Source of the DNA: a virus
Length of the DNA: 63,847 bases
Strand: one strand, 5' to 3'
Virus record (IMG/VR): IMGVR_UViG_3300033145_001771
Coordinates: 1 to 63,847 of that record
The notes under the pieces were generated by a model. The model did no database searches. It had not been told where the DNA came from and saw only the letters and a list, made by a program, of their open reading frames with translations. The position numbers and the translations under genes were made by a program. This document shows, one piece after another, positions 1 through 63,847 of this stretch; the first letter of the stretch is position 1, and each line of letters opens with the position of its first letter.

Positions 1-40
1 GGGTACGACAAAAACCAAAAAGAATCTTGACGCATTGCTT
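1..40. repeat. Left copy of 40-bp terminal direct overlap
   Basis: The first 40 bases are identical to the last 40 (63808-63847). The methyltransferase reading frame stays open through both copies, so the repeat reads as an assembly overlap of a circular or circularly permuted molecule, not as a gene boundary. It could also be a short true terminal redundancy; the sequence alone cannot separate these. Confidence 0.9.
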
Positions 41-1072
41 GGTGGTCCGCAATTTTCAACGAAGGGCAAAGAATACTCATATCGAGGCAAATTCTCTGGT
101 CGTGAAGATGCCGAATCGTTTGGAAGTCCAAGGGCGAGGACGCAGAGGGCACGAAATAAGACGTTAATCGACCCCAATATTCGTGGATTACGACAGGCAC
201 CAGAGCCAAGTGAAGATGGTGCTTTTCATCCAATAGGCAAGAACCCAGGGGATGTTTATTTAAGCCCCAAATATATCGGCACAGATGGACATTCTAACAG
301 ACAGGGGCTCCAGCGTGAATTATCGTATCACGAGCAGAGAGTTCACGAAGTTGTTCAAACACAGGTCGCAGATTATTTAAAGAGACACATCGGCAAAGCA
401 CACTACAAGGTTTTAGATGATGTATTCGGCAAGCATAGATGGCGACACTGGATAAGAAAAGATTATAGTGGTGCGTGTTTACCGTCGCCAGAGGATTGGT
501 GGAAGCTCAAAGAGATTCTCGGTTTTGATGATGAATTAGACGAGATGATGACCGAGACTGTTTTGGTTGATAACACGATTAAATTTTCAAATAAGGGACG
601 TAATCCTGGTGACTTCTGGGCGATTAACACACAGCCGTTTTCGGGTCTACACTTTGCCGTGTATCCTGAATCATTGGTCGAGAGAATTATCAAGAGTTCG
701 TGTCCGCAGTGGGTATGTAAGAAGTGCGGGAAGCCGAGGGTGAGGATAGTAAAGAGCCCATATAAGGGAGGAACACATCATGGAGGCAAGCGAGAAGGAA
801 AAAACATTGATGGTAATTTAGACCCCAAAGCTTGTATATATCAAGGAGTGACAATTGGATGGACAGATTGTGGTTGTGACGGATTTGACCCTGGCATCGT
901 CCTCGACCCCTTCGCAGGTGCATTCACGACTGCGAAGGTTGCGAGGGATTTAGGACGCAGTTCGATTTCTATCGAGATTCAGCCGAAGTATTTGGAGATT
1001 GGTAAGAAACGTCTGAGAATTGGAGAGCAGTTGGATACGGGTATTGTAGACTATGAAATTATACGGCTTTAA
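1..1072 (+). CDS. DNA methyltransferase 3, C-terminal part (continues from 62996-63847)
   Basis: This is the distal portion of a 627-residue methyltransferase whose start lies at 62996 on the other side of the join. The frame is open from base 2. The part here carries a CxxC pair (WVCKKCGKPR) and the SAM-binding motif DPFAGAFTTA near the C-terminus, followed by a tail (RLRIGEQLDTG) closely resembling the end of the methyltransferase encoded at 61620-62999. The catalytic SPPY motif is in the other part. SPPY before the DPFxG motif is the beta-type order, and SPPY is commonly found in N4-cytosine enzymes. GC content is visibly higher than in most of the genome, which suggests later acquisition. 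Confidence 0.9.
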   Translation, partial: GTTKTKKNLDALLGGPQFSTKGKEYSYRGKFSGREDAESFGSPRARTQRARNKTLIDPNIRGLRQAPEPSEDGAFHPIGKNPGDVYLSPKYIGTDGHSNRQGLQRELSYHEQRVHEVVQTQVADYLKRHIGKAHYKVLDDVFGKHRWRHWIRKDYSGACLPSPEDWWKLKEILGFDDELDEMMTETVLVDNTIKFSNKGRNPGDFWAINTQPFSGLHFAVYPESLVERIIKSSCPQWVCKKCGKPRVRIVKSPYKGGTHHGGKREGKNIDGNLDPKACIYQGVTIGWTDCGCDGFDPGIVLDPFAGAFTTAKVARDLGRSSISIEIQPKYLEIGKKRLRIGEQLDTGIVDYEIIRL

Positions 1073-1100
1073 ACATATTCAAGAATTATTTGGAGCAAAG

Positions 1101-1110
1101 TATTTATAGT
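1101..1110 (+). promoter_or_regulatory. TATA-box promoter for small-gene operon
   Basis: AAAGTATTTATAGT lies about 36 bp before the ATG at 1144. The same AAGTATTTA-type box precedes the portal gene and PolB. It follows the stop of the methyltransferase operon and probably starts transcription of the small genes that follow. Confidence 0.5.
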
Positions 1111-1143
1111 AAAAGTTACTTTGAACTATAAGAGGTAAACAAA

Positions 1144-1317
1144 ATGGTGTTTGGAACGTTAAAATTAACCGAAAGACAATTAGCAAATTTACGTGCATTC
1201 TTAGTGCATTCGACATTGGGATGGAAAGAGGTAAAGCCTGGAACATTCACTGCTACTAACGAAATGGATGAGATGCTTGAGAAAATATATAAATTAGAAG
1301 AAGATATGGAGGCGTAG
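1144..1317 (+). CDS. Small hypothetical protein (57 aa)
   Basis: It is preceded by AGAGGT at 9 bp spacing and ends one base before the next ATG (TAG then ATG), so the two genes are translationally coupled. The protein begins MVFGTLKLTERQL and has an acidic, helical C-terminus. I recognise no family. Confidence 0.6.
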   Translation: MVFGTLKLTERQLANLRAFLVHSTLGWKEVKPGTFTATNEMDEMLEKIYKLEEDMEA

Positions 1318-1584
1318 ATGAAGATAGAGAGGAAAATGCCGTGCTTCAAATGCGAGCACAAATGTGCATTACCAGGAGACGCTCACATACAGTGCAGCAA
1401 TCCACCGGACAGGCAGGTTTTCGTTGATGAGGGGGGAGAGAAGGGAGCACAACAGGCAAAAGAAGTGATGGAGCAACTCAATGACAACGTCGTGATAAGG
1501 GTGGTCTGGCCCGGCAGCGGGATATTCCCGCTCTGTTACGATGGGCTAACTGTGCTGGACTGCTCTAATTTCAAGGAGTGCTAA
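1318..1584 (+). CDS. Small cysteine-rich hypothetical protein (88 aa)
   Basis: The N-terminal segment CFKCEHKCALPGDAHIQCS contains four closely spaced cysteines and a histidine, suggesting a metal-binding knuckle. More cysteines sit at the C-terminus (CYDG, CSNFKEC). The start abuts the previous stop. Function unknown. Confidence 0.65.
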   Translation: MKIERKMPCFKCEHKCALPGDAHIQCSNPPDRQVFVDEGGEKGAQQAKEVMEQLNDNVVIRVVWPGSGIFPLCYDGLTVLDCSNFKEC

Positions 1585-1610
1585 AGGTTGCGCGGGGCTG
1601 TCCCAAGTCG

Positions 1611-1740
1611 AGTAAGGTGTATCCTTACACAGATACACAGATGGCGGAATTTCGCATTACGAACGCTAAGACTACAGGGTATTAGGGGTTCTCGCTTTGG
1701 CAAACCCCGTTGAACCTGTAGTGGGCGAGATTCGTGATGT
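1611..1740 (+). ncRNA. Candidate pseudoknotted structured RNA 1
   Basis: There is no plus-strand gene here, but the segment holds nested long pairings: a hairpin GTGTATC/GATACAC (1617-1623 with 1632-1638), an outer stem CATTACGAA/TTCGTGATG (1655-1663 with 1731-1739, one G-U), an inner stem CTACAGG/CCTGTAG (1672-1678 with 1715-1721) and an apical stem GGGGTT/AACCCC (1685-1690 with 1703-1708). The apical-loop sequence TCTCGC (1690-1695) is complementary to GCGAGA (1725-1730) between the inner and outer 3' strands, making a pseudoknot. The topology resembles that described for twister ribozymes, and CTAA sits in the expected 5' internal loop, but I cannot confirm the conserved twister bases. Confidence 0.5.
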
Positions 1741-1781
1741 AAGATGTTGATGCAAATAAGAAATCTAATTAAAACCAACAG

Positions 1782-1790
1782 ATATATATA
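1782..1790 (+). promoter_or_regulatory. TATA-box promoter after RNA 1
   Basis: GATATATATACTATGAG at 1781-1797 is followed about 45 bp later by a GAGAGG ribosome site and the ATG at 1837. A nearly identical string (GTATATATACTATGA) precedes the gene at 58445. Confidence 0.45.
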
Positions 1791-1836
1791 CTATGAGAAC
1801 GACAATGACACGTGGAGGCATTAAAGAGAGGCTGAG

Positions 1837-1971
1837 ATGGTAGAACAAGAATATGATATCTTTGTCAAAATGATGCCGATAAGGGAATACACCATCCAAA
1901 TGAAGATAAAAAGCATAGAAAAGGGAAAGCCGCATCTCGTGGAAGTCGGAGATAATGTGGCGGTGGTGTAA
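1837..1971 (+). CDS. Small hypothetical protein (44 aa)
   Basis: It starts after the recurring initiation string AGAGAGGCTGAG-ATG. The product is a basic, mixed-charge peptide without recognised motifs. Its last five codons overlap the tRNA-like element at 1957-2011. Confidence 0.5.
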   Translation: MVEQEYDIFVKMMPIREYTIQMKIKSIEKGKPHLVEVGDNVAVV

Positions 1972-2011
1972 TGGTAACACTATGATGTGGGTTCAAGTCC
2001 TGCCCGCCACA
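1957..2011 (+). other. tRNA-like element lacking the anticodon arm
   Basis: A perfect 7-bp acceptor stem (1957-1963 with 2004-2010), a 4-bp D stem GTGT/ACAC with loop AATGGTA including the canonical GG, and a 5-bp T stem with loop TTCAAGT are present in tRNA order, with spacer TG between acceptor and D stem and discriminator A at 2011. Only five bases separate the D and T arms, so the whole anticodon stem-loop is missing (55 nt instead of about 73). It may be a decayed tRNA, a tRNA mimic or a processing signal. An amino acid identity cannot be assigned. Confidence 0.75.
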
Positions 2012-2042
2012 CTCGAAATGAACTGTATGAGGAGAGGCTGAG

Positions 2043-2273
2043 ATGAAGTATCATAATGTATGTCCTCAATGCATTGGAGAGAGGGATAGAGAAGATGGAT
2101 GGAGATTCGTGTTCGCAAGCCCTTCACGTAAAGTCAGATGCGAAATATGTAAGCGAAAGGTTAGACATTATTTCAGAAAACCAATGAGAGGCGAGATGAC
2201 AAAAACATGGGTTGATGCTATAAAATACATGAATTATAAAGAACGTATTGGACTATATAAATGGAGAGGGTGA
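2043..2273 (+). CDS. Zinc-ribbon small protein (76 aa)
   Basis: Two CxxC knuckles are present (CPQCIG and CEICKR) about 27 residues apart, as in a rubredoxin-like zinc ribbon. The C-terminal half is basic and aromatic. It starts after GAGAGGCTGAG-ATG. It may bind nucleic acid; the actual role is unknown. Confidence 0.65.
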   Translation: MKYHNVCPQCIGERDREDGWRFVFASPSRKVRCEICKRKVRHYFRKPMRGEMTKTWVDAIKYMNYKERIGLYKWRG

Positions 2274-2274
2274 G

Positions 2275-2367
2275 ATGAGGAAGGACGAGGAAGTGGTGGC
2301 GATACTCGAATGCCCTCATTGCCACAAGGATGTGTGTCTCGTGATGAAGAAGTCCAAGGGGGCATAG
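2275..2367 (+). CDS. CxxC mini-protein (30 aa)
   Basis: It starts after GAGAGGGTGAG-ATG, directly behind the previous stop. It contains one CPHCHKDVC motif, enough for a half zinc ribbon. Very short, but its start signal matches the rest of this series. Confidence 0.45.
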   Translation: MRKDEEVVAILECPHCHKDVCLVMKKSKGA

Positions 2368-2369
2368 AG

Positions 2370-2612
2370 ATGGCGGGCATTAAACACAAAAAAGTAAAAC
2401 CATACTCGGTAGAGGGTTTTGAATCTTTTGCAAAATTTTGTGAAAGCGACGAAAAGATGAGTGGGAAGAATACAACAAAAAGAGGAGAGGTTGAAATGAA
2501 GATAGGAGAAGAAAAAGCATTCGGAATAGTGTGCGGATGGGACGAAGAATTGGCTATGAAAATCACGAAAGTCATAGCAGAGCATAGACGAAAGGAGAGG
2601 TTGAGAACATGA
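2370..2612 (+). CDS. Small hypothetical protein (80 aa)
   Basis: The ATG at 2370 follows the stop of the upstream mini-gene by 2 bp. A second in-frame ATG at 2497 (MKIGEEKAFG) is itself preceded by GGAGAGGTTGAA, the local initiation string, so a shorter 38-residue product may also be made or may once have been a separate gene. No family recognised. Confidence 0.55.
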   Translation: MAGIKHKKVKPYSVEGFESFAKFCESDEKMSGKNTTKRGEVEMKIGEEKAFGIVCGWDEELAMKITKVIAEHRRKERLRT

Positions 2613-2692
2613 AAACCATTTGCCCGTACTGTTACAAAGTCGTGGTCGTTGGTCAACTACACTTATGTGGCGGTCAAGAGAGGAGAGGCTGA
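2609..2692 (+). CDS. CxxC mini-protein (27 aa)
   Basis: ATGA overlap with the upstream stop and the string GGAGAGGTTGAG upstream support translation. It encodes MKTICPYCYK followed by LHLCGG, a possible three-cysteine metal site. Confidence 0.4.
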   Translation: MKTICPYCYKVVVVGQLHLCGGQERRG

Positions 2693-2693
2693 G

Positions 2694-2807
2694 ATGAAGA
2701 AGAAATACCCAATCGTTCCGATAAAACATCCTTCACCAGATGACTTTGAGATTGGAAGGCGGAAAGTGCTTGGCTTAAAAAAGAAGAGTAAGGAGAGGTT
2801 GAGATGA
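2694..2807 (+). CDS. Basic mini-protein (37 aa)
   Basis: Preceded by GGAGAGGCTGAG-ATG. The product is lysine/arginine-rich (KKKYPIVPIKH, GLKKKSKERLR) without cysteines. It overlaps the next gene by ATGA. Confidence 0.4.
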   Translation: MKKKYPIVPIKHPSPDDFEIGRRKVLGLKKKSKERLR

Positions 2808-2911
2808 AGGAATACATGTCTATACGCCCTGCTAAAGGAACATGTTGCCCAGAGATGAAAATAGTTGATGGAGTGTGTCAAGGATGTGGACACGTATATG
2901 AGGAGGGTTGA
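2804..2911 (+). CDS. Zinc-ribbon mini-protein (35 aa)
   Basis: ATGA overlap with the previous gene and GGAGAGGTTGAG upstream. It contains TCCPEM and CQGCGH, two cysteine pairs compatible with one zinc site. Confidence 0.5.
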   Translation: MKEYMSIRPAKGTCCPEMKIVDGVCQGCGHVYEEG

Positions 2912-2913
2912 GT

Positions 2914-2970
2914 ATGAGTAAAAGATGTATATGCAAACCATCGTGTGATTGTGGTTATCAACCATGGTAG
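2914..2970 (+). CDS. Cysteine-rich peptide (18 aa), doubtful
   Basis: A short frame after GAGGGTTGAGT-ATG encodes MSKRCICKPSCDCGYQPW with four cysteines. Its start signal fits the series, but it overlaps the GTG-started frame at 2945 and is too short to be sure of. Confidence 0.25.
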   Translation: MSKRCICKPSCDCGYQPW

Positions 2971-3163
2971 AGACCGACATACGCAAAAAATTAAGGAGAG
3001 AATTGAGGAGTTGGACAAAAAAGAAAGAGCGTTTAGAAAGTATGTAACTGAAACTTTAGAATCTGGTAAACTAATTAATATAACATCGGATGAATTCAAC
3101 AGCACACTCCACGATATATATGTTGCTAGATATGAACTCAAAAAATTACTGAAGGATGGATAG
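2945..3163 (+). CDS. Coiled-coil small protein (72 aa)
   Basis: It begins with a GTG. The charged heptad-like stretch KIKERIEELDKKERAFRKYV is followed by a second helix ending ELKKLLKDG. The start is uncertain because it overlaps the preceding peptide. Unknown function. Confidence 0.5.
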   Translation: MIVVINHGRDRHTQKIKERIEELDKKERAFRKYVTETLESGKLINITSDEFNSTLHDIYVARYELKKLLKDG

Positions 3164-3165
3164 TC

Positions 3166-3378
3166 ATGTCTGAGATTCTAACGAACATCAACGTCTTATG
3201 TCCTATATGCAAGTCAAAATTAAAAGTTAAATTTTATACATTTTATGACCATGATGGTGAAATTTCAGACGTTGAGATAGAACACAATTGCCCCAAAGGA
3301 TGCCTTTACGATGAGGGACAGATTAAGCAGATTGAAAGTGAAATTGATAAGCAATTAGGAGATATGGCTAAAGATTAA
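3166..3378 (+). CDS. Zinc-binding small protein (70 aa)
   Basis: CPICKSK near the N-terminus and HNCPKGC later form a likely zinc site, followed by an acidic helix. It lies two bases after the previous stop. Unknown function. Confidence 0.6.
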   Translation: MSEILTNINVLCPICKSKLKVKFYTFYDHDGEISDVEIEHNCPKGCLYDEGQIKQIESEIDKQLGDMAKD

Positions 3379-3394
3379 ACTTTGGGTGTATCAC

Positions 3395-3559
3395 ATGAAC
3401 CAAATTTTTATCTGCTCAATCTGTTATAAGGAAAGGCAAGAGATAGTCATAAAAGAATCTGAAGATGAGATGAAGGAGCATATGCAGGAGGAACATAACA
3501 TATCGGATTACAAAAATGTTGAAGTTGGAATTAGATTGGGAGGGGGATTTGCAGCATGA
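3395..3559 (+). CDS. C2H2-type zinc-finger protein (54 aa)
   Basis: CSIC near the start and H-x4-H (HMQEEH) after a helical spacer give a classical C2H2 arrangement. It could bind DNA or protein. It overlaps the next gene by ATGA. Confidence 0.55.
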   Translation: MNQIFICSICYKERQEIVIKESEDEMKEHMQEEHNISDYKNVEVGIRLGGGFAA

Positions 3560-3678
3560 GAGGAGAAGGACCGAATCTTACGATTGTTTGTGATTGGTGC
3601 GGTTGTGTGTATAAAGGGCAAGTTAATGATATATGTCCAAATTGTTTTTACGAAGGAGAGAAACAGAATGAAATTTAA
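3556..3678 (+). CDS. Zinc-ribbon mini-protein (40 aa)
   Basis: CDWCGC and CPNC are spaced 13 residues apart, a compact zinc ribbon. It overlaps its neighbours at both ends, which supports one polycistronic message. Confidence 0.55.
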   Translation: MRGEGPNLTIVCDWCGCVYKGQVNDICPNCFYEGEKQNEI

Positions 3679-3952
3679 GTTGTTCAATAAGAGTAAGAGG
3701 AGAGAAGATTTGGAATATTTTAATGGAAATTTTTTAGTTATGGTTGCCTCTGCGGAAGGAAATCTTATTTTTGTTGGTGATAAAATAAGCTATATTACAT
3801 CTAATGGTGAATCTGGTTATTTGTTATCAAACAAAACAGGTGATATTTTTACATTCCCTTACGATAAAGTAATTTGTGTACAAAATTTGTCTGATAAAAC
3901 TTGGAAGAGATTGACAAGGGACAAATCTAAAAATAGCGCGGTATTTGGGTAA
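3668..3952 (+). CDS. Small hypothetical protein (94 aa), beta-rich
   Basis: The ATG at 3668 follows AAGGAGAGAAACAG, so I prefer it over upstream starts. The protein has a basic start (MKFKLFNKSKRRED) and alternating hydrophobic strands (FLVMVASAEGNLIFVGD, YDKVICVQNL), suggesting a small beta-barrel. No family recognised. Confidence 0.6.
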   Translation: MKFKLFNKSKRREDLEYFNGNFLVMVASAEGNLIFVGDKISYITSNGESGYLLSNKTGDIFTFPYDKVICVQNLSDKTWKRLTRDKSKNSAVFG

Positions 3953-3973
3953 TCAAAAATTATTAATAAAAAG

Positions 3974-3984
3974 GTTTAAATATT
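3974..3984 (+). promoter_or_regulatory. TATA-like promoter before RNA 2
   Basis: AAGGTTTAAATATTATC lies about 50 bp upstream of the structured RNA. A second TATA-like string (CATATATAAAGG) is at 3993-4004. A ribosome-site-like GGAGAGGTGAAAT follows but has no reading frame behind it. Confidence 0.4.
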
Positions 3985-4032
3985 ATCAGGTTCATATATA
4001 AAGGAGAGGTGAAATAAAAGGTTTGAGAGGAC

Positions 4033-4167
4033 TCCTTCAATCAGGCTAAAATGGCGTTACCGTGTAACTTGCCTCCCGCAAGCTTTTCTGAGTTCGCAAA
4101 TTATATGCTACATTGAAAATCACCCAGCGAACTGAAACACGGGATGGCTCTAGCATACTGGTTGAGG
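4033..4167 (+). ncRNA. Candidate pseudoknotted structured RNA 2
   Basis: No gene covers this stretch. Pairings seen: closing stem CTTCAATCAG/CTGGTTGAGG (4035-4044 with 4158-4167, G-U tolerant), GTTAC/GTAAC (4056-4060 with 4064-4068), CTTGC/GCAAG (4068-4072 with 4078-4082), AGTTCGC/GCGAACT (4091-4097 with 4127-4133) and TATGCTA/TAGCATA (4104-4110 with 4151-4157). The last two cross each other, an H-type pseudoknot with two perfect 7-bp helices. CCGTGT (4060-4065) can alternatively pair with ACACGG (4137-4142), so the RNA may switch conformations. It sits just upstream of a zinc-ribbon gene and could be a cis-regulator or a stable RNA. Confidence 0.5.
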
Positions 4168-4186
4168 GGAAATAGAAGTGGTCAAA

Positions 4187-4321
4187 ATGGTAACAATAAC
4201 AGAATGTGGAAATTGCGGATACAAGTTTATCCGAGAAGGAAAGTATACAGATGTTGGGTACTGTCCATACTGCAGCAGTAATTATCTAGTTGAGGGTATT
4301 AGGGTTAAAAAGTCAGCATGA
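4187..4321 (+). CDS. Zinc-ribbon protein (44 aa)
   Basis: CGNCGYKF and CPYCSSNY knuckles 18 residues apart form a typical small zinc ribbon. It begins 20 bp after the structured RNA and may be controlled by it. Confidence 0.6.
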   Translation: MVTITECGNCGYKFIREGKYTDVGYCPYCSSNYLVEGIRVKKSA

Positions 4322-4617
4322 TAGGTTGTTATGAAGTTTTGTCAGTGTTTTTGTGTTTTTAATAAGATGAGAGTAAAGAGTTATAGACGAGATTAGACTG
4401 CCATATATAGTGATAATAATTAGAGGCTTTTATTGGGGGAATTGTGGATATGTGAGGTTGTGTGTGATTCTAAGAATAAAGGCGCAGGACTTTGTTTTGT
4501 GGTATAGAGGTTAAGTGAGTATTATAGTATATGGATTAAATAAATAGATGGAATTAAGTAGAGATAATAATACTGCAGCAATTTTAACTATCCCCTCTAT
4601 TTAACCCCCTTTGCGCT
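4322..4617. other. AT-rich intergenic region before the packaging operon
   Basis: About 296 bases without a credible gene. It is unusually rich in G and T on this strand and ends with a pyrimidine-rich tract (CCCCTCTATTTAACCCCC) just before the terminase start. I saw no clear TATA box or long hairpin; a packaging or cos/pac signal near the terminase genes is possible but unproven. Confidence 0.3.
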
Positions 4618-5184
4618 ATGCCTAAACTACTAAACCCGCCGGAAACAATACAGCGCCAAATCAAACAGGTAGTATATGAGCCACGCTGTAAAGTATGCAG
4701 CTCTCCAAATAGGGAAGACTATGAATCTCTGAGAATAACAGGCACCAGCCTCAATGAATTATCCAGGATTGCGCAGCGCGAGTATAACGAAAAGATAAGC
4801 GTTCCCTCCTTTATGGGCCATATGAAAAACCATATGGTCGTTATCGAAGGTATTTCTGAGGATGCGCTGAAATCAGAAAAAGACAGGCTGGATTTAGATG
4901 ATATTATAAAAAGCAATCTGGACTTGGAGCGCAAGCTTGTTGAGCAATTGGTTCAGGGGGATATCACAGAAGCAAGTATAGTTAATGCTACGAAAGCCTT
5001 GCTGACAGAGATAAGACTCACAATCGATATGCTATATAGACTGCGCACCGATAAGTTCAAATCAGAAGTTAATATGCAGGCGATTGTTCCAACTATTATA
5101 GAGTTAATTGAGGACGTTCCAAAAGACGTTAAGATACAGATGATTGAGAAACTTAAAAAGATGAAGCTGGTGAACGTAAGGTGA
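4618..5184 (+). CDS. terS: Probable terminase small subunit (188 aa)
   Basis: Position directly before the packaging genes, length and architecture fit a small terminase subunit, which recognises viral DNA and regulates the large subunit. The N-terminal third has CKVC with a downstream H-x3-H and a helix-turn-helix-like segment (ITGTSLNELSRIAQREYNEKIS); the middle and C-terminus are helical and charged, suited to oligomerisation. No catalytic motif is expected. The assignment is by context and domain plan; it could also be another DNA-binding regulator. Confidence 0.6.
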   Translation: MPKLLNPPETIQRQIKQVVYEPRCKVCSSPNREDYESLRITGTSLNELSRIAQREYNEKISVPSFMGHMKNHMVVIEGISEDALKSEKDRLDLDDIIKSNLDLERKLVEQLVQGDITEASIVNATKALLTEIRLTIDMLYRLRTDKFKSEVNMQAIVPTIIELIEDVPKDVKIQMIEKLKKMKLVNVR

Positions 5185-5558
5185 TTCTATGAGCGCAGGT
5201 AGAAATTGGGAGCGCAGTTGGATTCTAATAAGTGCTTATGTCTTCTAATATGGAAAGTGCGCCGGGAAGGTATGTAGATAACAAGCAGGGTCTATGTATG
5301 GGAGGAGGAGCGCTGTATCTCCTAAGATGGAAATTGAATTGGATGTAGTTTGTATATAGGGTGAGGAGTTGGTTTTTTGGTTTGTCCCGTTTTGAAATTT
5401 TACTGGGTGGGGGTCTGATAAAATAGCTAAGTATACACTAAATATAACTATTAAATTTAACTTCAACCCCACTTTTACCCTTCTACCCCTAGGGTATAAG
5501 CATCCAAAATACCTGAGAAATACAACTACACGCCGACCCTCTTGGGTTAGGTGGTAAA
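5185..5558. other. Intergenic region between small terminase and packaging genes
   Basis: No convincing gene in 374 bases. The first part is G-rich with only very short frames; the second part contains copy E of the dispersed intergenic repeat, starting at about 5460, with the palindrome ACCCCTAGGGT. Confidence 0.5.
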
Positions 5559-5610
5559 ATGAAAAAACCAGAAACACCCGATGCGCTCTTGGATTTCATA
5601 GAAAAACTAG
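5460..5610 (+). repeat. Dispersed intergenic repeat, copy E
   Basis: This copy shows the family landmarks in order: a pyrimidine-rich lead-in, ACCCCTAGGGTATAAGCAT, an ACGCCGACC...CTCTTGGGTT block, and a second block CGATGCGCTCTTGGATTT. The last block falls inside the start of the gene at 5559, so the right-hand limit is uncertain. Orientation matches transcription. Confidence 0.55.
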
Positions 5611-5738
5611 GAAAATGTTTGTCAGGAAACCACACAATCTTTCTAAGTAAAAGACATTTCTGGGGAAAATACACAACATTTGATGAAACTAGCAGAAAAG
5701 CCTTAATCCAATCTCTAAACTTTTTCAAATTGATATGA
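5559..5738 (+). CDS. Small hypothetical protein (59 aa)
   Basis: Preceded by AGGTGG at 4-5 bp. It encodes a mixed helical protein without known motifs. The first codons overlap the end of repeat copy E, so the gene may have a secondary origin. It overlaps the next gene by ATGA. Confidence 0.5.
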   Translation: MKKPETPDALLDFIEKLGKCLSGNHTIFLSKRHFWGKYTTFDETSRKALIQSLNFFKLI

Positions 5739-5863
5739 AATACTGTAACATATGCAAAAGGAGAAAACATTGTCCATTTAAAGAGTTGATATTTTGTACA
5801 AACTTCATACCTGATTTGATTGAAATGTCAGGTAGAATTAAAAGGCCAGAGGAAACATGGTAA
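5735..5863 (+). CDS. Cysteine-rich small protein (42 aa)
   Basis: CNICKRRKHCPF and a further cysteine (FCTNF) suggest one metal site. It overlaps the preceding gene by 4 bp and the histone gene by 7 bp, tying it to the packaging operon. Confidence 0.55.
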   Translation: MKYCNICKRRKHCPFKELIFCTNFIPDLIEMSGRIKRPEETW

Positions 5864-6072
5864 GGTTATCACTTACAACAATCAGACGCATAATGAAAGA
5901 TAATAGTGAGATAGGTGATATAAATCCTGATGCTGTTGTAGCGATGAGGGATATCTTAGAGGAGATAGTTAGCAGAATTGTGCCTCAAGCTAATTTATTG
6001 GCTCGACATGCAGGTAGAAAAAGACTATGGCCTGAAGATATCAAATTAGCATATAAACGGATGAAGTGGTAA
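5857..6072 (+). CDS. Archaeal-type histone (71 aa)
   Basis: The single histone fold is complete: a short N-terminal strand (LSLTTIRRIMKDNS), a long central helix (DAVVAMRDILEEIVSRIVPQANLLARHAG) and the diagnostic RKRLWPEDIKLA loop-helix, matching HMf-like histones in length and pattern. Archaeal histones wrap DNA as dimers or longer filaments. The gene overlaps the upstream small gene by 7 bp and the large terminase by 7 bp, so it is made with the packaging machinery. A role in compacting viral DNA before or during packaging is inference. Confidence 0.9.
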   Translation: MVRLSLTTIRRIMKDNSEIGDINPDAVVAMRDILEEIVSRIVPQANLLARHAGRKRLWPEDIKLAYKRMKW

Positions 6073-7394
6073 AATTGAGTCAATATAAAGAAGCAATCTT
6101 AGAAGCTTTAATGTTTGACAAATATAGAACTGACATAGATGCGTACACAAAGGAGAGGTTAAATATACCAAACCTATCGCCAGGCCAGTTGGAGTTTTTA
6201 AGGGATATGACCGACCTCAGCAATACAAAAGTTTTAATATGCTCGGCTAGAGGTGGTGGCAAGACATTCGCATCTGCAATAGTAGCCACCTGGTCTATTG
6301 ATATTTTGCCTTATTACTATAAAAAGCCATACGAAGTTACTGTATTGGCTGGAAGTTTTAAACAAGCAGAAATTCTTTATTCATACTGCAAGAAGTTCTT
6401 TACTAGAACAGCACTAGCGGACAAGGTTGATGGAGATGTTATGAAGACTAGAACTGTTCTAAAAGACGGCTCTCGGATAGATGTGCTAACAGCAAGTGAA
6501 AAACAGGTGAGAGGTCCACATCCCGATACTTTGTTAATTGATGAAGCATGTGAGGTACCAGATGATTTAATAAAAGCTGCTTTGCCTCAGGTATCTACAA
6601 GTTATCATGGACGTATAATCTTAACCAGTACGCCACATCACTACTTTAGCTATTTTGTTGATACATGGGAAAATGCTGAGAAACTTGGTTATAAAACATA
6701 TCAATGGAAAGCGGTTAGTTGTCCATGGATTGATAAAAAGAAAATTGAAGACGCTAAAAAGGAACTTGATAGCGAGACATTTAGAATTGAATGGGAAGGA
6801 TTGCCAACACCTTTAACAGGAACTGTATTTGATGGCGAAGATATCAAAAAGAGCATTATCGAATCACTTCCGTCCTTGACTGAAGACCCAATCTATATGG
6901 GCATTGACTGGGGGTTTGTGCATCCAACAGTTATAACTATCGTTCAAAACCAAGATGGCATATTTAGTGTTCTTCTGGCAGAGGAACATAAGCAAGCAAA
7001 GGCAACTGAACTAAGAGAACGAATCAAATCATTATATGATGAATATAATGTAGATAGAGTTTTTGCTGATATATCACATAAAGGAGAAAATCAACGGCTT
7101 GTAGATGATGGGTTAAATCTCGAAGAAGTTCCATTTACAAGTGAGAAAAGAATAATGGTTAGCAACCTAAAGTCTCTCTTTGAAAATAAGAAAATAAGAA
7201 TACCAAGTAGATTCATAGAATTGGTTAGACAGCTTGGGAAATACACATATATGACCACTCCCACTGGCAGGGTAACACTGTCCAAGGGTGATGATGATTT
7301 TGTAGATTCTCTGATGTTGGCTACAAAAGAGAGCAGGGTTATGCCCAATATATTTCATTATGCCACCATTAAAAGAGCAAGGAGGGGGATATGA
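6066..7394 (+). CDS. terL: Terminase large subunit (442 aa)
   Basis: The packaging motor contains an N-terminal ATPase and a C-terminal RNase H-like nuclease. Walker A is CSARGGGKT (about residues 57-65), Walker B is LLIDEACE (about 155-162), and nuclease acidic residues appear in MGIDWGF, FADISHKG and DDFVDSLMLA. Length is normal. It starts with GTG at 6066 inside the end of the histone gene; a TTG nine bases later is the alternative. The stop overlaps the next gene by ATGA. Confidence 0.93.
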   Translation: MVKLSQYKEAILEALMFDKYRTDIDAYTKERLNIPNLSPGQLEFLRDMTDLSNTKVLICSARGGGKTFASAIVATWSIDILPYYYKKPYEVTVLAGSFKQAEILYSYCKKFFTRTALADKVDGDVMKTRTVLKDGSRIDVLTASEKQVRGPHPDTLLIDEACEVPDDLIKAALPQVSTSYHGRIILTSTPHHYFSYFVDTWENAEKLGYKTYQWKAVSCPWIDKKKIEDAKKELDSETFRIEWEGLPTPLTGTVFDGEDIKKSIIESLPSLTEDPIYMGIDWGFVHPTVITIVQNQDGIFSVLLAEEHKQAKATELRERIKSLYDEYNVDRVFADISHKGENQRLVDDGLNLEEVPFTSEKRIMVSNLKSLFENKKIRIPSRFIELVRQLGKYTYMTTPTGRVTLSKGDDDFVDSLMLATKESRVMPNIFHYATIKRARRGI

Positions 7395-7594
7395 AGCACA
7401 GATACGACCTCAGAGACGAAAGAGTATGGCAATGTATATCAGAATTTCCTGGCTGGTTTACTGCAAAAGAAGCTTTTGAGCGTATGAACAAATATTGGAA
7501 GAAACATAAAGTAAAGTCTTCACGTTCTTTAGCCCAGATATTGCGCAGATTCGATTTAGAGCGAAAGGGAATGTATTATAGAGTTAAAAAATAA
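7391..7594 (+). CDS. Winged-helix-like small protein (67 aa)
   Basis: The sequence FTAKEAFERMNKYWKKHKVKSSRSLAQILRRF followed by KGMYYRVKK reads as a small winged helix with a basic recognition helix and a beta hairpin. It overlaps the large terminase and could be a DNA-binding regulator or packaging accessory factor. Confidence 0.5.
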   Translation: MKHRYDLRDERVWQCISEFPGWFTAKEAFERMNKYWKKHKVKSSRSLAQILRRFDLERKGMYYRVKK

Positions 7595-7600
7595 CAAAAG

Positions 7601-7610
7601 TATTTAATAG
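7601..7610 (+). promoter_or_regulatory. TATA-box promoter for portal operon
   Basis: AAAAGTATTTAATAG lies about 38 bp upstream of the portal ATG at 7643, in a gap of 48 bp after the preceding stop. It matches the other AAGTATTTA-type boxes in the genome. GAGGTAGA provides the ribosome site. Confidence 0.55.
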
Positions 7611-7642
7611 TTGGTGTTATTAATATTATATAGTGAGGTAGA

Positions 7643-8974
7643 ATGTCTAGATTTGAAAAGTTATCAAATGCAGCAAGGTCAATTAGGCAAACAGTTTTGC
7701 CAAAGAAGGCGGCTGTTACATTTGAAGTTGCGAGCATTTCACCAAAAAGGATTTTAACAAAGAGCAGGCTTAAAAGAATCTCTCCAACTGATTTAGAGAG
7801 GTTATACCACTTAGATGGGTTGATATTTAACGGGATTAACTTAATTGTCCATTATACGGTTACAAACTTTAAAATAGAGTGTGATGACCCCAAATCAAAA
7901 GAAGTTATTGAGAATTTTGTTAAACAATCAAATCTGCACCTTAAGATGGAAGAGATAATCCGGCATGAATGTATATATGGAAACTTTTACGGTGAACTGA
8001 ATTATAATAAGCCAAAGTCTAACATTGTTGATATTACGGTGATGGACCCCAAGACCATAGATTTTAAACGTGATAGTAAGGGAGTTATAGAACTTATCGA
8101 TAACCGCATTCCAACAGGTTATGTGCAGAAAGTTGGTATAGATAAAAGAGAGTTTAAATTTGATGAGATAGCCCACTTTAGGTTATATACTGTAGCTGAT
8201 TCTTGGAACGGAATTGGTTTAATTGAACCACAATATAAAATTTGTTTGATTAAACTAAACTTGGAGGAGGCGTTGGGTGAATCAGCATGGAGATATTCTT
8301 CGCCTACAATATTAGCTCAGATAGGTGATGGCGAAAGAAGAGAGACATGGCCTACACCTGAAGCAATCCAAAACTTTAGCAAAGAGCTAAGGAATTTTGA
8401 TTATAAAACTGATTTGGTTGTTCCATACTTTTATAACATTAAGTTTTTACAGCCAGGGACTTTAACAAACATGCGTAATCATATGGAATACTTCATTAAT
8501 CTACAATGTGCAACGTTAGGCGTTCCAAGAGCTATTTTGCTAGGAGCTGCCGAAGGAGCGAATAGAGCGACTGTAGAGATACAAGCGAAACAGTTCGCAA
8601 AGAAAATCAAATCGATTCAAGCACATTTAGCACATGATATTGAAGAACAGATATTTAGACGTATAATTGAGTTGAGGGGGTTATCTGAAGTTCCCAGAAT
8701 AGTTTGGGATGAAATTGAAGCTGAAACATTAACAGAAAAAGCGGAAAGATATGGTTTGTATGCTAAGACGGGTCTGCTTACACCAGATGATAATATTGAA
8801 AAGGTAATAAGAGAGAGCGAAGGCTTGCCACCCAAAGAGGAGCTTAGGGAATTAGCTAAACTTGAAGATAATAGGTTCATAGATACAGAGGACCTAGACA
8901 AAAAGGTGGCATCTGAACTTGATAGAGTTTTTGGTAATATGAAGAGAAAAAGCCTGAATCTATTCAAGAAATGA
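7643..8974 (+). CDS. Portal protein (443 aa)
   Basis: The product forms the ring through which DNA enters the head and to which the tail attaches. Typical portal features include the early LDGLIFNGINLIVHYTVTNF segment, an IVDITVMDPKTIDFKRD strand region (wing/stem), the FDEIAHFRLYT segment, and a helical C-terminus with the LGVPRAILLGAAEGANRATVEIQAKQF block common in portal crowns. Length and place between large terminase and MuF fit. The stop overlaps the next gene by ATGA. Confidence 0.88.
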   Translation: MSRFEKLSNAARSIRQTVLPKKAAVTFEVASISPKRILTKSRLKRISPTDLERLYHLDGLIFNGINLIVHYTVTNFKIECDDPKSKEVIENFVKQSNLHLKMEEIIRHECIYGNFYGELNYNKPKSNIVDITVMDPKTIDFKRDSKGVIELIDNRIPTGYVQKVGIDKREFKFDEIAHFRLYTVADSWNGIGLIEPQYKICLIKLNLEEALGESAWRYSSPTILAQIGDGERRETWPTPEAIQNFSKELRNFDYKTDLVVPYFYNIKFLQPGTLTNMRNHMEYFINLQCATLGVPRAILLGAAEGANRATVEIQAKQFAKKIKSIQAHLAHDIEEQIFRRIIELRGLSEVPRIVWDEIEAETLTEKAERYGLYAKTGLLTPDDNIEKVIRESEGLPPKEELRELAKLEDNRFIDTEDLDKKVASELDRVFGNMKRKSLNLFKK

Positions 8975-9552
8975 TATCTATATCCGATGTTAATGATTTA
9001 AGTTTTGACAAAGAACAGAAGCAATTCTATAAAGTGCTTCTTGGCTATATGTTGAAAGCATTTAAGAGAGGAGGCCAAAGAGCATTTGATGAATTTAAGC
9101 CTAAACAGACATTGCAAGAAATTACTGGGGTTTTTGAAATAGAGAAGGATGGAGAAGCAGAGCGATTTTTACAAACATATGCACTTAAACTAAGTGGAAG
9201 AGTTACAGATGAAATAGAGACGGAGGTTAAGACAGAGATTATGACAGGGTTGAACAAAGGAGAAAATATTAGCAAAATAGAGAAACGGATTCGGGATGTG
9301 TTTGATGCCACTAGGTATAGGGCTGAATTAATAGCAAGAACGGAAATGGCTAGAGCAGTCAACGTTGGTAGGCTTGAAGGTTATAAGAGAGCCGGAGTTG
9401 AGAAAGTTCAGTTTATTGTAGCGGGTGATGAGAGGACTTGTTTAGAGTGTATGGATTTAGAAAATCATGTGTTTAGAAGGGAGGAGGCACCAGATTTGCC
9501 AATCCACGCGAATTGCCGTTGTACTATAGTGCCTTACTTTGAGGAGAGATGA
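8971..9552 (+). CDS. MuF-type head morphogenesis protein (193 aa)
   Basis: The C-terminal half is a MuF (SPP1 gp7-like) domain: the helix LIARTEMARAVNVGRLEGYKRAG, then AGDERTCLECMDLENHVF, and the closing IHANCRCTIVPYF, with the conserved cysteines and histidine. These minor head proteins sit next to the portal. It overlaps both neighbouring genes by 4 bp, showing tight coupling. Confidence 0.88.
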   Translation: MISISDVNDLSFDKEQKQFYKVLLGYMLKAFKRGGQRAFDEFKPKQTLQEITGVFEIEKDGEAERFLQTYALKLSGRVTDEIETEVKTEIMTGLNKGENISKIEKRIRDVFDATRYRAELIARTEMARAVNVGRLEGYKRAGVEKVQFIVAGDERTCLECMDLENHVFRREEAPDLPIHANCRCTIVPYFEER

Positions 9553-10991
9553 GAGGATTATATATTCAACCGCCTCATGGCAAGCTGGTTATAGAAGGAA
9601 AACAAATGGCTGTTGTATACTCTAGAAAGTATGATATCTTAGATGAGCCTATATACTTATGTTCAGGAGAATTCTGTTATGGTATTATTAAATTAACCAA
9701 CGTCAGAGAAATTAATTTAGAGGAATTTAAGGAACTTCAAGACAAACATAAGGTTACAGACGCAGAGCGTTTAAAGTGGTGGCCAGATGTAGAGACACTA
9801 TACCTTTATAATGTGTCAGTAATAAGTGTCTTTAACCCACCCAAGTTGTATAAACATGATTCTAATGTGCAAACCATGATTAAGGAAGTTGAATTCTTGG
9901 AAAAGGAGGAAACACTAATACGTAAAGGTCAAGATGTGTCCAAGATGGATACTAAAGAACTTTTATTTGACCATTCGATTTTACACGCTTGGGCTAAACA
10001 TAATTGGGCAAAGAAACCGGATGATTGGACGATAACAGAATGTGAGATACTTCACGATGAGATTGAAGCCGAGCTTAACAAGAGAGGCTATAATGTACAT
10101 TCGCCAATTCACAGACCACCACGAGAAATGTTAAAAGAACCAGATTTTTGGGAAGAGTATTGGGATTTAGAAGGACCAGAACGCCTTACGTTTATCTATG
10201 ATATGTCGGCAATAATACCAGAAGTTGTGGGTGACAGTGTCTTAGAGGTGGGATGTGGAGGAGGTAAAGCTCTTGAGATGTTTGCGATGTCTGGCTATAG
10301 AGCTGTGGGGATTGATAATAACGATGTGCCTCTCTATGTGTGTAAGAAAAAAGGATTAGAAGTATATAAGGGTGATGCACAGAATTTAGATTTTGATGAT
10401 AACTCGTTTGATACTGTCTTTTCAATGCACGTATTAGAGCATGTTGATGATGACAAGAAAGCGATTCAAGAGAGTTTGAGAGTTGCTAAATATAGAGCCA
10501 TACATCTCATTCCTTTGGGTAAACGGAAACCAAAGTCACATAAGAGGATATATAGCGAGAGCGATATAGAAAAGTTAGCCAAGGAAGCTATGGACGATGG
10601 AATTCCCTGCAAAATTAAGAAGACAGATGTTATAAACGATATAGTCTTGGTTTTGGTTAAGAATAAACATATTCAGTTGAAGAAAGAAGAGGTTATGCTG
10701 GACGATATACTTGATAGGTTTAAAGATTTCTCAGTATCATCTCCACACATCTTTATTGTTGGGAGTTCGGTTGAGCAAGGAAAGTTAGGCAATGATTTAG
10801 ATATTTTAATTAGACAGATAACCAGAGACCCAGTGATTGAGCTTAGGATTAGAAAAATGTTCCCGGATAATATAAGGTTACACTTTGTCTATGACCCAGT
10901 TGGCCCGCATGATGATTATGTTCCATTATACAATTGGGAATTCAAGAGAGTTAGAGATTCGAAAGTTGTTAAAATGAAAAAAGAAGATTAA
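9549..10991 (+). CDS. ASCH-like / SAM methyltransferase / nucleotidyltransferase fusion (480 aa)
   Basis: Three parts are visible. Residues 1-105 (IQPPHGKLVIEGKQ... ) resemble ASCH/PUA-like RNA-binding folds. The middle holds a class I SAM-dependent methyltransferase with VLEVGCGGGKALEMF (about 231-245), GIDNND and DTVFSMHVLEHV. The C-terminus has the minimal polymerase-beta nucleotidyltransferase signature IVGSSVEQGKLGNDLDILI (GS followed by DxD, about 399-417). The order is unusual, and the gene is coupled to MuF by ATGA overlap. A role in RNA or DNA end modification is possible; the substrate cannot be read from the sequence. Confidence 0.75.
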   Translation: MRGLYIQPPHGKLVIEGKQMAVVYSRKYDILDEPIYLCSGEFCYGIIKLTNVREINLEEFKELQDKHKVTDAERLKWWPDVETLYLYNVSVISVFNPPKLYKHDSNVQTMIKEVEFLEKEETLIRKGQDVSKMDTKELLFDHSILHAWAKHNWAKKPDDWTITECEILHDEIEAELNKRGYNVHSPIHRPPREMLKEPDFWEEYWDLEGPERLTFIYDMSAIIPEVVGDSVLEVGCGGGKALEMFAMSGYRAVGIDNNDVPLYVCKKKGLEVYKGDAQNLDFDDNSFDTVFSMHVLEHVDDDKKAIQESLRVAKYRAIHLIPLGKRKPKSHKRIYSESDIEKLAKEAMDDGIPCKIKKTDVINDIVLVLVKNKHIQLKKEEVMLDDILDRFKDFSVSSPHIFIVGSSVEQGKLGNDLDILIRQITRDPVIELRIRKMFPDNIRLHFVYDPVGPHDDYVPLYNWEFKRVRDSKVVKMKKED

Positions 10992-11017
10992 AGTATTTCA
11001 CTTATCGGTATTCACCG

Positions 11018-11467
11018 TCATCCACTGCGTGTGCAACTGAGTGGTAATTCAACGCCGTATTTCTCTCTGATATTTTCTGCAAATTTCTTGCGGACTTTAT
11101 ACCCTGTCCACCTCACTGGGATGCCATTCTTTACAAGGATTTTAACTGTATTCTCTTCGCACCAGCGTTCTTTATTTCTTATTTTTCGTCTTCGTGAGAA
11201 TGGCATCCATGAATACTTATGATGTTGTAACTCATGCACCCAAATGTGTATGATTGATTCAATTGGTATATCTTTGCCTAATCTCATTACGATTCCTTCG
11301 CCGAATGGATAGTATGTGCCCCGGCCTACATTTGAATGTCTACCTTGATATGGTATGCACCGAACTCTCAGCTTTGCCGTTGAAACTCTCGATTTCTTTG
11401 CCCATTCTATAAGCAGTGCTCTCAGCTCTTCCGTTGGTATATGTGTTGTGTTTTCAATTATTCTCAT
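11018..11467 (-). CDS. SprT-like HExxH metalloprotease A (149 aa)
   Basis: The zinc-binding helix is HELQHHKYSW (about residues 89-98), with strand-rich sequence before it and a basic helical C-terminus, consistent with a minimal SprT/zincin domain. It is followed by no zinc ribbon. It lies on the minus strand, opposite to the flanking virion genes, 6 bp after the related gene at 11474. Target unknown. Confidence 0.65.
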   Translation of the reverse strand: MRIIENTTHIPTEELRALLIEWAKKSRVSTAKLRVRCIPYQGRHSNVGRGTYYPFGEGIVMRLGKDIPIESIIHIWVHELQHHKYSWMPFSRRRKIRNKERWCEENTVKILVKNGIPVRWTGYKVRKKFAENIREKYGVELPLSCTRSG

Positions 11468-11473
11468 TCTTTT

Positions 11474-11959
11474 TCACCTCGTTAGTCTTTTTTGCAAGTC
11501 AGCCATTCTTGCATAAAATGATTTAGTGTGTGCCCCACATCGACTTCCAATATCTACATCATCATCAAGCCAATGTGTAAGCTCATGTATGAATGTTGGA
11601 ATAAAGTCTGCATGAGGAGAAATTGTAATGTCATATCGGTCTTTAGCGATTGCTCTGCAATAGAGTCCCAACAGCCCCTTTCTGAGTGGTTCTATTTTAA
11701 CTTCTGGATGTCCTACCATACCTCCACCAATACAATCGCATACTTTGTATAATTCTTGCGGGGACAGTGTTTGTCTTTCTCGTCCCGTTAAATGTGGACA
11801 GCTCCAAGCATCAAGATTGAGCTCTTTGACAAGTTCATTCGCTATTCGTACCTTCGACCTTTTCTGCTTCGCGTTTTGCAATTGCTTGAAGAGCATTCGT
11901 GTTTTCTTGCTACATTTGAGGGGCTGATTGAATTTTGTTCTGGTGATAGTTGATTTCAT
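11474..11959 (-). CDS. SprT-like HExxH metalloprotease B (161 aa)
   Basis: FIHELTHWLDDD carries the HExxH zinc motif, with a further histidine downstream (GAHTKSFYARM) as possible third ligand, the pattern of SprT-like proteases. The N-terminal third is basic and probably binds nucleic acid. It forms a three-gene minus-strand operon with 11018-11467 and the zinc ribbon at 11960-12088. Confidence 0.65.
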   Translation of the reverse strand: MKSTITRTKFNQPLKCSKKTRMLFKQLQNAKQKRSKVRIANELVKELNLDAWSCPHLTGRERQTLSPQELYKVCDCIGGGMVGHPEVKIEPLRKGLLGLYCRAIAKDRYDITISPHADFIPTFIHELTHWLDDDVDIGSRCGAHTKSFYARMADLQKRLTR

Positions 11960-12088
11960 TTACTTCATCTCCTTAACTTCTATCGTTGTATGTTGACAAC
12001 ATGGACAAGTTACACTGTCCGCGCCATCGACTAGAAACTTTTCTATTCTCTCTGCAACCCAATTGCAATTTGTACACTCAAATTTCAC
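11960..12088 (-). CDS. Zinc-ribbon protein (42 aa), GTG start
   Basis: CTNCNW and CPCC form a compact zinc ribbon. The GTG start follows GGAGGT at a spacing of 8 bases; no in-frame ATG exists upstream. First gene of the minus-strand protease operon. Metal-binding is clear, function unknown. Confidence 0.55.
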   Translation of the reverse strand: MKFECTNCNWVAERIEKFLVDGADSVTCPCCQHTTIEVKEMK

Positions 12089-12126
12089 CCTTACTTACCT
12101 CCATAATTTTAGCATTCCACTCATGG

Positions 12127-12135
12127 TATATATAG
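12127..12135 (+). promoter_or_regulatory. TATA box in divergent promoter region
   Basis: GGTATATATAGCTT lies 54 bp before the GTG of the ligase-protease gene in the gap between divergent operons. A second AT-rich box (TTTTAAACTTAATATAG) is nearer the start. One may serve each direction. Confidence 0.5.
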
Positions 12136-12188
12136 CTTCTGTATAGTAAAAGATATTTTAAACTTAATATAGTAATAGTAAATATGAG

Positions 12189-14972
12189 GTGTTAATTATA
12201 GTATCACCCTTCAGGTTTGTTAAGCCACAAAAGGCATCAAAATGGTGGTCAAGTAACGAAGTATTTACTTTAGAGGCACTTGCTGATATTGTACCGGAAG
12301 GACGTTACTTTGTATCTAAAAAGTTTGATGGATATAGAGCTCAGTTGCATAAGAAAGGTAAGAATATAAAGCTCTATACTTCTACCGGTCGTGATGTAAC
12401 CAAACGATTCCCTTCTCTTGTTAATGATGCTACTAAATTGATTGTTACGTCTGTAATTTTAGATGGCGAACTTGTAACATATAAAAATGAAAAACCTTTA
12501 CGCAGAACTGCCGTTGCTGATTTAGTAATGGGAAAGGATGAGCCAGATGATTCTGGTATTATATTCCACGTTTTTGATACCATTTACTTTGATGGCAAAG
12601 ATGTTCATAAATTGCCACTTTCTGAACGCATATCATTACTCCACAAACTTAACCAGACTAAGCACATTAGGAAACTTAGTTTTAGTTCTGATGTTAGCAA
12701 AAATGCAGAAGAGTATCTTGTATCTACAACAAATGATTTACTAAAAGCAGTTAAAAAAGTAAGTCGATTGGTAGGTTCGGAAGGTGCTATGGTGAAAAGC
12801 GCCGATGGTATATATGAGTTGGATGGTGAGACAAGAACGTGGTATAAGTTCAAAAAGACATTGCAGGTTGATGCTCTTGTTATTGATAAGAAGCTAATTT
12901 CAGGAGCTAAAGAAACATATCAATATAGTTGTGCCGTTGGTCCAATAACAAAAGAGCTAGCTAATAAGATAGGTGAAACAGCAGTAGTTTATAAAGGCAA
13001 GTTTTATATGAAAATTGGAAAAACATTTAATACTAACGTAAAAGCAAATGTAGGAGACATTATAACTGTTGATGTTCTAGAAATAAGAAAATGGGATGAT
13101 GCTACCTATACATGGATGATTCCAAGAGTAATAGATGTTAGGTTTGATAAAAAGAAGCCTGACCCTCTATCTGTTTTAGATAGAGTTGCTGAAGTAACTC
13201 CTAGAGAGCTATCAAAAGAATTTGTTTTTGATTTTTTACAAGAAGTGAAAATATCAAGATTTTTGCAGAGTAATTATTCGATTAAAACGCTAAAGCTAGA
13301 TATATTCAAACCACCTAAGAAAAAGAAAGCGAGATATGTTATGCAGTATCATGATAGGGGGAAGTCTAGGCACACAGACTTAAGATTAGAGTGGGATGGA
13401 TTTCTAGTTGGTTTAACTTTATTTGACCCCGGACGGATTGGTAAACCTCCCAAGTTGTCTAATAAGCCAGGAATGGATGGGAAGAAGATACAATGCATTT
13501 TCAAACCAAATCAACCTAAGACATGGTTAGACTTTGAAGGATATGTGCCACCAGGCCAGGTGGGAGCGACAGAGAGATTACCTGCCACATTTAAGATTAT
13601 AGATAAGGGTACATTTTTGATGGGCACACAAAAGTCTGATTTCTTAGAGTTCTTTTTATTTGGCAAGCGGTTTAATGGGAGATTTGTAGCTCGCAAAACC
13701 GATTTACCGCCGAGGGGAGAGCCAGGAGAAAGAATTGAAGAAAGGCCAGTCTGGTTATTCTGGAAGCCAAAAGACCAAAGACCATATGTTGGTGTTGATA
13801 ATCCTACAGAAGAACAGTATGTTAAGAGAGCAAAAGAGATTGGATTACCCAATGACTATATAAAAAAATATATACTTCAAAGATTAAATAAAGAATATAG
13901 TATGTCTGATATATATGAGCATCCTGTTGTGCAAGAATTGCTAACACAACTAAGCAATGTTGAAACTAGTGGTAACACACTTCAAAAAACAATGAAAAAT
14001 CATTGTGGGAAGACATTTGTTACTTTATCACTTCCAATAACAAAATATGAAGAGCTAGATAAATCTGATTTTCCATTAGTTGTTGAAGGCATTGCCATTA
14101 GAGAAGGAAAAATGAATGGTGTTTATTATGATGCCAATGAACTTGAAAAGGGATATGATTCTTTGAAAGGGAGATTGATTAAGATTGACCACAGCGATTC
14201 AGTTCGAGACCACATCGGAAGGGTTCTAGATGTTTCATGGAATGATAAACTAAAACAGATTGAGTTTACTGGCGGAATATGTGACCCCGACATCATAAAT
14301 AAAATTAAACACAAGCTAGTTGAGGGTGTTAGTGTTGGAGTCTTTATTGATGAAGAGTCGACAGATAGAGGTCCATCAGCAAAAAACTTAGAATTTGTTG
14401 AAGTTAGTTTGGTGGAGGACCCCGCATGTCCAGGTTGTATGATTAAATTATCAGCAGTGCCGGGGGATACTAATGAAAAGATTTTATTAAGCTCAAAATA
14501 TAATAACAGTAAGGAGGTGAATTCCTCAATGGCAAAAGAAAAGAAAATTGCAGAAGAAGAGGCTGTGAAGGAAGAAACTCCAACCTCAGAAGAGATAGTG
14601 AAAGAGCCCTCGACGGAAGAAGAAGTCAAAACTACTGAAGATGTGACGGAGGCAGAAGCTCCTGCAGAGGGACAAAAATATCCAGCACCCTATCCTCATA
14701 CTCACCCCGAGCTAGAGGAAGCAATTAAGAAATTAACTGCAAGGGTTGATGCGCTTGAAAAGAAGATATCCGAGATGAGTGCGTCTGAGAATGAAGAGTC
14801 TAATGTGGAGCTTGAAAAGACCGATGAAATAGAAGAAATTAAAAATGAGCTTAAACAGCTTAAAGAAGAAATTAGCAAACCTGTCGTAAAAGCTATCAAA
14901 TCTGAGGAAGATGGTTTAGAAGATAAAGATTTTGCAAGGTTGGCACGTGATTATTTAAAGAGGAGACAATAA
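12189..14972 (+). CDS. ATP-dependent DNA ligase / 3'-phosphoesterase / prohead protease / scaffold fusion (927 aa)
   Basis: One uninterrupted frame joins four units. Residues 40-330 form an ATP-dependent DNA ligase core: KFDGYR motif I (lysine 45), DGEL, FHVFD, EGAMVK and WYKFKK, followed by an OB fold. Residues about 380-530 resemble the LigD-type phosphoesterase domain (MQYHDRGKSRHTDLRLEW). Residues about 610-775 resemble an XkdF/S78-type capsid maturation protease: IDHSDSVRDHIGRV, VEGVSVGV with the likely serine, and VSLVEDPACPG. Residues 781-927 are an acidic coiled-coil scaffold. It lies just before the capsid gene where protease-scaffold genes belong. It starts with GTG after ATGAGGTG. 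Self-cleavage could free the ligase; that is inference. Confidence 0.85.
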   Translation: MLIIVSPFRFVKPQKASKWWSSNEVFTLEALADIVPEGRYFVSKKFDGYRAQLHKKGKNIKLYTSTGRDVTKRFPSLVNDATKLIVTSVILDGELVTYKNEKPLRRTAVADLVMGKDEPDDSGIIFHVFDTIYFDGKDVHKLPLSERISLLHKLNQTKHIRKLSFSSDVSKNAEEYLVSTTNDLLKAVKKVSRLVGSEGAMVKSADGIYELDGETRTWYKFKKTLQVDALVIDKKLISGAKETYQYSCAVGPITKELANKIGETAVVYKGKFYMKIGKTFNTNVKANVGDIITVDVLEIRKWDDATYTWMIPRVIDVRFDKKKPDPLSVLDRVAEVTPRELSKEFVFDFLQEVKISRFLQSNYSIKTLKLDIFKPPKKKKARYVMQYHDRGKSRHTDLRLEWDGFLVGLTLFDPGRIGKPPKLSNKPGMDGKKIQCIFKPNQPKTWLDFEGYVPPGQVGATERLPATFKIIDKGTFLMGTQKSDFLEFFLFGKRFNGRFVARKTDLPPRGEPGERIEERPVWLFWKPKDQRPYVGVDNPTEEQYVKRAKEIGLPNDYIKKYILQRLNKEYSMSDIYEHPVVQELLTQLSNVETSGNTLQKTMKNHCGKTFVTLSLPITKYEELDKSDFPLVVEGIAIREGKMNGVYYDANELEKGYDSLKGRLIKIDHSDSVRDHIGRVLDVSWNDKLKQIEFTGGICDPDIINKIKHKLVEGVSVGVFIDEESTDRGPSAKNLEFVEVSLVEDPACPGCMIKLSAVPGDTNEKILLSSKYNNSKEVNSSMAKEKKIAEEEAVKEETPTSEEIVKEPSTEEEVKTTEDVTEAEAPAEGQKYPAPYPHTHPELEEAIKKLTARVDALEKKISEMSASENEESNVELEKTDEIEEIKNELKQLKEEISKPVVKAIKSEEDGLEDKDFARLARDYLKRRQ
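14511..14520 (+). promoter_or_regulatory. Internal ribosome binding site for nested scaffold
   Basis: AAGGAGGTGA is a near-perfect Shine-Dalgarno sequence inside the fusion gene, followed after 8 bases by an in-frame ATG at 14529. It is among the strongest ribosome sites in the window, despite lying within coding sequence. Confidence 0.8.
14529..14972 (+). CDS. Nested capsid scaffold protein (147 aa), internal in-frame start
   Basis: Translation from the ATG at 14529 yields only the C-terminal scaffold of the fusion: MAKEKKIAEEEAVKEE, a Glu-rich linker, then a coiled coil (LEEAIKKLTARVDALEKKISEM and LKQLKEEISK) and a basic tail (ARLARDYLKRRQ) as seen in capsid-binding ends of scaffolds. The plan equals phage lambda C/Nu3, where protease and scaffold share a frame. 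The strong internal ribosome site allows the excess of scaffold over protease that assembly requires. Confidence 0.75.
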   Translation: MAKEKKIAEEEAVKEETPTSEEIVKEPSTEEEVKTTEDVTEAEAPAEGQKYPAPYPHTHPELEEAIKKLTARVDALEKKISEMSASENEESNVELEKTDEIEEIKNELKQLKEEISKPVVKAIKSEEDGLEDKDFARLARDYLKRRQ

Positions 14973-14973
14973 T

Positions 14974-15861
14974 ATGAAAAAATTAGAAGAGTTGGCTGAT
15001 ACTACAACCACAGAAGTTGATGCTGTAATCCCTGAAATATGGTCTGACGAAGTTGAAGCTGCAGCTCAGGCTAGGAGAGTAGCTAGAAACTTTGTAAAAG
15101 TTAATGAAGATTTGAAGAATGGTCCTGGTGATATCATTCATATACCCAAAACCGGCAAAATAAATGCTGTTGCTCTGACAGAAGGTACAGATATCACTCC
15201 AACAGCTCTTGAGTATTCGACTCTAGATTTAACACCTGCTCCTGTAGGTGCTGGAGTTAGAGTTACAAGAGAGGCTGTTGAAGAGGCTAGATTGGATATT
15301 TTGAGAGATGCTACCGAGCAACTAGGCGAAGCACTGGCACAAAAAGAGGACCAGGATATTCTTGAAGCGCTGGCTGGTGCTACTGGTGCAGTTTTATACG
15401 GTGGTGCTAAGAGCTCATCGGCAGAACTGGTGCTTGGGGATGTTCTAACTACAGACCTGATTGCGAGTGGTGTAACTGAAGTTCGTTCTGATAATTACAA
15501 CCCAGATGTCATATTTATTGCACCTGAACAAGAGAGAGCTTTGCTAAAAGATTCTCAGTTCGTTGATGCATCTAAGTATGGCGCAAATGAGGTTGTGCAG
15601 AACGGAGAAATCGGTAAGTATCTGGGTATGAAGGTCATTGTAACTACAAACCTACCAAAGGTGACTGATGGAGCAGCAGGACACAAATGTTTGATATTTG
15701 ATAGTAAACATGCTGGTGCGATAGCTATCAAGCGTGATGCTACTATTGATACAGACTATGAAGTTCTGAAGAGGAGCCATCTGCTTGTAGGTACAATGAA
15801 ATATGACGCAGGCAGACTCAACGATTCTGCAATTTGTGTGTTGGTCGTATCAGACGCATAG
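14974..15861 (+). CDS. Major capsid protein, HK97 fold (295 aa)
   Basis: Size, position after protease-scaffold and composition identify the shell protein. The N-terminal arm (EVDAVIPEIWSDEVEAAAQARRVARNFVKV) leads into the E-loop region GPGDIIHIPKTGKI, then the spine-helix region REAVEEARLDILRDATEQLGEALAQKEDQDILEAL, with IFIAPEQERALLKDSQF and a C-terminal A-domain strand set. The start follows AGAGGAGA and lies two bases after the scaffold stop. No decoration or cleavage site was mapped. Confidence 0.9.
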   Translation: MKKLEELADTTTTEVDAVIPEIWSDEVEAAAQARRVARNFVKVNEDLKNGPGDIIHIPKTGKINAVALTEGTDITPTALEYSTLDLTPAPVGAGVRVTREAVEEARLDILRDATEQLGEALAQKEDQDILEALAGATGAVLYGGAKSSSAELVLGDVLTTDLIASGVTEVRSDNYNPDVIFIAPEQERALLKDSQFVDASKYGANEVVQNGEIGKYLGMKVIVTTNLPKVTDGAAGHKCLIFDSKHAGAIAIKRDATIDTDYEVLKRSHLLVGTMKYDAGRLNDSAICVLVVSDA

Positions 15862-15896
15862 ACAAGTCAATCAGTAAATCTGTACTTTGAGAATCC

Positions 15897-15941
15897 ATGT
15901 GGTATGTGGTAGTTTAAACTCTTTGTTACCATATATCACAT
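15897..15941 (+). terminator. Long hairpin after the capsid gene
   Basis: A 15-bp stem (15897-15911 with 15927-15941, two G-U pairs) encloses a 15-base loop and is followed by TAAATATTTTTATG. It begins 35 bp after the capsid stop. It could be a partial terminator or an mRNA-stabilising element that keeps capsid message abundant relative to downstream genes. Confidence 0.55.
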
Positions 15942-15951
15942 AAATATTTTT

Positions 15952-16191
15952 ATGACAGAAAATGAGTGGATGCAAGACGAACTGCAGTATTTGAGGGAGA
16001 GGATAGATAAACTATCGAATGATACCTCTCATATATACTCTGATATAGCCAAGTTGAAGACTTCTATGGAGCTTCAGCAAATGAATCTTAAACATATTTG
16101 TAAGGAAGTTAAGTCAACTAAGAACTATTTGATGATTTTGCTGATTACAATAATCGGTTCGATGATTACAGGTATTTATGTGATTGTCTGA
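15952..16191 (+). CDS. XhlA-like coiled-coil membrane protein, possible holin (79 aa)
   Basis: An N-terminal coiled coil (LQYLRERIDKLSNDTSHIYSDIAKLKTSMELQQ) precedes one C-terminal transmembrane helix (YLMILLITIIGSMITGIYVIV). This is the plan of haemolysin XhlA-type small membrane proteins found in phage lysis or tail regions. A lysis role is plausible but no endolysin was found next to it. Confidence 0.6.
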   Translation: MTENEWMQDELQYLRERIDKLSNDTSHIYSDIAKLKTSMELQQMNLKHICKEVKSTKNYLMILLITIIGSMITGIYVIV

Positions 16192-16200
16192 GGGAAATAA

Positions 16201-16647
16201 ATGACAAAAGAAAATATTCACGTAAAAGGTAAGGTTTCGCTCACACTTCGGAATGCATTTGATGAAATCGTTGAAGTGAGAGATGCTGAAAACTTAATTA
16301 CGAACGCTGGCTTTGATTTCATTTGCGATGTAATGGGAAACCCAACCCAACCCAATGATATGGGTTGGATTGCGGTTGGTTCTGGTGTTACACCTGCAAA
16401 TGTTACAGATACTGCCTTAGAACACGAACTAGGCAGGGTTGCAAACACATACAGCCATACACCAGGAACTAAAACATACACAGCATCTGGAACTTTTGCT
16501 TCAGGAGTTGCGACTGGACCCATCACTGAAGCAGGTTTGGTAAATGCATCTACCGGCGGCACGCTTCTTAACAGGCAGACCTTTGATGTGATTAACAAGG
16601 GAGCAAACGACTCCTTAGAAGTCAAGTGGACACTGACCTTATCGTAA
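16201..16647 (+). CDS. Virion structural protein, beta-rich (148 aa)
   Basis: The sequence LITNAGFDFICDVMGNP...IAVGSGVTPANVTDTALEHELGR resembles small beta-sandwich proteins common in phage tail-fibre and decoration genes. Gly/Thr-rich, no signal peptide. It follows the holin-like gene by 9 bp. A capsid decoration or fibre-linked role is inferred from position. Confidence 0.55.
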   Translation: MTKENIHVKGKVSLTLRNAFDEIVEVRDAENLITNAGFDFICDVMGNPTQPNDMGWIAVGSGVTPANVTDTALEHELGRVANTYSHTPGTKTYTASGTFASGVATGPITEAGLVNASTGGTLLNRQTFDVINKGANDSLEVKWTLTLS

Positions 16648-16668
16648 CGTTGAACATATTATAAACTA

Positions 16669-16687
16669 TTTTTTCTATTTTTTTATT
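16669..16687 (+). terminator. T-rich tract, probable archaeal terminator
   Basis: TTTTTTCTATTTTTTTATT follows the stop at 16647 by 20 bp. Runs of T are the standard archaeal termination signal. The AT-rich sequence just upstream (ACATATTATAAACTATT) could also be a promoter for the fibre gene. Confidence 0.45.
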
Positions 16688-16696
16688 CGAGGGTAG

Positions 16697-18676
16697 ATGT
16701 GGAAAACAAAATATAGCCCATCCCAGGAAATTTTAAGTCTTAGGAGCTATTCTACAAAACATTTCGAATTAGGTAACGGTAAGCGGGTTGCTATTCTTAC
16801 GGGGTTACTTCACGCTTGGGACGGGCAAAAATTTATAGAATTACCTCCTATACCACAAATAGAAGGTAAACTTTTAGATAAACCGAAAAAATTACACAAA
16901 GTTTTAGACGTTCCCTATTGGGCTTCCTGTGAAGTTCAAGATGGGGGTAGAACGATTCTTATTAGAGATAAGAATAATGTTACCATATGGAAGCATAGTA
17001 ATGTTGCAGTTTATGATGCTGATATTGACCCATATATCAGAGATGAAGAGAATGAAATAATCAGAATTGATAAAAATAAGGTAGTTCCTTCAAAATTTGT
17101 TGTTAAAGGAAACGAAGTTTTCTTGGAAGTTCCCAAGGGGTTAAAATATCCGCTTAAGGTTGACCCAATTGTAGAAATCGGGCAGGGGACGGCGGATGAT
17201 TCGATTTTGCTTCATGCGCTTCCTGACACAAATTATGGTGATAGAGAATATATCCGCACAGTGCCCTATAGTGGTGACCCAGACCGAAGTATAATTAGGT
17301 TTGACTTATCGCCTCTGCCAGCAGGCTCTACTATCACAGATGCGAAATTATATTTATATTGTTGGACTGTGAATGGAAATTGGATAGATAGTGTTCATAG
17401 AGTTAATCATACTACTCCAAACTACGAAACGGATTGGGTAGAACTCGAAGTAACGTGGAATGATTATAAGTCTGGGACTGCTTGGGGGACTGCTGGTGGC
17501 GATTTCAATGCAACTGCGACTGATAGTCTTCTAATTAGTTCAACTGGTTGGAAATATTGGGATGTGACATCTGACTGCGATGCACGTGAAGAAAGAAGCT
17601 GGATTATCAAATCGCCAGAAGATGCCGAGGCGGGATTCTATCACTATTTCCGTTCCAAAGAATATACAGACGACACATCCCTCCGACCGTATTTGGAGGT
17701 TACGTATGAAGTAGGCGGGCAAGTATATACTAAAGAACTTTCAGATACAATCGGACCAGTTAGTGACTTAATTTCAAAGATTAGTGAAAAGATACCAATC
17801 ACAGAAACATTAAACATTGTAGATAGCGTTTCAACAGCCCAACAGATTATAAGAACCTTAACTGAATCACTCACCGTTTCTGATAAAGCGGTGACTGTTA
17901 AGCAGTTCATTAGAAATTTCCAAGAATCGTTGACAATATCTGACGCTAAAGAGACTGTAGGTCATTTTATAAGAACTTTACAGGAGTCAATAAGTATAGT
18001 TGATGCTAAAGAACTTGTTTCTCGGTTTGTAAGAGAGTTAGGAGAAACTGTTGATGTATCTGATAAAGTAGAAACTGCTACCCAATACATAAGAGCATTG
18101 GGTGAATCAATAAACGTATCCGACACTAAAGAATTTGTTTCACAGTTTGTAAGAGACCTACAGGAGAGTCTCAGTGTATCTGACAAAATAGAGACAATTA
18201 GTCAGTTTGTAAAGAGGCTTCAAGAGTCATTTGGTATTTCTGACAAAGTTCAAGTTAGCAGCAGGTTTGTAAGAACCTTACAAGAATCCATTAGTATAAG
18301 TGATGCAAAAGAAATATTTAGCAGATTTATGAAAACGTTACAAGAATCATTTGATGTATCAGATACTGTAGAAACTATTCGGGGGTTTTCGAGAAGCCTA
18401 CAAGAAACACTTGCGGTATCTGACAAAGTGGAGTCTGTCCGCATATTTATAAGAGAATTCCGAGAATCGATTACAGTTTCTGACACACTAACATTTGTCG
18501 GCATAGTTAAATTAATCCGAGTTTCAATTGACATTCTAAAGACAAAGATTGGGATTCTATTCAAGAAGTTAAGTTTGTCGATTAAAGTCGCTTATCCAAC
18601 AATTGATGTAAATATTTTAAAGAGTAAAGTGGAAACTATTATAAAGAAAACAAAAGTAGAGGTTAGTATCGAATGA
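16697..18676 (+). CDS. Fibre protein with DNRLRE-like domain and 20-residue repeats (659 aa)
   Basis: Residues about 170-335 resemble the DNRLRE/disaggregatase-related beta domain: DDSILLHALPDTNYGDREYIRT, SIIRFDLSPLPAGSTITDAKLYLY and the closing SLRPYLEVTYE. This is followed by twelve imperfect 20-residue units of the type QESxSVSDKxETxSQFVRxL (residues 369-608) and a hydrophobic basic C-terminus. Such a protein is probably an adhesin or side fibre contacting the host envelope; DNRLRE domains occur in archaeal surface and polysaccharide-related proteins. It sits between capsid and connector genes, an unusual place for a fibre. Confidence 0.7.
   Translation: MWKTKYSPSQEILSLRSYSTKHFELGNGKRVAILTGLLHAWDGQKFIELPPIPQIEGKLLDKPKKLHKVLDVPYWASCEVQDGGRTILIRDKNNVTIWKHSNVAVYDADIDPYIRDEENEIIRIDKNKVVPSKFVVKGNEVFLEVPKGLKYPLKVDPIVEIGQGTADDSILLHALPDTNYGDREYIRTVPYSGDPDRSIIRFDLSPLPAGSTITDAKLYLYCWTVNGNWIDSVHRVNHTTPNYETDWVELEVTWNDYKSGTAWGTAGGDFNATATDSLLISSTGWKYWDVTSDCDAREERSWIIKSPEDAEAGFYHYFRSKEYTDDTSLRPYLEVTYEVGGQVYTKELSDTIGPVSDLISKISEKIPITETLNIVDSVSTAQQIIRTLTESLTVSDKAVTVKQFIRNFQESLTISDAKETVGHFIRTLQESISIVDAKELVSRFVRELGETVDVSDKVETATQYIRALGESINVSDTKEFVSQFVRDLQESLSVSDKIETISQFVKRLQESFGISDKVQVSSRFVRTLQESISISDAKEIFSRFMKTLQESFDVSDTVETIRGFSRSLQETLAVSDKVESVRIFIREFRESITVSDTLTFVGIVKLIRVSIDILKTKIGILFKKLSLSIKVAYPTIDVNILKSKVETIIKKTKVEVSIE
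17801..18520 (+). repeat. Twelve tandem 60-bp coding repeats
   Basis: The DNA encodes twelve consecutive 20-residue units with conserved ES...SD...F(I/V)R.L positions. The units have diverged enough that the nucleotide repeats are imperfect. They may form a repetitive stalk; copy number could vary between relatives. Confidence 0.85.
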
Positions 18677-18969
18677 TAGAAAAAATCGAAGCGGGAGAGA
18701 CTATCCGCATAAAAGGTACATTTAAAGATATTAATGGCACATTAACTGACCCTTCAAATGCAACATGCACGATTAAGGATAGCACAGACACTATAAAGGT
18801 GGACGCAGAAAGCATGACAAAGGAGAGCACAGGGGTTTGGTATTATGATTACACTGTTCCAGCTGATGGACCGACTGGAACTTGGCTTGTAACTTTAACT
18901 GGAACGCTTGGAACGTTTACAGCGAAAAATGTGGAAGCCTTTGATGTTGAAATTACAACAAATGCCTAG
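18673..18969 (+). CDS. Ig-like virion protein (98 aa)
   Basis: The pattern IRIKGTFKDINGTLTDPSNATCTIKD...GVWYYDYTVPADGPTGTWLVTLTGT reads as one immunoglobulin-like beta sandwich of the type common in baseplate and fibre proteins. It overlaps the fibre gene by 4 bp and is probably an accessory or partner of that fibre. Confidence 0.55.
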   Translation: MIEKIEAGETIRIKGTFKDINGTLTDPSNATCTIKDSTDTIKVDAESMTKESTGVWYYDYTVPADGPTGTWLVTLTGTLGTFTAKNVEAFDVEITTNA

Positions 18970-18977
18970 GTGAGAAA

Positions 18978-19640
18978 ATGACATATACTACATCATTTAA
19001 AGTGCGGCAAATTTCTGGTTTAACAGAAGATGAACTTGCTGATTCTGTTCTTGATAGCCTGATAGAATATGCTGAAGCGGAAGTTCAAAGACAAATCAAT
19101 GTCCGTGCTGTAGATGAAGATTTAAATCCAAACCTAGATGGCACTGGCATTGATGGAGAAAATAAAACTTTTTATACAAAACATTTTCCTATCGCTGATG
19201 TGAATAAAGATTCGGTTGTAGATTCAAATGACATTACGGTTTATGTTTGGGATGATGAGCAAGATGAAAATACAAAAACAGTTGTAGGTGTGGACAGTGT
19301 TACGGCGGATTCAGGCAGAATAGTTTTAACTACAGCACCTTCAAGCGATAGTGAAAGAATATCAGCAGACTATAGTTATCATTTGAACCCAATCGATTAT
19401 TCCCTAGTATCAAAGGCTTGTGATTATTTAACAGCTTATTTATGCGTGTTGAGAAAACACGATATAATGCCTGTTTCATATACGTTAGGTAGGAGTCTAA
19501 AAGTTCAAAAAACCAAGATTGGCGAAAGATTATATCAGCAATATTTAGTTTATCTTAATATGCTCCGTCCAGTCGCTTCTAAAGTCGTTCATGGGACTGA
19601 CATCGTTCAGGCACGGACACATATAAGTTATGAGATGTAA
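18978..19640 (+). CDS. Head-tail connector protein with dockerin-like loop (220 aa)
   Basis: The N-terminal helical part (LTEDELADSVLDSLIEYAEAEVQRQINV) and the C-terminal helices match gp6/gp15-type adaptors that attach to the portal. Between them is a beta insert and the segment DVNKDSVVDSND, a calcium-binding EF-hand/dockerin-type loop. The position before stopper and HK97 gp10-like genes fits the connector series. Confidence 0.6.
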   Translation: MTYTTSFKVRQISGLTEDELADSVLDSLIEYAEAEVQRQINVRAVDEDLNPNLDGTGIDGENKTFYTKHFPIADVNKDSVVDSNDITVYVWDDEQDENTKTVVGVDSVTADSGRIVLTTAPSSDSERISADYSYHLNPIDYSLVSKACDYLTAYLCVLRKHDIMPVSYTLGRSLKVQKTKIGERLYQQYLVYLNMLRPVASKVVHGTDIVQARTHISYEM

Positions 19641-19652
19641 TTCAGAAAAAAA

Positions 19653-20009
19653 ATGAAATACGATTTACAGCACATTTTAAAAGAAGCTGGAGAGTCTGTA
19701 ATTCATTTAACCTATACCGAATACACAGACCCCATCACTGGCGATGTTATTTCGACCCCAAGCAGTGGAACTACCATTACCGCTTGGATTGAAGATATTT
19801 CCGAAACCGATAGGCTTTCAATACCTGGTGAACAGATAGCTGGAGATGCAACCGCTGTTATAGATGCTGATACTGATATTTCAAAGGGGGATAGGCTGCT
19901 TGTAGCTTCTGGACAAGTAGATGAACGGGAATATGAAGTTGTTGATGATATGGTTTTCAGATATGGCGGAGCAAAAGTCTATAAGACATTAACGCTGAGG
20001 AAAGTATGA
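19653..20009 (+). CDS. Probable head closure (stopper) protein (118 aa)
   Basis: A small beta-barrel type sequence with the ending ISKGDRLLVASGQVDEREYEVVDDMVFRYGGAKVYKTLTLRKV, typical of head-tail joining proteins. It overlaps the downstream HK97 gp10-like gene by 4 bp. The assignment depends on order and size. Confidence 0.6.
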   Translation: MKYDLQHILKEAGESVIHLTYTEYTDPITGDVISTPSSGTTITAWIEDISETDRLSIPGEQIAGDATAVIDADTDISKGDRLLVASGQVDEREYEVVDDMVFRYGGAKVYKTLTLRKV

Positions 20010-20440
20010 TACGAATGCGAGTGGTTGGAGATAAAGCAGTTAGGAAAAAGTTATTAACTGCTGGACCTAAAGTAATTACTGCTGTGGACAAAGCAGTCCA
20101 AAAAGGAGCTTTAATGATAGAAGCACAGGCGGTAAGGAATGCGCCAGTAGATACGGGTAGATTAAGAAAAGGTATAAGAGCATCTAGAATAGGTCCAATG
20201 GCATATCAAGTCGGAGTTAGTCGTGATGAAGTTCCATATGCCGAAGTTGTAGAATTTGGTTCATCTAGCCATTCAATTGAAAGCCCTGTTTTTCTTAGAG
20301 GTAAAATTAGAGATTGGAGATACATAAAATCACACCCAGGAACCTCACCACAGCCGTTTTTAAGGCCTGCATTTGATTCCGAGAAAAACAAGGTTAAAGC
20401 AATGATTGAAGCCGCAATACAAACCGCACTAAAAACTTAA
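20006..20440 (+). CDS. HK97 gp10-like tail component (144 aa)
   Basis: NAPVDTGRLRKGI, VPYAEVVEFGS and PQPFLRPAFD are the signature blocks of the HK97 gp10 family, which acts in tail completion and head-tail joining. Length and place after the stopper are typical. Confidence 0.85.
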   Translation: MIRMRVVGDKAVRKKLLTAGPKVITAVDKAVQKGALMIEAQAVRNAPVDTGRLRKGIRASRIGPMAYQVGVSRDEVPYAEVVEFGSSSHSIESPVFLRGKIRDWRYIKSHPGTSPQPFLRPAFDSEKNKVKAMIEAAIQTALKT

Positions 20441-20614
20441 AAGTGTGTTTTTCTTACATTCTTACCCTTTTACCCTTGGGGTTAGAGCATAAAAATAGGG
20501 ATAAACGCCATTACCCCATCGCTTCTCTTGGGTATGAATCAATATCTTTTAAAAGTAACTTTCACGGCGATGCACTTGGGTTTTGGTTGTTATCTCAATT
20601 TCCCTTGACCAAAC
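20441..20614 (+). repeat. Dispersed intergenic repeat, copy A
   Basis: Starts directly after the gp10-like stop. It shares with the reverse complement of copy B the sequence of landmarks: TTTTTxxTA, GGGGTTA, ATAAAAATxGGxATAAACG, CATTACCCCATCG, GAATCAATAxCTTT, GCGATGCxCTxGG. There are no conserved frames. The longest copy together with B. Confidence 0.75.
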
Positions 20615-20640
20615 AAAACTGTCCTTTGAATTAGGAACAT

Positions 20641-20652
20641 TAAAAATATAAA
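20641..20652 (+). promoter_or_regulatory. TATA-box promoter for tail genes
   Basis: TAAAAATATAAACTTC and a second box (ATTATATAATG) lie 20-50 bp before the ATG at 20694; AGAGAGGT gives the ribosome site. The tail operon therefore may have its own promoter behind repeat A. Confidence 0.45.
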
Positions 20653-20693
20653 CTTCACATTATATAATGAGTAATGAACCAAGAGAGGTTTAA

Positions 20694-22073
20694 ATGATAA
20701 CTGAAGCAACTAAAGGGATAGTTATACTGCTAAGAAACAACGTAACAGACCCAAAAGATAGGGGCACCACCACTACTGAAACCTTTTCTGGGAACGGCAC
20801 AACCAAAACTTTTACTTTATCCAATAAACAGTTAAAAAACGTTATTGATGTGGATGTAACGGGTGAAACCCTAACATACACAGTTCATTATGATAATCCA
20901 GCTAACAGCAGTGATTATCCTTCTATAACTTTTACCACTGCGCCAAAATCAGGCATCGATAATATTTCTATCGAATACCACTATGGTGCCACGTGGATTT
21001 ATCCATCGTTTCCAAGACTTGATGCTACTATGCCAAGAATATCGCTCAGAGTTTTATCGTGTGTGTTTGATGAGCATGCTATCGGCAGTTATATAACAAA
21101 TACAGCGAAAGGCTCGCTATATATTACAAGATTCCAGATTGATGTGTGGGTTAAAGACAAAGAGATACTGGAAATTGACGGAACCAAATATTCTGGGGGA
21201 AAGCTTCTTGATAAGCTAAGTGATGATGTTCTCGATACAATTTTTGATAATAGGAGATGGCTTAAACGTAACTATAACATTTTAGATATAAGGCTGACAA
21301 ATTCACGACCCTGGCCATATGATGAAGAGCACCAGCTCTTTAGACAGACACTTGATTTTGAGCTATTATGTGAAGAGGAATCCGACCTTGCAACCGAACT
21401 CCACTCCACATTATTTGGTGGCCCAGGTTATTCTCATACCGATTTAAGAGATAAAGAAGTTAATGGGGTTATTGACCACGATTTGAGCAATATCAGCCAA
21501 GGCATTGGAAATATCGGCGATGGCACTAATTATGCACAGTTCTCAGATACTGGGCAGTTTACTGCATCTGGGGATGCTCGTTGGTATAACCACTTCAGAA
21601 TAGACCCTGAAAGATTTAGATTACCCGCTGAAAATGCTCCTTCGTATGGCTTAAAGGGTGTATTTCCAACCCTTGACTTCAATAGAAATACCGAAGAATC
21701 AGCATATCTTTCTGATTATGTTCCATACCGAAAGGATGAATTGTCAAATATTGGAATTGATATTAGTTGGACAAGCGAAACAGCAACAGGTGCTGTCGTT
21801 TGGGGTGTCGAATATTTATCAATTGCTGAAGGTGAGATTGTGGAGGGGGCAACAACAACGGTAACTCAAGTTGGACATTGCAACGAAGCAGGTAAGTTTA
21901 ACCGCACAGTGTTTGAGACAGATATTAGTGCTGCAAATATAGCAAGTGATGAAGATATTGCTTTACGCCTATTTAGAAAAGCAGATGATGATGCTGATAC
22001 TTTAAACGAAGATGCGAGATTGGTTGGTGTCCATCTCCTTTTCATTTCAAACAAGTTTGGTAAACCACTATAG
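20694..22073 (+). CDS. Probable tail terminator fused to a virion domain (459 aa)
   Basis: The N-terminal 230 residues (EATKGIVILLRNNVTDPKDRG... ) have the size and helical/strand pattern of tail completion proteins, interrupted by a Thr-rich beta insert (TTTTETFSGNGTTKTFTLSN). The C-terminal half carries a beta-rich domain with FDTD-type phage structural flavour (GVFPTLDFNRNTEESAYLSDYVPYRKDELSNIGIDISWTSETATGAV). Position before the tail tube genes supports the first part. The role of the C-terminal part is unknown. Confidence 0.5.
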   Translation: MITEATKGIVILLRNNVTDPKDRGTTTTETFSGNGTTKTFTLSNKQLKNVIDVDVTGETLTYTVHYDNPANSSDYPSITFTTAPKSGIDNISIEYHYGATWIYPSFPRLDATMPRISLRVLSCVFDEHAIGSYITNTAKGSLYITRFQIDVWVKDKEILEIDGTKYSGGKLLDKLSDDVLDTIFDNRRWLKRNYNILDIRLTNSRPWPYDEEHQLFRQTLDFELLCEEESDLATELHSTLFGGPGYSHTDLRDKEVNGVIDHDLSNISQGIGNIGDGTNYAQFSDTGQFTASGDARWYNHFRIDPERFRLPAENAPSYGLKGVFPTLDFNRNTEESAYLSDYVPYRKDELSNIGIDISWTSETATGAVVWGVEYLSIAEGEIVEGATTTVTQVGHCNEAGKFNRTVFETDISAANIASDEDIALRLFRKADDDADTLNEDARLVGVHLLFISNKFGKPL

Positions 22074-22081
22074 GAGGATAA

Positions 22082-22360
22082 ATGACAAACATAGTAAAAG
22101 ATAGAGCAGTAAAAAACATTAACCGGTCAATCGAAGTCGGTAATATCAAAGATGCAAAGCATTTAATTGACGCATATGACAGTTTGAACTTGCTAACTAA
22201 AAAGGAGAAGCAAGAATTTGCTGAGAAGATTCGAAAGTTTGAACCGACTTATGGATTATCAGTGAGCACAACGATTTCATCGACAGGTTGGGTTAAACCT
22301 GTTGAAAGTATAGATGTTGAGCAAAAACCAAAAAGGAAATCCAAAAGGAGAATAAAATAA
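22082..22360 (+). CDS. Small hypothetical tail-region protein (92 aa)
   Basis: Mostly helical with a strongly basic end (KPKRKSKRRIK). It sits between the terminator-like and tube genes with a good ribosome site (AGGAGGATAA). It may be a tail chaperone or DNA-binding factor; unrecognised. Confidence 0.55.
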   Translation: MTNIVKDRAVKNINRSIEVGNIKDAKHLIDAYDSLNLLTKKEKQEFAEKIRKFEPTYGLSVSTTISSTGWVKPVESIDVEQKPKRKSKRRIK

Positions 22361-22378
22361 ACTAAGAGGTGATAGAAA

Positions 22379-22768
22379 TTGACATCTTACAGAGGATTTG
22401 AAGGGATTGTGAAAATTGACGACAATGTTGTCGCATTGGCTCAAGGTTTAACTATAGACATTGATACAGGTGTTGAGGCGGTTTACGTTGTGGGAAAAAG
22501 AGACCCAGCACGGCTTAAGGAAGGACAAAGAAGCTATTCAGGAAGTATTGAAAGGTTATATTCAGACGATACGTTATTTGATAAACTAACAACTGCATCT
22601 GGAACACAGACTGAGTATACAATTTCTGGTGTTGTAACAGATGGAACTACTACAAGAAGCTTAGAAGTTAAGGGTGTTAAATTCAATGCTTGGAGCTGGG
22701 ATATGCCGAGAGATGACTTTGTTACTGAGTCTGCAGACTTTGTGGCGACGGGAGTCGTTTACAGTTAG
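22379..22768 (+). CDS. Major tail tube protein 1 (129 aa)
   Basis: It shares its plan with the next gene: SYRGFEGIVKIDDNVVALAQGLTIDI at the start, a KRDPARLKEGQRSYSGSIERLYSDD centre and DMPRDDFVTESADFVATGVVYS at the end. This is the two-sheet tail tube fold. The start is TTG, with GAGGTGATAG upstream; no in-frame ATG is available nearby. Confidence 0.75.
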   Translation: MTSYRGFEGIVKIDDNVVALAQGLTIDIDTGVEAVYVVGKRDPARLKEGQRSYSGSIERLYSDDTLFDKLTTASGTQTEYTISGVVTDGTTTRSLEVKGVKFNAWSWDMPRDDFVTESADFVATGVVYS

Positions 22769-22779
22769 GAGTGATATAA

Positions 22780-23181
22780 ATGAGTTATACCTTTAAGGGA
22801 TTCGAAGGAGAATTGAAGGAAGGCAGTTCGGGCAGTGAAACTACAGTTGCACTTGTGAAAGGTGTATCATTTACAATCAGCGGAGGCACTGAACCTGTTA
22901 GAGCCATTGGTTCAAGAACGCCATCTGAGTTTAAGCAGGGACCACAAGAAATTACTGGAACTATAGACAAGATGCATTTTGATAACAGGTTCATTACTAA
23001 TGTAAATTCAGACTATCCATCAGAGATGAGCTTGGTTATCAAAGCTACGAGCGATGCAGGAGACACCTTCACTGTTACGTTAGGCGGTGTTGTGTTTCCA
23101 GAGTTATCTTTCGATATGCCTGCAGAAGACTACGTAACTGAATCGGTTAGTTTTGAGGCAAAGACACTATCGTACAGCTAA
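22780..23181 (+). CDS. Major tail tube protein 2 (133 aa)
   Basis: A paralogue of the previous gene: TFKGFEGELKE, SRTPSEFKQGPQEITGTIDKMHFDN and DMPAEDYVTESVSFEAKTLSYS align block by block with it. The tube may be built from two alternating subunits, or one may form a specialised section. No tail sheath gene lies nearby, so a non-contractile tail is favoured. Confidence 0.75.
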   Translation: MSYTFKGFEGELKEGSSGSETTVALVKGVSFTISGGTEPVRAIGSRTPSEFKQGPQEITGTIDKMHFDNRFITNVNSDYPSEMSLVIKATSDAGDTFTVTLGGVVFPELSFDMPAEDYVTESVSFEAKTLSYS

Positions 23182-23215
23182 ATTAATCAAATAAAATCCA
23201 AGGGAGGATGATTAA

Positions 23216-23739
23216 ATGAAAGAATACTCGTTAGCTGATGTAGTTTCAGAGCTACAAGATGTAGAATATGAGATGCCATTTGAGGGTCAAGATGGGCCAG
23301 GGGTAATTAAGTTTAAAATCAAACCACTGTCATATGGTGTATTGAAAATTTTGATGAGGAAGTCTGGCGGGGATGAGCTATCAGCAGCAGATGAAATTGT
23401 TAAAAGGTCTGTTGTTGAGCTTGTAAAAGATGCAGACGGAAACATCAAAGAAATACCCGTTACAGCAGATACACTTGACAAGTTGCCTCCTGGCATCGTA
23501 ACAGCTCTGGCTACAAAAGTAAATGAAGTTTCGGGATTTGGAGTTGAACTTTCTGAAATAAAAAAATAGCAAACTCGGATGAGGGGCAGGTTGTCTATAC
23601 CTTATGCAGGGAATTTGGCTATCGCCCAGATGAGATTGGAAAGATGAGTCAGCTCCAAATAAATTTTCTTTTAGCCGGACTTCAGAGGGAAGCAAAACAA
23701 ATCAAAAGAGAAATGAAAAGTATCAAACGAATGAGGTGA
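23216..23739 (+). CDS. Tail assembly chaperone with programmed -1 frameshift (117 and 174 aa)
   Basis: The zero-frame product ends at TAG 23567-23569 (117 residues). Just before the stop is the slippery heptamer A AAA AAA (23560-23566). A -1 shift there opens a second frame (ANSDEGQVVYTLCREFGYRP... ) running to TGA 23737-23739 and giving a 174-residue extension product. This G/GT arrangement lies immediately before the tape measure gene, as in lambda and most long-tailed phages. The chaperone holds the tape measure during tail assembly. Confidence 0.88.
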
Positions 23740-23743
23740 AGTA

Positions 23744-25798
23744 ATGGTAGGGATAGCTGGCATTGCCGGAATGCAAATCATCATCAGCGCGGTTGACCGA
23801 GCTACTGGTACAATGACTCGCATCGGTGCTCAAGCTAATGCAATGGCTCACCAAGTCGAAGGTGCTAATAAGCGAATGCTTCTCTCTACTAAACAGATGG
23901 GAATGGCATTCACAGCAGTCGGAGCTGGGGCTGCAATTGCTACCGGTCTTGCTGTAAAATCTGCTATGTCGTTTGAATCTGAAATGACTGACGCATTGAT
24001 GATGTTTGGTAAGGTGAGTGCTGATACACGAGCAGAAATGGAAAAAGTAGCTATTTCATGCTCAAGAGATTTAGGCATACCTGCCGCTCAATCTGCTAAG
24101 GCGTTCTATTATCTTGGGAGTGCTGGCTTGGATACAACAACCGCCATAGGAACACTTCCAGCTGTTCTCAAATTTGCCCGGGTTGGTTTAATTGATACAG
24201 CAGATGCGGCCGAGATGACTATGACAGCTATGAAAGTGTTTGGATATGAAGCGAAAGATTCAACGAGAATTACAGACATATTTATGGAGGGTGTTCGAAA
24301 TGCACAAATAACAACAGCTGAACTATCTGAGTCATTTAAATATGTTGCTCCAGTAGCAAAACAATTAGGGATGTCTCTTGAAGAAACTACTGCTGTGATA
24401 GGGATGTTGGGGGATGCAGGTATCCGCGGCTCGATGGCTGGTACCTCATTAAGAAGAGCTTTATTGAATTTGGCAGCACCGACGGCACAACAAAAAGAAA
24501 TGCTAGATAAATTAGGAGTTAGAGTTACTGATGCAAGTGGCAAGTTTGTCGGAATGGCAAGTGTTCTTGACCAGCTAAATGAAGCAACGAGAGGTATGGG
24601 AGAAACAGAAAAAGCAGCGGCTATGAAGGTTCTATTTGGAGCAAGAGCTGTAGCAGGGATGTCTGCGATTATGGAAATGGGGGGAGATAGACTAAAAGAC
24701 TACACTGCCAAGTTAAAAGATTCAAGCGCTACATCCGAGATGCTGGCAGACAAGAAGAAAGATTTAAGATTCCAAATTGAGCAACTAAAGGCAGAGTTTG
24801 GAGCACTGGCAATCGAACTTGGAACTGTTTTAATTCCAATTCTTAAGGATACACTTATCCCAGCAATAAGAAAAGTCGTTGAATGGTTTAGCGGACTAAG
24901 TCCAACGATGAAGAAAGTAATAGCAATCGGAGGACTTTTAACTGCTGCGATTGGTTTAATTGTTGGTCCACTTTTACTATTAGCAAGTCCAATAAGCGTA
25001 GTAATCGGATTGCTTATAAAATTGGCTTCCACGTTTTATCTTCTCACTGGTCCAATTGGATTAATTGTTTTAGCAATTGGTGGTTTAGCAGTCGCTTGGA
25101 AAATGAACCTATTTGGAATTCAAGACAAAACAAAAGCGGTCATAGATAAGATAAAGGGACTTTTTGAGAAATGGAAAAAGATTATCTTTTCAATGTCGGG
25201 GCCATTTGGATTATTAAAAGAGGCTTGGGATAGAAATCTATTCGATATTCAAGGAAAGACAAAATGGTTTGTTGATAAAATATTATCAATTATCCAGCCC
25301 TTAATTGATGGAATCAAATGGCTTGCTGAAGTTACTGGAATTTGGAAAGAGCAGGTTGATGCGGTAAGTGAGTCACACGAGGAATTAGCAAAAACAACAA
25401 AAGCTGCAAATGATGAAATCGTCAGGTCAAATGAGTTAGCATCCAAATCTTATGAAAAATTGACTGAAGCTATGCCAGGCGCACCGGCAAAAGCTTGGGG
25501 CAAGTATTTCACCATGAAGTATACTCTTGGTGGAAGAGAATATACGATTGCTGGAACATCTCAAGCAGCAGTTCTTGAAGCACTAAAAGCAAAAGGACCC
25601 GGCGTTAAAGCTATAAGAATTCCGTCTGCACAAGAAGGTGGTTTAGTTACTAAAGGTGGTCTAGTACAAGTTCATCCTGATGAATTAATTATCCCACGCA
25701 AATTACGAGAAAGACCTACTACAATCATTCAAAACATAACGGTTAGAACTGATGAGCAAGCCAGAATATTACGTCTCAATCCCAATGCTTGGTGGTAG
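23744..25798 (+). CDS. Tail tape measure protein (684 aa)
   Basis: It sets tail length. The TP901-type core is visible at residues about 60-270 (FESEMTDALMMFGKVSADTRAEMEKVAI..., GSMAGTSLRRALLNLAAPT), followed by several hydrophobic segments (IAIGGLLTAAIGLIVGPLLLLAS and LIVLAIGGLAVAW) and a C-terminal region with QEGGLVTKGGLVQVHPDELIIPRKL. At 684 residues the tail should be about 100 nm if the usual length relation holds. It overlaps the next gene by 10 bp. Confidence 0.9.
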   Translation: MVGIAGIAGMQIIISAVDRATGTMTRIGAQANAMAHQVEGANKRMLLSTKQMGMAFTAVGAGAAIATGLAVKSAMSFESEMTDALMMFGKVSADTRAEMEKVAISCSRDLGIPAAQSAKAFYYLGSAGLDTTTAIGTLPAVLKFARVGLIDTADAAEMTMTAMKVFGYEAKDSTRITDIFMEGVRNAQITTAELSESFKYVAPVAKQLGMSLEETTAVIGMLGDAGIRGSMAGTSLRRALLNLAAPTAQQKEMLDKLGVRVTDASGKFVGMASVLDQLNEATRGMGETEKAAAMKVLFGARAVAGMSAIMEMGGDRLKDYTAKLKDSSATSEMLADKKKDLRFQIEQLKAEFGALAIELGTVLIPILKDTLIPAIRKVVEWFSGLSPTMKKVIAIGGLLTAAIGLIVGPLLLLASPISVVIGLLIKLASTFYLLTGPIGLIVLAIGGLAVAWKMNLFGIQDKTKAVIDKIKGLFEKWKKIIFSMSGPFGLLKEAWDRNLFDIQGKTKWFVDKILSIIQPLIDGIKWLAEVTGIWKEQVDAVSESHEELAKTTKAANDEIVRSNELASKSYEKLTEAMPGAPAKAWGKYFTMKYTLGGREYTIAGTSQAAVLEALKAKGPGVKAIRIPSAQEGGLVTKGGLVQVHPDELIIPRKLRERPTTIIQNITVRTDEQARILRLNPNAWW

Positions 25799-28700
25799 AG
25801 TTGCGATTTGGAAACAGAGATTCTTATAATAACGACCTAAAGATTTTATCAACAGAACCTTCGGGCGCAGTCAATATTGATACTGACGCTGGTTTAATTC
25901 GGTTAAATGATGGTTTTACGTCTGGAACTGTTTATTCCACTAATTTATTGCCTTCTAATGCTAGAATAGATTCTTTTTCTTATGATGAGGGATTTGATGA
26001 TTACTCAAGTATCGAATCTCAAAGTGGAATCGTTATCGGGAATTCTATGGCTACTGTAGAAGGCCCAAAGCGAAAGAAGATTACAATCACAGAAAGGTCG
26101 GGGAATACACTAACTGATTATCAAGTTAAAATTCCGGTTGCTTATGAAGATGATATGAAACCCGACTTTTCTGATTTAAGGTTTTATGATGCATCGGGGA
26201 CTCTACCTTATTGGATTGAGGATTATACAGCAGGAAGTTCTGGAAATGTTTGGGTTAAAGTCCCGTTAATTCCAGCAAATACTTCGGTTGATATCTACAT
26301 GGGATATGGGAATCCATCGGCGACGAGTGCGAGCGATGGGGATGCGACGTTTGAGTTCTTTGATGACTTCGATGATGCTTCGATTGATTCATCTAAATGG
26401 GATACTGGGGGCACACCATCTGAAAGTGGTGGTATTCTTACAATTGATGATGGTGGAGATTGTATTAGAGGCAAGACAAATTTCACATTTAAAGCGTTGA
26501 GGGCGAGGGCGAATACTGTATCTGGTTATACCGCTTTTGGTTTCATAAATGTTGATACCGCAGATGGAAATCAACTAAAACCTTTTGAGATGATTTATGG
26601 GTTTTCGACATCAACTAAGACTTACAGCGGGACTACAACCAATTCCGAATCTACCGACGTAGGAGATTATATGAACGCCTATCACATCTATGACATCAAT
26701 TGGAGAAGTGGAGAGGCGAAGTTTTACATTGATGGTTCACTTGTGGATACAGATACAACGTATGTATCAGCAAGTGCTATACCAGTAGGATTTTCTATAT
26801 ATTCACCCAATTCAGGTGTTGGTTATCTCGATTGGATTCTCGTCCGCAAATATGCCTCCCCAGAACCAGATGTTGTGGTAGCTGAGGAGGAAAATACACC
26901 AACATCATATCTAACTGGAAATCTTAATGAATCATTAGCTAATCTTAGAAAAACATTTAATTATAACGCAAAAGCACCACTAACTGGAGATTACTTATTT
27001 GCAGCATATTCCGAAGATAATACTAATTGGTATTCCTCGTCTGGATATGTCAATACATGGGATGCTTTAGCTTCTGGCTCGGATTCAATTGATATCTCAG
27101 GACTTGGATTCTCTAATCCATTCTATTACAAAATTAAAATAGAACCACCAAGTGGTGATGCATTATTATATGATGTCTCAACTGATTATGAAGAATCGGT
27201 ATCACCTCCATCGGGTTGCAAGTTCAATTTCTCAGAAGATGCAGAAACATGGTCAAACGACTATGAAGTAACAGCGAGCGGCGCTGGCTCTATTGATTTA
27301 GGTGGAGCAAACTGTGACGATGTATTTTATTACCGGGCAACCCTCTGGGGTGACAACGATGTAAAGTTAAAAGAAATTACAGCAAACTATGATTTAGATG
27401 TCTCTAAACCCTGTGTAAAGGTCGAAATCTGGGATAAAAACGACGTTAAAAGAACATCACCTTATGAGCTTGAAGTTGAATCTGTTTCTGTTACCAATAC
27501 ATTGACTTCAAAGGTCGATACGTTTGAGATTGTTTTGCGTAATGATAGTGGAAAATATCAATAAAGATGTCAAAATTTATTTCGGATATAATAATCAATA
27601 CACCCAAAAAATTTATGGGTTTATTGACCGAATTCGTTTCAGGAGAAGTTCATATGCAAATGAGCAATGCATTTTGGAAGGCAGGAGCTACGAAGCAAAA
27701 CTATACTTCAGAAGGCTGTCTAATGAATCCCATCGCTCATATTCTGAGAAAGGAGCAGGAGAAATCGTAATTGACTTGATGGATACTTATCTTCCAACTG
27801 CTGAAAGTGGAATTACTACAGAAAATGTTATACCCGGAGGATTGCAAGACGATGTTACCCAAACTGAAAATAACACAGCAAAAGAGATTTATCAGAAAAA
27901 TACAGAAGAGATACTAAACTGGTCTTTTGAAACTAATGACCCACCCAGCAATTGGAGTTATACAAGCGAGGGTGGTACTACAAGCTTTACTCGGTCAGAC
28001 CAGCATACCACAGATGGAAGTTATACCGGAAGATTATATGCTTTAGCTAATCCTGATACCAATGCAGGTGCCTATATTACACAAAATGTAGACTTCACAA
28101 ACATCGATAAGTTAATTTTTGATGTATATCTTAGTGGATATAGTGATGGTGCGGCAGCAGCTTATGTATACATCGATTCAGATTTAGTTTGGTCAAAACA
28201 ACTTCCAGGACCTGCACCCCCATATTCCACCCCCCAAGAGCAGCCATATAACAATGTTGAAATTGATTGCTCCAGTTATACCGGAACAAAAACCCTTAAG
28301 CTAAGAGTTTGGGCAAAACAATCCACGCTCTATAGTCTAGCTGCATTTTGGGATAACTTCCGAACTTATAGAGCTGACCAAGGGAGCAACATAGCATGCG
28401 GTCAGACATTCACTACTGGCTCTGATGTCCAAAACATTAGCAGAATTAAGTTCTTGGTTAGCAAAAATAATTATACAGGTTCGAATCCACTGACTTGTAA
28501 AATCTATACCGACTCTTCAAAAGGAACTCTCTTAGGAACAGCTACAAATGCTGAAATCCCCCCAAGCAAAGACTGGATTGATTTCCACTTTAATCCAATA
28601 GTTGCGGTTACACCAAATACCCAATATTATGTAGAACTAACTCCGCCACTTGATGCACGTGAAAGCCCAGATGGCAAAATATTGTTTTATTATCAAAACA

Positions 28701-29413
28701 CTGATGTATTATCAGGTGGCAATTTCTACACAATAGAAGACGAAACAGCAACTTCTCAATCATCATATGATGCAGCAATTAAAACATCATTTATACTGAA
28801 TTACATTGAATCAATTTCATTTGCTAAAAATGAAACTGTGTTTGATGCAGTGGAGAAGCTTTCTAAATATTATGATTTCGATTGGTATATTGATTTTAAT
28901 AAAGACTTAAACTTTTTCCCAAAAGAAACGAAGGCTAGCAACTTCTTATTCAATGAATCAGATTCAATTCAATCAGCAGAGATTCAAGAAGATGGATTTT
29001 ATATCCGAAATACTATTGATGTCGAAGGTTCTGGAAGTGTATCTTATAGCACGAATGATTCCAGCTCTCAAACTATTTATAACCAAAGAGATTTATATGT
29101 CAAAGATGTTTCAATAGATAGTAACACATATGCTTCTGGGGTTGCTGAAAGTCTGCTTGCAGATTGGAAAACTACCCGAAAGAGTGGCAAAATAACAACG
29201 GTGGGGCTGCCAGAGCTCAATGTAGGTGAAATCATTTGGGTTGAGATTCCAAACTCAAGTGTGAACGGTGAATATACGGTTGCCGAATTAAGAACTACGT
29301 TTGTTGCGCCTAATATATTTGAATCTGAGATAACGCTAAATGAAGTGCTTCCTGAGTCTTGGGAGTATTTGGATAAATTAAAGAAAAGAACAGACGTACT
29401 GGAGATTTATTAA
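25789..29413 (+). CDS. Distal tail / baseplate protein, split by a frame change (about 1207 aa combined)
   Basis: The first frame (25789-27564) has a DUF2341-type domain (about residues 97-205: RKKITITERSGNTLTDYQVKIP... ) and a concanavalin-like segment (LDWILVRKYASPEP). It ends VSVTNTLTSKVDTFEIVLRNDSGKYQ, and the continuing sequence INKDVKIYFGYNNQYTQKIYGFIDRIRF is found in the +1 frame (to 29413). Joined, the region reads as one tail-hub-like domain, so one base too many near the AAAA at 27552-27555 is the simplest reading. The second part includes carbohydrate-binding-like beta domains. A true recoding event cannot be excluded. Confidence 0.7.
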
Positions 29414-29433
29414 TCAAGCCTGATATCTTATCA

Positions 29434-29441
29434 ATTTTTTT
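29434..29441 (+). terminator. T-tract terminator of virion operon
   Basis: TTTTTTTGT starts about 20 bp after the last virion stop, on the coding strand. A minus-strand T tract (complement of 29602-29607) ends the opposing operon on the other side of repeat B. Confidence 0.5.
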
Positions 29442-29616
29442 GTTAGGTGAAGGAAATAACCTTCAACACCCAAAAACCGAGAGCATCGCTGGGAAGTTCT
29501 TATTTCAAAGGTATTGATTCCCACCCGAGAGCGTCGATGGGGTAATGTCGTTTATACCCATTTTTATACCTTAACCCCTATATGTTAAAGGTAGAAAATA
29601 GCAAAAAACCACATTT
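29442..29616 (-). repeat. Dispersed intergenic repeat, copy B
   Basis: It fills the gap between converging operons and aligns with copy A over its whole length when reversed. Within it, two tandem half-units are visible on the plus strand: GAGAGCATCGCTGGG and, about 55 bp later, GAGAGCGTCGATGGG. It begins immediately downstream of the minus-strand glycosyltransferase stop. Confidence 0.75.
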
Positions 29617-30729
29617 TTAACTGTATGCTTCTAATCTTTTAACAGCAATCTTAGCTGCATTCTCCCATGTCCATTTGTTTTTCATATCTTTACCTGCCTG
29701 GATGCCTTTTTTCTTTACATCGTCTGGATTTTCATATACATCTCTCATAATTTCTCTTAGATGCATAGTTGATGGGATTGCTATTTCTTGATTATAGTAG
29801 TCTAGACAAAAACTACTCGCTAATCTCATAGAAACTTTTTCCAATCCTATGATATCGATTAGATATCCATTTCTATCATTGATAAAGTCAGTTTGCCCAC
29901 CCCAATTGGTCATAATAGCAGGTAACCCACACGCCATAGCTTCTGAAGCAGGCAGACACCACGATTCTCCTCTGGAAGGTAAAACAAAACAATCTGCTGT
30001 GTTATAGAGGTGAGCCATTTCCATATCTGTTAGTTTTCTGTGAACTAGCTGGACATCAGGAAGATGTGTATCTCTAACTTTAAGTATAGTATTACTGATA
30101 AGTTGATTTACTACCATTCTATCGTAATTTGTATCTGAAAATAGATATGATTTGATTATAAGGGTTATGTCATCTTCATCTGTAAATTCAGAAACGTATG
30201 CTTTTAATAACTCACCCCACCCCTTTCTGAACATAAACTGGCCAACAGCTATAAATGCAAATTCCTTTCTTTTAAGGTTTAATGGAGTTAGGTTTGGTTT
30301 AAATATATTAGTATCTACTCCATGAGGAACAATATGCAATTTATCTTTAGATACCCCGCCTCTAGCGAAAGTTTCTACGTTAAATTTACAAGGAATCCAA
30401 ATCTCATCCATTTGATTGCAGTATGCTGTCCAAACAGGTGGCAATGAGTTAGTCTCAAAAACACATTGACCTATAGTAGGTTTTTCATGATATATTCTAA
30501 ACCGCTGGGGGGTTACACAATTAACTTCCACGTCCCCTGCACCAAAGCCTTTCGCCATTAACTCATATAATCTTGGTTGTGTTATAATTTTAGTTACGTC
30601 TACAGAGCCCTCTTTTACTCGGATGTCAACACCTAACTTATCAAGAGCAAGCGCAAAATTACGCCCAACGCTTGCGTAGCCAGACCAATCTCCAATCGGC
30701 GCAAAATAATCTACTGAAACCATTTTCAC
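29617..30729 (-). CDS. Glycosyltransferase, GT4 type (370 aa)
   Basis: A GT-B fold enzyme transferring sugar from a nucleotide sugar. Visible features: VPHGVDTNIFKP linker, AVGQFMFRKGWGELLKAY start of the donor-binding domain, and the C-terminal LPSRGESWCLPASEAMACGLPAI block with the E-x7-E motif. Full length. It is the last gene of the long minus-strand operon and overlaps its upstream neighbour by 4 bp. Confidence 0.85.
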   Translation of the reverse strand: MKMVSVDYFAPIGDWSGYASVGRNFALALDKLGVDIRVKEGSVDVTKIITQPRLYELMAKGFGAGDVEVNCVTPQRFRIYHEKPTIGQCVFETNSLPPVWTAYCNQMDEIWIPCKFNVETFARGGVSKDKLHIVPHGVDTNIFKPNLTPLNLKRKEFAFIAVGQFMFRKGWGELLKAYVSEFTDEDDITLIIKSYLFSDTNYDRMVVNQLISNTILKVRDTHLPDVQLVHRKLTDMEMAHLYNTADCFVLPSRGESWCLPASEAMACGLPAIMTNWGGQTDFINDRNGYLIDIIGLEKVSMRLASSFCLDYYNQEIAIPSTMHLREIMRDVYENPDDVKKKGIQAGKDMKNKWTWENAAKIAVKRLEAYS

Positions 30730-31037
30730 CTCTTTAATCCTTCCAATTCTTTCTCAGTTGTAAATGGTAATAGTTTTGCCTTATTTTTACCAACGTAGAA
30801 TGCTCTGCATTTAAAGTTATAGTATACATGGAACGGATTAAGCTTTTCACCACTATATATTGGTCCTTCAACCTTTATTGATTCCTTGATTATTCGATAT
30901 CCTTTTGCTGTTACTTTCGTTAAAAATCTTTCTTTATGTGCTTCAATCGATTCGCTAAACGAGCCAGTATTTACCAAATCTTGATGCACATCCTTATTTA
31001 TTGCTATACTCCAGCCAAATAGCTTAATCTTTCTCAT
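30726..31037 (-). CDS. Hypothetical protein (103 aa)
   Basis: Basic and mixed alpha/beta, beginning MRKIKLFGWSIAINKD. No motif recognised. It is coupled by 4- and 14-bp overlaps to two glycosyltransferase genes, so it probably belongs to the same pathway or rides in the operon. Confidence 0.55.
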   Translation of the reverse strand: MRKIKLFGWSIAINKDVHQDLVNTGSFSESIEAHKERFLTKVTAKGYRIIKESIKVEGPIYSGEKLNPFHVYYNFKCRAFYVGKNKAKLLPFTTEKELEGLKR

Positions 31038-31914
31038 GTTCCTCTAAAATTTCATCTAACGATATTACATTATTCCCTATTGAGATTAGCTTACCACCAT
31101 CTTGTTTAAGTCCTTTTGGCTTCTGTTCGGGGTGTAGATATTCAAAATAATACGTCCAAAACGCTCTTCTTTCCACGCAATAGGTATCGTTTCTCCACTC
31201 TTTAATCCATTCTTTAATGCTGTCTGGCAAGGTCCCTTCTTTCATTCTCCTATGAAGTTCTTTCCAAGATGTAATGTTGTTAACAAGCGCACACATCTCT
31301 CTAAAATCTTCCCATATTTTAGACCTTTCTTCTATCCTCTCGCCAGTCCTCCAATAATAATTACAATATTGTCTGAACCATTTCTCTGGAGTTTTTATAT
31401 GATAAAACAGAAATGGAGCTTTACTTCCCTTAAGGTTTGCACACATTTTTTGATGTGTGGGCCGTATGTAATGCATCCCTTTTTGGTATTTATAAAAAAG
31501 TTCTTTTTCCCATTCCGGAACACTATGCAAAATTATTTCTTTTTTATCAGTTTTTAATATGTCCAAGCATTTGAATGAAACGATATTATAATTCTTCCCA
31601 TCATCAGAATCTTTGATGATTTGTCTTAAGTTTTGTCCTAATTGTTTTGATATAATTTCATCTGGGTCTAACTCCAATACCCACTCGCCTTCTTTAACTT
31701 GTTGGAGAGCATAATTCTTTTGATTAGATAGGTTTTCATCCCATTTTTTGAGATATGCTTCGATGCCACAACGCAACATCCAAGTTAAGAACTCATCTGA
31801 AATAGAATCATCATGAACAACGACCGCCCGGTCAACATAAGGAAATGCTCTATCAAAACACCTTTTAAAGATATCTTCATCCTCCCTGTATAGAGTCGTT
31901 ATAAGTGTAATCAT
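31024..31914 (-). CDS. Glycosyltransferase-like protein, GT2 type (296 aa)
   Basis: ITLITTLYREDEDIFKRCF at the start, AVVVHDDS, then WVLELDPDEII, the acidic metal-binding motif of a GT-A fold. The C-terminal half is aromatic and charged. It resembles the protein at 37711-38526 in having EF.W(T/D)(E/D)N-type and DPDE motifs. The sugar and acceptor are unknown. Confidence 0.7.
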   Translation of the reverse strand: MITLITTLYREDEDIFKRCFDRAFPYVDRAVVVHDDSISDEFLTWMLRCGIEAYLKKWDENLSNQKNYALQQVKEGEWVLELDPDEIISKQLGQNLRQIIKDSDDGKNYNIVSFKCLDILKTDKKEIILHSVPEWEKELFYKYQKGMHYIRPTHQKMCANLKGSKAPFLFYHIKTPEKWFRQYCNYYWRTGERIEERSKIWEDFREMCALVNNITSWKELHRRMKEGTLPDSIKEWIKEWRNDTYCVERRAFWTYYFEYLHPEQKPKGLKQDGGKLISIGNNVISLDEILEEHEKD

Positions 31915-32078
31915 TTAAACTTGCTCCCTGATAGTGATAGCTTCCCCCGTCTGCCGTTAAATCTCCACCTTATATAGTCTTTAGTATTGCAATGCATAGA
32001 CATATCACAACTACCGCACCTATCTTTAAGTTCTTCCACCGAATATCTTTTCCGTTCTTTGATGCAATAAAACTTCAT
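31911..32078 (-). CDS. Cysteine-rich small protein (55 aa)
   Basis: CGSCDMSMHC plus an early cysteine (FYCIKERK) suggest a metal site; the rest is basic. It overlaps both neighbouring genes by 4 bp (ATGA), which supports translation. Confidence 0.5.
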   Translation of the reverse strand: MKFYCIKERKRYSVEELKDRCGSCDMSMHCNTKDYIRWRFNGRRGKLSLSGSKFK

Positions 32079-32791
32079 ATAAATCCTCTCGTTGCCGCTC
32101 GCACATCATTTGATATTTCATTAAGTCTATTATTAACTATTTCCCAGTCTATTTCTGAATATGGTTTATCTAGCTCGCCTCGAATCTCTTCGACGTGCCT
32201 TTGAGTAAATATATTAAGATTAAATATCTTTCTTGCCATTGGTTTTTGTAAATGTAGTATCGGGTACGTAGAGCAACTATTAATGGAATTTCCCTGGTCA
32301 ATTAATTTATCTGTTCGTTTATCGTAAACTCTGTTATGGACGTATCCTTTCCAATAACAAACTGACTTTCTGAGAAGTCTAACTTGATAATCAGGATAAT
32401 TATATCTGTCAGGTAAATTAATTCTCGGGAATCTAAATGCGTCTAACAGTGGCTCTTGTTGGTTTCCTTTCCATATTAGCTCTTTCATATTGTTTAAGAA
32501 GTTCACATCAAATAGCTCATCAGCATCAATATGTAGAACCCATTCTGTTGGAGCAATTTCGTGTAAAAGATTTCGTTCTCCAGCTTGATTTTCAGCAAAT
32601 TTAGAGTTGTCTTCTCGTTCAATTAATTTATAAATGTCAAATTCTGATAATATTTCTTTAGTCTTATCTGTGCTTCCTTCATCAATAATAACGATATGTT
32701 GTAGATACGGTTGATGCCATTTTAAGCAGTTTTCGATATAGCTCTCTTCATTTCTGATAACGAGGCATCCGGTTATATCGAATTTATTCAT
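32075..32791 (-). CDS. Glycosyltransferase, GT2 type (238 aa)
   Basis: GCLVIRNEESYIENCL, IVIIDEGSTDKTKEIL and WVLHIDADELFD are the standard GT2 blocks, with DAD as the metal-binding motif. I choose the start MNKFDITG at 32791 because it overlaps the upstream stop by 4 bp; a longer frame begins at 32836. Confidence 0.85.
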   Translation of the reverse strand: MNKFDITGCLVIRNEESYIENCLKWHQPYLQHIVIIDEGSTDKTKEILSEFDIYKLIEREDNSKFAENQAGERNLLHEIAPTEWVLHIDADELFDVNFLNNMKELIWKGNQQEPLLDAFRFPRINLPDRYNYPDYQVRLLRKSVCYWKGYVHNRVYDKRTDKLIDQGNSINSCSTYPILHLQKPMARKIFNLNIFTQRHVEEIRGELDKPYSEIDWEIVNNRLNEISNDVRAATRGFI

Positions 32792-33672
32792 AGTGGATAT
32801 CCCCCGGTTATATATTCTAAGGGTTTCATCAAACAAGCTAAGGGAGGGATATTAATTAAATCGGTACATTCTCTGATGTTAATGCTCCCAATTTCTTTCA
32901 TATGGCTTTCAGCTTCTTGTAATGCCATTGATAACATTTCTGAATCTTGCAATTTTCTCCCTTCTTTTTGGTTAACTGGATGCTCATTAATAATGTTTTG
33001 ACTCCAAATATGATAATACGCTCTCCTAAAGAAAAAGTCTTTCTTATCTCTTTCTGATATGTTTTCTGGAACTATTCTTCGAAAGTGAGCGGATTGAATT
33101 CCATCACAGGGAGTTTGAACTGCGCCTATTATTGCTCCCTGCCCACCATAACGCACATCCAGATGTGCTTTATAGAATTTTACTCCGTCGTCAAAGGGGT
33201 TTCGGTTTTGGTATCCATCATTGATATGATAGACATCGCCAATAAAATCAGGCATTTGCCAAAACTGATATCCTCTACTATCACACAATGTCAATACCCT
33301 TAAATCTTTAACTGTTGGATAAAGAACTTGGTCACTATCAAATTTCAATATCCAATCGGCTCCACGTTCGTGTGCTATTTGAGTTGCTATCGATAAATTT
33401 CGTGCTCTTAATTCTGATGTTTTATTGTTAATTTGTGGGGGTGCAATATCCCAAGATGGCTTTATTTCAATAATCTTATTGTCTTTATCGATTTGCCTAA
33501 GCACTGCTGATTCCCGTTTCAACATAGCATCATCTCTTCGGGGATAAACCACATCATCAAGTCCACCATTCACAACAACAATTTCATCAACACAATTATA
33601 CACGGAGGAAATACAATACTCAAGCCAGTATGATGGATAACTTCCAACCGCCGTAATTCCTGTTATTTTCAT
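32788..33672 (-). CDS. Glycosyltransferase-like protein, GT2 type (294 aa)
   Basis: It begins MKITGITAVGSYPSYWLEYCISSVYNCVDEIVVVNGGLDD and has WILKFDSDQVLYP, a DSD-type metal motif. The start at 33672 overlaps the upstream gene by 4 bp. Substrate unknown. Confidence 0.7.
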   Translation of the reverse strand: MKITGITAVGSYPSYWLEYCISSVYNCVDEIVVVNGGLDDVVYPRRDDAMLKRESAVLRQIDKDNKIIEIKPSWDIAPPQINNKTSELRARNLSIATQIAHERGADWILKFDSDQVLYPTVKDLRVLTLCDSRGYQFWQMPDFIGDVYHINDGYQNRNPFDDGVKFYKAHLDVRYGGQGAIIGAVQTPCDGIQSAHFRRIVPENISERDKKDFFFRRAYYHIWSQNIINEHPVNQKEGRKLQDSEMLSMALQEAESHMKEIGSINIRECTDLINIPPLACLMKPLEYITGGYPL

Positions 33673-33872
33673 AGCGGTGGCATCTCCTTCTTCCATCCTT
33701 CTTTTACTCCGATGGTACTATCATCGATAGTAACTTTCAAGTCTATCTTTGCATCGAAACACATTGGATTGAAATCAAGTTCGTCAAACTGTTTTAGAAT
33801 ATCTTCCTTTGTTTCTGTTAATACTTTTAAAATGTTTTGTTTTAATAGTAAAACTTCATCTTCTTCAGTCAT
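33669..33872 (-). CDS. Hypothetical small acidic protein (67 aa)
   Basis: N-terminal helix (EEDEVLLLKQNILKVLTETKEDILKQF) followed by a short beta segment. Overlaps both neighbours by 4 bp. Unrecognised. Confidence 0.5.
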   Translation of the reverse strand: MTEEDEVLLLKQNILKVLTETKEDILKQFDELDFNPMCFDAKIDLKVTIDDSTIGVKEGWKKEMPPL

Positions 33873-34132
33873 TCCAATTCCTCCTCATTTATGTTAAAGA
33901 AATTTTTAATCCATTTCACAACAGATTCTTCTTGTTCAGATGATAGAACATAATCATTCATCAATATTCCCGTTTTAGTTATTTTTCTTATCCATTTGAT
34001 TGCCACATGCCGTAATTCTAAAATATCAGCACCATATGAACAGCAAGTATGTCCTTTTTCACCGTGAGGGGGGTTGCTCTTGGGTGGACCTATCATTTGT
34101 GTTCTTATATCCTTCAAAGTTTTAAGTGTCAT
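33869..34132 (-). CDS. Hypothetical protein with HTCC motif (87 aa)
   Basis: The segment GPPKSNPPHGEKGHTCCSYGADILELRHVAIKWI is distinctive but not assigned. The start MTLKTLKD at 34132 overlaps the upstream methyltransferase stop by 4 bp. Unknown function. Confidence 0.5.
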   Translation of the reverse strand: MTLKTLKDIRTQMIGPPKSNPPHGEKGHTCCSYGADILELRHVAIKWIRKITKTGILMNDYVLSSEQEESVVKWIKNFFNINEEELE

Positions 34133-34695
34133 TCCTTCCACCATATCCCCGTGCCTATATCATATACCACGCATTCTTTGTGGCCAACCAAACTTTCAAA
34201 AAACTTTCCTGCTTCTTGCATTTCACCTTCATAACGACCTTCTTTTGGAAATTGTCCAATTTTAATATCATGGACCCCAACAAGCCCGCCTTTTCTAACG
34301 AACTTTGAATAATTTTCAAAATCTATTTCTATTTTACTTTTATCTGCATCAATAAACAAAAAGTCTATTTTACGACCATTTAATATTTGTTCCAATCTTT
34401 TAATAGTGTTTGGGTCATAAGATGAACCCAAAATAAATCGAACATCCTTTTTGTTATTTTTATAATTCCAACTGATTCGTTTTACTTCATCAATTCCAAC
34501 TACTAGCCCTTCATCGTCTATTAATTCTTCCCAAAACTTCAACGACCCACCTTCATCGACACCAATTTCTACAATAGTGTGGGGTTTAAGTTCTTCGACT
34601 TTATTTACAAGCCAGAAAAATTCTTTTTTGTCTTGACCGACATGCTCAAGAGAATCGTAAATTTCGTCGAATCTTTTTCTATTCATATTTTCCAT
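34129..34695 (-). CDS. Class I SAM-dependent methyltransferase (188 aa)
   Basis: TIVEIGVDEGGSLKFWEEL and IDFLFIDADKSKIEIDFENY with VGVHDI match the Methyltransf_24 / cephalosporin hydroxylase-like group, often found in glycan loci. It probably methylates a sugar. Two starts are possible (34695 or 34686); the second overlaps the upstream stop as ATGA. Confidence 0.75.
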   Translation of the reverse strand: MENMNRKRFDEIYDSLEHVGQDKKEFFWLVNKVEELKPHTIVEIGVDEGGSLKFWEELIDDEGLVVGIDEVKRISWNYKNNKKDVRFILGSSYDPNTIKRLEQILNGRKIDFLFIDADKSKIEIDFENYSKFVRKGGLVGVHDIKIGQFPKEGRYEGEMQEAGKFFESLVGHKECVVYDIGTGIWWKE

Positions 34696-35392
34696 TCAAC
34701 TCCTTTTAAATTCCAACCTCTAATCGCTATATCATGTGGTCTTTGAATTATATTTTTGCTCTTCTTGAAATTACTTGTTATAAAACTTAACATTGTCTGC
34801 GGTGCAGGAACATCACTTGCTGCAGAAACTACATGAGGCGGCAAATTATGGTCACTAACGATAAAACTTTACCGACCAAGGTATCTAAATATAACAATGC
34901 TTCTTTTCGTTTTCCGCCTCCCTGTGGAGAATAAAATGGAAAGTGGCACTCGTATAAATGTAAATATGCAAAATAACTATTCTCTGATTTATTCTCTAAG
35001 AAATACTCAATGATTTCTTTTGAATGCATTTGTTCTGGTGTTTGAATCCACTCCATATTAAGTTTACGTTGTTCATCATCAATCCATGGGAATATCAACT
35101 CGGTTACCCACCCATTGCCACTTAGATAAAACTGCTTCTCAGTCAATTCCCTCATGCATGTCATAAAGAAGGGATTTGACCATTGCTTTTGGATTTCTCT
35201 ATGAAAGCACATTGGGATTTGGCAGACTGGTAACATACCTCCAAGCAGTGCTCCTGCGGATGGCCTACTCCCAAGACCAAACGAAACTGCTGGATGCGGA
35301 TTTAACCTCATAATATTTGGTGGTTGAGCCTCTTGAATGTAATTATAGTCCATTGCTTCTAACACAATAATTATACGTTTAATTTCACCCAT
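34683..35392 (-). pseudogene. Sulfatase / alkaline-phosphatase superfamily protein, frameshifted (about 236 aa)
   Basis: The first frame (35392-34829) contains FGLGSRPSAGALLGGMLP, FAYLHLYECHFPF and a GKRKEALLYLDTLVGKV helix typical of sulfatase-type phosphodiesterases. The expected next block VLIVSDHN is found only if one base is added: after 34863 the sequence continues SDHNLPPHVVSAASDVPAPQTMLSF in the -1 frame to the stop at 34683. One missing A/T near 34861-34863 explains it. The protein is short for the family, and the usual N-terminal metal motif is not seen. It may be an inactive remnant or a sequencing error. Confidence 0.65.
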
Positions 35393-35416
35393 TGTTGCTC
35401 CTATAAGTTAATAACC

Positions 35417-35433
35417 ATCCTTATATTTAAATA
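35417..35433 (-). promoter_or_regulatory. Promoter within the glycan operon
   Basis: On the minus strand, ATATTTAAATATAAGGATGG lies about 30-40 bp before the sulfatase start. The TATA-like part is followed by ATAAGGAT, part of the motif shared with the promoters at 42544 and 50661. Confidence 0.5.
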
Positions 35434-35436
35434 TTA

Positions 35437-36642
35437 TTACCAATGTTTAAACTCCGCCTCTATTTCGTTTCTTGCATTTAACAGTTCCTTCGATGTTAAA
35501 TGGGATGTCGATATTGTTGGAATATAATGACCTGGTATTCCCTTGAAAAATGTCGGGTTTGAGAATTTGATATCATATTTATTTGGATTTTTAAATATAT
35601 CGGAGGCTTTATATACTTGTAGTAGTGATACATCAATATCGTCAGGCTGAGCGGTTTCAATCCATTTTTTAGTTTTTTCTATTGTTTCTTTCGATTCTCC
35701 AGGCAAACCGACAATTAAGAATGCTTTCAATCGAATTCCATATTTATGACACATCCTCACAGCCTCAGTATTTTGCTCTACTGAGGTTTTTTTATTAATA
35801 TTATTTAAAATTTGTTGTGAACCACTCTCTACTCCCATGCCAACTTCAACGCATCCTGACTCTGCCATCATTTTTATAATGTCTTCAGTTATAATATTGG
35901 CACGGATAAAACATCGCCAAATCATATTTAATTTTTTGAGGCCTGCACATATTTCTTTTAATCTGTCTTTCTTTAGAATAAAGATATCATCATAGAACAT
36001 AATTCCACCATAACCATATTTGTTCTTTAACTCTTCCACTTCTGCTAATACATTTTTCGCTGAACGAAACCTTACCCCCTTCAAAAAGCGGCAGCAAAAA
36101 GCACATGAATAAGGACATCCCCGGCTTGTAATCATGTTTGTTGCTTCAACGCCGTCTATTTCGTAATGATATTTTTTAATATCAATTGCATCTCTGTCTG
36201 GAAAAGGTAGTTCATCGAGGTTTTTAATTTCGTCTGGATATATGATTATATTTTTTCCACGTCTATTCTTAATAACATTATATGTTGCTTCTTCACCATC
36301 TCCAACAACAGTCAAATCAAATCCATCGTATTGGGATTGAAAGGGATAACAAGAAGCGTGTGGTCCCCCAATCATGACATAGCTTTCTGGGTTTATCATT
36401 TTAATTAGATTTAATATATCTTTCGCTGCAGAATATTGTGGTGTTGTTGCAGTAATTCCATATATATCAGAGCCAGAAAGCTTCGGTTGTTTATCAATAT
36501 TTAAATCTATAACTCTAACTTTGATTCCTTTTGATTTGAGATATGCCGAAACATACAGCAATCCCAAAGACGGAAAGGTCAAAGGATTTAAGAGGAAGTT
36601 TGCAGGAGGATTAATTAGTGTTATATCAAATACTGGAGGCAT
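35437..36642 (-). CDS. B12-binding-type radical SAM protein (401 aa)
   Basis: The N-terminal cobalamin-binding-like domain (LINPPANF..., PSLGLLYVSAYLKSKGIKVRVIDLN, GGPHASCYP) precedes a radical SAM core with SRGCPYSCAFCCRF, the CxxxCxxC iron-sulfur motif at about residues 173-180, and GVESGSQQILNNI. Such enzymes often methylate carbon or phosphorus centres. In this locus it may modify a sugar or lipid. It overlaps the upstream nucleotidyltransferase by 22 bp. Confidence 0.85.
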   Translation of the reverse strand: MPPVFDITLINPPANFLLNPLTFPSLGLLYVSAYLKSKGIKVRVIDLNIDKQPKLSGSDIYGITATTPQYSAAKDILNLIKMINPESYVMIGGPHASCYPFQSQYDGFDLTVVGDGEEATYNVIKNRRGKNIIIYPDEIKNLDELPFPDRDAIDIKKYHYEIDGVEATNMITSRGCPYSCAFCCRFLKGVRFRSAKNVLAEVEELKNKYGYGGIMFYDDIFILKKDRLKEICAGLKKLNMIWRCFIRANIITEDIIKMMAESGCVEVGMGVESGSQQILNNINKKTSVEQNTEAVRMCHKYGIRLKAFLIVGLPGESKETIEKTKKWIETAQPDDIDVSLLQVYKASDIFKNPNKYDIKFSNPTFFKGIPGHYIPTISTSHLTSKELLNARNEIEAEFKHW

Positions 36643-37325
36643 ACCATCTCCCCTTTTAATTTTTCTCTAAAATATTTATCTGCCCTACGAAGATGCCTGA
36701 TATTTCCAACATCAAGCCATAACTCATTTGTAATATAAGCACATATTTTTTCTCCTGCATCGAGCATTTTTGGAATTACGTTAGTCGCTATGTCTTCACC
36801 GTATTTAAAATAAGATATCACCTGTGGTTCTAAAACAGCAATCGCTGTCCAAGCAGGTTGGCCGATTACGGGTTTCTCTCTCATTTTAATAATTTCATCA
36901 CCTTTTACATCTGCAAGACCGATTTCCAATGGCACTTGAGTTGTCAAAGCTAAGGTAGCTGCGGCTTCTCGTGCTTTATGGAAATTAACCATACCTTCAT
37001 AATATATCTCTGTTAAATCATCCCCATAACGTAGAATAAACGTATCGTCAATGAATCTCTTTGCGCATAGCACTTCTCCTACTGTCCCTATCGGCTCTTC
37101 ACTAACGCTATATGTTAAATCAATGTCTCTAAATTCATGTCTATAGCTTAGTTCATCCTTCTTATTTATGCATAAAACAATATCATCAAATCCTTGGTCA
37201 ATAGCATCTTCAATTATCCAACGGACACAAGGCTTACCTGCAATATGAACTAAACATTTTGGAATTATATCGGTATAAGGAGATAGGCGTGTACCTTTAC
37301 CCCCCGCAAGGATAAAGAGCTTCAT
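36621..37325 (-). CDS. Sugar-1-phosphate nucleotidyltransferase (234 aa)
   Basis: LAGGKGTRLSPYTDIIPKCLVHIAGKP is the nucleotide-binding signature; TFILRYGDDLTEIY and the closing LWLDVGNI complete the NTP-transferase fold. It makes NDP-sugar for the glycosyltransferases of this island. No C-terminal hexapeptide repeat, so it is the short form. Confidence 0.88.
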   Translation of the reverse strand: MKLFILAGGKGTRLSPYTDIIPKCLVHIAGKPCVRWIIEDAIDQGFDDIVLCINKKDELSYRHEFRDIDLTYSVSEEPIGTVGEVLCAKRFIDDTFILRYGDDLTEIYYEGMVNFHKAREAAATLALTTQVPLEIGLADVKGDEIIKMREKPVIGQPAWTAIAVLEPQVISYFKYGEDIATNVIPKMLDAGEKICAYITNELWLDVGNIRHLRRADKYFREKLKGEMVCLQYLI

Positions 37326-37706
37326 TTACCCACCACCATACTTCAATCGAAGCAGTGCATTCGTAAGAGCAAAAACTATAATTTGCTCGTTCATCTTCAA
37401 GAAGTTTTCAATGGTTGGATTTAATTCTCGAACACATTCTCTCCACATCAAATTACGCCTCCAAAATAACGCGTGTAATAATTCATGTAATAATCTTCTT
37501 TCATCAGAAGCATATATAACAGCGTATCTTTCACTTCTAAATTCTATCCTGCTTTGGGTAAAATCCTTTATTGCTATAACTTTGAATCCCCAATCACATA
37601 GCCCCAATCGATGTTGCCACTCATCAGTTAAGTTTTCTATTTGCTTTTGAGTGAGCCTTTTTTCAGGAATGACAAGCCACTTGGGTCTTTTTATTTTTTC
37701 TTTCAT
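37326..37706 (-). CDS. SprT-like HExxH metalloprotease C (126 aa)
   Basis: RRLLHELLHALFWRRN carries HExxH; a later conserved glutamate-rich helix (MWRECVRELNPTIEN) could give the third ligand. The length is minimal for a zincin. It sits between sugar enzymes. Peptidase activity is inferred from the motif. Confidence 0.55.
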   Translation of the reverse strand: MKEKIKRPKWLVIPEKRLTQKQIENLTDEWQHRLGLCDWGFKVIAIKDFTQSRIEFRSERYAVIYASDERRLLHELLHALFWRRNLMWRECVRELNPTIENFLKMNEQIIVFALTNALLRLKYGGG

Positions 37707-37710
37707 TTAC

Positions 37711-38526
37711 TTATCTATAATGGTGCAAAATTGGAGCGTATGGTTTTCGGGCACTCTTCTGGGTGGTAAAAGGTGAAATAGTAGTGGAACTAATAATAAA
37801 CTCCTTCAATTCATGCGGTATGTTCCCCTCTCTTAAGATTTTACGCATCTCAGGCCATTTGACATCGATACCTAATTCGTGAAGTAATTTCTTATATTTA
37901 ACCCAGTGTGGATTCTTGGTACCTAAGTTTGGACCACCACCATTAACATGAAAGTTTCGTGCTCCTCGTTCAATTACATCTAAAGGTGTTTTGATGTGAT
38001 AGTAACAAGCACTCCTCGGTGCTTTAATGAACTTTCTCTGTCCCAATAATGTTTCATGCGGAGTGCCAATAAACCGAGTTTCTTTATTCTTTTTGACCAT
38101 CAGGGTCTTATACCACTCTGTAGCTCTTACTATATCAACAGAAACATTTAATTTATCCAAGCTTTTAACCATCACGTCTACTGCATTAAATTGAATCGCA
38201 TCCGCACCGACTGATTCACATTGCTGGATAAAATTTCTCAATTCTTTACGTGCCTGCCAATCCAGATATTCATCGGGGTCAAGCCATACAACCCAGTCTC
38301 CTACATTTATCAAATTGATATAGTGGTTGCGATATTCTGAAAAATTATCAGTCCATGGAAACTCATGCAATCCAACACCAATGTTAGACATCCATTTTAT
38401 AAATTTATTTGAGAGTGTCCCATCATGTATAAGCACGACTCTATCAACATAGTCTTTCATTTGTTCAACATTTAACCGAGTCTGCTCTTCACGCTCACCG
38501 AATGTGCATTGACAAAAAGTTAGCAT
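37711..38526 (-). CDS. Glycosyltransferase-like protein, GT2 type (271 aa)
   Basis: The start MLTFCQCTFGEREEQTRLNVEQMKDYVDRVVLIHDG and the acidic WVVWLDPDEYLD motif indicate a GT-A fold with DPD metal site. It is similar in layout to the protein at 31024-31914. Substrate unknown. Confidence 0.7.
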   Translation of the reverse strand: MLTFCQCTFGEREEQTRLNVEQMKDYVDRVVLIHDGTLSNKFIKWMSNIGVGLHEFPWTDNFSEYRNHYINLINVGDWVVWLDPDEYLDWQARKELRNFIQQCESVGADAIQFNAVDVMVKSLDKLNVSVDIVRATEWYKTLMVKKNKETRFIGTPHETLLGQRKFIKAPRSACYYHIKTPLDVIERGARNFHVNGGGPNLGTKNPHWVKYKKLLHELGIDVKWPEMRKILREGNIPHELKEFIISSTTISPFTTQKSARKPYAPILHHYR

Positions 38527-38741
38527 TTTTCTACCTCCAGATAATAAAAATACGTTCCACTAAAAAAAGCAGGAACAACCAGAGTTAATAATCTAATATC
38601 CTGGCAGGAAAAAATCATTGTGACACAACTCACGAAAAAAATTGACAGCAAACCAAACGATTTTATGCAATACCATAGACTGCTCCAATTTTCTTTTTCC
38701 GTCAATATATTAAATAACCACTTCCAATATCCCATTTTCAA
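38520..38741 (-). CDS. Small membrane protein (73 aa)
   Basis: Two hydrophobic segments (FGLLSIFFVSCVTMIF and LLTLVVPAFFSGTYFYYL) with a short polar link make a helical hairpin. It overlaps both neighbours. Unknown role. Confidence 0.55.
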   Translation of the reverse strand: MKMGYWKWLFNILTEKENWSSLWYCIKSFGLLSIFFVSCVTMIFSCQDIRLLTLVVPAFFSGTYFYYLEVEKC

Positions 38742-38926
38742 ATCTCCCTATAATGTTTACCCTTTATTGGGTTTTTAATCTCATGAAATATTCGGATATG
38801 AATCTGACATTTATGTAAATGAACAAACATTTTTCCACACTTATCAACGAGGCATTCAAATCTATACGCATACTGGCCTGGGGTTCTTAGCATTGCCGTT
38901 TCCGAATCATTTTGATTTAGCTTCAT
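38738..38926 (-). CDS. C2H2 zinc-finger protein (62 aa)
   Basis: FECLVDKCGKMFVHLHKCQIHIRIFH contains C-x4-C and closing histidines in a classical finger pattern. The flanks are basic. It may be a viral transcription regulator. Overlaps of 4 and 20 bp with its neighbours. Confidence 0.6.
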   Translation of the reverse strand: MKLNQNDSETAMLRTPGQYAYRFECLVDKCGKMFVHLHKCQIHIRIFHEIKNPIKGKHYREI

Positions 38927-39161
38927 GTTCGCTCCTCCCTCTATACCAAAGTATGATAGATATTGTATCTAGAGGATTACCATCTTCCCACGCACTTGTA
39001 ATAAAAACTTCATCGCATTTTGTTAATCTTTTTATTGTATTAATACTTTCGTCTGTAACGAATAATGCATCAAAGTAATAACTGACGTTCCCGACTTCTC
39101 TGCCATCAGTCAATTTTTCAATCAGACCCACATCAGCCAATACATCTAATAACTCCTTCAT
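38907..39161 (-). CDS. Hypothetical protein (84 aa)
   Basis: It starts with a helical MKELLDVLADVGLIEKLTDG and continues with beta-type strands (VSYYFDALFVTD, EVFITSAW). No motif recognised. Overlaps the downstream finger gene by 20 bp. Confidence 0.5.
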   Translation of the reverse strand: MKELLDVLADVGLIEKLTDGREVGNVSYYFDALFVTDESINTIKRLTKCDEVFITSAWEDGNPLDTISIILWYRGRSEHEAKSK

Positions 39162-39162
39162 A

Positions 39163-39306
39163 TCAACTTCCGATATCGATTATTTTATCTCCATAGTCTC
39201 TATACTTTACTCCTTTATAAATCCATATCTTATTGGGCTTACAAATTGAGCATGGGCCACAGCAGCGATACGATGAAAGGCATACTTCGGTTTTTATTTT
39301 ATTCAT
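39163..39306 (-). CDS. Cysteine-rich small protein (47 aa)
   Basis: CLSSYRCCGPCSICK packs five cysteines into 14 residues, followed by a beta-type tail. Its start overlaps the end of the dehydratase gene by 8 bp with GAGAGGAG as ribosome site. Probably metal-binding. Confidence 0.5.
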   Translation of the reverse strand: MNKIKTEVCLSSYRCCGPCSICKPNKIWIYKGVKYRDYGDKIIDIGS

Positions 39307-40261
39307 ATTTTACAACTCCTCTCTCTCGATAGTTTTTGAACGCATTTATCGTTAGGCGTAACCCATCTTCAAGTGAGTGTTTAGGATACCACCCAAGCTC
39401 TCCCCCAATCTTACTTGCAAAATGTTCGCCCAAGTATTGTCTGTTAATTTCTTTTAAATTTTTGTTGCGTTTAACATATCTCGGTTTAACGGGATTTCCC
39501 ATTAAGTCTAAAATTTTTAGCACCAAATCTTCCTGATTGATTACTTGACCCGAGCCAATATTCCAAATTTCACCATCTGAACGTAATGTTAATAGTGCAT
39601 CTATCAGGTCGCGAATAAAAATATATTCTCGTTTGCTTTTATCGGGTCCGATTTCATCGAATATAATTGGGCGTCTGCCGTTTAATATCGTTTGTATGAC
39701 ATTTGGAATTATTCGTCGGTTCAAGTCAAAGCCATAGATGTTACAAGGCCGTGCAACAGATATATTCATATCATATGTGTGAGCATATGATACTGCAATC
39801 GAATCAACACAAATTTTAGAGGTTTCGTATGGACCTGTTGGCTTTAATCTATCAGACTCCTCGGCTCCTTCCGTCTCTCCATATACCTTGTCCGTAGACA
39901 TTACAACAATTTTTGCATGCATATCCACAACCCGACATGCTTCAAGGAGAGCCAATGTCCCATTAACATTAATATCATACGTTGGAATCGGTGCCTTAAG
40001 AGCTTTACTTACAATGCTTTGTGCAGCCAAATGAAAAATGGTATCTATCTCATAATCAGTTAATACTCTTTCATGTAATTTTTGATTTCGGACATCTCCT
40101 CGAATCGATATAATTTTATCTTCAATATCCAATATTTTAAGCATCGAGTTTGGTTTGATATCATGAACTAATCCAATTACATTTTTACCTTCACCCAGCA
40201 AACGCTTAGCCAAGTGCGAGCCAACAAATCCAGAAATTCCGGTCAAGTATATATTCTTCAT
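39299..40261 (-). CDS. NAD-dependent nucleotide-sugar epimerase/dehydratase (320 aa)
   Basis: An extended SDR enzyme: TGISGFVGSHLAKRLL for NAD(P) binding, STDKVYGE for the active-site Ser/Thr region, and YETSK as the YxxxK catalytic pair (about residues 148-152). The segment around KVYGETEGAEESDRLKPTGPYE resembles CDP-glucose or GDP-mannose 4,6-dehydratases. It supplies a deoxy or epimerised sugar to the glycan island. Exact substrate unknown. Confidence 0.85.
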   Translation of the reverse strand: MKNIYLTGISGFVGSHLAKRLLGEGKNVIGLVHDIKPNSMLKILDIEDKIISIRGDVRNQKLHERVLTDYEIDTIFHLAAQSIVSKALKAPIPTYDINVNGTLALLEACRVVDMHAKIVVMSTDKVYGETEGAEESDRLKPTGPYETSKICVDSIAVSYAHTYDMNISVARPCNIYGFDLNRRIIPNVIQTILNGRRPIIFDEIGPDKSKREYIFIRDLIDALLTLRSDGEIWNIGSGQVINQEDLVLKILDLMGNPVKPRYVKRNKNLKEINRQYLGEHFASKIGGELGWYPKHSLEDGLRLTINAFKNYRERGVVKYE

Positions 40262-40438
40262 TCAACGACTCCTTATATAACACTTAATTATAGTAATTAA
40301 TGCTAAAAATATCCAAACCACAATAAGGTTTATGAGAATGTAAGCAATCGTAGATTTTTGTAATAACATATAGACAAACGCTAAAAGAGAAGTGCAAAAA
40401 GCGAACCACAAAAAATACACAGTATCAATTTCTCTCAT
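40262..40438 (-). CDS. Small two-helix membrane protein (58 aa)
   Basis: YFLWFAFCTSLLAFVYMLL and IAYILINLIVVWIFLALITII are two transmembrane segments, with a basic end (IRSR). It overlaps the upstream gene by ATGA. Unknown role. Confidence 0.55.
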   Translation of the reverse strand: MREIDTVYFLWFAFCTSLLAFVYMLLQKSTIAYILINLIVVWIFLALITIIKCYIRSR

Positions 40439-40650
40439 TTGTTCTTTGTCTCCTCAAAAATCCACTTTAAATCCAGTTTCGCTATCCACTCACCAAATGA
40501 AGAAATATAAAAATCAGTATCTTTGCTCGAAGCATTAAATATCTCTTCCATATTGAAAATATCACGTTGAAATTCTGGAAGTTGTTCTCCGTCTTTATCA
40601 AAAGCTAATACTACTCCATTTGTAAACATAATCACTTTGTTTATTTTCAT
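40435..40650 (-). CDS. Hypothetical protein (71 aa)
   Basis: Begins KINKVIMFTNGVVLAFDKDGEQLPEFQ, a beta hairpin pattern, and ends with an amphipathic helix. No family recognised. Overlaps both neighbours by 4 bp. Confidence 0.5.
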   Translation of the reverse strand: MKINKVIMFTNGVVLAFDKDGEQLPEFQRDIFNMEEIFNASSKDTDFYISSFGEWIAKLDLKWIFEETKNK

Positions 40651-41012
40651 TCGTCTCCCTCTAACAATTCAGGATTCTCATAGATGTTGCCGACGACTTC
40701 AAAGGGCGCTAAAAGATAAAATGGCTCCCCCCTGTCACCCACATTCGGATTCATCGCATGAAACTCAGATGAAACTATCCCAACAAAGAATTTAACTGGT
40801 GCAACCTTATTCTGCCAATTCTTTAATATATCCCCTTCGTAAATCTCCTTCCCATTCTTGTCTTTGAGTCCCGTGTATTGCATTAATATTATCCTACTAG
40901 ATTTTTGTATGTCTTTAATCGCTTCGTTAATTGGAAGGCTGGGGAGATATAACCATTCTTGAACCCAGTCTTTTTCAACGGTATCCCACGCCCTCAATTT
41001 AATCTCTCTCAT
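40647..41012 (-). CDS. YopX-family protein (121 aa)
   Basis: The start MREIKLRAWDTVEKDWV, the centre LMQYTGLKDKNGKEIYEGDIL and the end EVVGNIYENPELLE are the textbook blocks of the YopX family, widespread in bacteriophages of Gram-positive hosts. Its function is unknown. Presence in this archaeal virus suggests cross-domain gene transfer. Confidence 0.9.
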   Translation of the reverse strand: MREIKLRAWDTVEKDWVQEWLYLPSLPINEAIKDIQKSSRIILMQYTGLKDKNGKEIYEGDILKNWQNKVAPVKFFVGIVSSEFHAMNPNVGDRGEPFYLLAPFEVVGNIYENPELLEGDE

Positions 41013-41025
41013 TTGTTCTCCTTTT

Positions 41026-41379
41026 TTATGGCAAGAAATTAGGATTTACTAAATCTGGGTCCGGTCTAATTACCGTAGAAAGTTCCTCTTTAACACACTT
41101 ATCGATTTCAAGCACTTGGTCAGTTATCTGACATAGCCAAATAGGACATTTCCCAATGCGCCAAAATTCTTTTTTGAACTGGCAGTCATCACATTTTTCA
41201 TAACTCATCTGAGTTGGCACATCTGTAATCGTAATATTTTTCTCTTTATCATAAAATCGGTGTTCGTCTTCCTTGAGTTTAATATTTTTATTAATTAGTG
41301 TCAATTGTCGTTGTCTTTCTTTAAATAGTGCTCTACAAATATCTTCTCGAGTATCTACATTTTTAATTGTTATTTCCAT
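41026..41379 (-). CDS. Hypothetical cysteine-containing protein (117 aa)
   Basis: CDDCQFKKEFWRIGKCPIWLC is a four-cysteine cluster in the centre; the N-terminus is helical and basic. Probably one zinc or iron-sulfur site. No family recognised. Confidence 0.5.
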   Translation of the reverse strand: MEITIKNVDTREDICRALFKERQRQLTLINKNIKLKEDEHRFYDKEKNITITDVPTQMSYEKCDDCQFKKEFWRIGKCPIWLCQITDQVLEIDKCVKEELSTVIRPDPDLVNPNFLP

Positions 41380-41380
41380 T

Positions 41381-41677
41381 TTACCATCTCAATAATCCTG
41401 TGAAAGTCATTATCCCACCTGGAATCTTTGAGTGTTTGTTGTTCCCTGCAAGAATGTGGCCAATCTCATGTAATATTAGCCTATGCAAATCTTCCTTATT
41501 AAAGAAAAATGCGCCTTTGTTGATATAGATTTCCCTTTTTTTAAGCTTAACATACCCTCGCACCCAATGACCATACCAGATATCATCAAGCCACGGCGCA
41601 TTATCATGGAATTCTTTGTCCGATTGATAGATAATTTTAACCTCTAATTTTTCTACATACGTCATCTTATTCTCCAT
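41381..41677 (-). CDS. HExxH metalloprotease D (98 aa)
   Basis: LILHEIGHILAGNNKHSKIPGGIMTF matches HExxHxxGxxH with a Met in a following turn, the metzincin signature. The domain is very short (98 residues), so it is a minimal protease. Target unknown. Confidence 0.65.
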   Translation of the reverse strand: MENKMTYVEKLEVKIIYQSDKEFHDNAPWLDDIWYGHWVRGYVKLKKREIYINKGAFFFNKEDLHRLILHEIGHILAGNNKHSKIPGGIMTFTGLLRW

Positions 41678-41907
41678 GCCTTTTTACAGTCTGTACATTG
41701 CAGTACGTTATGAGAGAATGGAGAAATTAGTATACAAAGTATTCCACCTAGAATCACACCAGCTCCTAAAGGGGGAATGATAAGCAACACCGCTCCAATA
41801 CAAATTATGATGAATCCCATTGTTATGAAGAACGCCGTTCCTCGCTTTTCAACTCTATTTGAACCACACCGTGGACAACGTTCCCAATCTTTAGACACAA
41901 TCCTCAC
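41662..41907 (-). CDS. Membrane zinc-ribbon protein (81 aa)
   Basis: CPRCGSN at the start and CTDCKKAW at the end are separated by two hydrophobic segments (FFITMGFIIICIGAVLLIIPP and GVILGGILCILISPF). The hairpin would bring the two knuckles together to close one zinc ribbon on one membrane face. Overlaps its neighbours by 4-16 bp. Confidence 0.6.
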   Translation of the reverse strand: MRIVSKDWERCPRCGSNRVEKRGTAFFITMGFIIICIGAVLLIIPPLGAGVILGGILCILISPFSHNVLQCTDCKKAWRIR

Positions 41908-42140
41908 GCTCCTCTAATTTTTTCAATTATCGACTCTATAACGAATGGAGCAGCTACACCCATTGAGAACGCAGATTTGGGGTCGCTTCCCATAAAATGA
42001 CCAACTGCTGCCGCGACTATAACACTGCCGAGAACGCCTAAATAGACATATGTTCTCATTACACCATCTTCGGTCTCTACAACTTCAACGTTGGGAAGCA
42101 AAATACCCAAATCCCCTTCAAGGATGCTATTGACTATCAT
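41904..42140 (-). CDS. Membrane protein (78 aa)
   Basis: A polar acidic N-terminus precedes YLGVLGSVIVAAAVGHFMG and FSMGVAAPFVIESII, one or two transmembrane helices. It is one base after the next upstream gene. It resembles small holin-like proteins only in general features. Confidence 0.5.
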   Translation of the reverse strand: MIVNSILEGDLGILLPNVEVVETEDGVMRTYVYLGVLGSVIVAAAVGHFMGSDPKSAFSMGVAAPFVIESIIEKIRGA

Positions 42141-42413
42141 TTAATTATCACCTCCAAATTCATACATATCCCTGCCTACAAAGAATCCGATAATTGTTGA
42201 TACAGCCAATGCGATTGTTTCATACCATGTCCATCCCCATACAATGTCCATGCCTCTACTCAATGCTAAAATATCATTGGTTACACATGCCAATGCCATC
42301 ATAACCCATGTAGCTACAAATAATTTTCTGCTATACGCACAAACAACTCCATGCAAAGCACCAAGCAAGAAGTACAACATACAACACGACGCCAAATCTA
42401 TCATATTCCTCAC
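42141..42413 (-). CDS. Membrane protein (90 aa), three helices
   Basis: Three hydrophobic stretches (CCMLYFLLGALHGVVCAY, LFVATWVMMALACVTNDIL, TIALAVSTIIGFFVG) make a small integral membrane protein of holin-like size. Lysis function is conjectural. It overlaps the upstream gene by 4 bp. Confidence 0.5.
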   Translation of the reverse strand: MRNMIDLASCCMLYFLLGALHGVVCAYSRKLFVATWVMMALACVTNDILALSRGMDIVWGWTWYETIALAVSTIIGFFVGRDMYEFGGDN

Positions 42414-42535
42414 CTATCCACTAGATAATAGCAATTTAACAACCTCAATATAATATCCTCATACGTTTCTCCCTTTTTACCAAGTTTGTTCAGTTTATCC
42501 TTTGTTGATTTGCTAATCGCAATTGTAGTTTTCAT
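42410..42535 (-). CDS. Ribbon-helix-helix-like small protein (41 aa)
   Basis: MKTTIAISKSTKDKLNKLGKKGETYEDIILRLL matches the start of archaeal VapB/RHH-type proteins: a beta strand followed by two helices. It is the first gene behind a promoter, so autoregulation is plausible. No toxin partner is seen beside it. Confidence 0.6.
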   Translation of the reverse strand: MKTTIAISKSTKDKLNKLGKKGETYEDIILRLLNCYYLVDR

Positions 42536-42543
42536 CTATACCA

Positions 42544-42568
42544 CCTATTATCCTTATAGTATTTATAT
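42544..42568 (-). promoter_or_regulatory. Promoter for the glycan operon
   Basis: On the minus strand, ACATATAAATACT (TATA region) is followed by ATAAGGATAATAGG, a 14-base string also present at 50661-50674 behind another TATA box. It lies between the glycosyltransferase stop at 42576 and the RHH gene, about 10-30 bp before the ATG at 42535. Confidence 0.65.
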
Positions 42569-42575
42569 GTATTGG

Positions 42576-43787
42576 TTATCGGTCTTCTGGGGGCACATAT
42601 AAAGTATCTGTTGGTTTTAGTTGCTCATAAACGTTATTCAATAACTCAACCCATTTAGGTATTATGGCTTTATCCCAGTCTAAATTCTTGACAACCCAAT
42701 CTCTCGACTTTCTGCCATACATCTTTAATTTCTTCCTATCTTGATATGCTTCTTCTAAACACTCAGCCAAATGATTGATATCACATAGTGCTCTGCGGAT
42801 GTTGTATTTTGAATAGTAATAATATGTGTCTATGTCAACTAACCAACCGTGCCCTTTAACCAATTCTTTAGGTGCTGAGTATCCTGTTACTGTATTAGGC
42901 ACACCACAAGACATTGTTTCTGCAATCGGCAATCCAAATCCTTCTCCCCCAGTTGATAACGCATGGACATCAAAGATGTTGTATAGCTTTACAAGCTCGG
43001 CAACAGAACAACCAAACAGGAAATTGGTTTGTAAGGGAGAGAAGCAACACTTGTCTTGTATTCTAAACCTGAATCTAAGTTCTTCCAGCCCTTGTGCGGT
43101 TGGATACGGGTCGGCAGGGTCAGAGTGTATCAACAGAAACACATCGTCTTTATCGAGAGCAAACATTGAGAATGCTCGCATTAACCTGTCAAACCTTTTC
43201 CTCTCTGTGTTCCTACCCACACATCCTACTATAAATTTCCCCGATATATCATGACCTGATGCTTGCTTAATTTTTTCTGCTATTTCACGTTTAGCATTAT
43301 CTTTTTCTCTTTTTGAAAATGGATAATAAACATTGGTGTTCACGCCGTGATATATCATTTGAGGCTTCTCTATACCCAAATCAAACATCGCTTTCTGACC
43401 AAACTTCGACATAGCAACCGCAACATCCATTTTACTTAAAATTGGCTTAAATCCCAGATGCAATGGGTCACCATCAACTGTTGTATAGCCGACCCAAGGG
43501 CATGTCTTCATCCGAAGTATATGACCAACCATCCAAGGGTCATGTAGTGTTACTAATATATCAGGCTTTAGCTGCTCAAGATACATAGGAGTTATATTCC
43601 TTGCAATAGGGGAGCCATCGGTGGGGAGCATTGTCATTCCATAGTATAAAAGTGGTTGACCTCTATGTTGTAAGCCTAAATGCAAACATTCAAATCCTTG
43701 GGTAGACAAACGTGATAGAACTTCCCTAGTAACCGTTCCAAACCCTGTCGGCGTATTCGCAGAATCTGAAATCCAAAATATTCTCAT
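42576..43787 (-). CDS. Glycosyltransferase, GT4 type (403 aa)
   Basis: FWISDSANTPTGFGTVTREVLSRL at the start, IYHGVNTNVYYP linker, IVGCVGRNTERKRFDRLMRAF and the donor-site block STGGEGFGLPIAETMSCGVPNTV identify a GT-B fold GT4 enzyme. I prefer the start MRIFWISD at 43787 (4-bp overlap with the upstream gene) to the longer frame from 43841. It is at the end of the PolB operon. Confidence 0.85.
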   Translation of the reverse strand: MRIFWISDSANTPTGFGTVTREVLSRLSTQGFECLHLGLQHRGQPLLYYGMTMLPTDGSPIARNITPMYLEQLKPDILVTLHDPWMVGHILRMKTCPWVGYTTVDGDPLHLGFKPILSKMDVAVAMSKFGQKAMFDLGIEKPQMIYHGVNTNVYYPFSKREKDNAKREIAEKIKQASGHDISGKFIVGCVGRNTERKRFDRLMRAFSMFALDKDDVFLLIHSDPADPYPTAQGLEELRFRFRIQDKCCFSPLQTNFLFGCSVAELVKLYNIFDVHALSTGGEGFGLPIAETMSCGVPNTVTGYSAPKELVKGHGWLVDIDTYYYYSKYNIRRALCDINHLAECLEEAYQDRKKLKMYGRKSRDWVVKNLDWDKAIIPKWVELLNNVYEQLKPTDTLYVPPEDR

Positions 43788-43978
43788 TTTACCAGCTTCC
43801 AAATTACAACTATCAAACCTATTGCAAAAGCTTTCAACCAACTGAAGCTCATAATTTCAAGTACACCCAAAGCCCAAAGTATTAAACTCCCAGAAACCAT
43901 TATAAGAGTTCCGAAGAATATCATTACTAACATGCTGATAACTGCAATTATCCCAATAATTTCTAATAAATCTGACAT
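43784..43978 (-). CDS. Small membrane protein (64 aa)
   Basis: Hydrophobic throughout (IIGIIAVISMLVMIFFGTLIMVSGSLILWALGVL and AFAIGLIVVIWKLV): two or three transmembrane helices. It sits between Alba and a glycosyltransferase with overlaps of 1-4 bp. Unknown role. Confidence 0.5.
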   Translation of the reverse strand: MSDLLEIIGIIAVISMLVMIFFGTLIMVSGSLILWALGVLEIMSFSWLKAFAIGLIVVIWKLVK

Positions 43979-44304
43979 TATTCCCCACCCTTTGTTAGAA
44001 CAAGCTCTATCGTCACTACAGGTCTATCTTGTCCTCTTTCATCTTTAAATATCTCAGAGCCTGTTATTGCTTTTACCTTCAAATTTGGCATAAAGCTCCT
44101 CTTTAGCATTTCAGATATTCCTATAGCTTTTGATACCTTGCTTCCACGAGCCCTTATTCTGACTTTAGACAATCCTTCATTAAAACAGAAAATCGCCCTG
44201 GAAACATAAGACAAGGCAGGCTTATCACCAACATAAATTACATCTTTCTCAAGCTCGGGTTTTTTCACAGGCTCTTCTTTTTTCTGTTCTTTCTTATCTG
44301 TCAT
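43978..44304 (-). CDS. Alba chromatin protein (108 aa)
   Basis: After a lysine/glutamate-rich leader, residues from about 23 on (VIYVGDKPALSYVSRAIFCFNEGLSKVRIRARGSKVSKAIGISEMLKRSF) follow the Alba fold: strand, helix, basic RARGSKVSKAI loop that contacts DNA or RNA. The end EIFKDERGQDRPVVTIELVLTK fits its last strands. I choose the start MTDKK at 44304. Its position behind primase and PolB suggests a role in replication or genome coating. Confidence 0.9.
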   Translation of the reverse strand: MTDKKEQKKEEPVKKPELEKDVIYVGDKPALSYVSRAIFCFNEGLSKVRIRARGSKVSKAIGISEMLKRSFMPNLKVKAITGSEIFKDERGQDRPVVTIELVLTKGGE

Positions 44305-44305
44305 A

Positions 44306-45298
44306 TTATTTTTCCTCCTTATATTTATCACATCCAACGCATATACCTTTACTTTTCAACCAAGCACAAGTACAATAATTGTATTTATTAACAATATTCC
44401 TAATCTGGTATTTTGTAACCGATGGATTAAAATCTCTCCACTTTAGTTGTTTTATAAACAGATATATACTCTTCTTTAATAAACTTTTCGTTTGTTTATC
44501 CATATGGTTTATGTTTTTACCCAATCTATATAAATCAGAGAGATACACTACTAAAGCGAACCTTTCCAGGTGAGTAGGATTTTCTTTTAATAGAATATGC
44601 TTGATACAATCATCAAATTCTTCTACTGGCACACCAAAAATATCTCCATATAACTTTATATCAGCAGCATCTTGAATTTCTATATTACTATTAGCCAAAC
44701 GTGTATCAAATCTAGAAATGTCAAGTAGTTTATTTCCAATAACCTCAATACAATTTCCTTGTTTTTGTGCTAGCTTCAATATATCTGAATAAGGGAAATG
44801 TATTTGCTTGTGTTTGAGTGGTATGCAAAACCTACCCTTTAAATTAAATGTGTTTGGAATTCTAGTAAGTCTTGATATATCACCAACAACATGTGTGTCT
44901 ATATGTAAATTTAGTTTCTTAATTAAATCTGTCTGTGCATTGTATACTGTATTCTTTTTATTAGTTAAATTGTTGTTTCCAGTCAGTATATAGATATGGA
45001 ATCCTTCTCCAGAAAAGATAACTGAATGTGATATATTCCTGTCTTCACAATAGCTATGCAACCTCAACATCTCTTCATAGAAGCAATCAGAATATTGTTT
45101 ATCAAAATCAAAAAACAGCTTATCGATAATTGCAGAATTATAGTTCACTTCTCCCATTGTATCTGTAAAGGAATAGACAGATGTGTAGCAGTTGATTTTA
45201 CCGTTGTATAGGTTTATAAGCTTAAGAAATTCTTTTATATCATAGACAACTCTGCGTCTCAGCCCAAACTCACGTGGAAACTTTTTAAATAACGTCAT
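44306..45298 (-). CDS. Archaeo-eukaryotic primase with PriL-like C-terminus (330 aa)
   Basis: Catalytic motifs of the AEP superfamily are present: DKLFFDFDK (DxD, about residues 61-69), FSGEGFHIYI (SxH-type) and DISRLTRIPNTFNLKGR. The C-terminus has CTCAWLKSKGICVGC, four cysteines reminiscent of the iron-sulfur domain of PriL, as in fused plasmid/virus primases. It makes primers for the PolB encoded next to it; the genes overlap by 4 bp. Confidence 0.8.
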   Translation of the reverse strand: MTLFKKFPREFGLRRRVVYDIKEFLKLINLYNGKINCYTSVYSFTDTMGEVNYNSAIIDKLFFDFDKQYSDCFYEEMLRLHSYCEDRNISHSVIFSGEGFHIYILTGNNNLTNKKNTVYNAQTDLIKKLNLHIDTHVVGDISRLTRIPNTFNLKGRFCIPLKHKQIHFPYSDILKLAQKQGNCIEVIGNKLLDISRFDTRLANSNIEIQDAADIKLYGDIFGVPVEEFDDCIKHILLKENPTHLERFALVVYLSDLYRLGKNINHMDKQTKSLLKKSIYLFIKQLKWRDFNPSVTKYQIRNIVNKYNYCTCAWLKSKGICVGCDKYKEEK

Positions 45299-47601
45299 CC
45301 AAACCCCTCAAATGTCATTTGTCCAATAGCTTCATCCCACGAAATGCCAGCTACCTTTAAAATTTTCTCCACCTTCGCTTTAATTACTTTACCAACAATT
45401 GTATCATAATCGGGTACAAAGCCACTCGCTGTGTCATTATCTTCAATCGCAATAACGTCTGTTGGTGGCAAATGTGATGGAACCTTTGATACATATAACC
45501 TTTTCGGTTTATCTAAAGGTTGGAAATTGGTACCCAAATACGCATTGGAATATTTTGCAGCCCGAACTTGGATTGACTGGGTTTTATAGCTGTCAAATGC
45601 TTTAGTTATTCTGCTCGGGATTGCAAGGTCTATTGGCTGATATCCGCCATTTTTGATGTTATATATATAGGATTTAAGTTTTTGGATTATCTTAGATTTG
45701 TCTGTTTTATCCAGAACCATCTGGATTATTTCACGTTGTACTATCTGAGAAACTGTAGCTGAATCCGAGCGTTTGGATTCCAACCCCACTATATGTAAAT
45801 CATCCATTTTCTGTTCATTTGCCCAGACCAATTTGCCACCATATCGCTTCTTAGTTAATAAGATAACTATTGTGTATAGTTTTTCAAACTTAATATGGAA
45901 CAGGTGCTCTTTTATATTAAACCGCTTAGCAAATTCATTATACCTTGTATTTAAGTTCTTTTCAATGTGTTTAGATATTTGAATCATCTCATCAACATCA
46001 TTTGTATTTAACAAGATAAACAATGAATCAGTATCTCCATAAATGACCTTAAACCCCATCTCTTCAACTTGCTCCTTGCTAAATTTCAAAAGCTCCCTTC
46101 CTACGAATGTGATTGATGCAGCAACTTTAGGATTAAATAACCTAGCTCTATTAAACGCAGTATAACCATAGATGCTATTAATGATAAACTTCATTGCATA
46201 GCATTGATTATCGTATTTCTTAAACTCACCTTTATCTTTTGCCGATAACATCAATCTCCTTTTTTCTTCTCTTAACGCAAGCAAGTTATCTAAGATTTGA
46301 GGCAAAATCCCACGTGGGTTTGATTTATATCTATACTTTCCTACTATAATATCACCATCATCACAGATTGTATCGGGTGAAATGTTTAGGGACTTTATAA
46401 TCATCGGATATGAGCTCTTTAAATCTAAAACTGCTACTGAATCATATATTCCTGGGGTTGGCTCATAAACAACCGCTGCTTGTATATATGTTTGCTTGTA
46501 CCTCTTTAGAGAAGGCAATATCAATTTATTATGGCACTGACGTAAAAGTAATATATCGTTTAATACACTTGGCATCAACACATCATCAAAACTGGCTCCA
46601 ACAATCTTGCGGATTTCATCATAAAATTCTGTAATAATACCCACTTTTTTATCAATATCAACAACCAAACTCACATCATTCTTATTATATGTGGCCACCA
46701 ACATTGGATTCTCTCTCCAAACTGTTGTTATATCATCCTTTAACTCAATTTTACTCCTACCTAATTCAAGATTTGCAATGTAGTCAAGTTTATAGCTAAC
46801 CAGTTGTTTCTCATGTAATTTAATATATGAATATAATAAATCGAAGACGCTCCTTCCACTTATAACAGCCTCATTTTTATTTACAAAACACTTATTTAAT
46901 GGAGATAGAGTGCCTGGGTTCAGTTTCAACTTTTTCAATCTGGTGATTAGATAAGGCAAATCAAACTTGGATACATTCCAGCCTGTAATTATATCAAAAT
47001 CAAAAGAAGCGAAGTCTGAAGCGAATGCTTTAAGAAGCTCTCTCTCAGTTTCGAATGTTTTAACATTCCAATTAATATCTTTTAATTCACCTAATACATA
47101 ACTATAATATTGGCTTGTATAATTATCATAAAAACAAATTGCTATAACCGGATATTTTGCATCCAATACATCAGGCACCTTCTTTTCAAGTGATGCCACT
47201 TCAATATCTAAATAACACAATCTGAGATTGTTTTCCACATCATCAACTGGCAGCAGCTTGCCATTTTCAATTAAAACACCACACTTAATTTGATTATCAA
47301 TTAGAAACCTCCTCACAAATGGAATATCTGCCTCATAATGTCTATCACTCTGTTCTCTGAGCCTGCTAACATCTGCTGGTTTCGATACAGTTATTTTATA
47401 TACTTCTTTACCATCGAATGTAGGAACGTCACTTTTTTCTATTTTAATTACAGCATCATCTTGAATTCGGTTTGTTGAATAGAAATAAGGTCGGAAGCCA
47501 CCAACCTTAATGGTTCTCCTCTTCTTATCTGCATCGCGACCAAATAAATAAATGCTATTATTTTTGCTTACATACTCCACCCTGTTTACAGCTATCTCCA
47601 T
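45295..47601 (-). CDS. polB: Family B DNA polymerase (768 aa)
   Basis: The viral replicase. Exonuclease: YLDIEVAS (Asp132, Glu134), FDFDIITGWNVSKFDLPYL and YNKNDVSL. Polymerase: VLDLKSSYPMIIKSL (about 391-405), NSIYGYTAF, YGDTDSLF (about 519-526) and KKRYGG. All catalytic residues are intact and the length is standard for archaeal PolB. It is the first gene after promoter and repeat C and overlaps the primase by 4 bp. No PCNA or clamp loader is encoded, so the host ones may be used. Confidence 0.95.
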   Translation of the reverse strand: MEIAVNRVEYVSKNNSIYLFGRDADKKRRTIKVGGFRPYFYSTNRIQDDAVIKIEKSDVPTFDGKEVYKITVSKPADVSRLREQSDRHYEADIPFVRRFLIDNQIKCGVLIENGKLLPVDDVENNLRLCYLDIEVASLEKKVPDVLDAKYPVIAICFYDNYTSQYYSYVLGELKDINWNVKTFETERELLKAFASDFASFDFDIITGWNVSKFDLPYLITRLKKLKLNPGTLSPLNKCFVNKNEAVISGRSVFDLLYSYIKLHEKQLVSYKLDYIANLELGRSKIELKDDITTVWRENPMLVATYNKNDVSLVVDIDKKVGIITEFYDEIRKIVGASFDDVLMPSVLNDILLLRQCHNKLILPSLKRYKQTYIQAAVVYEPTPGIYDSVAVLDLKSSYPMIIKSLNISPDTICDDGDIIVGKYRYKSNPRGILPQILDNLLALREEKRRLMLSAKDKGEFKKYDNQCYAMKFIINSIYGYTAFNRARLFNPKVAASITFVGRELLKFSKEQVEEMGFKVIYGDTDSLFILLNTNDVDEMIQISKHIEKNLNTRYNEFAKRFNIKEHLFHIKFEKLYTIVILLTKKRYGGKLVWANEQKMDDLHIVGLESKRSDSATVSQIVQREIIQMVLDKTDKSKIIQKLKSYIYNIKNGGYQPIDLAIPSRITKAFDSYKTQSIQVRAAKYSNAYLGTNFQPLDKPKRLYVSKVPSHLPPTDVIAIEDNDTASGFVPDYDTIVGKVIKAKVEKILKVAGISWDEAIGQMTFEGFG

Positions 47602-47624
47602 CGTTTATCCCTCTTTTATTTATA

Positions 47625-47637
47625 GTATAAATACTTT
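47625..47637 (-). promoter_or_regulatory. TATA-box promoter for the PolB operon
   Basis: On the minus strand, GAAAAGTATTTATACTATAAATAAAAGAGGG gives a strong TATA region about 30 bp before the polymerase ATG and a ribosome site. Same AAGTATTTATA type as at 1101. Confidence 0.6.
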
Positions 47638-47689
47638 TCAATCAGCAGGTTGAATTGTTATTCGACCGAACTCAAAATATTTAACTTCA

Positions 47690-47832
47690 ATGACAAAATC
47701 CAATATATGCGGTATGATTTTCAATTTAGACCTACTTTTTACTAATCCAAGAGAGTCGGCGGTATGATGTCGTTTTTTGGTATTTCCATACTTTAACCCC
47801 AAGGGTAAAGACACCCAAAACCTACAAAAACG
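47690..47832 (-). repeat. Dispersed intergenic repeat, copy C
   Basis: Reversed, it shows TACCCTTGGGGTTAAAGTAT, AAAAAACGACATCATACCGCCG, CTCTCTTGG and, 60 bp on, ACCGCATATATTGGATTTTG, in the order of copies A and B. It starts immediately downstream of the HAD gene stop and ends before the PolB promoter. Confidence 0.65.
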
Positions 47833-48330
47833 CTATTTTTCAATCGCTTTGATAAAGTCTTGAACATATATAAAGTCTATCCCAGCATTTAATGCAGCTT
47901 GTTCATCAATATCGTTATCGCCAATAAAAAGACACTTCCGATATTTTTCTTTTATTATCAAGAGACCATTTGGGTCTGGCTTGGGGGTTATCACATCTAC
48001 TGCTACTATTATATCAAATGTGGAATCGAATCCGAACTTCTGCAATACATTTTGTATAACTTCTTCACTATTATTGCTACAAAGAGCTAATGGTTGGTTT
48101 TGGTTTTCCTTAATAAATTGACATATTTTTATATTTGGTTTTACTTGAGAAATGTCAAAGCGGTCTTTTTCCAGCTGATAAATAACCTTCTTTTTAATTT
48201 TTGGATTCACAAAGACAAATTCATCCATAGTATAACCAAGATTGTGAATATAACTTTCACTATCCAAGTTCAATTCAAAAATAGTACCATCAAAATCGAA
48301 TATTAAAATATCATAACCAGTGATATTCAA
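47833..48330 (-). CDS. HAD-superfamily phosphatase (165 aa)
   Basis: IFDFDGTIFEL is motif I (DxDGT), ALCSNNSEE motif II, and TPKPDPNGLLIIKEKY with FIGDNDIDEQAALNAG motifs III-IV. The cap is helical (PGP/Gph-like). It lies next to QueE and QueD, and could remove phosphate from a nucleotide or sugar; the substrate is not evident. Confidence 0.8.
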   Translation of the reverse strand: MNITGYDILIFDFDGTIFELNLDSESYIHNLGYTMDEFVFVNPKIKKKVIYQLEKDRFDISQVKPNIKICQFIKENQNQPLALCSNNSEEVIQNVLQKFGFDSTFDIIVAVDVITPKPDPNGLLIIKEKYRKCLFIGDNDIDEQAALNAGIDFIYVQDFIKAIEK

Positions 48331-48332
48331 TT

Positions 48333-48992
48333 TTAAACACCCTTTTTATTTGAACTCCATATGTGCTTATGCAACCGAATAAATGCCACATCCAATCTAT
48401 TCTCTAGTATATAATTAGCTATATCTTTATAATCTATCTTTCCAAAACACGGAGAGAAGTAAACTCTTGCTTTTGTTGTATATCTATTTAACACATCTAC
48501 TGCCCAATCCATATCTTCTATAGAGGTAATCACAAACTTGAGGTCATCGTTTCTTGTCAATAGCTCTAAATTCTCAAACAACATTTTATCACTCATCCCA
48601 CTGCCTGGAGTTTTCATATCCAACACAACCCTCACATTTCTATGCCGTGGAATATAGCTTATATCTATACTTCCATTCTCTTCTATATCTACCTCATAAC
48701 CCAATTCAACCAGTTCATTGACTAACTCTCTAACAGATTCTTTTTGAAGCCCTGGGTTGCCACCTGTTATTTCTACAAGCCTGTATGGGCTATAGATTTG
48801 TATGTAATCAATGATGTTGTAAATGCTTACTCCTTTGCCTGATTCGAAGTCTCTGGCATATTTAGTATCACAATAAGTACAACCGCCCCAAGAGGAGGCT
48901 AGGTTGCAACCCGCTGTTCTAATAAATATAGTGGGCCTTCCCGCGTTCCTAGCCTCTCCCTGGATTGATAAGAAAATCTCGGCAATCTTCAT
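48333..48992 (-). CDS. queE: 7-carboxy-7-deazaguanine synthase (219 aa)
   Basis: A radical SAM enzyme converting 6-carboxytetrahydropterin to 7-carboxy-7-deazaguanine. The start IAEIFLSIQGEARNAGRPTIFIRTAGCN is diagnostic, the iron-sulfur cysteines are in CNLASSWGGCTYCDTKYA, with an enlarged loop, and VEITGGNPGLQ follows. Members of this family act with QueD, encoded 150 bp upstream. QueC and any guanine transglycosylase are not seen in this genome. Confidence 0.88.
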   Translation of the reverse strand: MKIAEIFLSIQGEARNAGRPTIFIRTAGCNLASSWGGCTYCDTKYARDFESGKGVSIYNIIDYIQIYSPYRLVEITGGNPGLQKESVRELVNELVELGYEVDIEENGSIDISYIPRHRNVRVVLDMKTPGSGMSDKMLFENLELLTRNDDLKFVITSIEDMDWAVDVLNRYTTKARVYFSPCFGKIDYKDIANYILENRLDVAFIRLHKHIWSSNKKGV

Positions 48993-49013
48993 TTTATCAC
49001 ACGGGCCTTACCG

Positions 49014-49139
49014 CTAAGGTCGGCTGCCGATTCTCTTTATAGATTCGTTTGGCTCTAGGTCATGCTGGTTCCAGAGTATATATACTATCTGCTCTAAATC
49101 TCTGATACGCTGCTCCATTTCTCTTATCCATACATCCAT
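49014..49139 (-). CDS. Small coiled-coil protein (41 aa)
   Basis: VWIREMEQRIRDLEQIVYILWNQHDLEP reads as a short heptad helix. GGAGGTGTAGAT precedes the ATG at good spacing. It lies between queE and queD. Unknown function. Confidence 0.45.
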   Translation of the reverse strand: MDVWIREMEQRIRDLEQIVYILWNQHDLEPNESIKRIGSRP

Positions 49140-49141
49140 AT

Positions 49142-49492
49142 CTACACCTCCAAATATGTGCTACTGCACTCAGGTGATTCACAGACTGTTACCCCTACAA
49201 TTTCAACATCGAGCTCACGATGCCTGAGTTCCTTCTTTAACTCGTCATATATATACTTGCTGAGATTTTCTGCGGTGGGATTCTTAATTATAGCGTTTAG
49301 ACCTTGATGGTCGAGTCTATTTATTATGTCTTTGATTATTGTAAAGTCCACAAGCATACCATCCTTTAGTTTATCACCGTTTACTGTGACTATAATCTCC
49401 CACCTGTGACCATGAACTCTTCCACATTTGCCATCATATCCGGGCAACCAATGTGCTGCATCGATATATGCTTTGACTTCATTCGCCCACAT
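49142..49492 (-). CDS. queD: 6-carboxytetrahydropterin synthase (116 aa)
   Basis: FDAAH-type zinc histidine in YIDAAHWLPG, CGRVHGHRWEI with the catalytic cysteine and two histidines, DFTIIKDII, PTAENLSKYI and CESPECSSTYLE match QueD. It makes the QueE substrate from dihydroneopterin triphosphate. No FolE is present, so GTP cyclohydrolase must come from the host. It overlaps the upstream RPA-like gene by 14 bp. Confidence 0.9.
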   Translation of the reverse strand: MWANEVKAYIDAAHWLPGYDGKCGRVHGHRWEIIVTVNGDKLKDGMLVDFTIIKDIINRLDHQGLNAIIKNPTAENLSKYIYDELKKELRHRELDVEIVGVTVCESPECSSTYLEV

Positions 49493-50567
49493 TTTCTTTA
49501 TCTCCTAAATCTATTGATATGTCTGTTTCAGTTACAGGTTTAAGGTCTAAGTTTATCTTAAATTCTGGAATTGCCCAAATCCCATACACATTCATCATTA
49601 TATTACCTGGCTCATCGGTTGGTTCACCGGCTTCGTAGTCGTAACCTCTGCCCCTATTGGTCTGGCCTATAACCAACACTCTACTGTCTTCTCCAAAGTC
49701 TATTGGTAAAGATTCTGGAATCCAACACACAATCCCTCGAACTGGCCTCCCAAACTTGTCTTCAAATCCCAAAGACGAATCCCCAAGGAGAATCATCCTA
49801 TTTCCAGTTACTTGATTTGGCTCTAAATTCATTGTAATCACATCTCCTTCAGTAATTGTGATTCTATTTCTGTCTGCTTTATGCTGTTCATGATAGTCGT
49901 CAAGTTTGTCTATTGTAACGTAATGGTGAGATTTGAATACACTCTGCATATCTATATCTTTGCCCGTTGGAGTAAACTTAGTAGCTGATACCGCTGTTAA
50001 TTCTAAATCGCCCACCCCACTCTGAGTCTTGTCATTTGCTCTAAATGTACATTCTTGATAAAGTGGCACTTGCAGTCTCTCTGCCACTTCACCGAATGCT
50101 GTCATTTTATAAAACCGTGTACTATTATCAATAAAAACAACGCCATATATATGCCTTATAAACGACTTATCATCTTCACTAAATGGTTTGCCAAAACTTG
50201 GATTTGGCTTCCCACGTACTTTTTCCCTTGTATCTAAAGGAATCCCTTTTGCATTTGTCAGTCCTTGAACGATAGCGTTTTCAGCGTTTGTTTCAAATAT
50301 TTTCTTTGCAAATCGCTTTTTTATTTCAATTAAATCAACCAACCCCGAATCTCCTAAGTTCACACCAGTAAAGTGACTTGCTCTCGAAGATAGCCCCCTT
50401 CTATACTTATTATATAATCTAGAAAGTGCTCTGCTATCTATCTGTTCTTTTGTTAAGTTTGGGTGTATATTTTGTTCATCCTTCAACAAAGCATCGTATT
50501 CGGCTTCAAGGTCTTTTACCGAAACGCCTAGCTTTTTAGACCAATCTGAGAAAATATTTTTGCTCAT
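49479..50567 (-). CDS. RPA-like single-stranded DNA-binding protein (362 aa)
   Basis: After a helical N-terminus (WSKKLGVSVKDLEAEYDALLKDEQNIHPN), OB-fold patterns appear: IYGVVFIDNSTRFYKMTAFGEVAERLQVPLYQECTF and RITITEGDVITMNLEPNQVTGNRMILLGD. The sequence ends with an acidic tail (DISIDLGDKENVGE), common in single-strand DNA-binding proteins. As first gene of a replication operon facing the recombination operon it fits an RPA role; zinc ligands of RPA41 are not seen. Confidence 0.65.
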   Translation of the reverse strand: MSKNIFSDWSKKLGVSVKDLEAEYDALLKDEQNIHPNLTKEQIDSRALSRLYNKYRRGLSSRASHFTGVNLGDSGLVDLIEIKKRFAKKIFETNAENAIVQGLTNAKGIPLDTREKVRGKPNPSFGKPFSEDDKSFIRHIYGVVFIDNSTRFYKMTAFGEVAERLQVPLYQECTFRANDKTQSGVGDLELTAVSATKFTPTGKDIDMQSVFKSHHYVTIDKLDDYHEQHKADRNRITITEGDVITMNLEPNQVTGNRMILLGDSSLGFEDKFGRPVRGIVCWIPESLPIDFGEDSRVLVIGQTNRGRGYDYEAGEPTDEPGNIMMNVYGIWAIPEFKINLDLKPVTETDISIDLGDKENVGE

Positions 50568-50615
50568 CTTTAACCTCCTTCACATTTAAGAACCTATCCA
50601 CCCTATAATCCCACT

Positions 50616-50625
50616 CATATTTAAG
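50616..50625 (-). promoter_or_regulatory. TATA-box promoter for RPA-like/queDE operon
   Basis: On the minus strand, GGCTTAAATATGAG lies about 50 bp before the ATG at 50567; AAGGAGGTTAAAG gives the ribosome site. It is the left half of a compact divergent promoter. Confidence 0.55.
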
Positions 50626-50650
50626 CCTTTCGTTTGCGCTTGGCATAAAG

Positions 50651-50674
50651 CTTTTATATGATAAGGATAATAGG
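50651..50674 (+). promoter_or_regulatory. TATA-box promoter for recombination operon
   Basis: CTTTTATATG at 50651-50660 is followed directly by ATAAGGATAATAGG (50661-50674), identical to the string behind the promoter at 42544-42568. AAGGAGG precedes the ATG at 50702. The 134-bp gap between divergent operons is a reasonable place for replication or early control signals. Confidence 0.65.
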
Positions 50675-50701
50675 ATACCCCAAAGATTAAGGAGGCAGTA
50701 T

Positions 50702-51595
50702 ATGGATATAAAAATTGCAACCCACCACGATGCTGATGGTATAACGTCGGCGTTCTTATTTATAAAGACACTGAATGAAGGGTATGAGATTATATATCCA
50801 GATATATTTGGGGATGTAAATGATGTTGATGTGGTGTTAGATATGGCTCCAATCAATCCCAAATTCAAGGGGACGGTATATGACCACCATCCCCAGCACA
50901 TGGATAACCATTCATATAAATTGATATGGGATGCAGTACCGACATCATTAATTATATACAGACAATTAAAGGATAAAATACCCAAGGAAGAATGTTGGAA
51001 AACAGTCGTTGGTTTAGTGGGAGATGCACAACCAGAGCTTACCCCTCCTGAGATATGGAAGTCTTGTCCAAGCTTGTTAGATATGGAACTAATTACGTCT
51101 GAATATAAGAATCAATTATCAACGTTCCAAATACCTAAATATAAACTATTATCAAGTCCAGTTAATGCAGCCTGTCGATTAGGATTTCCTGACATTGCTC
51201 TAAAATCTCTGATAAAAGCAACAAAGCCAGATGATATCCTCCACGACGAAACTCTTCTCTCGGCCAAGGCTAAGCTGAAGGGTATAATGTCAGGCGTCAT
51301 AAAGAATACTAATCCCATCGATTTAGGGCATATCGTTCTATGGATATATGATTCATCTGCACGGCTATCTGGATGGTTGGCCACACGGATAGAACAATCC
51401 ACTCATAAAACAGCAGTCGTTGTAAATAAATCCACAGGAAGTATGAGTATCAGAGGAGATTTAGCTCTATTGGTAGTTGAAAAATTAAACAAATCTGGGA
51501 TTCCTGCTGGGGGGCACCCGGGATTTAGTGGGGGCAATATATCTAAAGACCAAATTGGCCAACTTCCTAACATACTAAGGAACATATTAAGATGA
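50702..51595 (+). CDS. DHH-family phosphoesterase, RecJ/GAN-like (297 aa)
   Basis: THHDADGITSAFLF, VVLDMAP and YDHHPQ are DHH motifs I-III binding manganese, and the C-terminal GGHPGFSGGNI is the DHHA1 glycine motif. Length suits a minimal single-strand exonuclease or oligonucleotide phosphodiesterase related to RecJ/GAN. It opens an operon of recombination genes and overlaps the SWIM gene by 4 bp. Confidence 0.85.
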   Translation: MDIKIATHHDADGITSAFLFIKTLNEGYEIIYPDIFGDVNDVDVVLDMAPINPKFKGTVYDHHPQHMDNHSYKLIWDAVPTSLIIYRQLKDKIPKEECWKTVVGLVGDAQPELTPPEIWKSCPSLLDMELITSEYKNQLSTFQIPKYKLLSSPVNAACRLGFPDIALKSLIKATKPDDILHDETLLSAKAKLKGIMSGVIKNTNPIDLGHIVLWIYDSSARLSGWLATRIEQSTHKTAVVVNKSTGSMSIRGDLALLVVEKLNKSGIPAGGHPGFSGGNISKDQIGQLPNILRNILR

Positions 51596-51879
51596 ATTTA
51601 GAGTGGATATTCGATAAGAAAAGAACAACTCCAGATAGACTTGAAAAGAGTAAGCATCTCAGCATATCTGAGTTAATTAAAACAAAAGATGATGTCTATT
51701 ATGGGTTTGTAGAAGGGAAAAGCTCCACTCATTCACCATCAATAGATATAAATAATCAAACTTGTATCTGTACTTGTGAAGATAGTTTATTCAACAATGT
51801 AGTATGCAAACATTTATTATGTTTGATTAGAAAAATCATTGGTGAAGAAGAGTTTAAAAAATACACAGAGGTGATATAA
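51592..51879 (+). CDS. SWIM zinc-finger protein (95 aa)
   Basis: The segment CICTCEDSLFNNVVCKHLLCLI has the SWIM pattern CxC...CxH. In eukaryotes, SWIM proteins (Sws1/Shu2) partner Rad51 paralogues. Here the gene lies one base before a RadA-like gene, so a comparable partnership is a reasonable inference. Confidence 0.8.
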   Translation: MNLEWIFDKKRTTPDRLEKSKHLSISELIKTKDDVYYGFVEGKSSTHSPSIDINNQTCICTCEDSLFNNVVCKHLLCLIRKIIGEEEFKKYTEVI

Positions 51880-51880
51880 A

Positions 51881-52695
51881 ATGGCATTTTTGTCAACTGG
51901 TTGTAGTTCAATAGACAAGTTATTCCCAAGTGACCCAGAGAGCACACAAGCAGGCGGGCTACCATCAAAAACAGTAAGTGGAATATTTGGACCACCCGAT
52001 TTAGGCAAAACTTGGTTTGGAGTTCAATGTGCAGTTATGAGCAACAGAGAAGAGAAGGTTGGTGGTCTGAATGCTCCAGCCCTAATTATAGAAACAGAAG
52101 GAATGTTTGGAAGAGAAGAAGCACTAGAAAGGATTGTAGGATATTATAAGAAAAGATGGTCTATTGAAAAGGATATAACAATTGATATTCATCCAGCAAG
52201 AGACCTTTATTCTTTAATGTCCCTATTTGGGTATAGCTTTAATTTAGAAACGAGTGGAAAAGCCAAAATCTCAACAAAAATAACTGGAATAGAAAAGACA
52301 AAAATTACAAGTGCGTTGTCCTTGATAGTTTCACAAATCCTGTCAAAGTCACAATTCCAAGCGAAACACAAAATCTACCTGCAAGGTCTATAGTTGAAAA
52401 TTCTTTGTTTGCTAGAATACAAGCTATTGCCGAAGCTTTTGACATAGTGATATTTATGACGCACCACGTAAGCACCAATCCAATCAACTTTTATGATACA
52501 GGCAGACCGTGGGGTGGCCCCATTCTAATGTATAACACGAAGTACCTCTTACAATTACTTCCAGCAACAAAACCAATCAGAGATAGATACGGAAGTAGAG
52601 CAAGAAGAATTGTGCGATATAGATATCCAGGCTTAGAGCAGGAAATGATACCTGTTATCCTTGAGAAAGACTATGGGTACAAGGATGCAGAATAA
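51881..52695 (+). CDS. RadA/RadB-like recombinase ATPase, broken by a -1 frame change (about 271 aa)
   Basis: The first frame (51881-52393) has GIFGPPDLGKTWFG, a Walker A motif at about residues 34-47, and ends out of frame. The second frame carries the expected Walker B VVLDSFTNP and later MTHHVSTNP and GRPWGGPILMYNTKYLLQL, typical of RadA/RadB proteins. Adding one base in the AAAAA run at about 52301-52305 restores a continuous protein. It lacks an N-terminal HhH domain, so it resembles RadB or a viral UvsX-type recombinase. Sequencing error or recoding are both possible. Confidence 0.75.
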
Positions 52696-53641
52696 TATAG
52701 TAGGTATAGATGAAGTAGGAAGAAGTAGTGTTTGCGGTCCCCTTGTCATTGCTGGGCTGAAATTAAAAAGTGGTCAAGAATCCTATCTACATCAACTTGG
52801 AGTAAAAGATAGTAAATTACTTCCAAATAAAGAGATAGACAAACTATCGCCTCAAATTATATCAATTGGTGACTTAATATATGTCTCAATAATAGAGCCA
52901 GAACAAATTGATAGTTTTAGAGACAAAGGACAATCATTGAATGATATAGAAACAAAAATTATAGCTGATATTATCCAAGCAATTGGCAACGATGCTAAAG
53001 TTTATATAGATTCCCTTCATCCAACAAAAGCATTTCTGAGTAAATTATCCAAAATGGTTGATATATCAAACGTTTATGCAAGTTATAATGCTGATGTCAA
53101 TATACCAGTAGTTTCAGCTGCTTCTATTATAGCTAAAAATCACAGAAATGTAGAACTAAAGATATTGGAAAAAGAATATGGTAGGATATGTGATGGATGT
53201 TTTCCCGATTATCATACCCAACAATTGATTCTAAACACTTATCCAAAAAAGTTACCATTTGTAAGATATTCATGGAGCCCAGTTAAAAAATTAATTAAAA
53301 GTTTTGATATTGGATTCCAAGATGATAAGGACTGGAAAAAGTTCTTTAGTCCTTACTATATATCTAAGATATCAAAACACTTAAAGAAATGGAATAATGA
53401 TAATATTAAGACCAGAGTAGAGGTTACTAAATGTCGTAATAGAGCTAGTTTAGTATCATACATAAGTATAAATACTATGAACAACATAAAGAGGAAGAAA
53501 ATACAATATAATATAAATACTAATCTAAATAATAGCTTTACTATTGATAATATAATAACTACTCATATTTTTACTAACTTTAGTTCTATAAAGAAGGGGT
53601 TTATAGAGAGACATCAACGAAAGATAGAGAGATATATATGA
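52685..53641 (+). CDS. rnhB: Ribonuclease HII with C-terminal extension (318 aa)
   Basis: IVGIDEVGRSSVCGPLVIAG carries the catalytic Asp-Glu pair; VYIDSLHP and SAASIIAKNHRN supply other active-site positions, with CFPDYHTQQ near the end of the fold. It removes RNA primers. About 105 residues after the core (DKDWKKFF... to IERYI) are Asn/Lys/Ile-rich and not part of the family. The start at 52685 overlaps the RadA stop by 11 bp. Confidence 0.85.
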   Translation: MQNNIVGIDEVGRSSVCGPLVIAGLKLKSGQESYLHQLGVKDSKLLPNKEIDKLSPQIISIGDLIYVSIIEPEQIDSFRDKGQSLNDIETKIIADIIQAIGNDAKVYIDSLHPTKAFLSKLSKMVDISNVYASYNADVNIPVVSAASIIAKNHRNVELKILEKEYGRICDGCFPDYHTQQLILNTYPKKLPFVRYSWSPVKKLIKSFDIGFQDDKDWKKFFSPYYISKISKHLKKWNNDNIKTRVEVTKCRNRASLVSYISINTMNNIKRKKIQYNINTNLNNSFTIDNIITTHIFTNFSSIKKGFIERHQRKIERYI

Positions 53642-54282
53642 AGCCAGATAAACCACTAAATGTATTAGTTGATGTCCATGAGCCAACCCATATATATGAT
53701 GGCCTTAATAAATTTTGTAATTGTAAAAGAACATCACTTGAAGTTGGAGATATAGTTTATAACAGTATAGCAATTGAAAGAAAAAGCTATTCTGATTTTA
53801 TATCATCTATTTTAAATAAAAGGATTTGGAATCAAATTATTAATATGAAAAACAACTACAAGGATTGTTATCTAATCATTTCAGGCAACCGAAATGCAGC
53901 ACTTTTGAGATATAAACACCCACAACGGTTGGTCAACATGCTTTTAGGTACAATAGCAGCCATTTGTTATATGGGTGTCCATGTTCTATTTGTTGAAAAT
54001 GATGATGAGCTATGTTACTTATCAGAAAGGCTGTTTAGGAAGTCAATAACCCCTGGAACAAGACCACAGCAAATTACAAAGAAGAAGGAGAGTATAGAGG
54101 AGATTAGGGAGGATATGATATCTTTAATTCCAAACGTAGGGCTATCCAAAGCAAAACGTATATTAAGTAAATATCCCACTATTTTAGATGTCGCATCTTT
54201 ATCTAAGGAGGAATTATCAAGTATTGAAGGCATTGGTAAAAAGATATCGGAAAATGTTGTTAAAGTAATGAGAGGTGAATAG
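53638..54282 (+). CDS. ERCC4-type nuclease with HhH domain, XPF/Hef-like (214 aa)
   Basis: VDVHEP, GDIVYNSIAIERKSYSDF (the ERKxxxD catalytic motif) and a C-terminal double HhH (LIPNVGLSKAKRILSKYPTILDVASL and LSSIEGIGKKISENVVKVM) equal the nuclease part of archaeal XPF. It cuts branched DNA at replication or recombination junctions. It overlaps RNase HII by 4 bp and ends at the ATG of the next gene. Confidence 0.9.
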   Translation: MKPDKPLNVLVDVHEPTHIYDGLNKFCNCKRTSLEVGDIVYNSIAIERKSYSDFISSILNKRIWNQIINMKNNYKDCYLIISGNRNAALLRYKHPQRLVNMLLGTIAAICYMGVHVLFVENDDELCYLSERLFRKSITPGTRPQQITKKKESIEEIREDMISLIPNVGLSKAKRILSKYPTILDVASLSKEELSSIEGIGKKISENVVKVMRGE

Positions 54283-55494
54283 ATGGCAGGAAAACCTTGG
54301 ACTCCTAAGGAGGTTAAAATTTTGAAAGAGAATATAAATAAATCAATAAAAGAGTTGATGAAACTGCTTCCGGGCAGAACAGAAGATTCTATAGTGAAAA
54401 AGAAAAATAGGATAGACAGCTTCAAAGATGATTGGTCTAAAGCTGAAGAAGAGATTCTCAGAAGGTTATATCCAAATACAGATAAATTTGAAATTGCAAA
54501 GTTATTATCCAATAGAACACCAGAGGCAATTGTAAAAAAGGCTAATCGTATGAAGTTACGGAAAAATAAAGTTAAGAAAGATAAACCAGAGGATGTTTTG
54601 GATATCTTGAGACAGACAAGAACTCCTATAGCTGCATCCAACATCGCATTAGCATTATCCATACCTAAATGGAAATTAATTGAGAATATTCAGATGTTAG
54701 AAAAAATGGGATATGAAATCAAAAAAGTAGTGCATGGTAATGAGACCTACTATGTACTTGCTAGATACGGAGATTTAGACACAAAAAGAATTTATAAAGA
54801 AGTTGGTTCAGTAAACACGCCGCTTTTGGCTTCAAGCGATTGGCATATAGGCAGCAGGGGCTTTTCAGAACTTGCATTCAAACAACTTGTAGAGGATGTA
54901 AAGAAATATAACATCAAGGATGTTTTGGTTGCAGGAGATGTGATTCAAGGCAAGGGAGTTCATGCACGAGAAGCCCTTGATTTATTAGTTATGAATATTG
55001 ATGACCAGGTTGATTTAGCTGTTCAGTATTTGAGCATGTTTCCAAAAGATGTAACTATACACCTGACCCATGGCGGCCATGAAGAGCACCTGATGGGCAG
55101 CGTTCGAGTAGGATATAATGCGCTTAGGCATATAGCATCAAGGGTTGACAACTGTATCTATTATGGATATGGTGCGAGGCTATCTCTTAACAATAAGTAT
55201 TCTTTAATTATGATGCACACATCGGGGGGATTGCCATACGCAACTTCATACAAGGCAGAACGGATTGATGATTCTTTAGTTGAAAGAGCAGATGTTTCAG
55301 TTTTTGGACATAGACATCAATTATTTACGATTGCCAAACCACCAGGCCGGCTATTAATTGAAGGTGGCACACTTCAAAGAGAGAATTCGTTTATTACCTG
55401 GAAAGGTGGAACAGCGCAGATAGGTTGGAGTATATTAAAAGAATACAATTCTGAAATGTCGGATGTGGTTTTGCGTAGGCCAAAGGTTTATTAG
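54283..55494 (+). CDS. Myb/SANT-like DNA-binding metallophosphoesterase (403 aa)
   Basis: Two helix-turn-helix units resembling Myb/SANT repeats open the protein (WTPKEVKILKENINKSIKELMKLL and WSKAEEEILRRLYPN...KLLSNRTPEAIVKKANR), then a winged helix (IAASNIALALSIPKWKLIENIQMLEKMG). From about residue 180 a calcineurin-like phosphoesterase follows: ASSDWHIGS, VAGDVIQG, THGGHEEH, MMHTSGG and VFGHRHQL. The enzyme part is like the DP1/Mre11 family. It is probably a DNA-targeted nuclease or phosphatase of the recombination operon; the domain order is unusual. Confidence 0.8.
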   Translation: MAGKPWTPKEVKILKENINKSIKELMKLLPGRTEDSIVKKKNRIDSFKDDWSKAEEEILRRLYPNTDKFEIAKLLSNRTPEAIVKKANRMKLRKNKVKKDKPEDVLDILRQTRTPIAASNIALALSIPKWKLIENIQMLEKMGYEIKKVVHGNETYYVLARYGDLDTKRIYKEVGSVNTPLLASSDWHIGSRGFSELAFKQLVEDVKKYNIKDVLVAGDVIQGKGVHAREALDLLVMNIDDQVDLAVQYLSMFPKDVTIHLTHGGHEEHLMGSVRVGYNALRHIASRVDNCIYYGYGARLSLNNKYSLIMMHTSGGLPYATSYKAERIDDSLVERADVSVFGHRHQLFTIAKPPGRLLIEGGTLQRENSFITWKGGTAQIGWSILKEYNSEMSDVVLRRPKVY

Positions 55495-55502
55495 TTAAAA
55501 AG

Positions 55503-55547
55503 AATATTTTTTTATAACGTCTATTAATAATATGGAGGTAACAAAAG
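55503..55547 (+). promoter_or_regulatory. Promoter and leader shared with 58391-58436
   Basis: AATATTTTTTTATAACG (T tract and TATA-like) is followed by ACGTCTATTAATAATATGGAGG and AACAAAAG, almost identical to the leader before the gene at 58445. It also may terminate the preceding operon through its T run. Confidence 0.55.
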
Positions 55548-55709
55548 ATGGGAATTTGGGTGGAAAGAAACCAAAAAAGAAGATGGTATCCAACCTGTGA
55601 ATGTCCCGTTTGTGCAAAAGTGGGTGGGTGTGGTTCGAGGATAACAGTGGCAACGAGGAGACATAATAATATTTGTTCATATTGTCGAAGGCAATGTATA
55701 AAGGAGTAG
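55548..55709 (+). CDS. Cysteine-rich small protein (53 aa)
   Basis: CECPVCAKVGGCG and CSYCRRQC give eight cysteines, probably two zinc sites, with basic residues between. GGAGGTAACAAAAG precedes the ATG. Function unknown, possibly nucleic-acid binding. Confidence 0.6.
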   Translation: MGIWVERNQKRRWYPTCECPVCAKVGGCGSRITVATRRHNNICSYCRRQCIKE

Positions 55710-55743
55710 AATAACAGCACAAAAGTGCGAGGTGAAATGAAAG

Positions 55744-56076
55744 ATGATAGAAAAGATTGTCATTACTGATAATAAAAAATCTAAATGCCAGAAAATACCA
55801 GTTCGGTTAAATCACATCTATATCCACGCCCCAGATAAAATAGAAGTGGAATTAGAAAGAAAAGATGTCGATGGCAAAGTTCATATTCCTTTTACCCCAG
55901 CATTTATTACACTTTTAGTTGAAAAGCTGGATGAGATAGTGAGAGAAGAGATACGAGAACAAGAGTTTATATGTGAACGGTGTGGAAGAAAAGGGAAGCT
56001 TAGAACAATGCAATCACGTAAAAGTTTGCTTATATGTCCCCATTGCTACCAAGAAACTGAGGAGGATAGACCATGA
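55744..56076 (+). CDS. Zinc-ribbon protein (110 aa)
   Basis: A beta-rich N-terminus (RLNHIYIHAPDKIEVELERKDVDGKVHIPF) and a helix precede a C-terminal zinc ribbon CERCGRKG...CPHCYQ. It is coupled to the next gene by ATGA overlap. It may be an RNA polymerase or DNA-binding accessory factor; unproven. Confidence 0.6.
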   Translation: MIEKIVITDNKKSKCQKIPVRLNHIYIHAPDKIEVELERKDVDGKVHIPFTPAFITLLVEKLDEIVREEIREQEFICERCGRKGKLRTMQSRKSLLICPHCYQETEEDRP

Positions 56077-56291
56077 AAAATAAAGTTAGAGTGACATTAG
56101 TAAAAGGCAAGTCATTTGTATCAGAGATAGTTAGTGATAGCAAAGGAAATATGATATCCAAACGCACGCAGACAATGACAGGGATTCTTACCAGAGGGAA
56201 TGATGGAATGCACCACTTACATAGGAATTCCAAGGGATATTATGTCATTGACCCCACCAATATCAAATCTATAACAGAACTTAAGCACTAG
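56073..56291 (+). CDS. Small hypothetical protein (72 aa), beta-rich
   Basis: Basic strands (KVRVTLVKGKSFVSEIVSDSKGNMISKRTQTMTGILT) suggest a small beta barrel. Overlaps the zinc-ribbon gene by 4 bp. Unrecognised. Confidence 0.55.
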   Translation: MKNKVRVTLVKGKSFVSEIVSDSKGNMISKRTQTMTGILTRGNDGMHHLHRNSKGYYVIDPTNIKSITELKH

Positions 56292-56344
56292 CTTTTACAA
56301 TAATTTAAAATAGTAAGAGGCATATAAGATGTCTGGGGATTTTA

Positions 56345-58063
56345 TTGCACGAAATCGAAGAATATCTATCAAAGTCGTGTAGTCACATAAACTCAAATGC
56401 AAACATTTCCTACTCGTTTAGTGGTTTAAAAAGCTACCTGGCAGGCACTTTTTTAGCACGTGATATATTAAAACATAGCCCTGCGGGAGACTTGCATCGT
56501 AAGGGTAGTTTATATATCCATGATTTGGATAACTGGTTCGCACCATATTGTTTTGGTGCTGATTTGGGCACATTAATCTCAAAAGGAATTATTAATCCCG
56601 CAGGAGTATCATCCAAACCTGCTAAACATTTTGATGTAGTGATAGACCACATGATTAATTTCATCTACACTTCACAAACTGAATTCGCTGGTGCGCAGGC
56701 ATTCTCCCACATTGATGTTCTTTTAGCTCCTTTTGCTCGGTATGATGGACTAAGTTATAGACAGATAAAACAAAACATACAAAGACTAATTTATTCATTT
56801 AATTTCCCTCTAAGGTCTAGTTTCCAATGTCCATTCGTGAATCTGTCTTTTGATTTCAGAGTTCCAGAAACATTAGCAGACCAGAACGTTCTCTACAATG
56901 GTGAAGAGCAGAATGATACTTATGGTGAATTCCAGGAAGAAGTTGAGTTGATTAATAAAGCATTCCTTGAAGTGATGATAGAAGGAGATAAAACTAATCA
57001 ACCTTTCCCCTTCCCGATTCCAACATATAATATGACAAAGGATTTCGACTGGGATAGTGAGAATGCTAATTTGTTGTTTGAACTTACCGCTAAATATGGA
57101 TTGCCATACTTTATGAATTTGATAGGGTCGGGTATTCCAGAGAACTCAACAACTGCGATGTGTTGTAGGTTACAGCTTGATTTGACACAACTCCCACAAA
57201 GACGGGGTCTTTGGAACTTCTACCCAAATACCGGGAGCATCGGTGTTGTAACCCTCAATATGTCTCAATTGGGGTATCTATCAAAGAATGAAGAAGACTA
57301 TTACGAAAGATTGGACTTCTTATTAGATAAAGCTAAAGGGCAATTAGTGGAGAAGCGTAGACGAGTTAATGAATTATTCTCGAATGATTTATTACCATTT
57401 GTTAAAAATTATATATGTGGTTTTGACACATTTTTCAATACGATAGGTCTTGTTGGCATGAATGAAAGCTGCGTAAACTTATTTGGAGTCCCTATTACTG
57501 ATTGTCAGTCTTTTGTTGAAGATGTGTTAAGTTATATACGCCAGAAAACATTGGATTTCCAAAAAGAGACCGGTCAATTGTTTAATTTTGAAGCCACACC
57601 AGCAGAATCTGCAGCGCATAAACTAGCAGTAATTGACAGAAAGAGGTTTGGTGATAAAATCTATACCCAAGGAAATGGAACGCCATACTATACCAATAGT
57701 TCAAATGTCCCCGTTGATTTTGATTTAGATTTAATATCGAGGTTAGAGATAGAAGAAAGATTTCAACAATATTATACAGGTGGTTCTATATTTCACTTGT
57801 TCCACGGACAACATATGGACAGAGAGCAATCCAAATTTTTGGTGAAGAACATCTGTACAAATACAAAGTTGCCTTATATTGACATCACACCCACATATTC
57901 AATCTGCGATAGCTGTGGAATAATATATGGGGTTCATTATACATGTCCAAAGTGCAACGCTCAAACGAAAGTATATTCAAGAATCACTGGATACTATCGA
58001 CCCACATACAAGTGGAACCCAGGTAAACGCCAGGAATTTGAAGATAGAAAGATGTTGTTGTAG
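56345..58063 (+). CDS. nrdD: Anaerobic (class III) ribonucleoside-triphosphate reductase (572 aa)
   Basis: RKGSLYIHDLDNW near the N-terminus, GIPENSTTAMCCRLQLDL, NMSQLGY, and the C-terminal zinc site CDSCG...CPKC followed by the glycyl-radical motif SRITGYYRP (glycine about 549) identify NrdD. It makes deoxynucleotides under anoxic conditions. There is no ATP-cone domain and no NrdG activase in the window, so a host activase is needed. The start is TTG with GGGGAT upstream; the ATG at 56329 is in another frame and stops early. Confidence 0.92.
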   Translation: MHEIEEYLSKSCSHINSNANISYSFSGLKSYLAGTFLARDILKHSPAGDLHRKGSLYIHDLDNWFAPYCFGADLGTLISKGIINPAGVSSKPAKHFDVVIDHMINFIYTSQTEFAGAQAFSHIDVLLAPFARYDGLSYRQIKQNIQRLIYSFNFPLRSSFQCPFVNLSFDFRVPETLADQNVLYNGEEQNDTYGEFQEEVELINKAFLEVMIEGDKTNQPFPFPIPTYNMTKDFDWDSENANLLFELTAKYGLPYFMNLIGSGIPENSTTAMCCRLQLDLTQLPQRRGLWNFYPNTGSIGVVTLNMSQLGYLSKNEEDYYERLDFLLDKAKGQLVEKRRRVNELFSNDLLPFVKNYICGFDTFFNTIGLVGMNESCVNLFGVPITDCQSFVEDVLSYIRQKTLDFQKETGQLFNFEATPAESAAHKLAVIDRKRFGDKIYTQGNGTPYYTNSSNVPVDFDLDLISRLEIEERFQQYYTGGSIFHLFHGQHMDREQSKFLVKNICTNTKLPYIDITPTYSICDSCGIIYGVHYTCPKCNAQTKVYSRITGYYRPTYKWNPGKRQEFEDRKMLL

Positions 58064-58084
58064 TCTCTACTACCTTTATTTTTA

Positions 58085-58255
58085 ATACATTTTTATATGA
58101 GCTAATGTATATACCCATTTTTGGTGTGTAACCCCAAGGTGTAATAGCAATTTTTGTATAAAAACGCCATCGCCCCACTGCTCCTCTGCGTTTATAGTTT
58201 CATTCAAATTTAGACCATAATCTTGCCGATGCTCTTGGATTATCGTAGATTTCTT
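58085..58255 (+). repeat. Dispersed intergenic repeat, copy D
   Basis: Landmarks in order: GTAACCCCAAGGTGTAATAGC, ATAAAAACGCCATCGCCCC, CTCCTCTGCG, and 50 bp further GCCGATGCTCTTGGATTATCG. Orientation matches transcription; it begins shortly after the nrdD stop. Confidence 0.65.
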
Positions 58256-58390
58256 GTTATATCTTTTGTCCACTCAAAACCAAAAGTATTTAAAGAACAA
58301 GCGTATAAATTCAGCATGTGGTGGATGAAGCGGATTACAAAATAGAGGTAATCTTTGATTGACACTTTAGAAGCACTAAACAACCGATAA

Positions 58391-58436
58391 GTATATATAC
58401 TATGACGTCTATTAATAGTATGGAGGCAACAAAAAG
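58391..58436 (+). promoter_or_regulatory. Promoter and leader shared with 55503-55547
   Basis: AAGTATATATACTATG is a strong TATA box and is followed by ACGTCTATTAATAGTATGGAGG and AACAAAAAG. The common leader may be a site for a viral regulator. Confidence 0.6.
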
Positions 58437-58444
58437 AGGTGAAA

Positions 58445-58657
58445 ATGAAAATGACAGACAAAATAGTCAGCAGATGTCGTTATTGTGGCGCATTCAGTAC
58501 GATGAACGAGGAGACACACTATGAGGGGTGTAAAATCATAGGATTAGCAAAGGGCACCCCTCACGAAGAAAGGATACGGGTCATTAAAACAGATGGTAAA
58601 GAGTGTCATTTATCAATAAGGGGCGATGAATGGAAACCTGGGATATTGAGGTATTAG
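58445..58657 (+). CDS. Zinc-binding small protein (70 aa)
   Basis: CRYCGAFSTMNEETHYEGC has Cys-x2-Cys and a later His/Cys, the pattern of a treble-clef or C2HC finger. The rest is basic/beta. I choose the ATG at 58445 (MKMTDK) behind AGAGGTG. Confidence 0.6.
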   Translation: MKMTDKIVSRCRYCGAFSTMNEETHYEGCKIIGLAKGTPHEERIRVIKTDGKECHLSIRGDEWKPGILRY

Positions 58658-58734
58658 CATGGTGAAGAGGTGAGTGAACACCGCCAACGGGGCGCGGTCA
58701 AGTTTCCCCATAGAAAATAAAGAGGCGAAATGAA

Positions 58735-58884
58735 ATGGACGAGAAAACACGAAAGAGAATAGAAGACATCAATGCTACTGCTTACGCACTTTCAAACAAA
58801 ATACAAGACCTTCAAATAGACGAAGGAATCGATATGCGAGTTGAAATCATTGAGTATCTCAAGGAGAAATTAGAGGTGAAATGA
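58735..58884 (+). CDS. Small helical protein (49 aa)
   Basis: Starts behind AAAGAGGCGAAATGAA. Encodes MDEKTRKRIEDINATAYAL... ending EIIEYLKEKLEVK, an amphipathic helical pair. The sequence before it (58658-58734) holds only an implausibly short frame. Confidence 0.45.
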   Translation: MDEKTRKRIEDINATAYALSNKIQDLQIDEGIDMRVEIIEYLKEKLEVK

Positions 58885-58887
58885 AAG

Positions 58888-59055
58888 ATGAGAGTAAGAA
58901 TAGAATGTAAATATTGTGGCTTTGTTATAAACCCTGACATTCTAAACCCTCAAAGATTCAAGTTGGTATATTGCCATAATTGTAAAAGATGTTTCAAAGT
59001 AAAAATGATAAATAAAAAGTTTAGGAAATATGAATTAAAAAAAGAGGTGAAATAG
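58888..59055 (+). CDS. Zinc-ribbon small protein (55 aa)
   Basis: CKYCGFV and CHNCKRC knuckles with basic residues throughout (KMINKKFRKYELKKEVK). Preceded by AGAGGTGAAATGAAAG. Probably nucleic-acid-binding. Confidence 0.55.
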   Translation: MRVRIECKYCGFVINPDILNPQRFKLVYCHNCKRCFKVKMINKKFRKYELKKEVK

Positions 59056-59057
59056 AG

Positions 59058-59501
59058 ATGGTTAAAGAGATTATGTATTTCGAAATCTATGCAGATACAA
59101 GATGCAAGTCTCCTCGTTGGGTAGCTTATTGGCTCGGTAGAGATGATTGTCACATTATGGATTGGCGTGGATGTAACTTTAGAAGAATTAAAATTAAGAA
59201 CCAACCAAAATTTGATTCATATTGGGAAGCACATGCTTGGGCTTCGAATAAACTTATGGAGAGAGAGAAAAGAGGAAAAGAGCGGATTAAACGAATTGAG
59301 GAGAACGGTGGGAGAACATTGGGATATCAAGGATTTACTGTCGAGGGCACGGGCACGCATATTGGTGAAAGAAATGAATTCGACCCCCGACAAATCGATA
59401 ACGATGACTTTAGGGTTAGGGGGGGCAGAGAGTTTACACAAGAAGAGTGGGACAATCTAAAAGAGGAATATCGAGAATGGAAGCGTACTGGAGGATATTA
59501 A
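59058..59501 (+). CDS. Hypothetical protein (147 aa)
   Basis: Aromatic/basic start (YFEIYADTRCKSPRWVAYWLGRDDCHIMDWRGC), a charged middle helix and an acidic-aromatic end (EFTQEEWDNLKEEYREWKRTG). No family recognised. It follows AAAGAGGTGAAATAGAG. Confidence 0.55.
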   Translation: MVKEIMYFEIYADTRCKSPRWVAYWLGRDDCHIMDWRGCNFRRIKIKNQPKFDSYWEAHAWASNKLMEREKRGKERIKRIEENGGRTLGYQGFTVEGTGTHIGERNEFDPRQIDNDDFRVRGGREFTQEEWDNLKEEYREWKRTGGY

Positions 59502-59513
59502 GGAGCCACTAAC

Positions 59514-59675
59514 ATGAAGAAATGGCAAAAGTATGTTGGAAGATTTAAAGGGCAGGTCACAGGCAGAATATCTGAATTTGTATTGTTTGCTCAAAGTGAG
59601 CAAGCTGCAAAAAAGCATCTCAAAAGATATGAAAGCGAATATTGGAAATTAATTGATGTGAGGAAATGCGAATGA
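59514..59675 (+). CDS. Small basic protein (53 aa)
   Basis: MKKWQKYVGRFKGQVTGRISEFVLFAQSEQAAKKHLKRY: one beta hairpin and a helix, strongly basic. AGGAGCCACTAAC precedes the start. Overlaps the next gene by ATGA. Confidence 0.5.
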   Translation: MKKWQKYVGRFKGQVTGRISEFVLFAQSEQAAKKHLKRYESEYWKLIDVRKCE

Positions 59676-59794
59676 GCTTTGAATATCCATTTGACTGTTT
59701 CAAGAAGTGCCCGGATGCAAGTATATATCAGATTTCAGCATGTTATTATGGAAATAATGAGAAATGTCCAAAAGAGTGCAAACAATATCTATAA
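59672..59794 (+). CDS. Cysteine-rich small protein (40 aa)
   Basis: Five cysteines (DCFKKC, SACYY, KCPKEC) in 40 residues, likely one metal site. Translationally coupled to the previous gene. Confidence 0.5.
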   Translation: MSFEYPFDCFKKCPDASIYQISACYYGNNEKCPKECKQYL

Positions 59795-59800
59795 ATATAA
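59789..59800 (+). promoter_or_regulatory. TATA-like promoter before methyltransferase group
   Basis: CTATAAATATAATG overlaps the end of the upstream gene and lies about 35 bp before the ATG at 59832. A second box (ATATAATAATAG) follows at about 59805. Confidence 0.4.
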
Positions 59801-59831
59801 TGTCATATAATAATAGAACGGGGGTTTGGAG

Positions 59832-59957
59832 ATGGAGTCTTTGTGTGAAAAATGTGCTCACAACGAAGTGTGCATCAGGAAGCCAAACTTGACACTGCAA
59901 AAGGTACATAAAATGAAAGTGATAGTAGTAGAGTGTGGAACATACATGGAGAAATGA
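59832..59957 (+). CDS. Cysteine-containing mini-protein (41 aa)
   Basis: Begins MESLCEKCAHNEVCIRK, three cysteines and a histidine, with one more cysteine near the end (VECGTYMEK). Probable single zinc site. GTTTGGAG lies upstream. Confidence 0.5.
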   Translation: MESLCEKCAHNEVCIRKPNLTLQKVHKMKVIVVECGTYMEK

Positions 59958-59958
59958 G

Positions 59959-60159
59959 ATGGCGTATATCCAACATGGCAAGTCGCATGTGATTCTAGTC
60001 ACATCAGGAGAAGTTATTGGTCATGGGTATTTGAACAAAGATAAATATGGAAATTCTTATTTAACTCTTTATCTAAAAGCTGATAGAAGTGTGCTTAAGA
60101 TTAATGTATTTGAACGCAAGCATATGAAAGGTAAAGTGTTTCAGAACCCAAGCAAATAA
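59959..60159 (+). CDS. Small beta-rich protein (66 aa)
   Basis: I choose the ATG at 59959 (MAYIQHGKSHVILVTSGEVIGHGYLNKD) behind the previous stop. The strands resemble an OB or SH3-type barrel. No family recognised. Confidence 0.5.
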   Translation: MAYIQHGKSHVILVTSGEVIGHGYLNKDKYGNSYLTLYLKADRSVLKINVFERKHMKGKVFQNPSK

Positions 60160-60175
60160 ACTTGAGTTGGTCACA

Positions 60176-60280
60176 ATGATAATTCCAGAATGGAGATTGT
60201 ATTATTGGAAATGCAAACGGTGTAACAGCTTTAACAGCCCTATTAATAGATTTTGTAAAAGATGTGGTCAGAGGCGGTAG
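60176..60280 (+). CDS. Zinc-ribbon mini-protein (34 aa)
   Basis: CKRCNSFNSPINRFCKRCGQRR is a complete compact zinc ribbon with many arginines, typical of nucleic-acid-binding ribbons. It ends one base before the methyltransferase ATG. Confidence 0.55.
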   Translation: MIIPEWRLYYWKCKRCNSFNSPINRFCKRCGQRR

Positions 60281-60281
60281 A

Positions 60282-61619
60282 ATGAATAAGAGTTTTGATT
60301 CTTTAATTAACAAGTGTCATTTCTGTGATTGTTTGGAAGGTATGAAAAAATTGCCAGATGAATCCATTGATGCGATTGTCACCGACCCCCCATATGGCCT
60401 AAGCCCAACAGACCATTGGCGGTGTGGTATGACAAAAACAGCTACAAAAGGATTTATGGGTAAAACGTGGGATGTTCTACCTTCAATAGAAATTTGGCAA
60501 GAGTGCCTTCGTGCTTTGAAATCTGGAGCATTTGCTTTTATAATGAGTTCGCCAAGGCTGGATTGTTTGAGTCAAACAGCTTATAAGCTACAAAAGACAG
60601 GGTTTGATATTAGCTTTACTCCTATCTTTTGGGCTTATGCAAGTGGGTTCCCAAAAGCATTAAACATTTCAAAGGCAGTGGATAAGAGGTTTGGGGTTGA
60701 AAGAACTAGAGTTCCAGCAACGGGAAATCTTCACAATTCTAAAGTATCCCATGGTTGGTCAGAAAGAGAATATTCTGGAGATATGGCAGATACAACCCCA
60801 ATAACTCCCCAAGCCAAAGCTCTTGATGGTTCATATGCTGGCTTTCAGCCCAAACCTTCAGTTGAGGTGATTATAGTTGCTATGAAACCTTTGTCTGAGA
60901 AAACATTTGTTGACCAAGCACTTAAAAACAGAAAAGGAATCACTTGGCTGGATGATGGAAGGATTCCTTATAAGGATGAAAGTGCTTGGTGGAGAATTCA
61001 AAAAGAGGGATGTTGGATTGCTCACAATATATATGGAGATAGAAAAAGATTGTTGAAACAATATGGAAATCAGCAAGGGCGTTTCCCTGCCAACCTTTTA
61101 GCAAGTGATAATATATTGGACAATGAAATAGCAAAAGAGAGTTCAAGCTTAAGTTCAATTGATAATGATGTTACCTATGACTATGAAGATTTGGCTTTGT
61201 TTTCCAGATATTTTGACCTTGACAGATGGTTTAGAGAGCGAATCAAACTATTGCCTAAGTCAGTTCAAAAAACATTTCCATTTTTGATTGTACCGAAGCC
61301 AAGCAAAAAAGAAAAAAGACTAAGAATCATATCAAGACCAAAGGATAAACCATTTCACCATTATACAACAGAACAAAATAAATTATCAGGTATTTTCCAT
61401 CCTACTGTTAAACCACTTAAGCTTATGCACTATTTAATAACTATTGGCTCACGTGAAGGGGATATAATTTTAGACCCATTTATGGGTAGTGGGACAACTG
61501 CTCTGGCCGCCCAACATCTTAATCGAAAATGGATTGGATTTGAAATTAATAAGGAATATCAATCAATTATCAAAGCTCGTTTAGCACAAAAGAGTATAAG
61601 GCAATGGTGTAATGATTAG
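60282..61619 (+). CDS. DNA methyltransferase 1, beta type (445 aa)
   Basis: DAIVTDPPYGL is the catalytic motif (DPPY, about residues 30-37) and ILDPFMGSGTTALAAQHL the SAM-binding motif near the C-terminus, the beta order. DPPY in this class is usually N6-adenine-specific. The segment GFMGKTWDVLPSIEIWQE...YASGFPKALNISKAVDK aligns with methyltransferase 2. AT content matches the genome, so this copy may be the older resident. Start MNKSFDS at 60282. No restriction endonuclease is seen. Confidence 0.88.
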   Translation: MNKSFDSLINKCHFCDCLEGMKKLPDESIDAIVTDPPYGLSPTDHWRCGMTKTATKGFMGKTWDVLPSIEIWQECLRALKSGAFAFIMSSPRLDCLSQTAYKLQKTGFDISFTPIFWAYASGFPKALNISKAVDKRFGVERTRVPATGNLHNSKVSHGWSEREYSGDMADTTPITPQAKALDGSYAGFQPKPSVEVIIVAMKPLSEKTFVDQALKNRKGITWLDDGRIPYKDESAWWRIQKEGCWIAHNIYGDRKRLLKQYGNQQGRFPANLLASDNILDNEIAKESSSLSSIDNDVTYDYEDLALFSRYFDLDRWFRERIKLLPKSVQKTFPFLIVPKPSKKEKRLRIISRPKDKPFHHYTTEQNKLSGIFHPTVKPLKLMHYLITIGSREGDIILDPFMGSGTTALAAQHLNRKWIGFEINKEYQSIIKARLAQKSIRQWCND

Positions 61620-62999
61620 ATGGGAGTGATGAATATGCACCATAAAATAATCATTGGCGACTGCATTGAAGTTGTGAAGACCTTGCCGAACAACTCGATT
61701 GATTCAGTCGTTACTGACCCGCCATATGAATTAGGATTTATGGGCAAGCATTGGGATTCAACAGGCATTGCTTACAACCTCGATATGTGGAAAGAAGTTT
61801 ATCGCCTTCTAAAGCCCGGCGGACATCTCTTATCCTTCGGCGGAACTCGAACATATCACAGGATGGCATCAGCAGTTGAAGACGCTGGCTTTGAAATTAG
61901 AGATATGATTCTTTGGATTCATGGACAAGGATTTCCAAAATCGCTGGATGTGAGCAAGGCGATTGATAAGATGATGGAGTATGCTGAAAGGCGTGGTTAT
62001 TTGGATACGCCAACCGGCGGGCTTCATGGAGGGAGCGGCTTTACTGTTGGTAGATTTACAGGAAGACAATTAAAACCAGAACCATATTCTCCCGAAGCAA
62101 AAACATGGAACGGCTGGGGCACGGCACTAAAACCCGCCTGTGAGCCGATTGTGATGGCACGAAAGCCGTTGGGCGAGAAGACGGTCGCCGAGAACGTCTT
62201 GAAGTATGGGACGGGTGCGATTGATGTTGATGGGGGGAGGATTGGAGTAGAAATCATTCCAGCACAAGAAAGGGGTAATGCCATTAATGTTTCATTTCAA
62301 AGTGGTGGTTTTACTCAAGAGCATCAAGGTCGCTTCCCTTCCAACGTCATCATCGACGAGGTTGCGGCGGAGATGTTGGATGGGCAGAGTGGGGTAAGCG
62401 TTACAAGACCCCATGACGGAGATGGAAAGTTATTAGACACTCGCCAAGTGGGGTGGGGATTCAAGCGATTACCATGTGATATTTCGGACTCTGGCGGTGC
62501 CTCCCGCTTCTTCTACGTCGCAAAAGCATCGGCGAAAGAACGCTGGTTCGTGTGCAAGGTCTGTGGCGATGCATACAACGACAGGTCGAAGCACGAAAAA
62601 CACTCGATGCACTGCGATGATTGTGGGGTGGATTTCCAACCGTCGTTTACGTTGGGCACCGCTCTATGTGTGGCAGAAACAGGAGATACAAGAATACCAA
62701 AAAATCCTACCATTCACGATGACCACAACACGCACTCCAACCTAATCGGACACCCGACGCAGAAACCGCTCAAACTCATCGAATACCTTGTTAAATTGGT
62801 CACGCCACCAGATGGCACAGTTTTAGACCCGTTCTTGGGGAGTGGTACGTTGACGGTGGCGGCAAGAAACTTAGGTTTTAATTCTATCGGCATCGAGCAG
62901 GACGATACGTGGATTCCCGTTTATAGACGTCGGTTAAGGTTGAACGAGCAACTCCCAACAGGCGATGTAACGTATGAAATTGTGAGGTTCCAAGAATGA
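61620..62999 (+). CDS. DNA methyltransferase 2, beta type with zinc-finger insert (459 aa)
   Basis: SVVTDPPYELGFMGKHWD (catalytic DPPY) and VLDPFLGSGTLTVAARNLG (SAM site) are intact. Between them an insert WFVCKVCGDAYNDRSKHEKHSMHCDDCG carries a zinc finger that may help target recognition. The first two thirds are paralogous to methyltransferase 1, the tail (RLRLNEQLPTGDVTYEIVRF) to methyltransferase 3. Higher GC than most genes. An alternative start is the ATG at 61635. The stop overlaps the next ATG. Confidence 0.88.
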   Translation: MGVMNMHHKIIIGDCIEVVKTLPNNSIDSVVTDPPYELGFMGKHWDSTGIAYNLDMWKEVYRLLKPGGHLLSFGGTRTYHRMASAVEDAGFEIRDMILWIHGQGFPKSLDVSKAIDKMMEYAERRGYLDTPTGGLHGGSGFTVGRFTGRQLKPEPYSPEAKTWNGWGTALKPACEPIVMARKPLGEKTVAENVLKYGTGAIDVDGGRIGVEIIPAQERGNAINVSFQSGGFTQEHQGRFPSNVIIDEVAAEMLDGQSGVSVTRPHDGDGKLLDTRQVGWGFKRLPCDISDSGGASRFFYVAKASAKERWFVCKVCGDAYNDRSKHEKHSMHCDDCGVDFQPSFTLGTALCVAETGDTRIPKNPTIHDDHNTHSNLIGHPTQKPLKLIEYLVKLVTPPDGTVLDPFLGSGTLTVAARNLGFNSIGIEQDDTWIPVYRRRLRLNEQLPTGDVTYEIVRFQE

Positions 63000-63847
63000 C
63001 ACATCATCGCATCATCATCGGAAACTGCATCGAGGCGATGAAGACGATACCAGATGAAAGCGTCAATCTGGTGGTAACGTCGCCTCCGTACTGGGGCCTG
63101 CGAACGTATGGCGAAGAGGCAGTAACGATTTGGGGTGGTGACCCAGACTGCGAGCACGTGTGGAGAGAAGAGAAGGTGACTCTCGCTCACGAGAATCGCA
63201 ACTTCCAGAAGGGTACACAAGAATCGGTTCACGGCAAGAAGGGAACGACATACATCAAAAAGTTCGATGATAAATCATCGGGATTCTGCCAGAAGTGCGG
63301 TGCTTGGCGAGGACAACTGGGGTTAGAACCCACATGGCAGATGTATGTTGACCACCTCGTTGAGGTGTCCAGAGAGATAAAGAGGGTGCTCAGAAAGGAT
63401 GGTTCGTATTATTTGAATTTGGGGGATACGTATGCTGGGAGTGGAAAGGGAAGTTATGGCCCACCAGACCCAAAATATCCACAAGGACGGCCAGGTGGTG
63501 ATTGGATTCCGCCGCACAGAGCCAAAAGTCACCCAGTTGATAAAGTTACTGTTTCAAAACAAAAACTCCTCATTCCGTATCGGGTTGCGATTGCGTTGCA
63601 GGAGGATGGCTGGATTTGTCGCAATGATATTACATGGTACAAGCCAAACTCGATGCCGTCGAGCGTGAGGGATAGGTTGACGACCACAACCGAGAGGATT
63701 TTTCACTTCGTTAAGAGTCGGCGGTATTTTTACGATTTGGATGCGATACGGGTGCCACATAAAACGTCTATTGAAGATTTAGAGCGAAGGATAAACGCAG
63801 ATAGATTGGGTACGACAAAAACCAAAAAGAATCTTGACGCATTGCTT
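62996..63847 (+). CDS. DNA methyltransferase 3, N-terminal part (continues at 1-1072)
   Basis: Starts by ATGA overlap with methyltransferase 2. NLVVTSPPYWGLRTYG is the catalytic motif (SPPY), typical of N4-cytosine or related beta enzymes; CQKCGAW is a zinc knuckle; LIPYRVAIALQEDGWICRNDITWYKPNSMPSSVRDR is a conserved block of this group. The frame remains open to the last base and continues across the join; the complete protein has 627 residues. Confidence 0.9.
   Translation, partial: MTHHRIIIGNCIEAMKTIPDESVNLVVTSPPYWGLRTYGEEAVTIWGGDPDCEHVWREEKVTLAHENRNFQKGTQESVHGKKGTTYIKKFDDKSSGFCQKCGAWRGQLGLEPTWQMYVDHLVEVSREIKRVLRKDGSYYLNLGDTYAGSGKGSYGPPDPKYPQGRPGGDWIPPHRAKSHPVDKVTVSKQKLLIPYRVAIALQEDGWICRNDITWYKPNSMPSSVRDRLTTTTERIFHFVKSRRYFYDLDAIRVPHKTSIEDLERRINADRLGTTKTKKNLDALL
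63808..63847. repeat. Right copy of 40-bp terminal direct overlap
   Basis: Identical to bases 1-40. It lies inside methyltransferase 3, whose frame is continuous when one copy is removed. See the entry at 1-40. Confidence 0.9.

Follow-up and report, generated by a model that had tools for sequence, protein, structure and literature searches.

A head-assembly gene with a putative N-terminal DNA end-repair module in a metagenomic virus

Why should a viral gene that encodes a prohead protease and a scaffold begin with a DNA ligase? The question is raised by IMG/VR record IMGVR_UViG_3300033145_001771, which was analysed over its whole length of 63,847 bases (hereafter the window). The window carries a 40-bp direct repeat at its termini, and is therefore probably a complete circular assembly. 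An initial annotation had read one 927-residue frame as an ATP-dependent ligase core, a LigD-type phosphoesterase (PE) segment, an XkdF/S78-like maturation protease and a coiled-coil scaffold. It had also guessed at an archaeal virus and placed the ligase inside the prohead. Profile searches and structure comparisons matched both the ligase and the protease; the protease type had to be revised, and the placement is argued below.

One open frame from ligase to scaffold

The frame runs uninterrupted from 12189 to the stop codon at 14970-14972, as had been claimed (Table 1). Contig L002, from a different metagenome, covers PE, protease and scaffold in one frame followed by the major capsid protein (MCP) gene; its 98% identity corroborates residues 482-927 of the fusion. 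The ligase-PE and PE-protease joints of the window are also present in other relatives. On the strength of L002 and these shared joints, an assembly chimera was rejected. Doubt attaches to the GTG at 12189 as the start codon, since an upstream Shine-Dalgarno (SD) sequence is absent and GAGGTG overlaps the GTG; the domain assignments are unaffected by this.

Table 1. Features of the fusion gene and of its surroundings in the window.
Feature	Position	Strand	Basis
Head and packaging genes: terminase large subunit (6066), portal (7643), MuF-like (8971)	6066..9552	+	profile matches
Companion gene: ASCH-like, helical module, methyltransferase, Pol-beta-type nucleotidyltransferase (NTase)	9549..10991	+	profile and sequence comparison
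Two HExxH zincin-like genes, between NTase gene and ligase gene	11018..11959	-	
Fusion gene, 927 codons: ligase, PE, prohead protease, scaffold	12189..14972	+	open frame
ATP-dependent DNA ligase, residues 5-336	12201..13196	+	family HMM coverage, Pfam, model
Ligase motif KKFDGYR	12318-12338	+	
Ligase motif SEGAMVK	12777-12797	+	
Ligase motif VI-like PRVIDVRFDKK	13122-13154	+	
LigD-type 3'-phosphoesterase (PE), residues 374-533	13308..13787	+	TIGR02777, PDB phmmer
Prohead protease domain, residues 605-775	14001..14513	+	separate model, alignment with relatives
11-nt SD match TAAGGAGGTGA, about 8-10 nt before internal ATG	14508..14518 (to within one or two bases)	+	
Scaffold, residues 781-927; predicted also as separate product from ATG 14529	14529..14972	+	
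HK97-fold major capsid protein	14974..15861	+	TIGR04387 9e-31, phrog_544 7e-32

The ligase assignment held. DNA_ligase_A_M (PF01068) matches residues 38-222 above the Pfam cut-off (E=1.2e-28), and in Foldseek searches of the PDB the domain matched archaeal, human, T4 and Pmar-Lig ATP-dependent DNA ligases (E 1e-14 to 1e-18). The nucleotidyltransferase core is present, with motif I (KxDG) and motifs III-V represented by K45, D47, G48, E94, D130, E198, K220 and K222. The motif VI-like stretch at residues 312-322 coincides with strands in the model; a Pfam match to the OB-fold is absent. Among the 26 ligase-bearing members of the family, D47, G48 and D130 are invariant and K45 and E94 are each retained in 25/26, while E198 is found in 24/25 members and K220 in 24/24. 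The lone exception is L041, in which K45, E94 and E198 are all lost. The second lysine of motif V is replaced by histidine across much of the XkdF group. In L078 an intein sits immediately after KKYDG, and inteins favour such sites in constrained enzymes. On residue conservation, the ligase may be catalytically competent in nearly all members.

The PE segment was likewise recovered, by TIGR02777 (E=2.3e-7) and by phmmer against the PDB (2-3e-5); its match to Pfam LigD_N (PF13298; E=0.0026) lies under that family's cut-off. The QxH...HxDxR active-site residues are retained as H388, H395, D397 and R399. The HPLxY motif, whose positions we take to be H84 and Y88 of P. aeruginosa LigD, is replaced by QPKTW, with Q442 and W446 standing at those two positions, and the tryptophan is nearly invariant through the family. 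By sequence the domain is a homologue of the LigD PE and not a canonical member; its chemistry may differ from that of LigD, since the H84 and Y88 positions are replaced and the tryptophan is conserved family-wide. In a whole-protein model built with 15 relatives, most blocks of ligase and PE are confident, with pLDDT of about 72-94 (mostly 75-94 in the ligase); past residue 565, where the alignment is two or three rows deep, the model is poor. Residues 1-604 make up a ligase-PE part of roughly 69 kDa with a pI of 9.6.

By sequence alone the protease is weak (Peptidase_S78 E=0.025; NF045541 5.7e-9; phrog_617 5e-7). A separate model of it (mean pLDDT 74.5, about 72-91 across the domain) matched prohead proteases in a viral structure library, with a best E of 1.7e-8 and 161 matches at E<=1e-3; against the PDB no match was significant, the weak ones being herpesvirus assemblins (E 0.02). 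His668 and Ser715 align with the catalytic His and Ser of relatives, and the gene directly precedes that of the MCP. XkdF (PF14550) gave no Pfam match in the window protein. Of the proposed XkdF/S78-like protease, then, the S78 half stands by fold and the XkdF half does not: the domain is S78/DUF2213-like. Profiles and predicted folds thus support both the ligase and the protease assignment. The remaining part is the coiled coil that had been called a scaffold, 147 residues long and acidic (pI 4.6).

Recurrence and gene neighbourhood

A search for the same fusion found an in-frame ligase-PE-(PE2)-prohead protease in 12 further viral contigs, 26-34% identical to the window. Ligase, PE, PE2 and XkdF form a single frame in L004, L005, L039, L042, L043, L064, L068, L074, L075, L076 (with a near-copy, L077) and L078; the twelfth, L047, ends in an S78-like protease instead of XkdF. 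In 7/7 relatives scanned against Pfam, PF01068 and PF14550 both exceed their curated cut-offs. Two protease types thus occur in the fusions, S78/DUF2213 in the window, L047 and L051 and XkdF elsewhere. The L047 protease is homologous to that of the window (hhalign E=7e-5, 27% identity); after its gene come a coiled-coil gene, here separate, and a capsid gene. L051, whose genome belongs to the same phylum as that of L008, encodes a TAG-split ligase-PE-DUF2213 protease-NTase-scaffold. In L004 and L042 genes for the portal, a MuF protein and structural proteins of the virion flank the fusion. The XkdF end of the L004 ligase protein corresponds to the N-terminal part (29-154) of phrog_3017, a protease family, and the next gene matches its C-terminal part (300-400); with the halves of phrog_3017 split across two adjacent genes, this XkdF looks like an ordinary prohead protease.

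Many of these relatives came from scans with PE and PE2-XkdF alignments, the PE pattern scan using a 4-row alignment because a 7-row one was too diverse; scans that used one protein as the query, either the full-length window protein or L005, returned near-identical copies only. L007 and L018, which have ligase matches without PE or protease, were left out of the counts. Phage XkdF genes labelled 'DNA methyltransferase' were considered as a precedent for an enzyme-XkdF fusion and rejected, as the two Pseudomonas genes examined are only 456-465 nt long; in Lactococcus phage 28201 the protease gene is of ordinary size.

Looser arrangements also occur. The enzyme gene lies with a portal gene, a separate protease gene or both close by in ANMV-1, L008, L049 and L050; similar proteins adjoin portal and DUF2213 protease genes in L008-L010 (contigs from Methanosarcinales/Methanophagales MAGs), L049 and L050; and enzyme and protease are neighbouring genes in L006, L008, L049 and L057. 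In L009 ligase and PE are on two separate genes, and L041 and L081 retain PE-XkdF with a working ligase absent. Companion modules in the relatives are ASCH, 2H, TGT-like and, in L039, L043 and L068, D12 adenine methyltransferase domains.

One such relative is ANMV-1, whose host is thought to be an anaerobic methane-oxidising archaeon (PMC4372165). Its protein AJP62006.1 ('ATP-dependent DNA ligase', KP703175; 866 aa) has the order NTase-ligase-PE-PE2, is 28% identical to the window protein over residues 8-589 and is encoded directly after the portal. Unlike the window protein it is not fused to the protease; that of ANMV-1 is of the DUF2213 type and has its gene at another place. The text consulted on ANMV-1 makes no mention of the ligase (PMC4372165).

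In the window the gene order is terminase, portal, MuF, the ASCH-methyltransferase-NTase gene, two minus-strand genes, the fusion and the HK97-fold capsid gene. The N-terminal NTase of the ANMV-1 ligase protein matches the C-terminal part of the ASCH-methyltransferase-NTase product, which retains the G-S...D-L-D motif. The fusion gene thus belongs to a larger enzyme set with ASCH, methyltransferase and NTase, divided in the window precisely at the ANMV-1 NTase/ligase joint by the two inserted zincin-like genes; the flanks of this insert have only a 9-mer in common, and signs of a mobile element are absent. The initial annotation had missed this companion set.

The ligase of the fusion gene is the sole one detected in the window genome, which also encodes a family B DNA polymerase and an anaerobic NrdD; Ku is absent among the roughly 20 window proteins scanned, and tRNA genes were not found in the window. 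The polymerase, NrdD and the kinship with ANMV-1 and the Methanosarcinales/Methanophagales contigs point to an anaerobic archaeal host, in line with the earlier guess, and the virus probably infects methane-cycling archaea.

Predicted nested translation starts

In lambda C/Nu3-type nested genes the scaffold is also made alone, through an internal start in the protease-scaffold gene. The window gene resembles them in its predicted nested scaffold start and differs in the attached enzyme, lambda having no DNA-repair enzyme there. The in-frame ATG at 14529 is codon 781, at the beginning of the acidic coiled coil, and the SD match that precedes it is the sole 11-nt anti-SD match in the window on both strands. 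Synonymous-codon shuffles gave an equally good site anywhere in the gene in 74/5000 cases, under a null that retains the amino acids S-K-E-V and so favours re-creation of the motif. L002 has the same 11-mer, trivially given its 98% identity; L051 independently has an 8-nt SD (AGGAGGTG) ahead of its fused scaffold. With codon 781 lying behind such a match, free scaffold is probably also produced from the fusion gene.

Near the protease domain of the window, candidate starts all lack an SD, so that every protease molecule probably carries the ligase. This is not proof, since archaea can use leaderless or SD-independent starts. An SD-preceded start just upstream of XkdF is found in L043, L064, L068 and L078, with P about 0.002 when compared with how often such starts occur in the rest of these genes; L064 and L068 are 88% identical and hence not independent. 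Of the XkdF-bearing members, 10/14 are without one. As far as start signals indicate, several lineages seem to make the assembly part both plain and enzyme-loaded.

A repair kit inside the particle?

From the established domains, single frame, recurrence, active-site conservation and head-gene context, we propose that ligase and LigD-type PE ride on the N-terminus of the protease/scaffold, with the upstream NTase/methyltransferase/ASCH protein as a partner. The internal start at 14529 would yield most of the scaffold, and the minor full-length product would co-assemble through the common C-terminal scaffold, bringing protease and ligase-PE into the prohead. The protease would then cut off itself and the scaffold, and the basic ligase-PE would stay with the DNA, leave with the genome on ejection, and mend nicks, clean 3' ends or close the incoming DNA. 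We put the probability of this full account, on a head-assembly gene with an N-terminal end-repair module, at about 0.58. Recurrence with two protease types, position among head genes, the nested scaffold start and catalytic conservation speak for it. Against it count that the ligase is the only one found in the genome, so that a replication role is possible, that the PE is without two LigD catalytic positions, that most XkdF members lack the SD start, and that L041 and L081 lack a working ligase. The prohead placement suggested earlier gains from the same recurrence, gene position and nested start, and from the protease having no SD start of its own; packaging, like the cleavage sites, retention, ejection and DNA as substrate, is what we infer from them. 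The single-protein layout is shared by a dozen viral sequences of distant kinship, so that their particles probably take up a set of DNA repair enzymes alongside the genome.

The sole ligase found in a genome with its own family B polymerase might instead serve replication and repair in the infected cell, its fusion to the head protein being a matter of co-expression only and its release, by proteolysis or partial translation, preceding assembly. The relatives with the enzyme gene apart from the protease, and L009 with ligase and PE over two genes, would fit. We nevertheless regard this as unlikely, since in every informative relative the gene lies in the head gene block and away from replication genes, fusion to the prohead protease is repeated with two types, and the scaffold is the only end of the window fusion with its own start. 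Evidence for placement serves equally well a reading in which enzymes at or in the prohead seal motor-stalling nicks in concatemeric DNA during packaging, ejection being unnecessary. This we hold to be distinctly unlikely, in that the ASCH, 2H, adenine methyltransferase and NTase modules more resemble the entry-phase effectors of polyvalent proteins (PMC5512222).

Head delivery could also serve a target other than viral DNA: during take-over of the host or in anti-defence, the enzymes might act on host proteins, on nucleotide signals or on the ends of RNA. Such roles would be compatible with the companion modules in relatives, among them the 2H phosphoesterase, ASCH and TGT-like partners, and with the altered PE active site and the histidine in motif V of much of the XkdF group. 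Yet the profile and fold matches of the ligase are to DNA ligases, and the D12 adenine methyltransferase partners are DNA-directed, which makes such a target improbable. A structural relic, in which neither ligase nor PE is active and both serve as spacers or as proteins of the core, is suggested by L041, where the fusion outlived three ligase catalytic residues; with catalytic residues retained in nearly all others at about 30% overall identity, and an intein at the catalytic motif, we consider this highly improbable.

The load-release-eject-repair account has precedents, polyvalent proteins and head-packaged enzymes being known already. In T4, Alt and IPI-IPIII are prohead-core proteins cleaved by the prohead protease and ejected, foreign enzymes fused to IPIII enter the head at 20-200 copies and are then processed and delivered, and an internal start within gp21 is essential; each proposed step is thus possible (PMC9026906). 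T4 differs in using short N-terminal targeting peptides, whereas here the enzyme is joined to protease and scaffold themselves. The polyvalent proteins of phages and conjugative elements are large multidomain enzymes whose genes accompany those of the virion; injection is the presumed route for them, and they share 2H, Pol-beta NTase and DNA adenine methyltransferase domains with our family; in the text available to us they are described without DNA ligase, LigD phosphoesterase or a prohead-protease carrier, and their 2H domains were never seen with RNA ligases (PMC5512222). Like them, the window protein is a multidomain enzyme encoded inside a virion gene block. Bacterial LigD and archaeal end-joining modules likewise combine phosphoesterase and ligase as an end-repair set (PMC7719229). 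The window differs from these in its head gene, its Pol-beta NTase partner, the lack of a LigD-type polymerase domain, the replaced PE positions and the absence of Ku among the proteins scanned. Mycobacteriophages Omega and Corndog are reported to express Ku and to rely on LigD of the host when they infect, so that joining the ends of phage DNA on its arrival has a precedent; the same paper finds Ku in only ten of the archaea surveyed (PMC7719229). An earlier description of a ligase or LigD PE on a prohead protease was not found in the literature searched, with subscription journals mostly outside it.

More tentatively, and at somewhat less than even odds, a wide range of tailed viruses, of archaea and possibly of bacteria too, may use the protease as a delivery vehicle for a self-released end-joining kit (NTase, PE and ligase, with methyltransferase, 2H and ASCH modules). 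The kit would be packaged together with the genome, which it would repair or circularise on entry, and nested starts would determine how much of the assembly protein is loaded and how much is plain. If right, carriage of the enzymes on the protease would offer a testable explanation of the mending or closing of linear viral DNA on entry into hosts mostly without Ku-dependent end joining, and a general loading device by which an enzyme on the N-terminus of protease or scaffold rides into the capsid. Many metagenomic viral 'ATP-dependent DNA ligase' genes would then count as virion genes and no longer as replication genes. In the phage records searched, the ligase-PE pair occurs in ANMV-1 only.

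Genes and modules around the NTase and ligase

Two zincin-like genes lie exactly between the Pol-beta-type NTase and ligase modules of the window, the very modules that are fused to each other in relatives. Flanking repeats were looked for around this minus-strand pair (window 11018-11959), and none were found.

A helical module of ∼55 residues, with the pattern ELL..HW.LH.WY...LH..I..EM.RRG..H, is repeatedly present in enzyme proteins of the ligase-phosphoesterase (PE) family, and was detected in the companion gene of the window as well as in 19 other ORFs. It is possibly an undescribed polyvalent-associated domain. In the related viral contig L047, the N-terminus of L047:3995-7666 together with L047:1816-4014 gave matches to DUF6884 and, over a short stretch, to Pyr_excise (pyrimidine-dimer glycosylase), as well as a LAGLIDADG domain adjoining the NTase.

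Features located in the window and in related viral contigs
Feature	Location	Strand	Details
Two zincin-like genes	window 11018-11467 and 11474-11959	minus	HELQHH, HELTHW motifs
Helical module	window 9933-10115		residues 129-189 of companion gene 9549-10991
Intein with LAGLIDADG endonuclease	L078:3648-8855, residues about 385-738		directly after ligase KKYDG motif
In-frame TAG within ligase	L051:7440-7560		VNRVSHI*ITMLFRG
Surface-sugar-type set	window 29617-43841	minus	two glycosyltransferases, GDP-mannose dehydratase/epimerase, B12-binding radical SAM protein

Ligase variants and a possible second protease in relatives

Among the relatives, one ligase is interrupted by an intein and another by an in-frame TAG, which could represent a true split, read-through, or pyrrolysine (Methanosarcinales-type host). 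In L041:8513-11269, three catalytic positions of the ligase are substituted (K45R, E94V, E198R, window numbering) while PE and the XkdF-type protease are kept; it is a pseudo-ligase in which the fusion to the protease is retained. The L005 virus may possess two head proteases, because the next gene after its ligase-XkdF fusion (L005:12818-15784, 988 aa) resembles, by eye, a fusion of the major capsid protein with another prohead protease.

Surface-sugar-type and possibly surface-related genes

The virus also carries genes of surface-sugar type. The CBM96/disaggregatase-like protein (window 16697-18676) shares only 82% identity, with indels, with its counterpart in the second metagenome contig (L002:3066-5141), whereas the two contigs are otherwise 96-100% identical in this region. 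This divergence indicates a fast-changing gene, perhaps surface-related.
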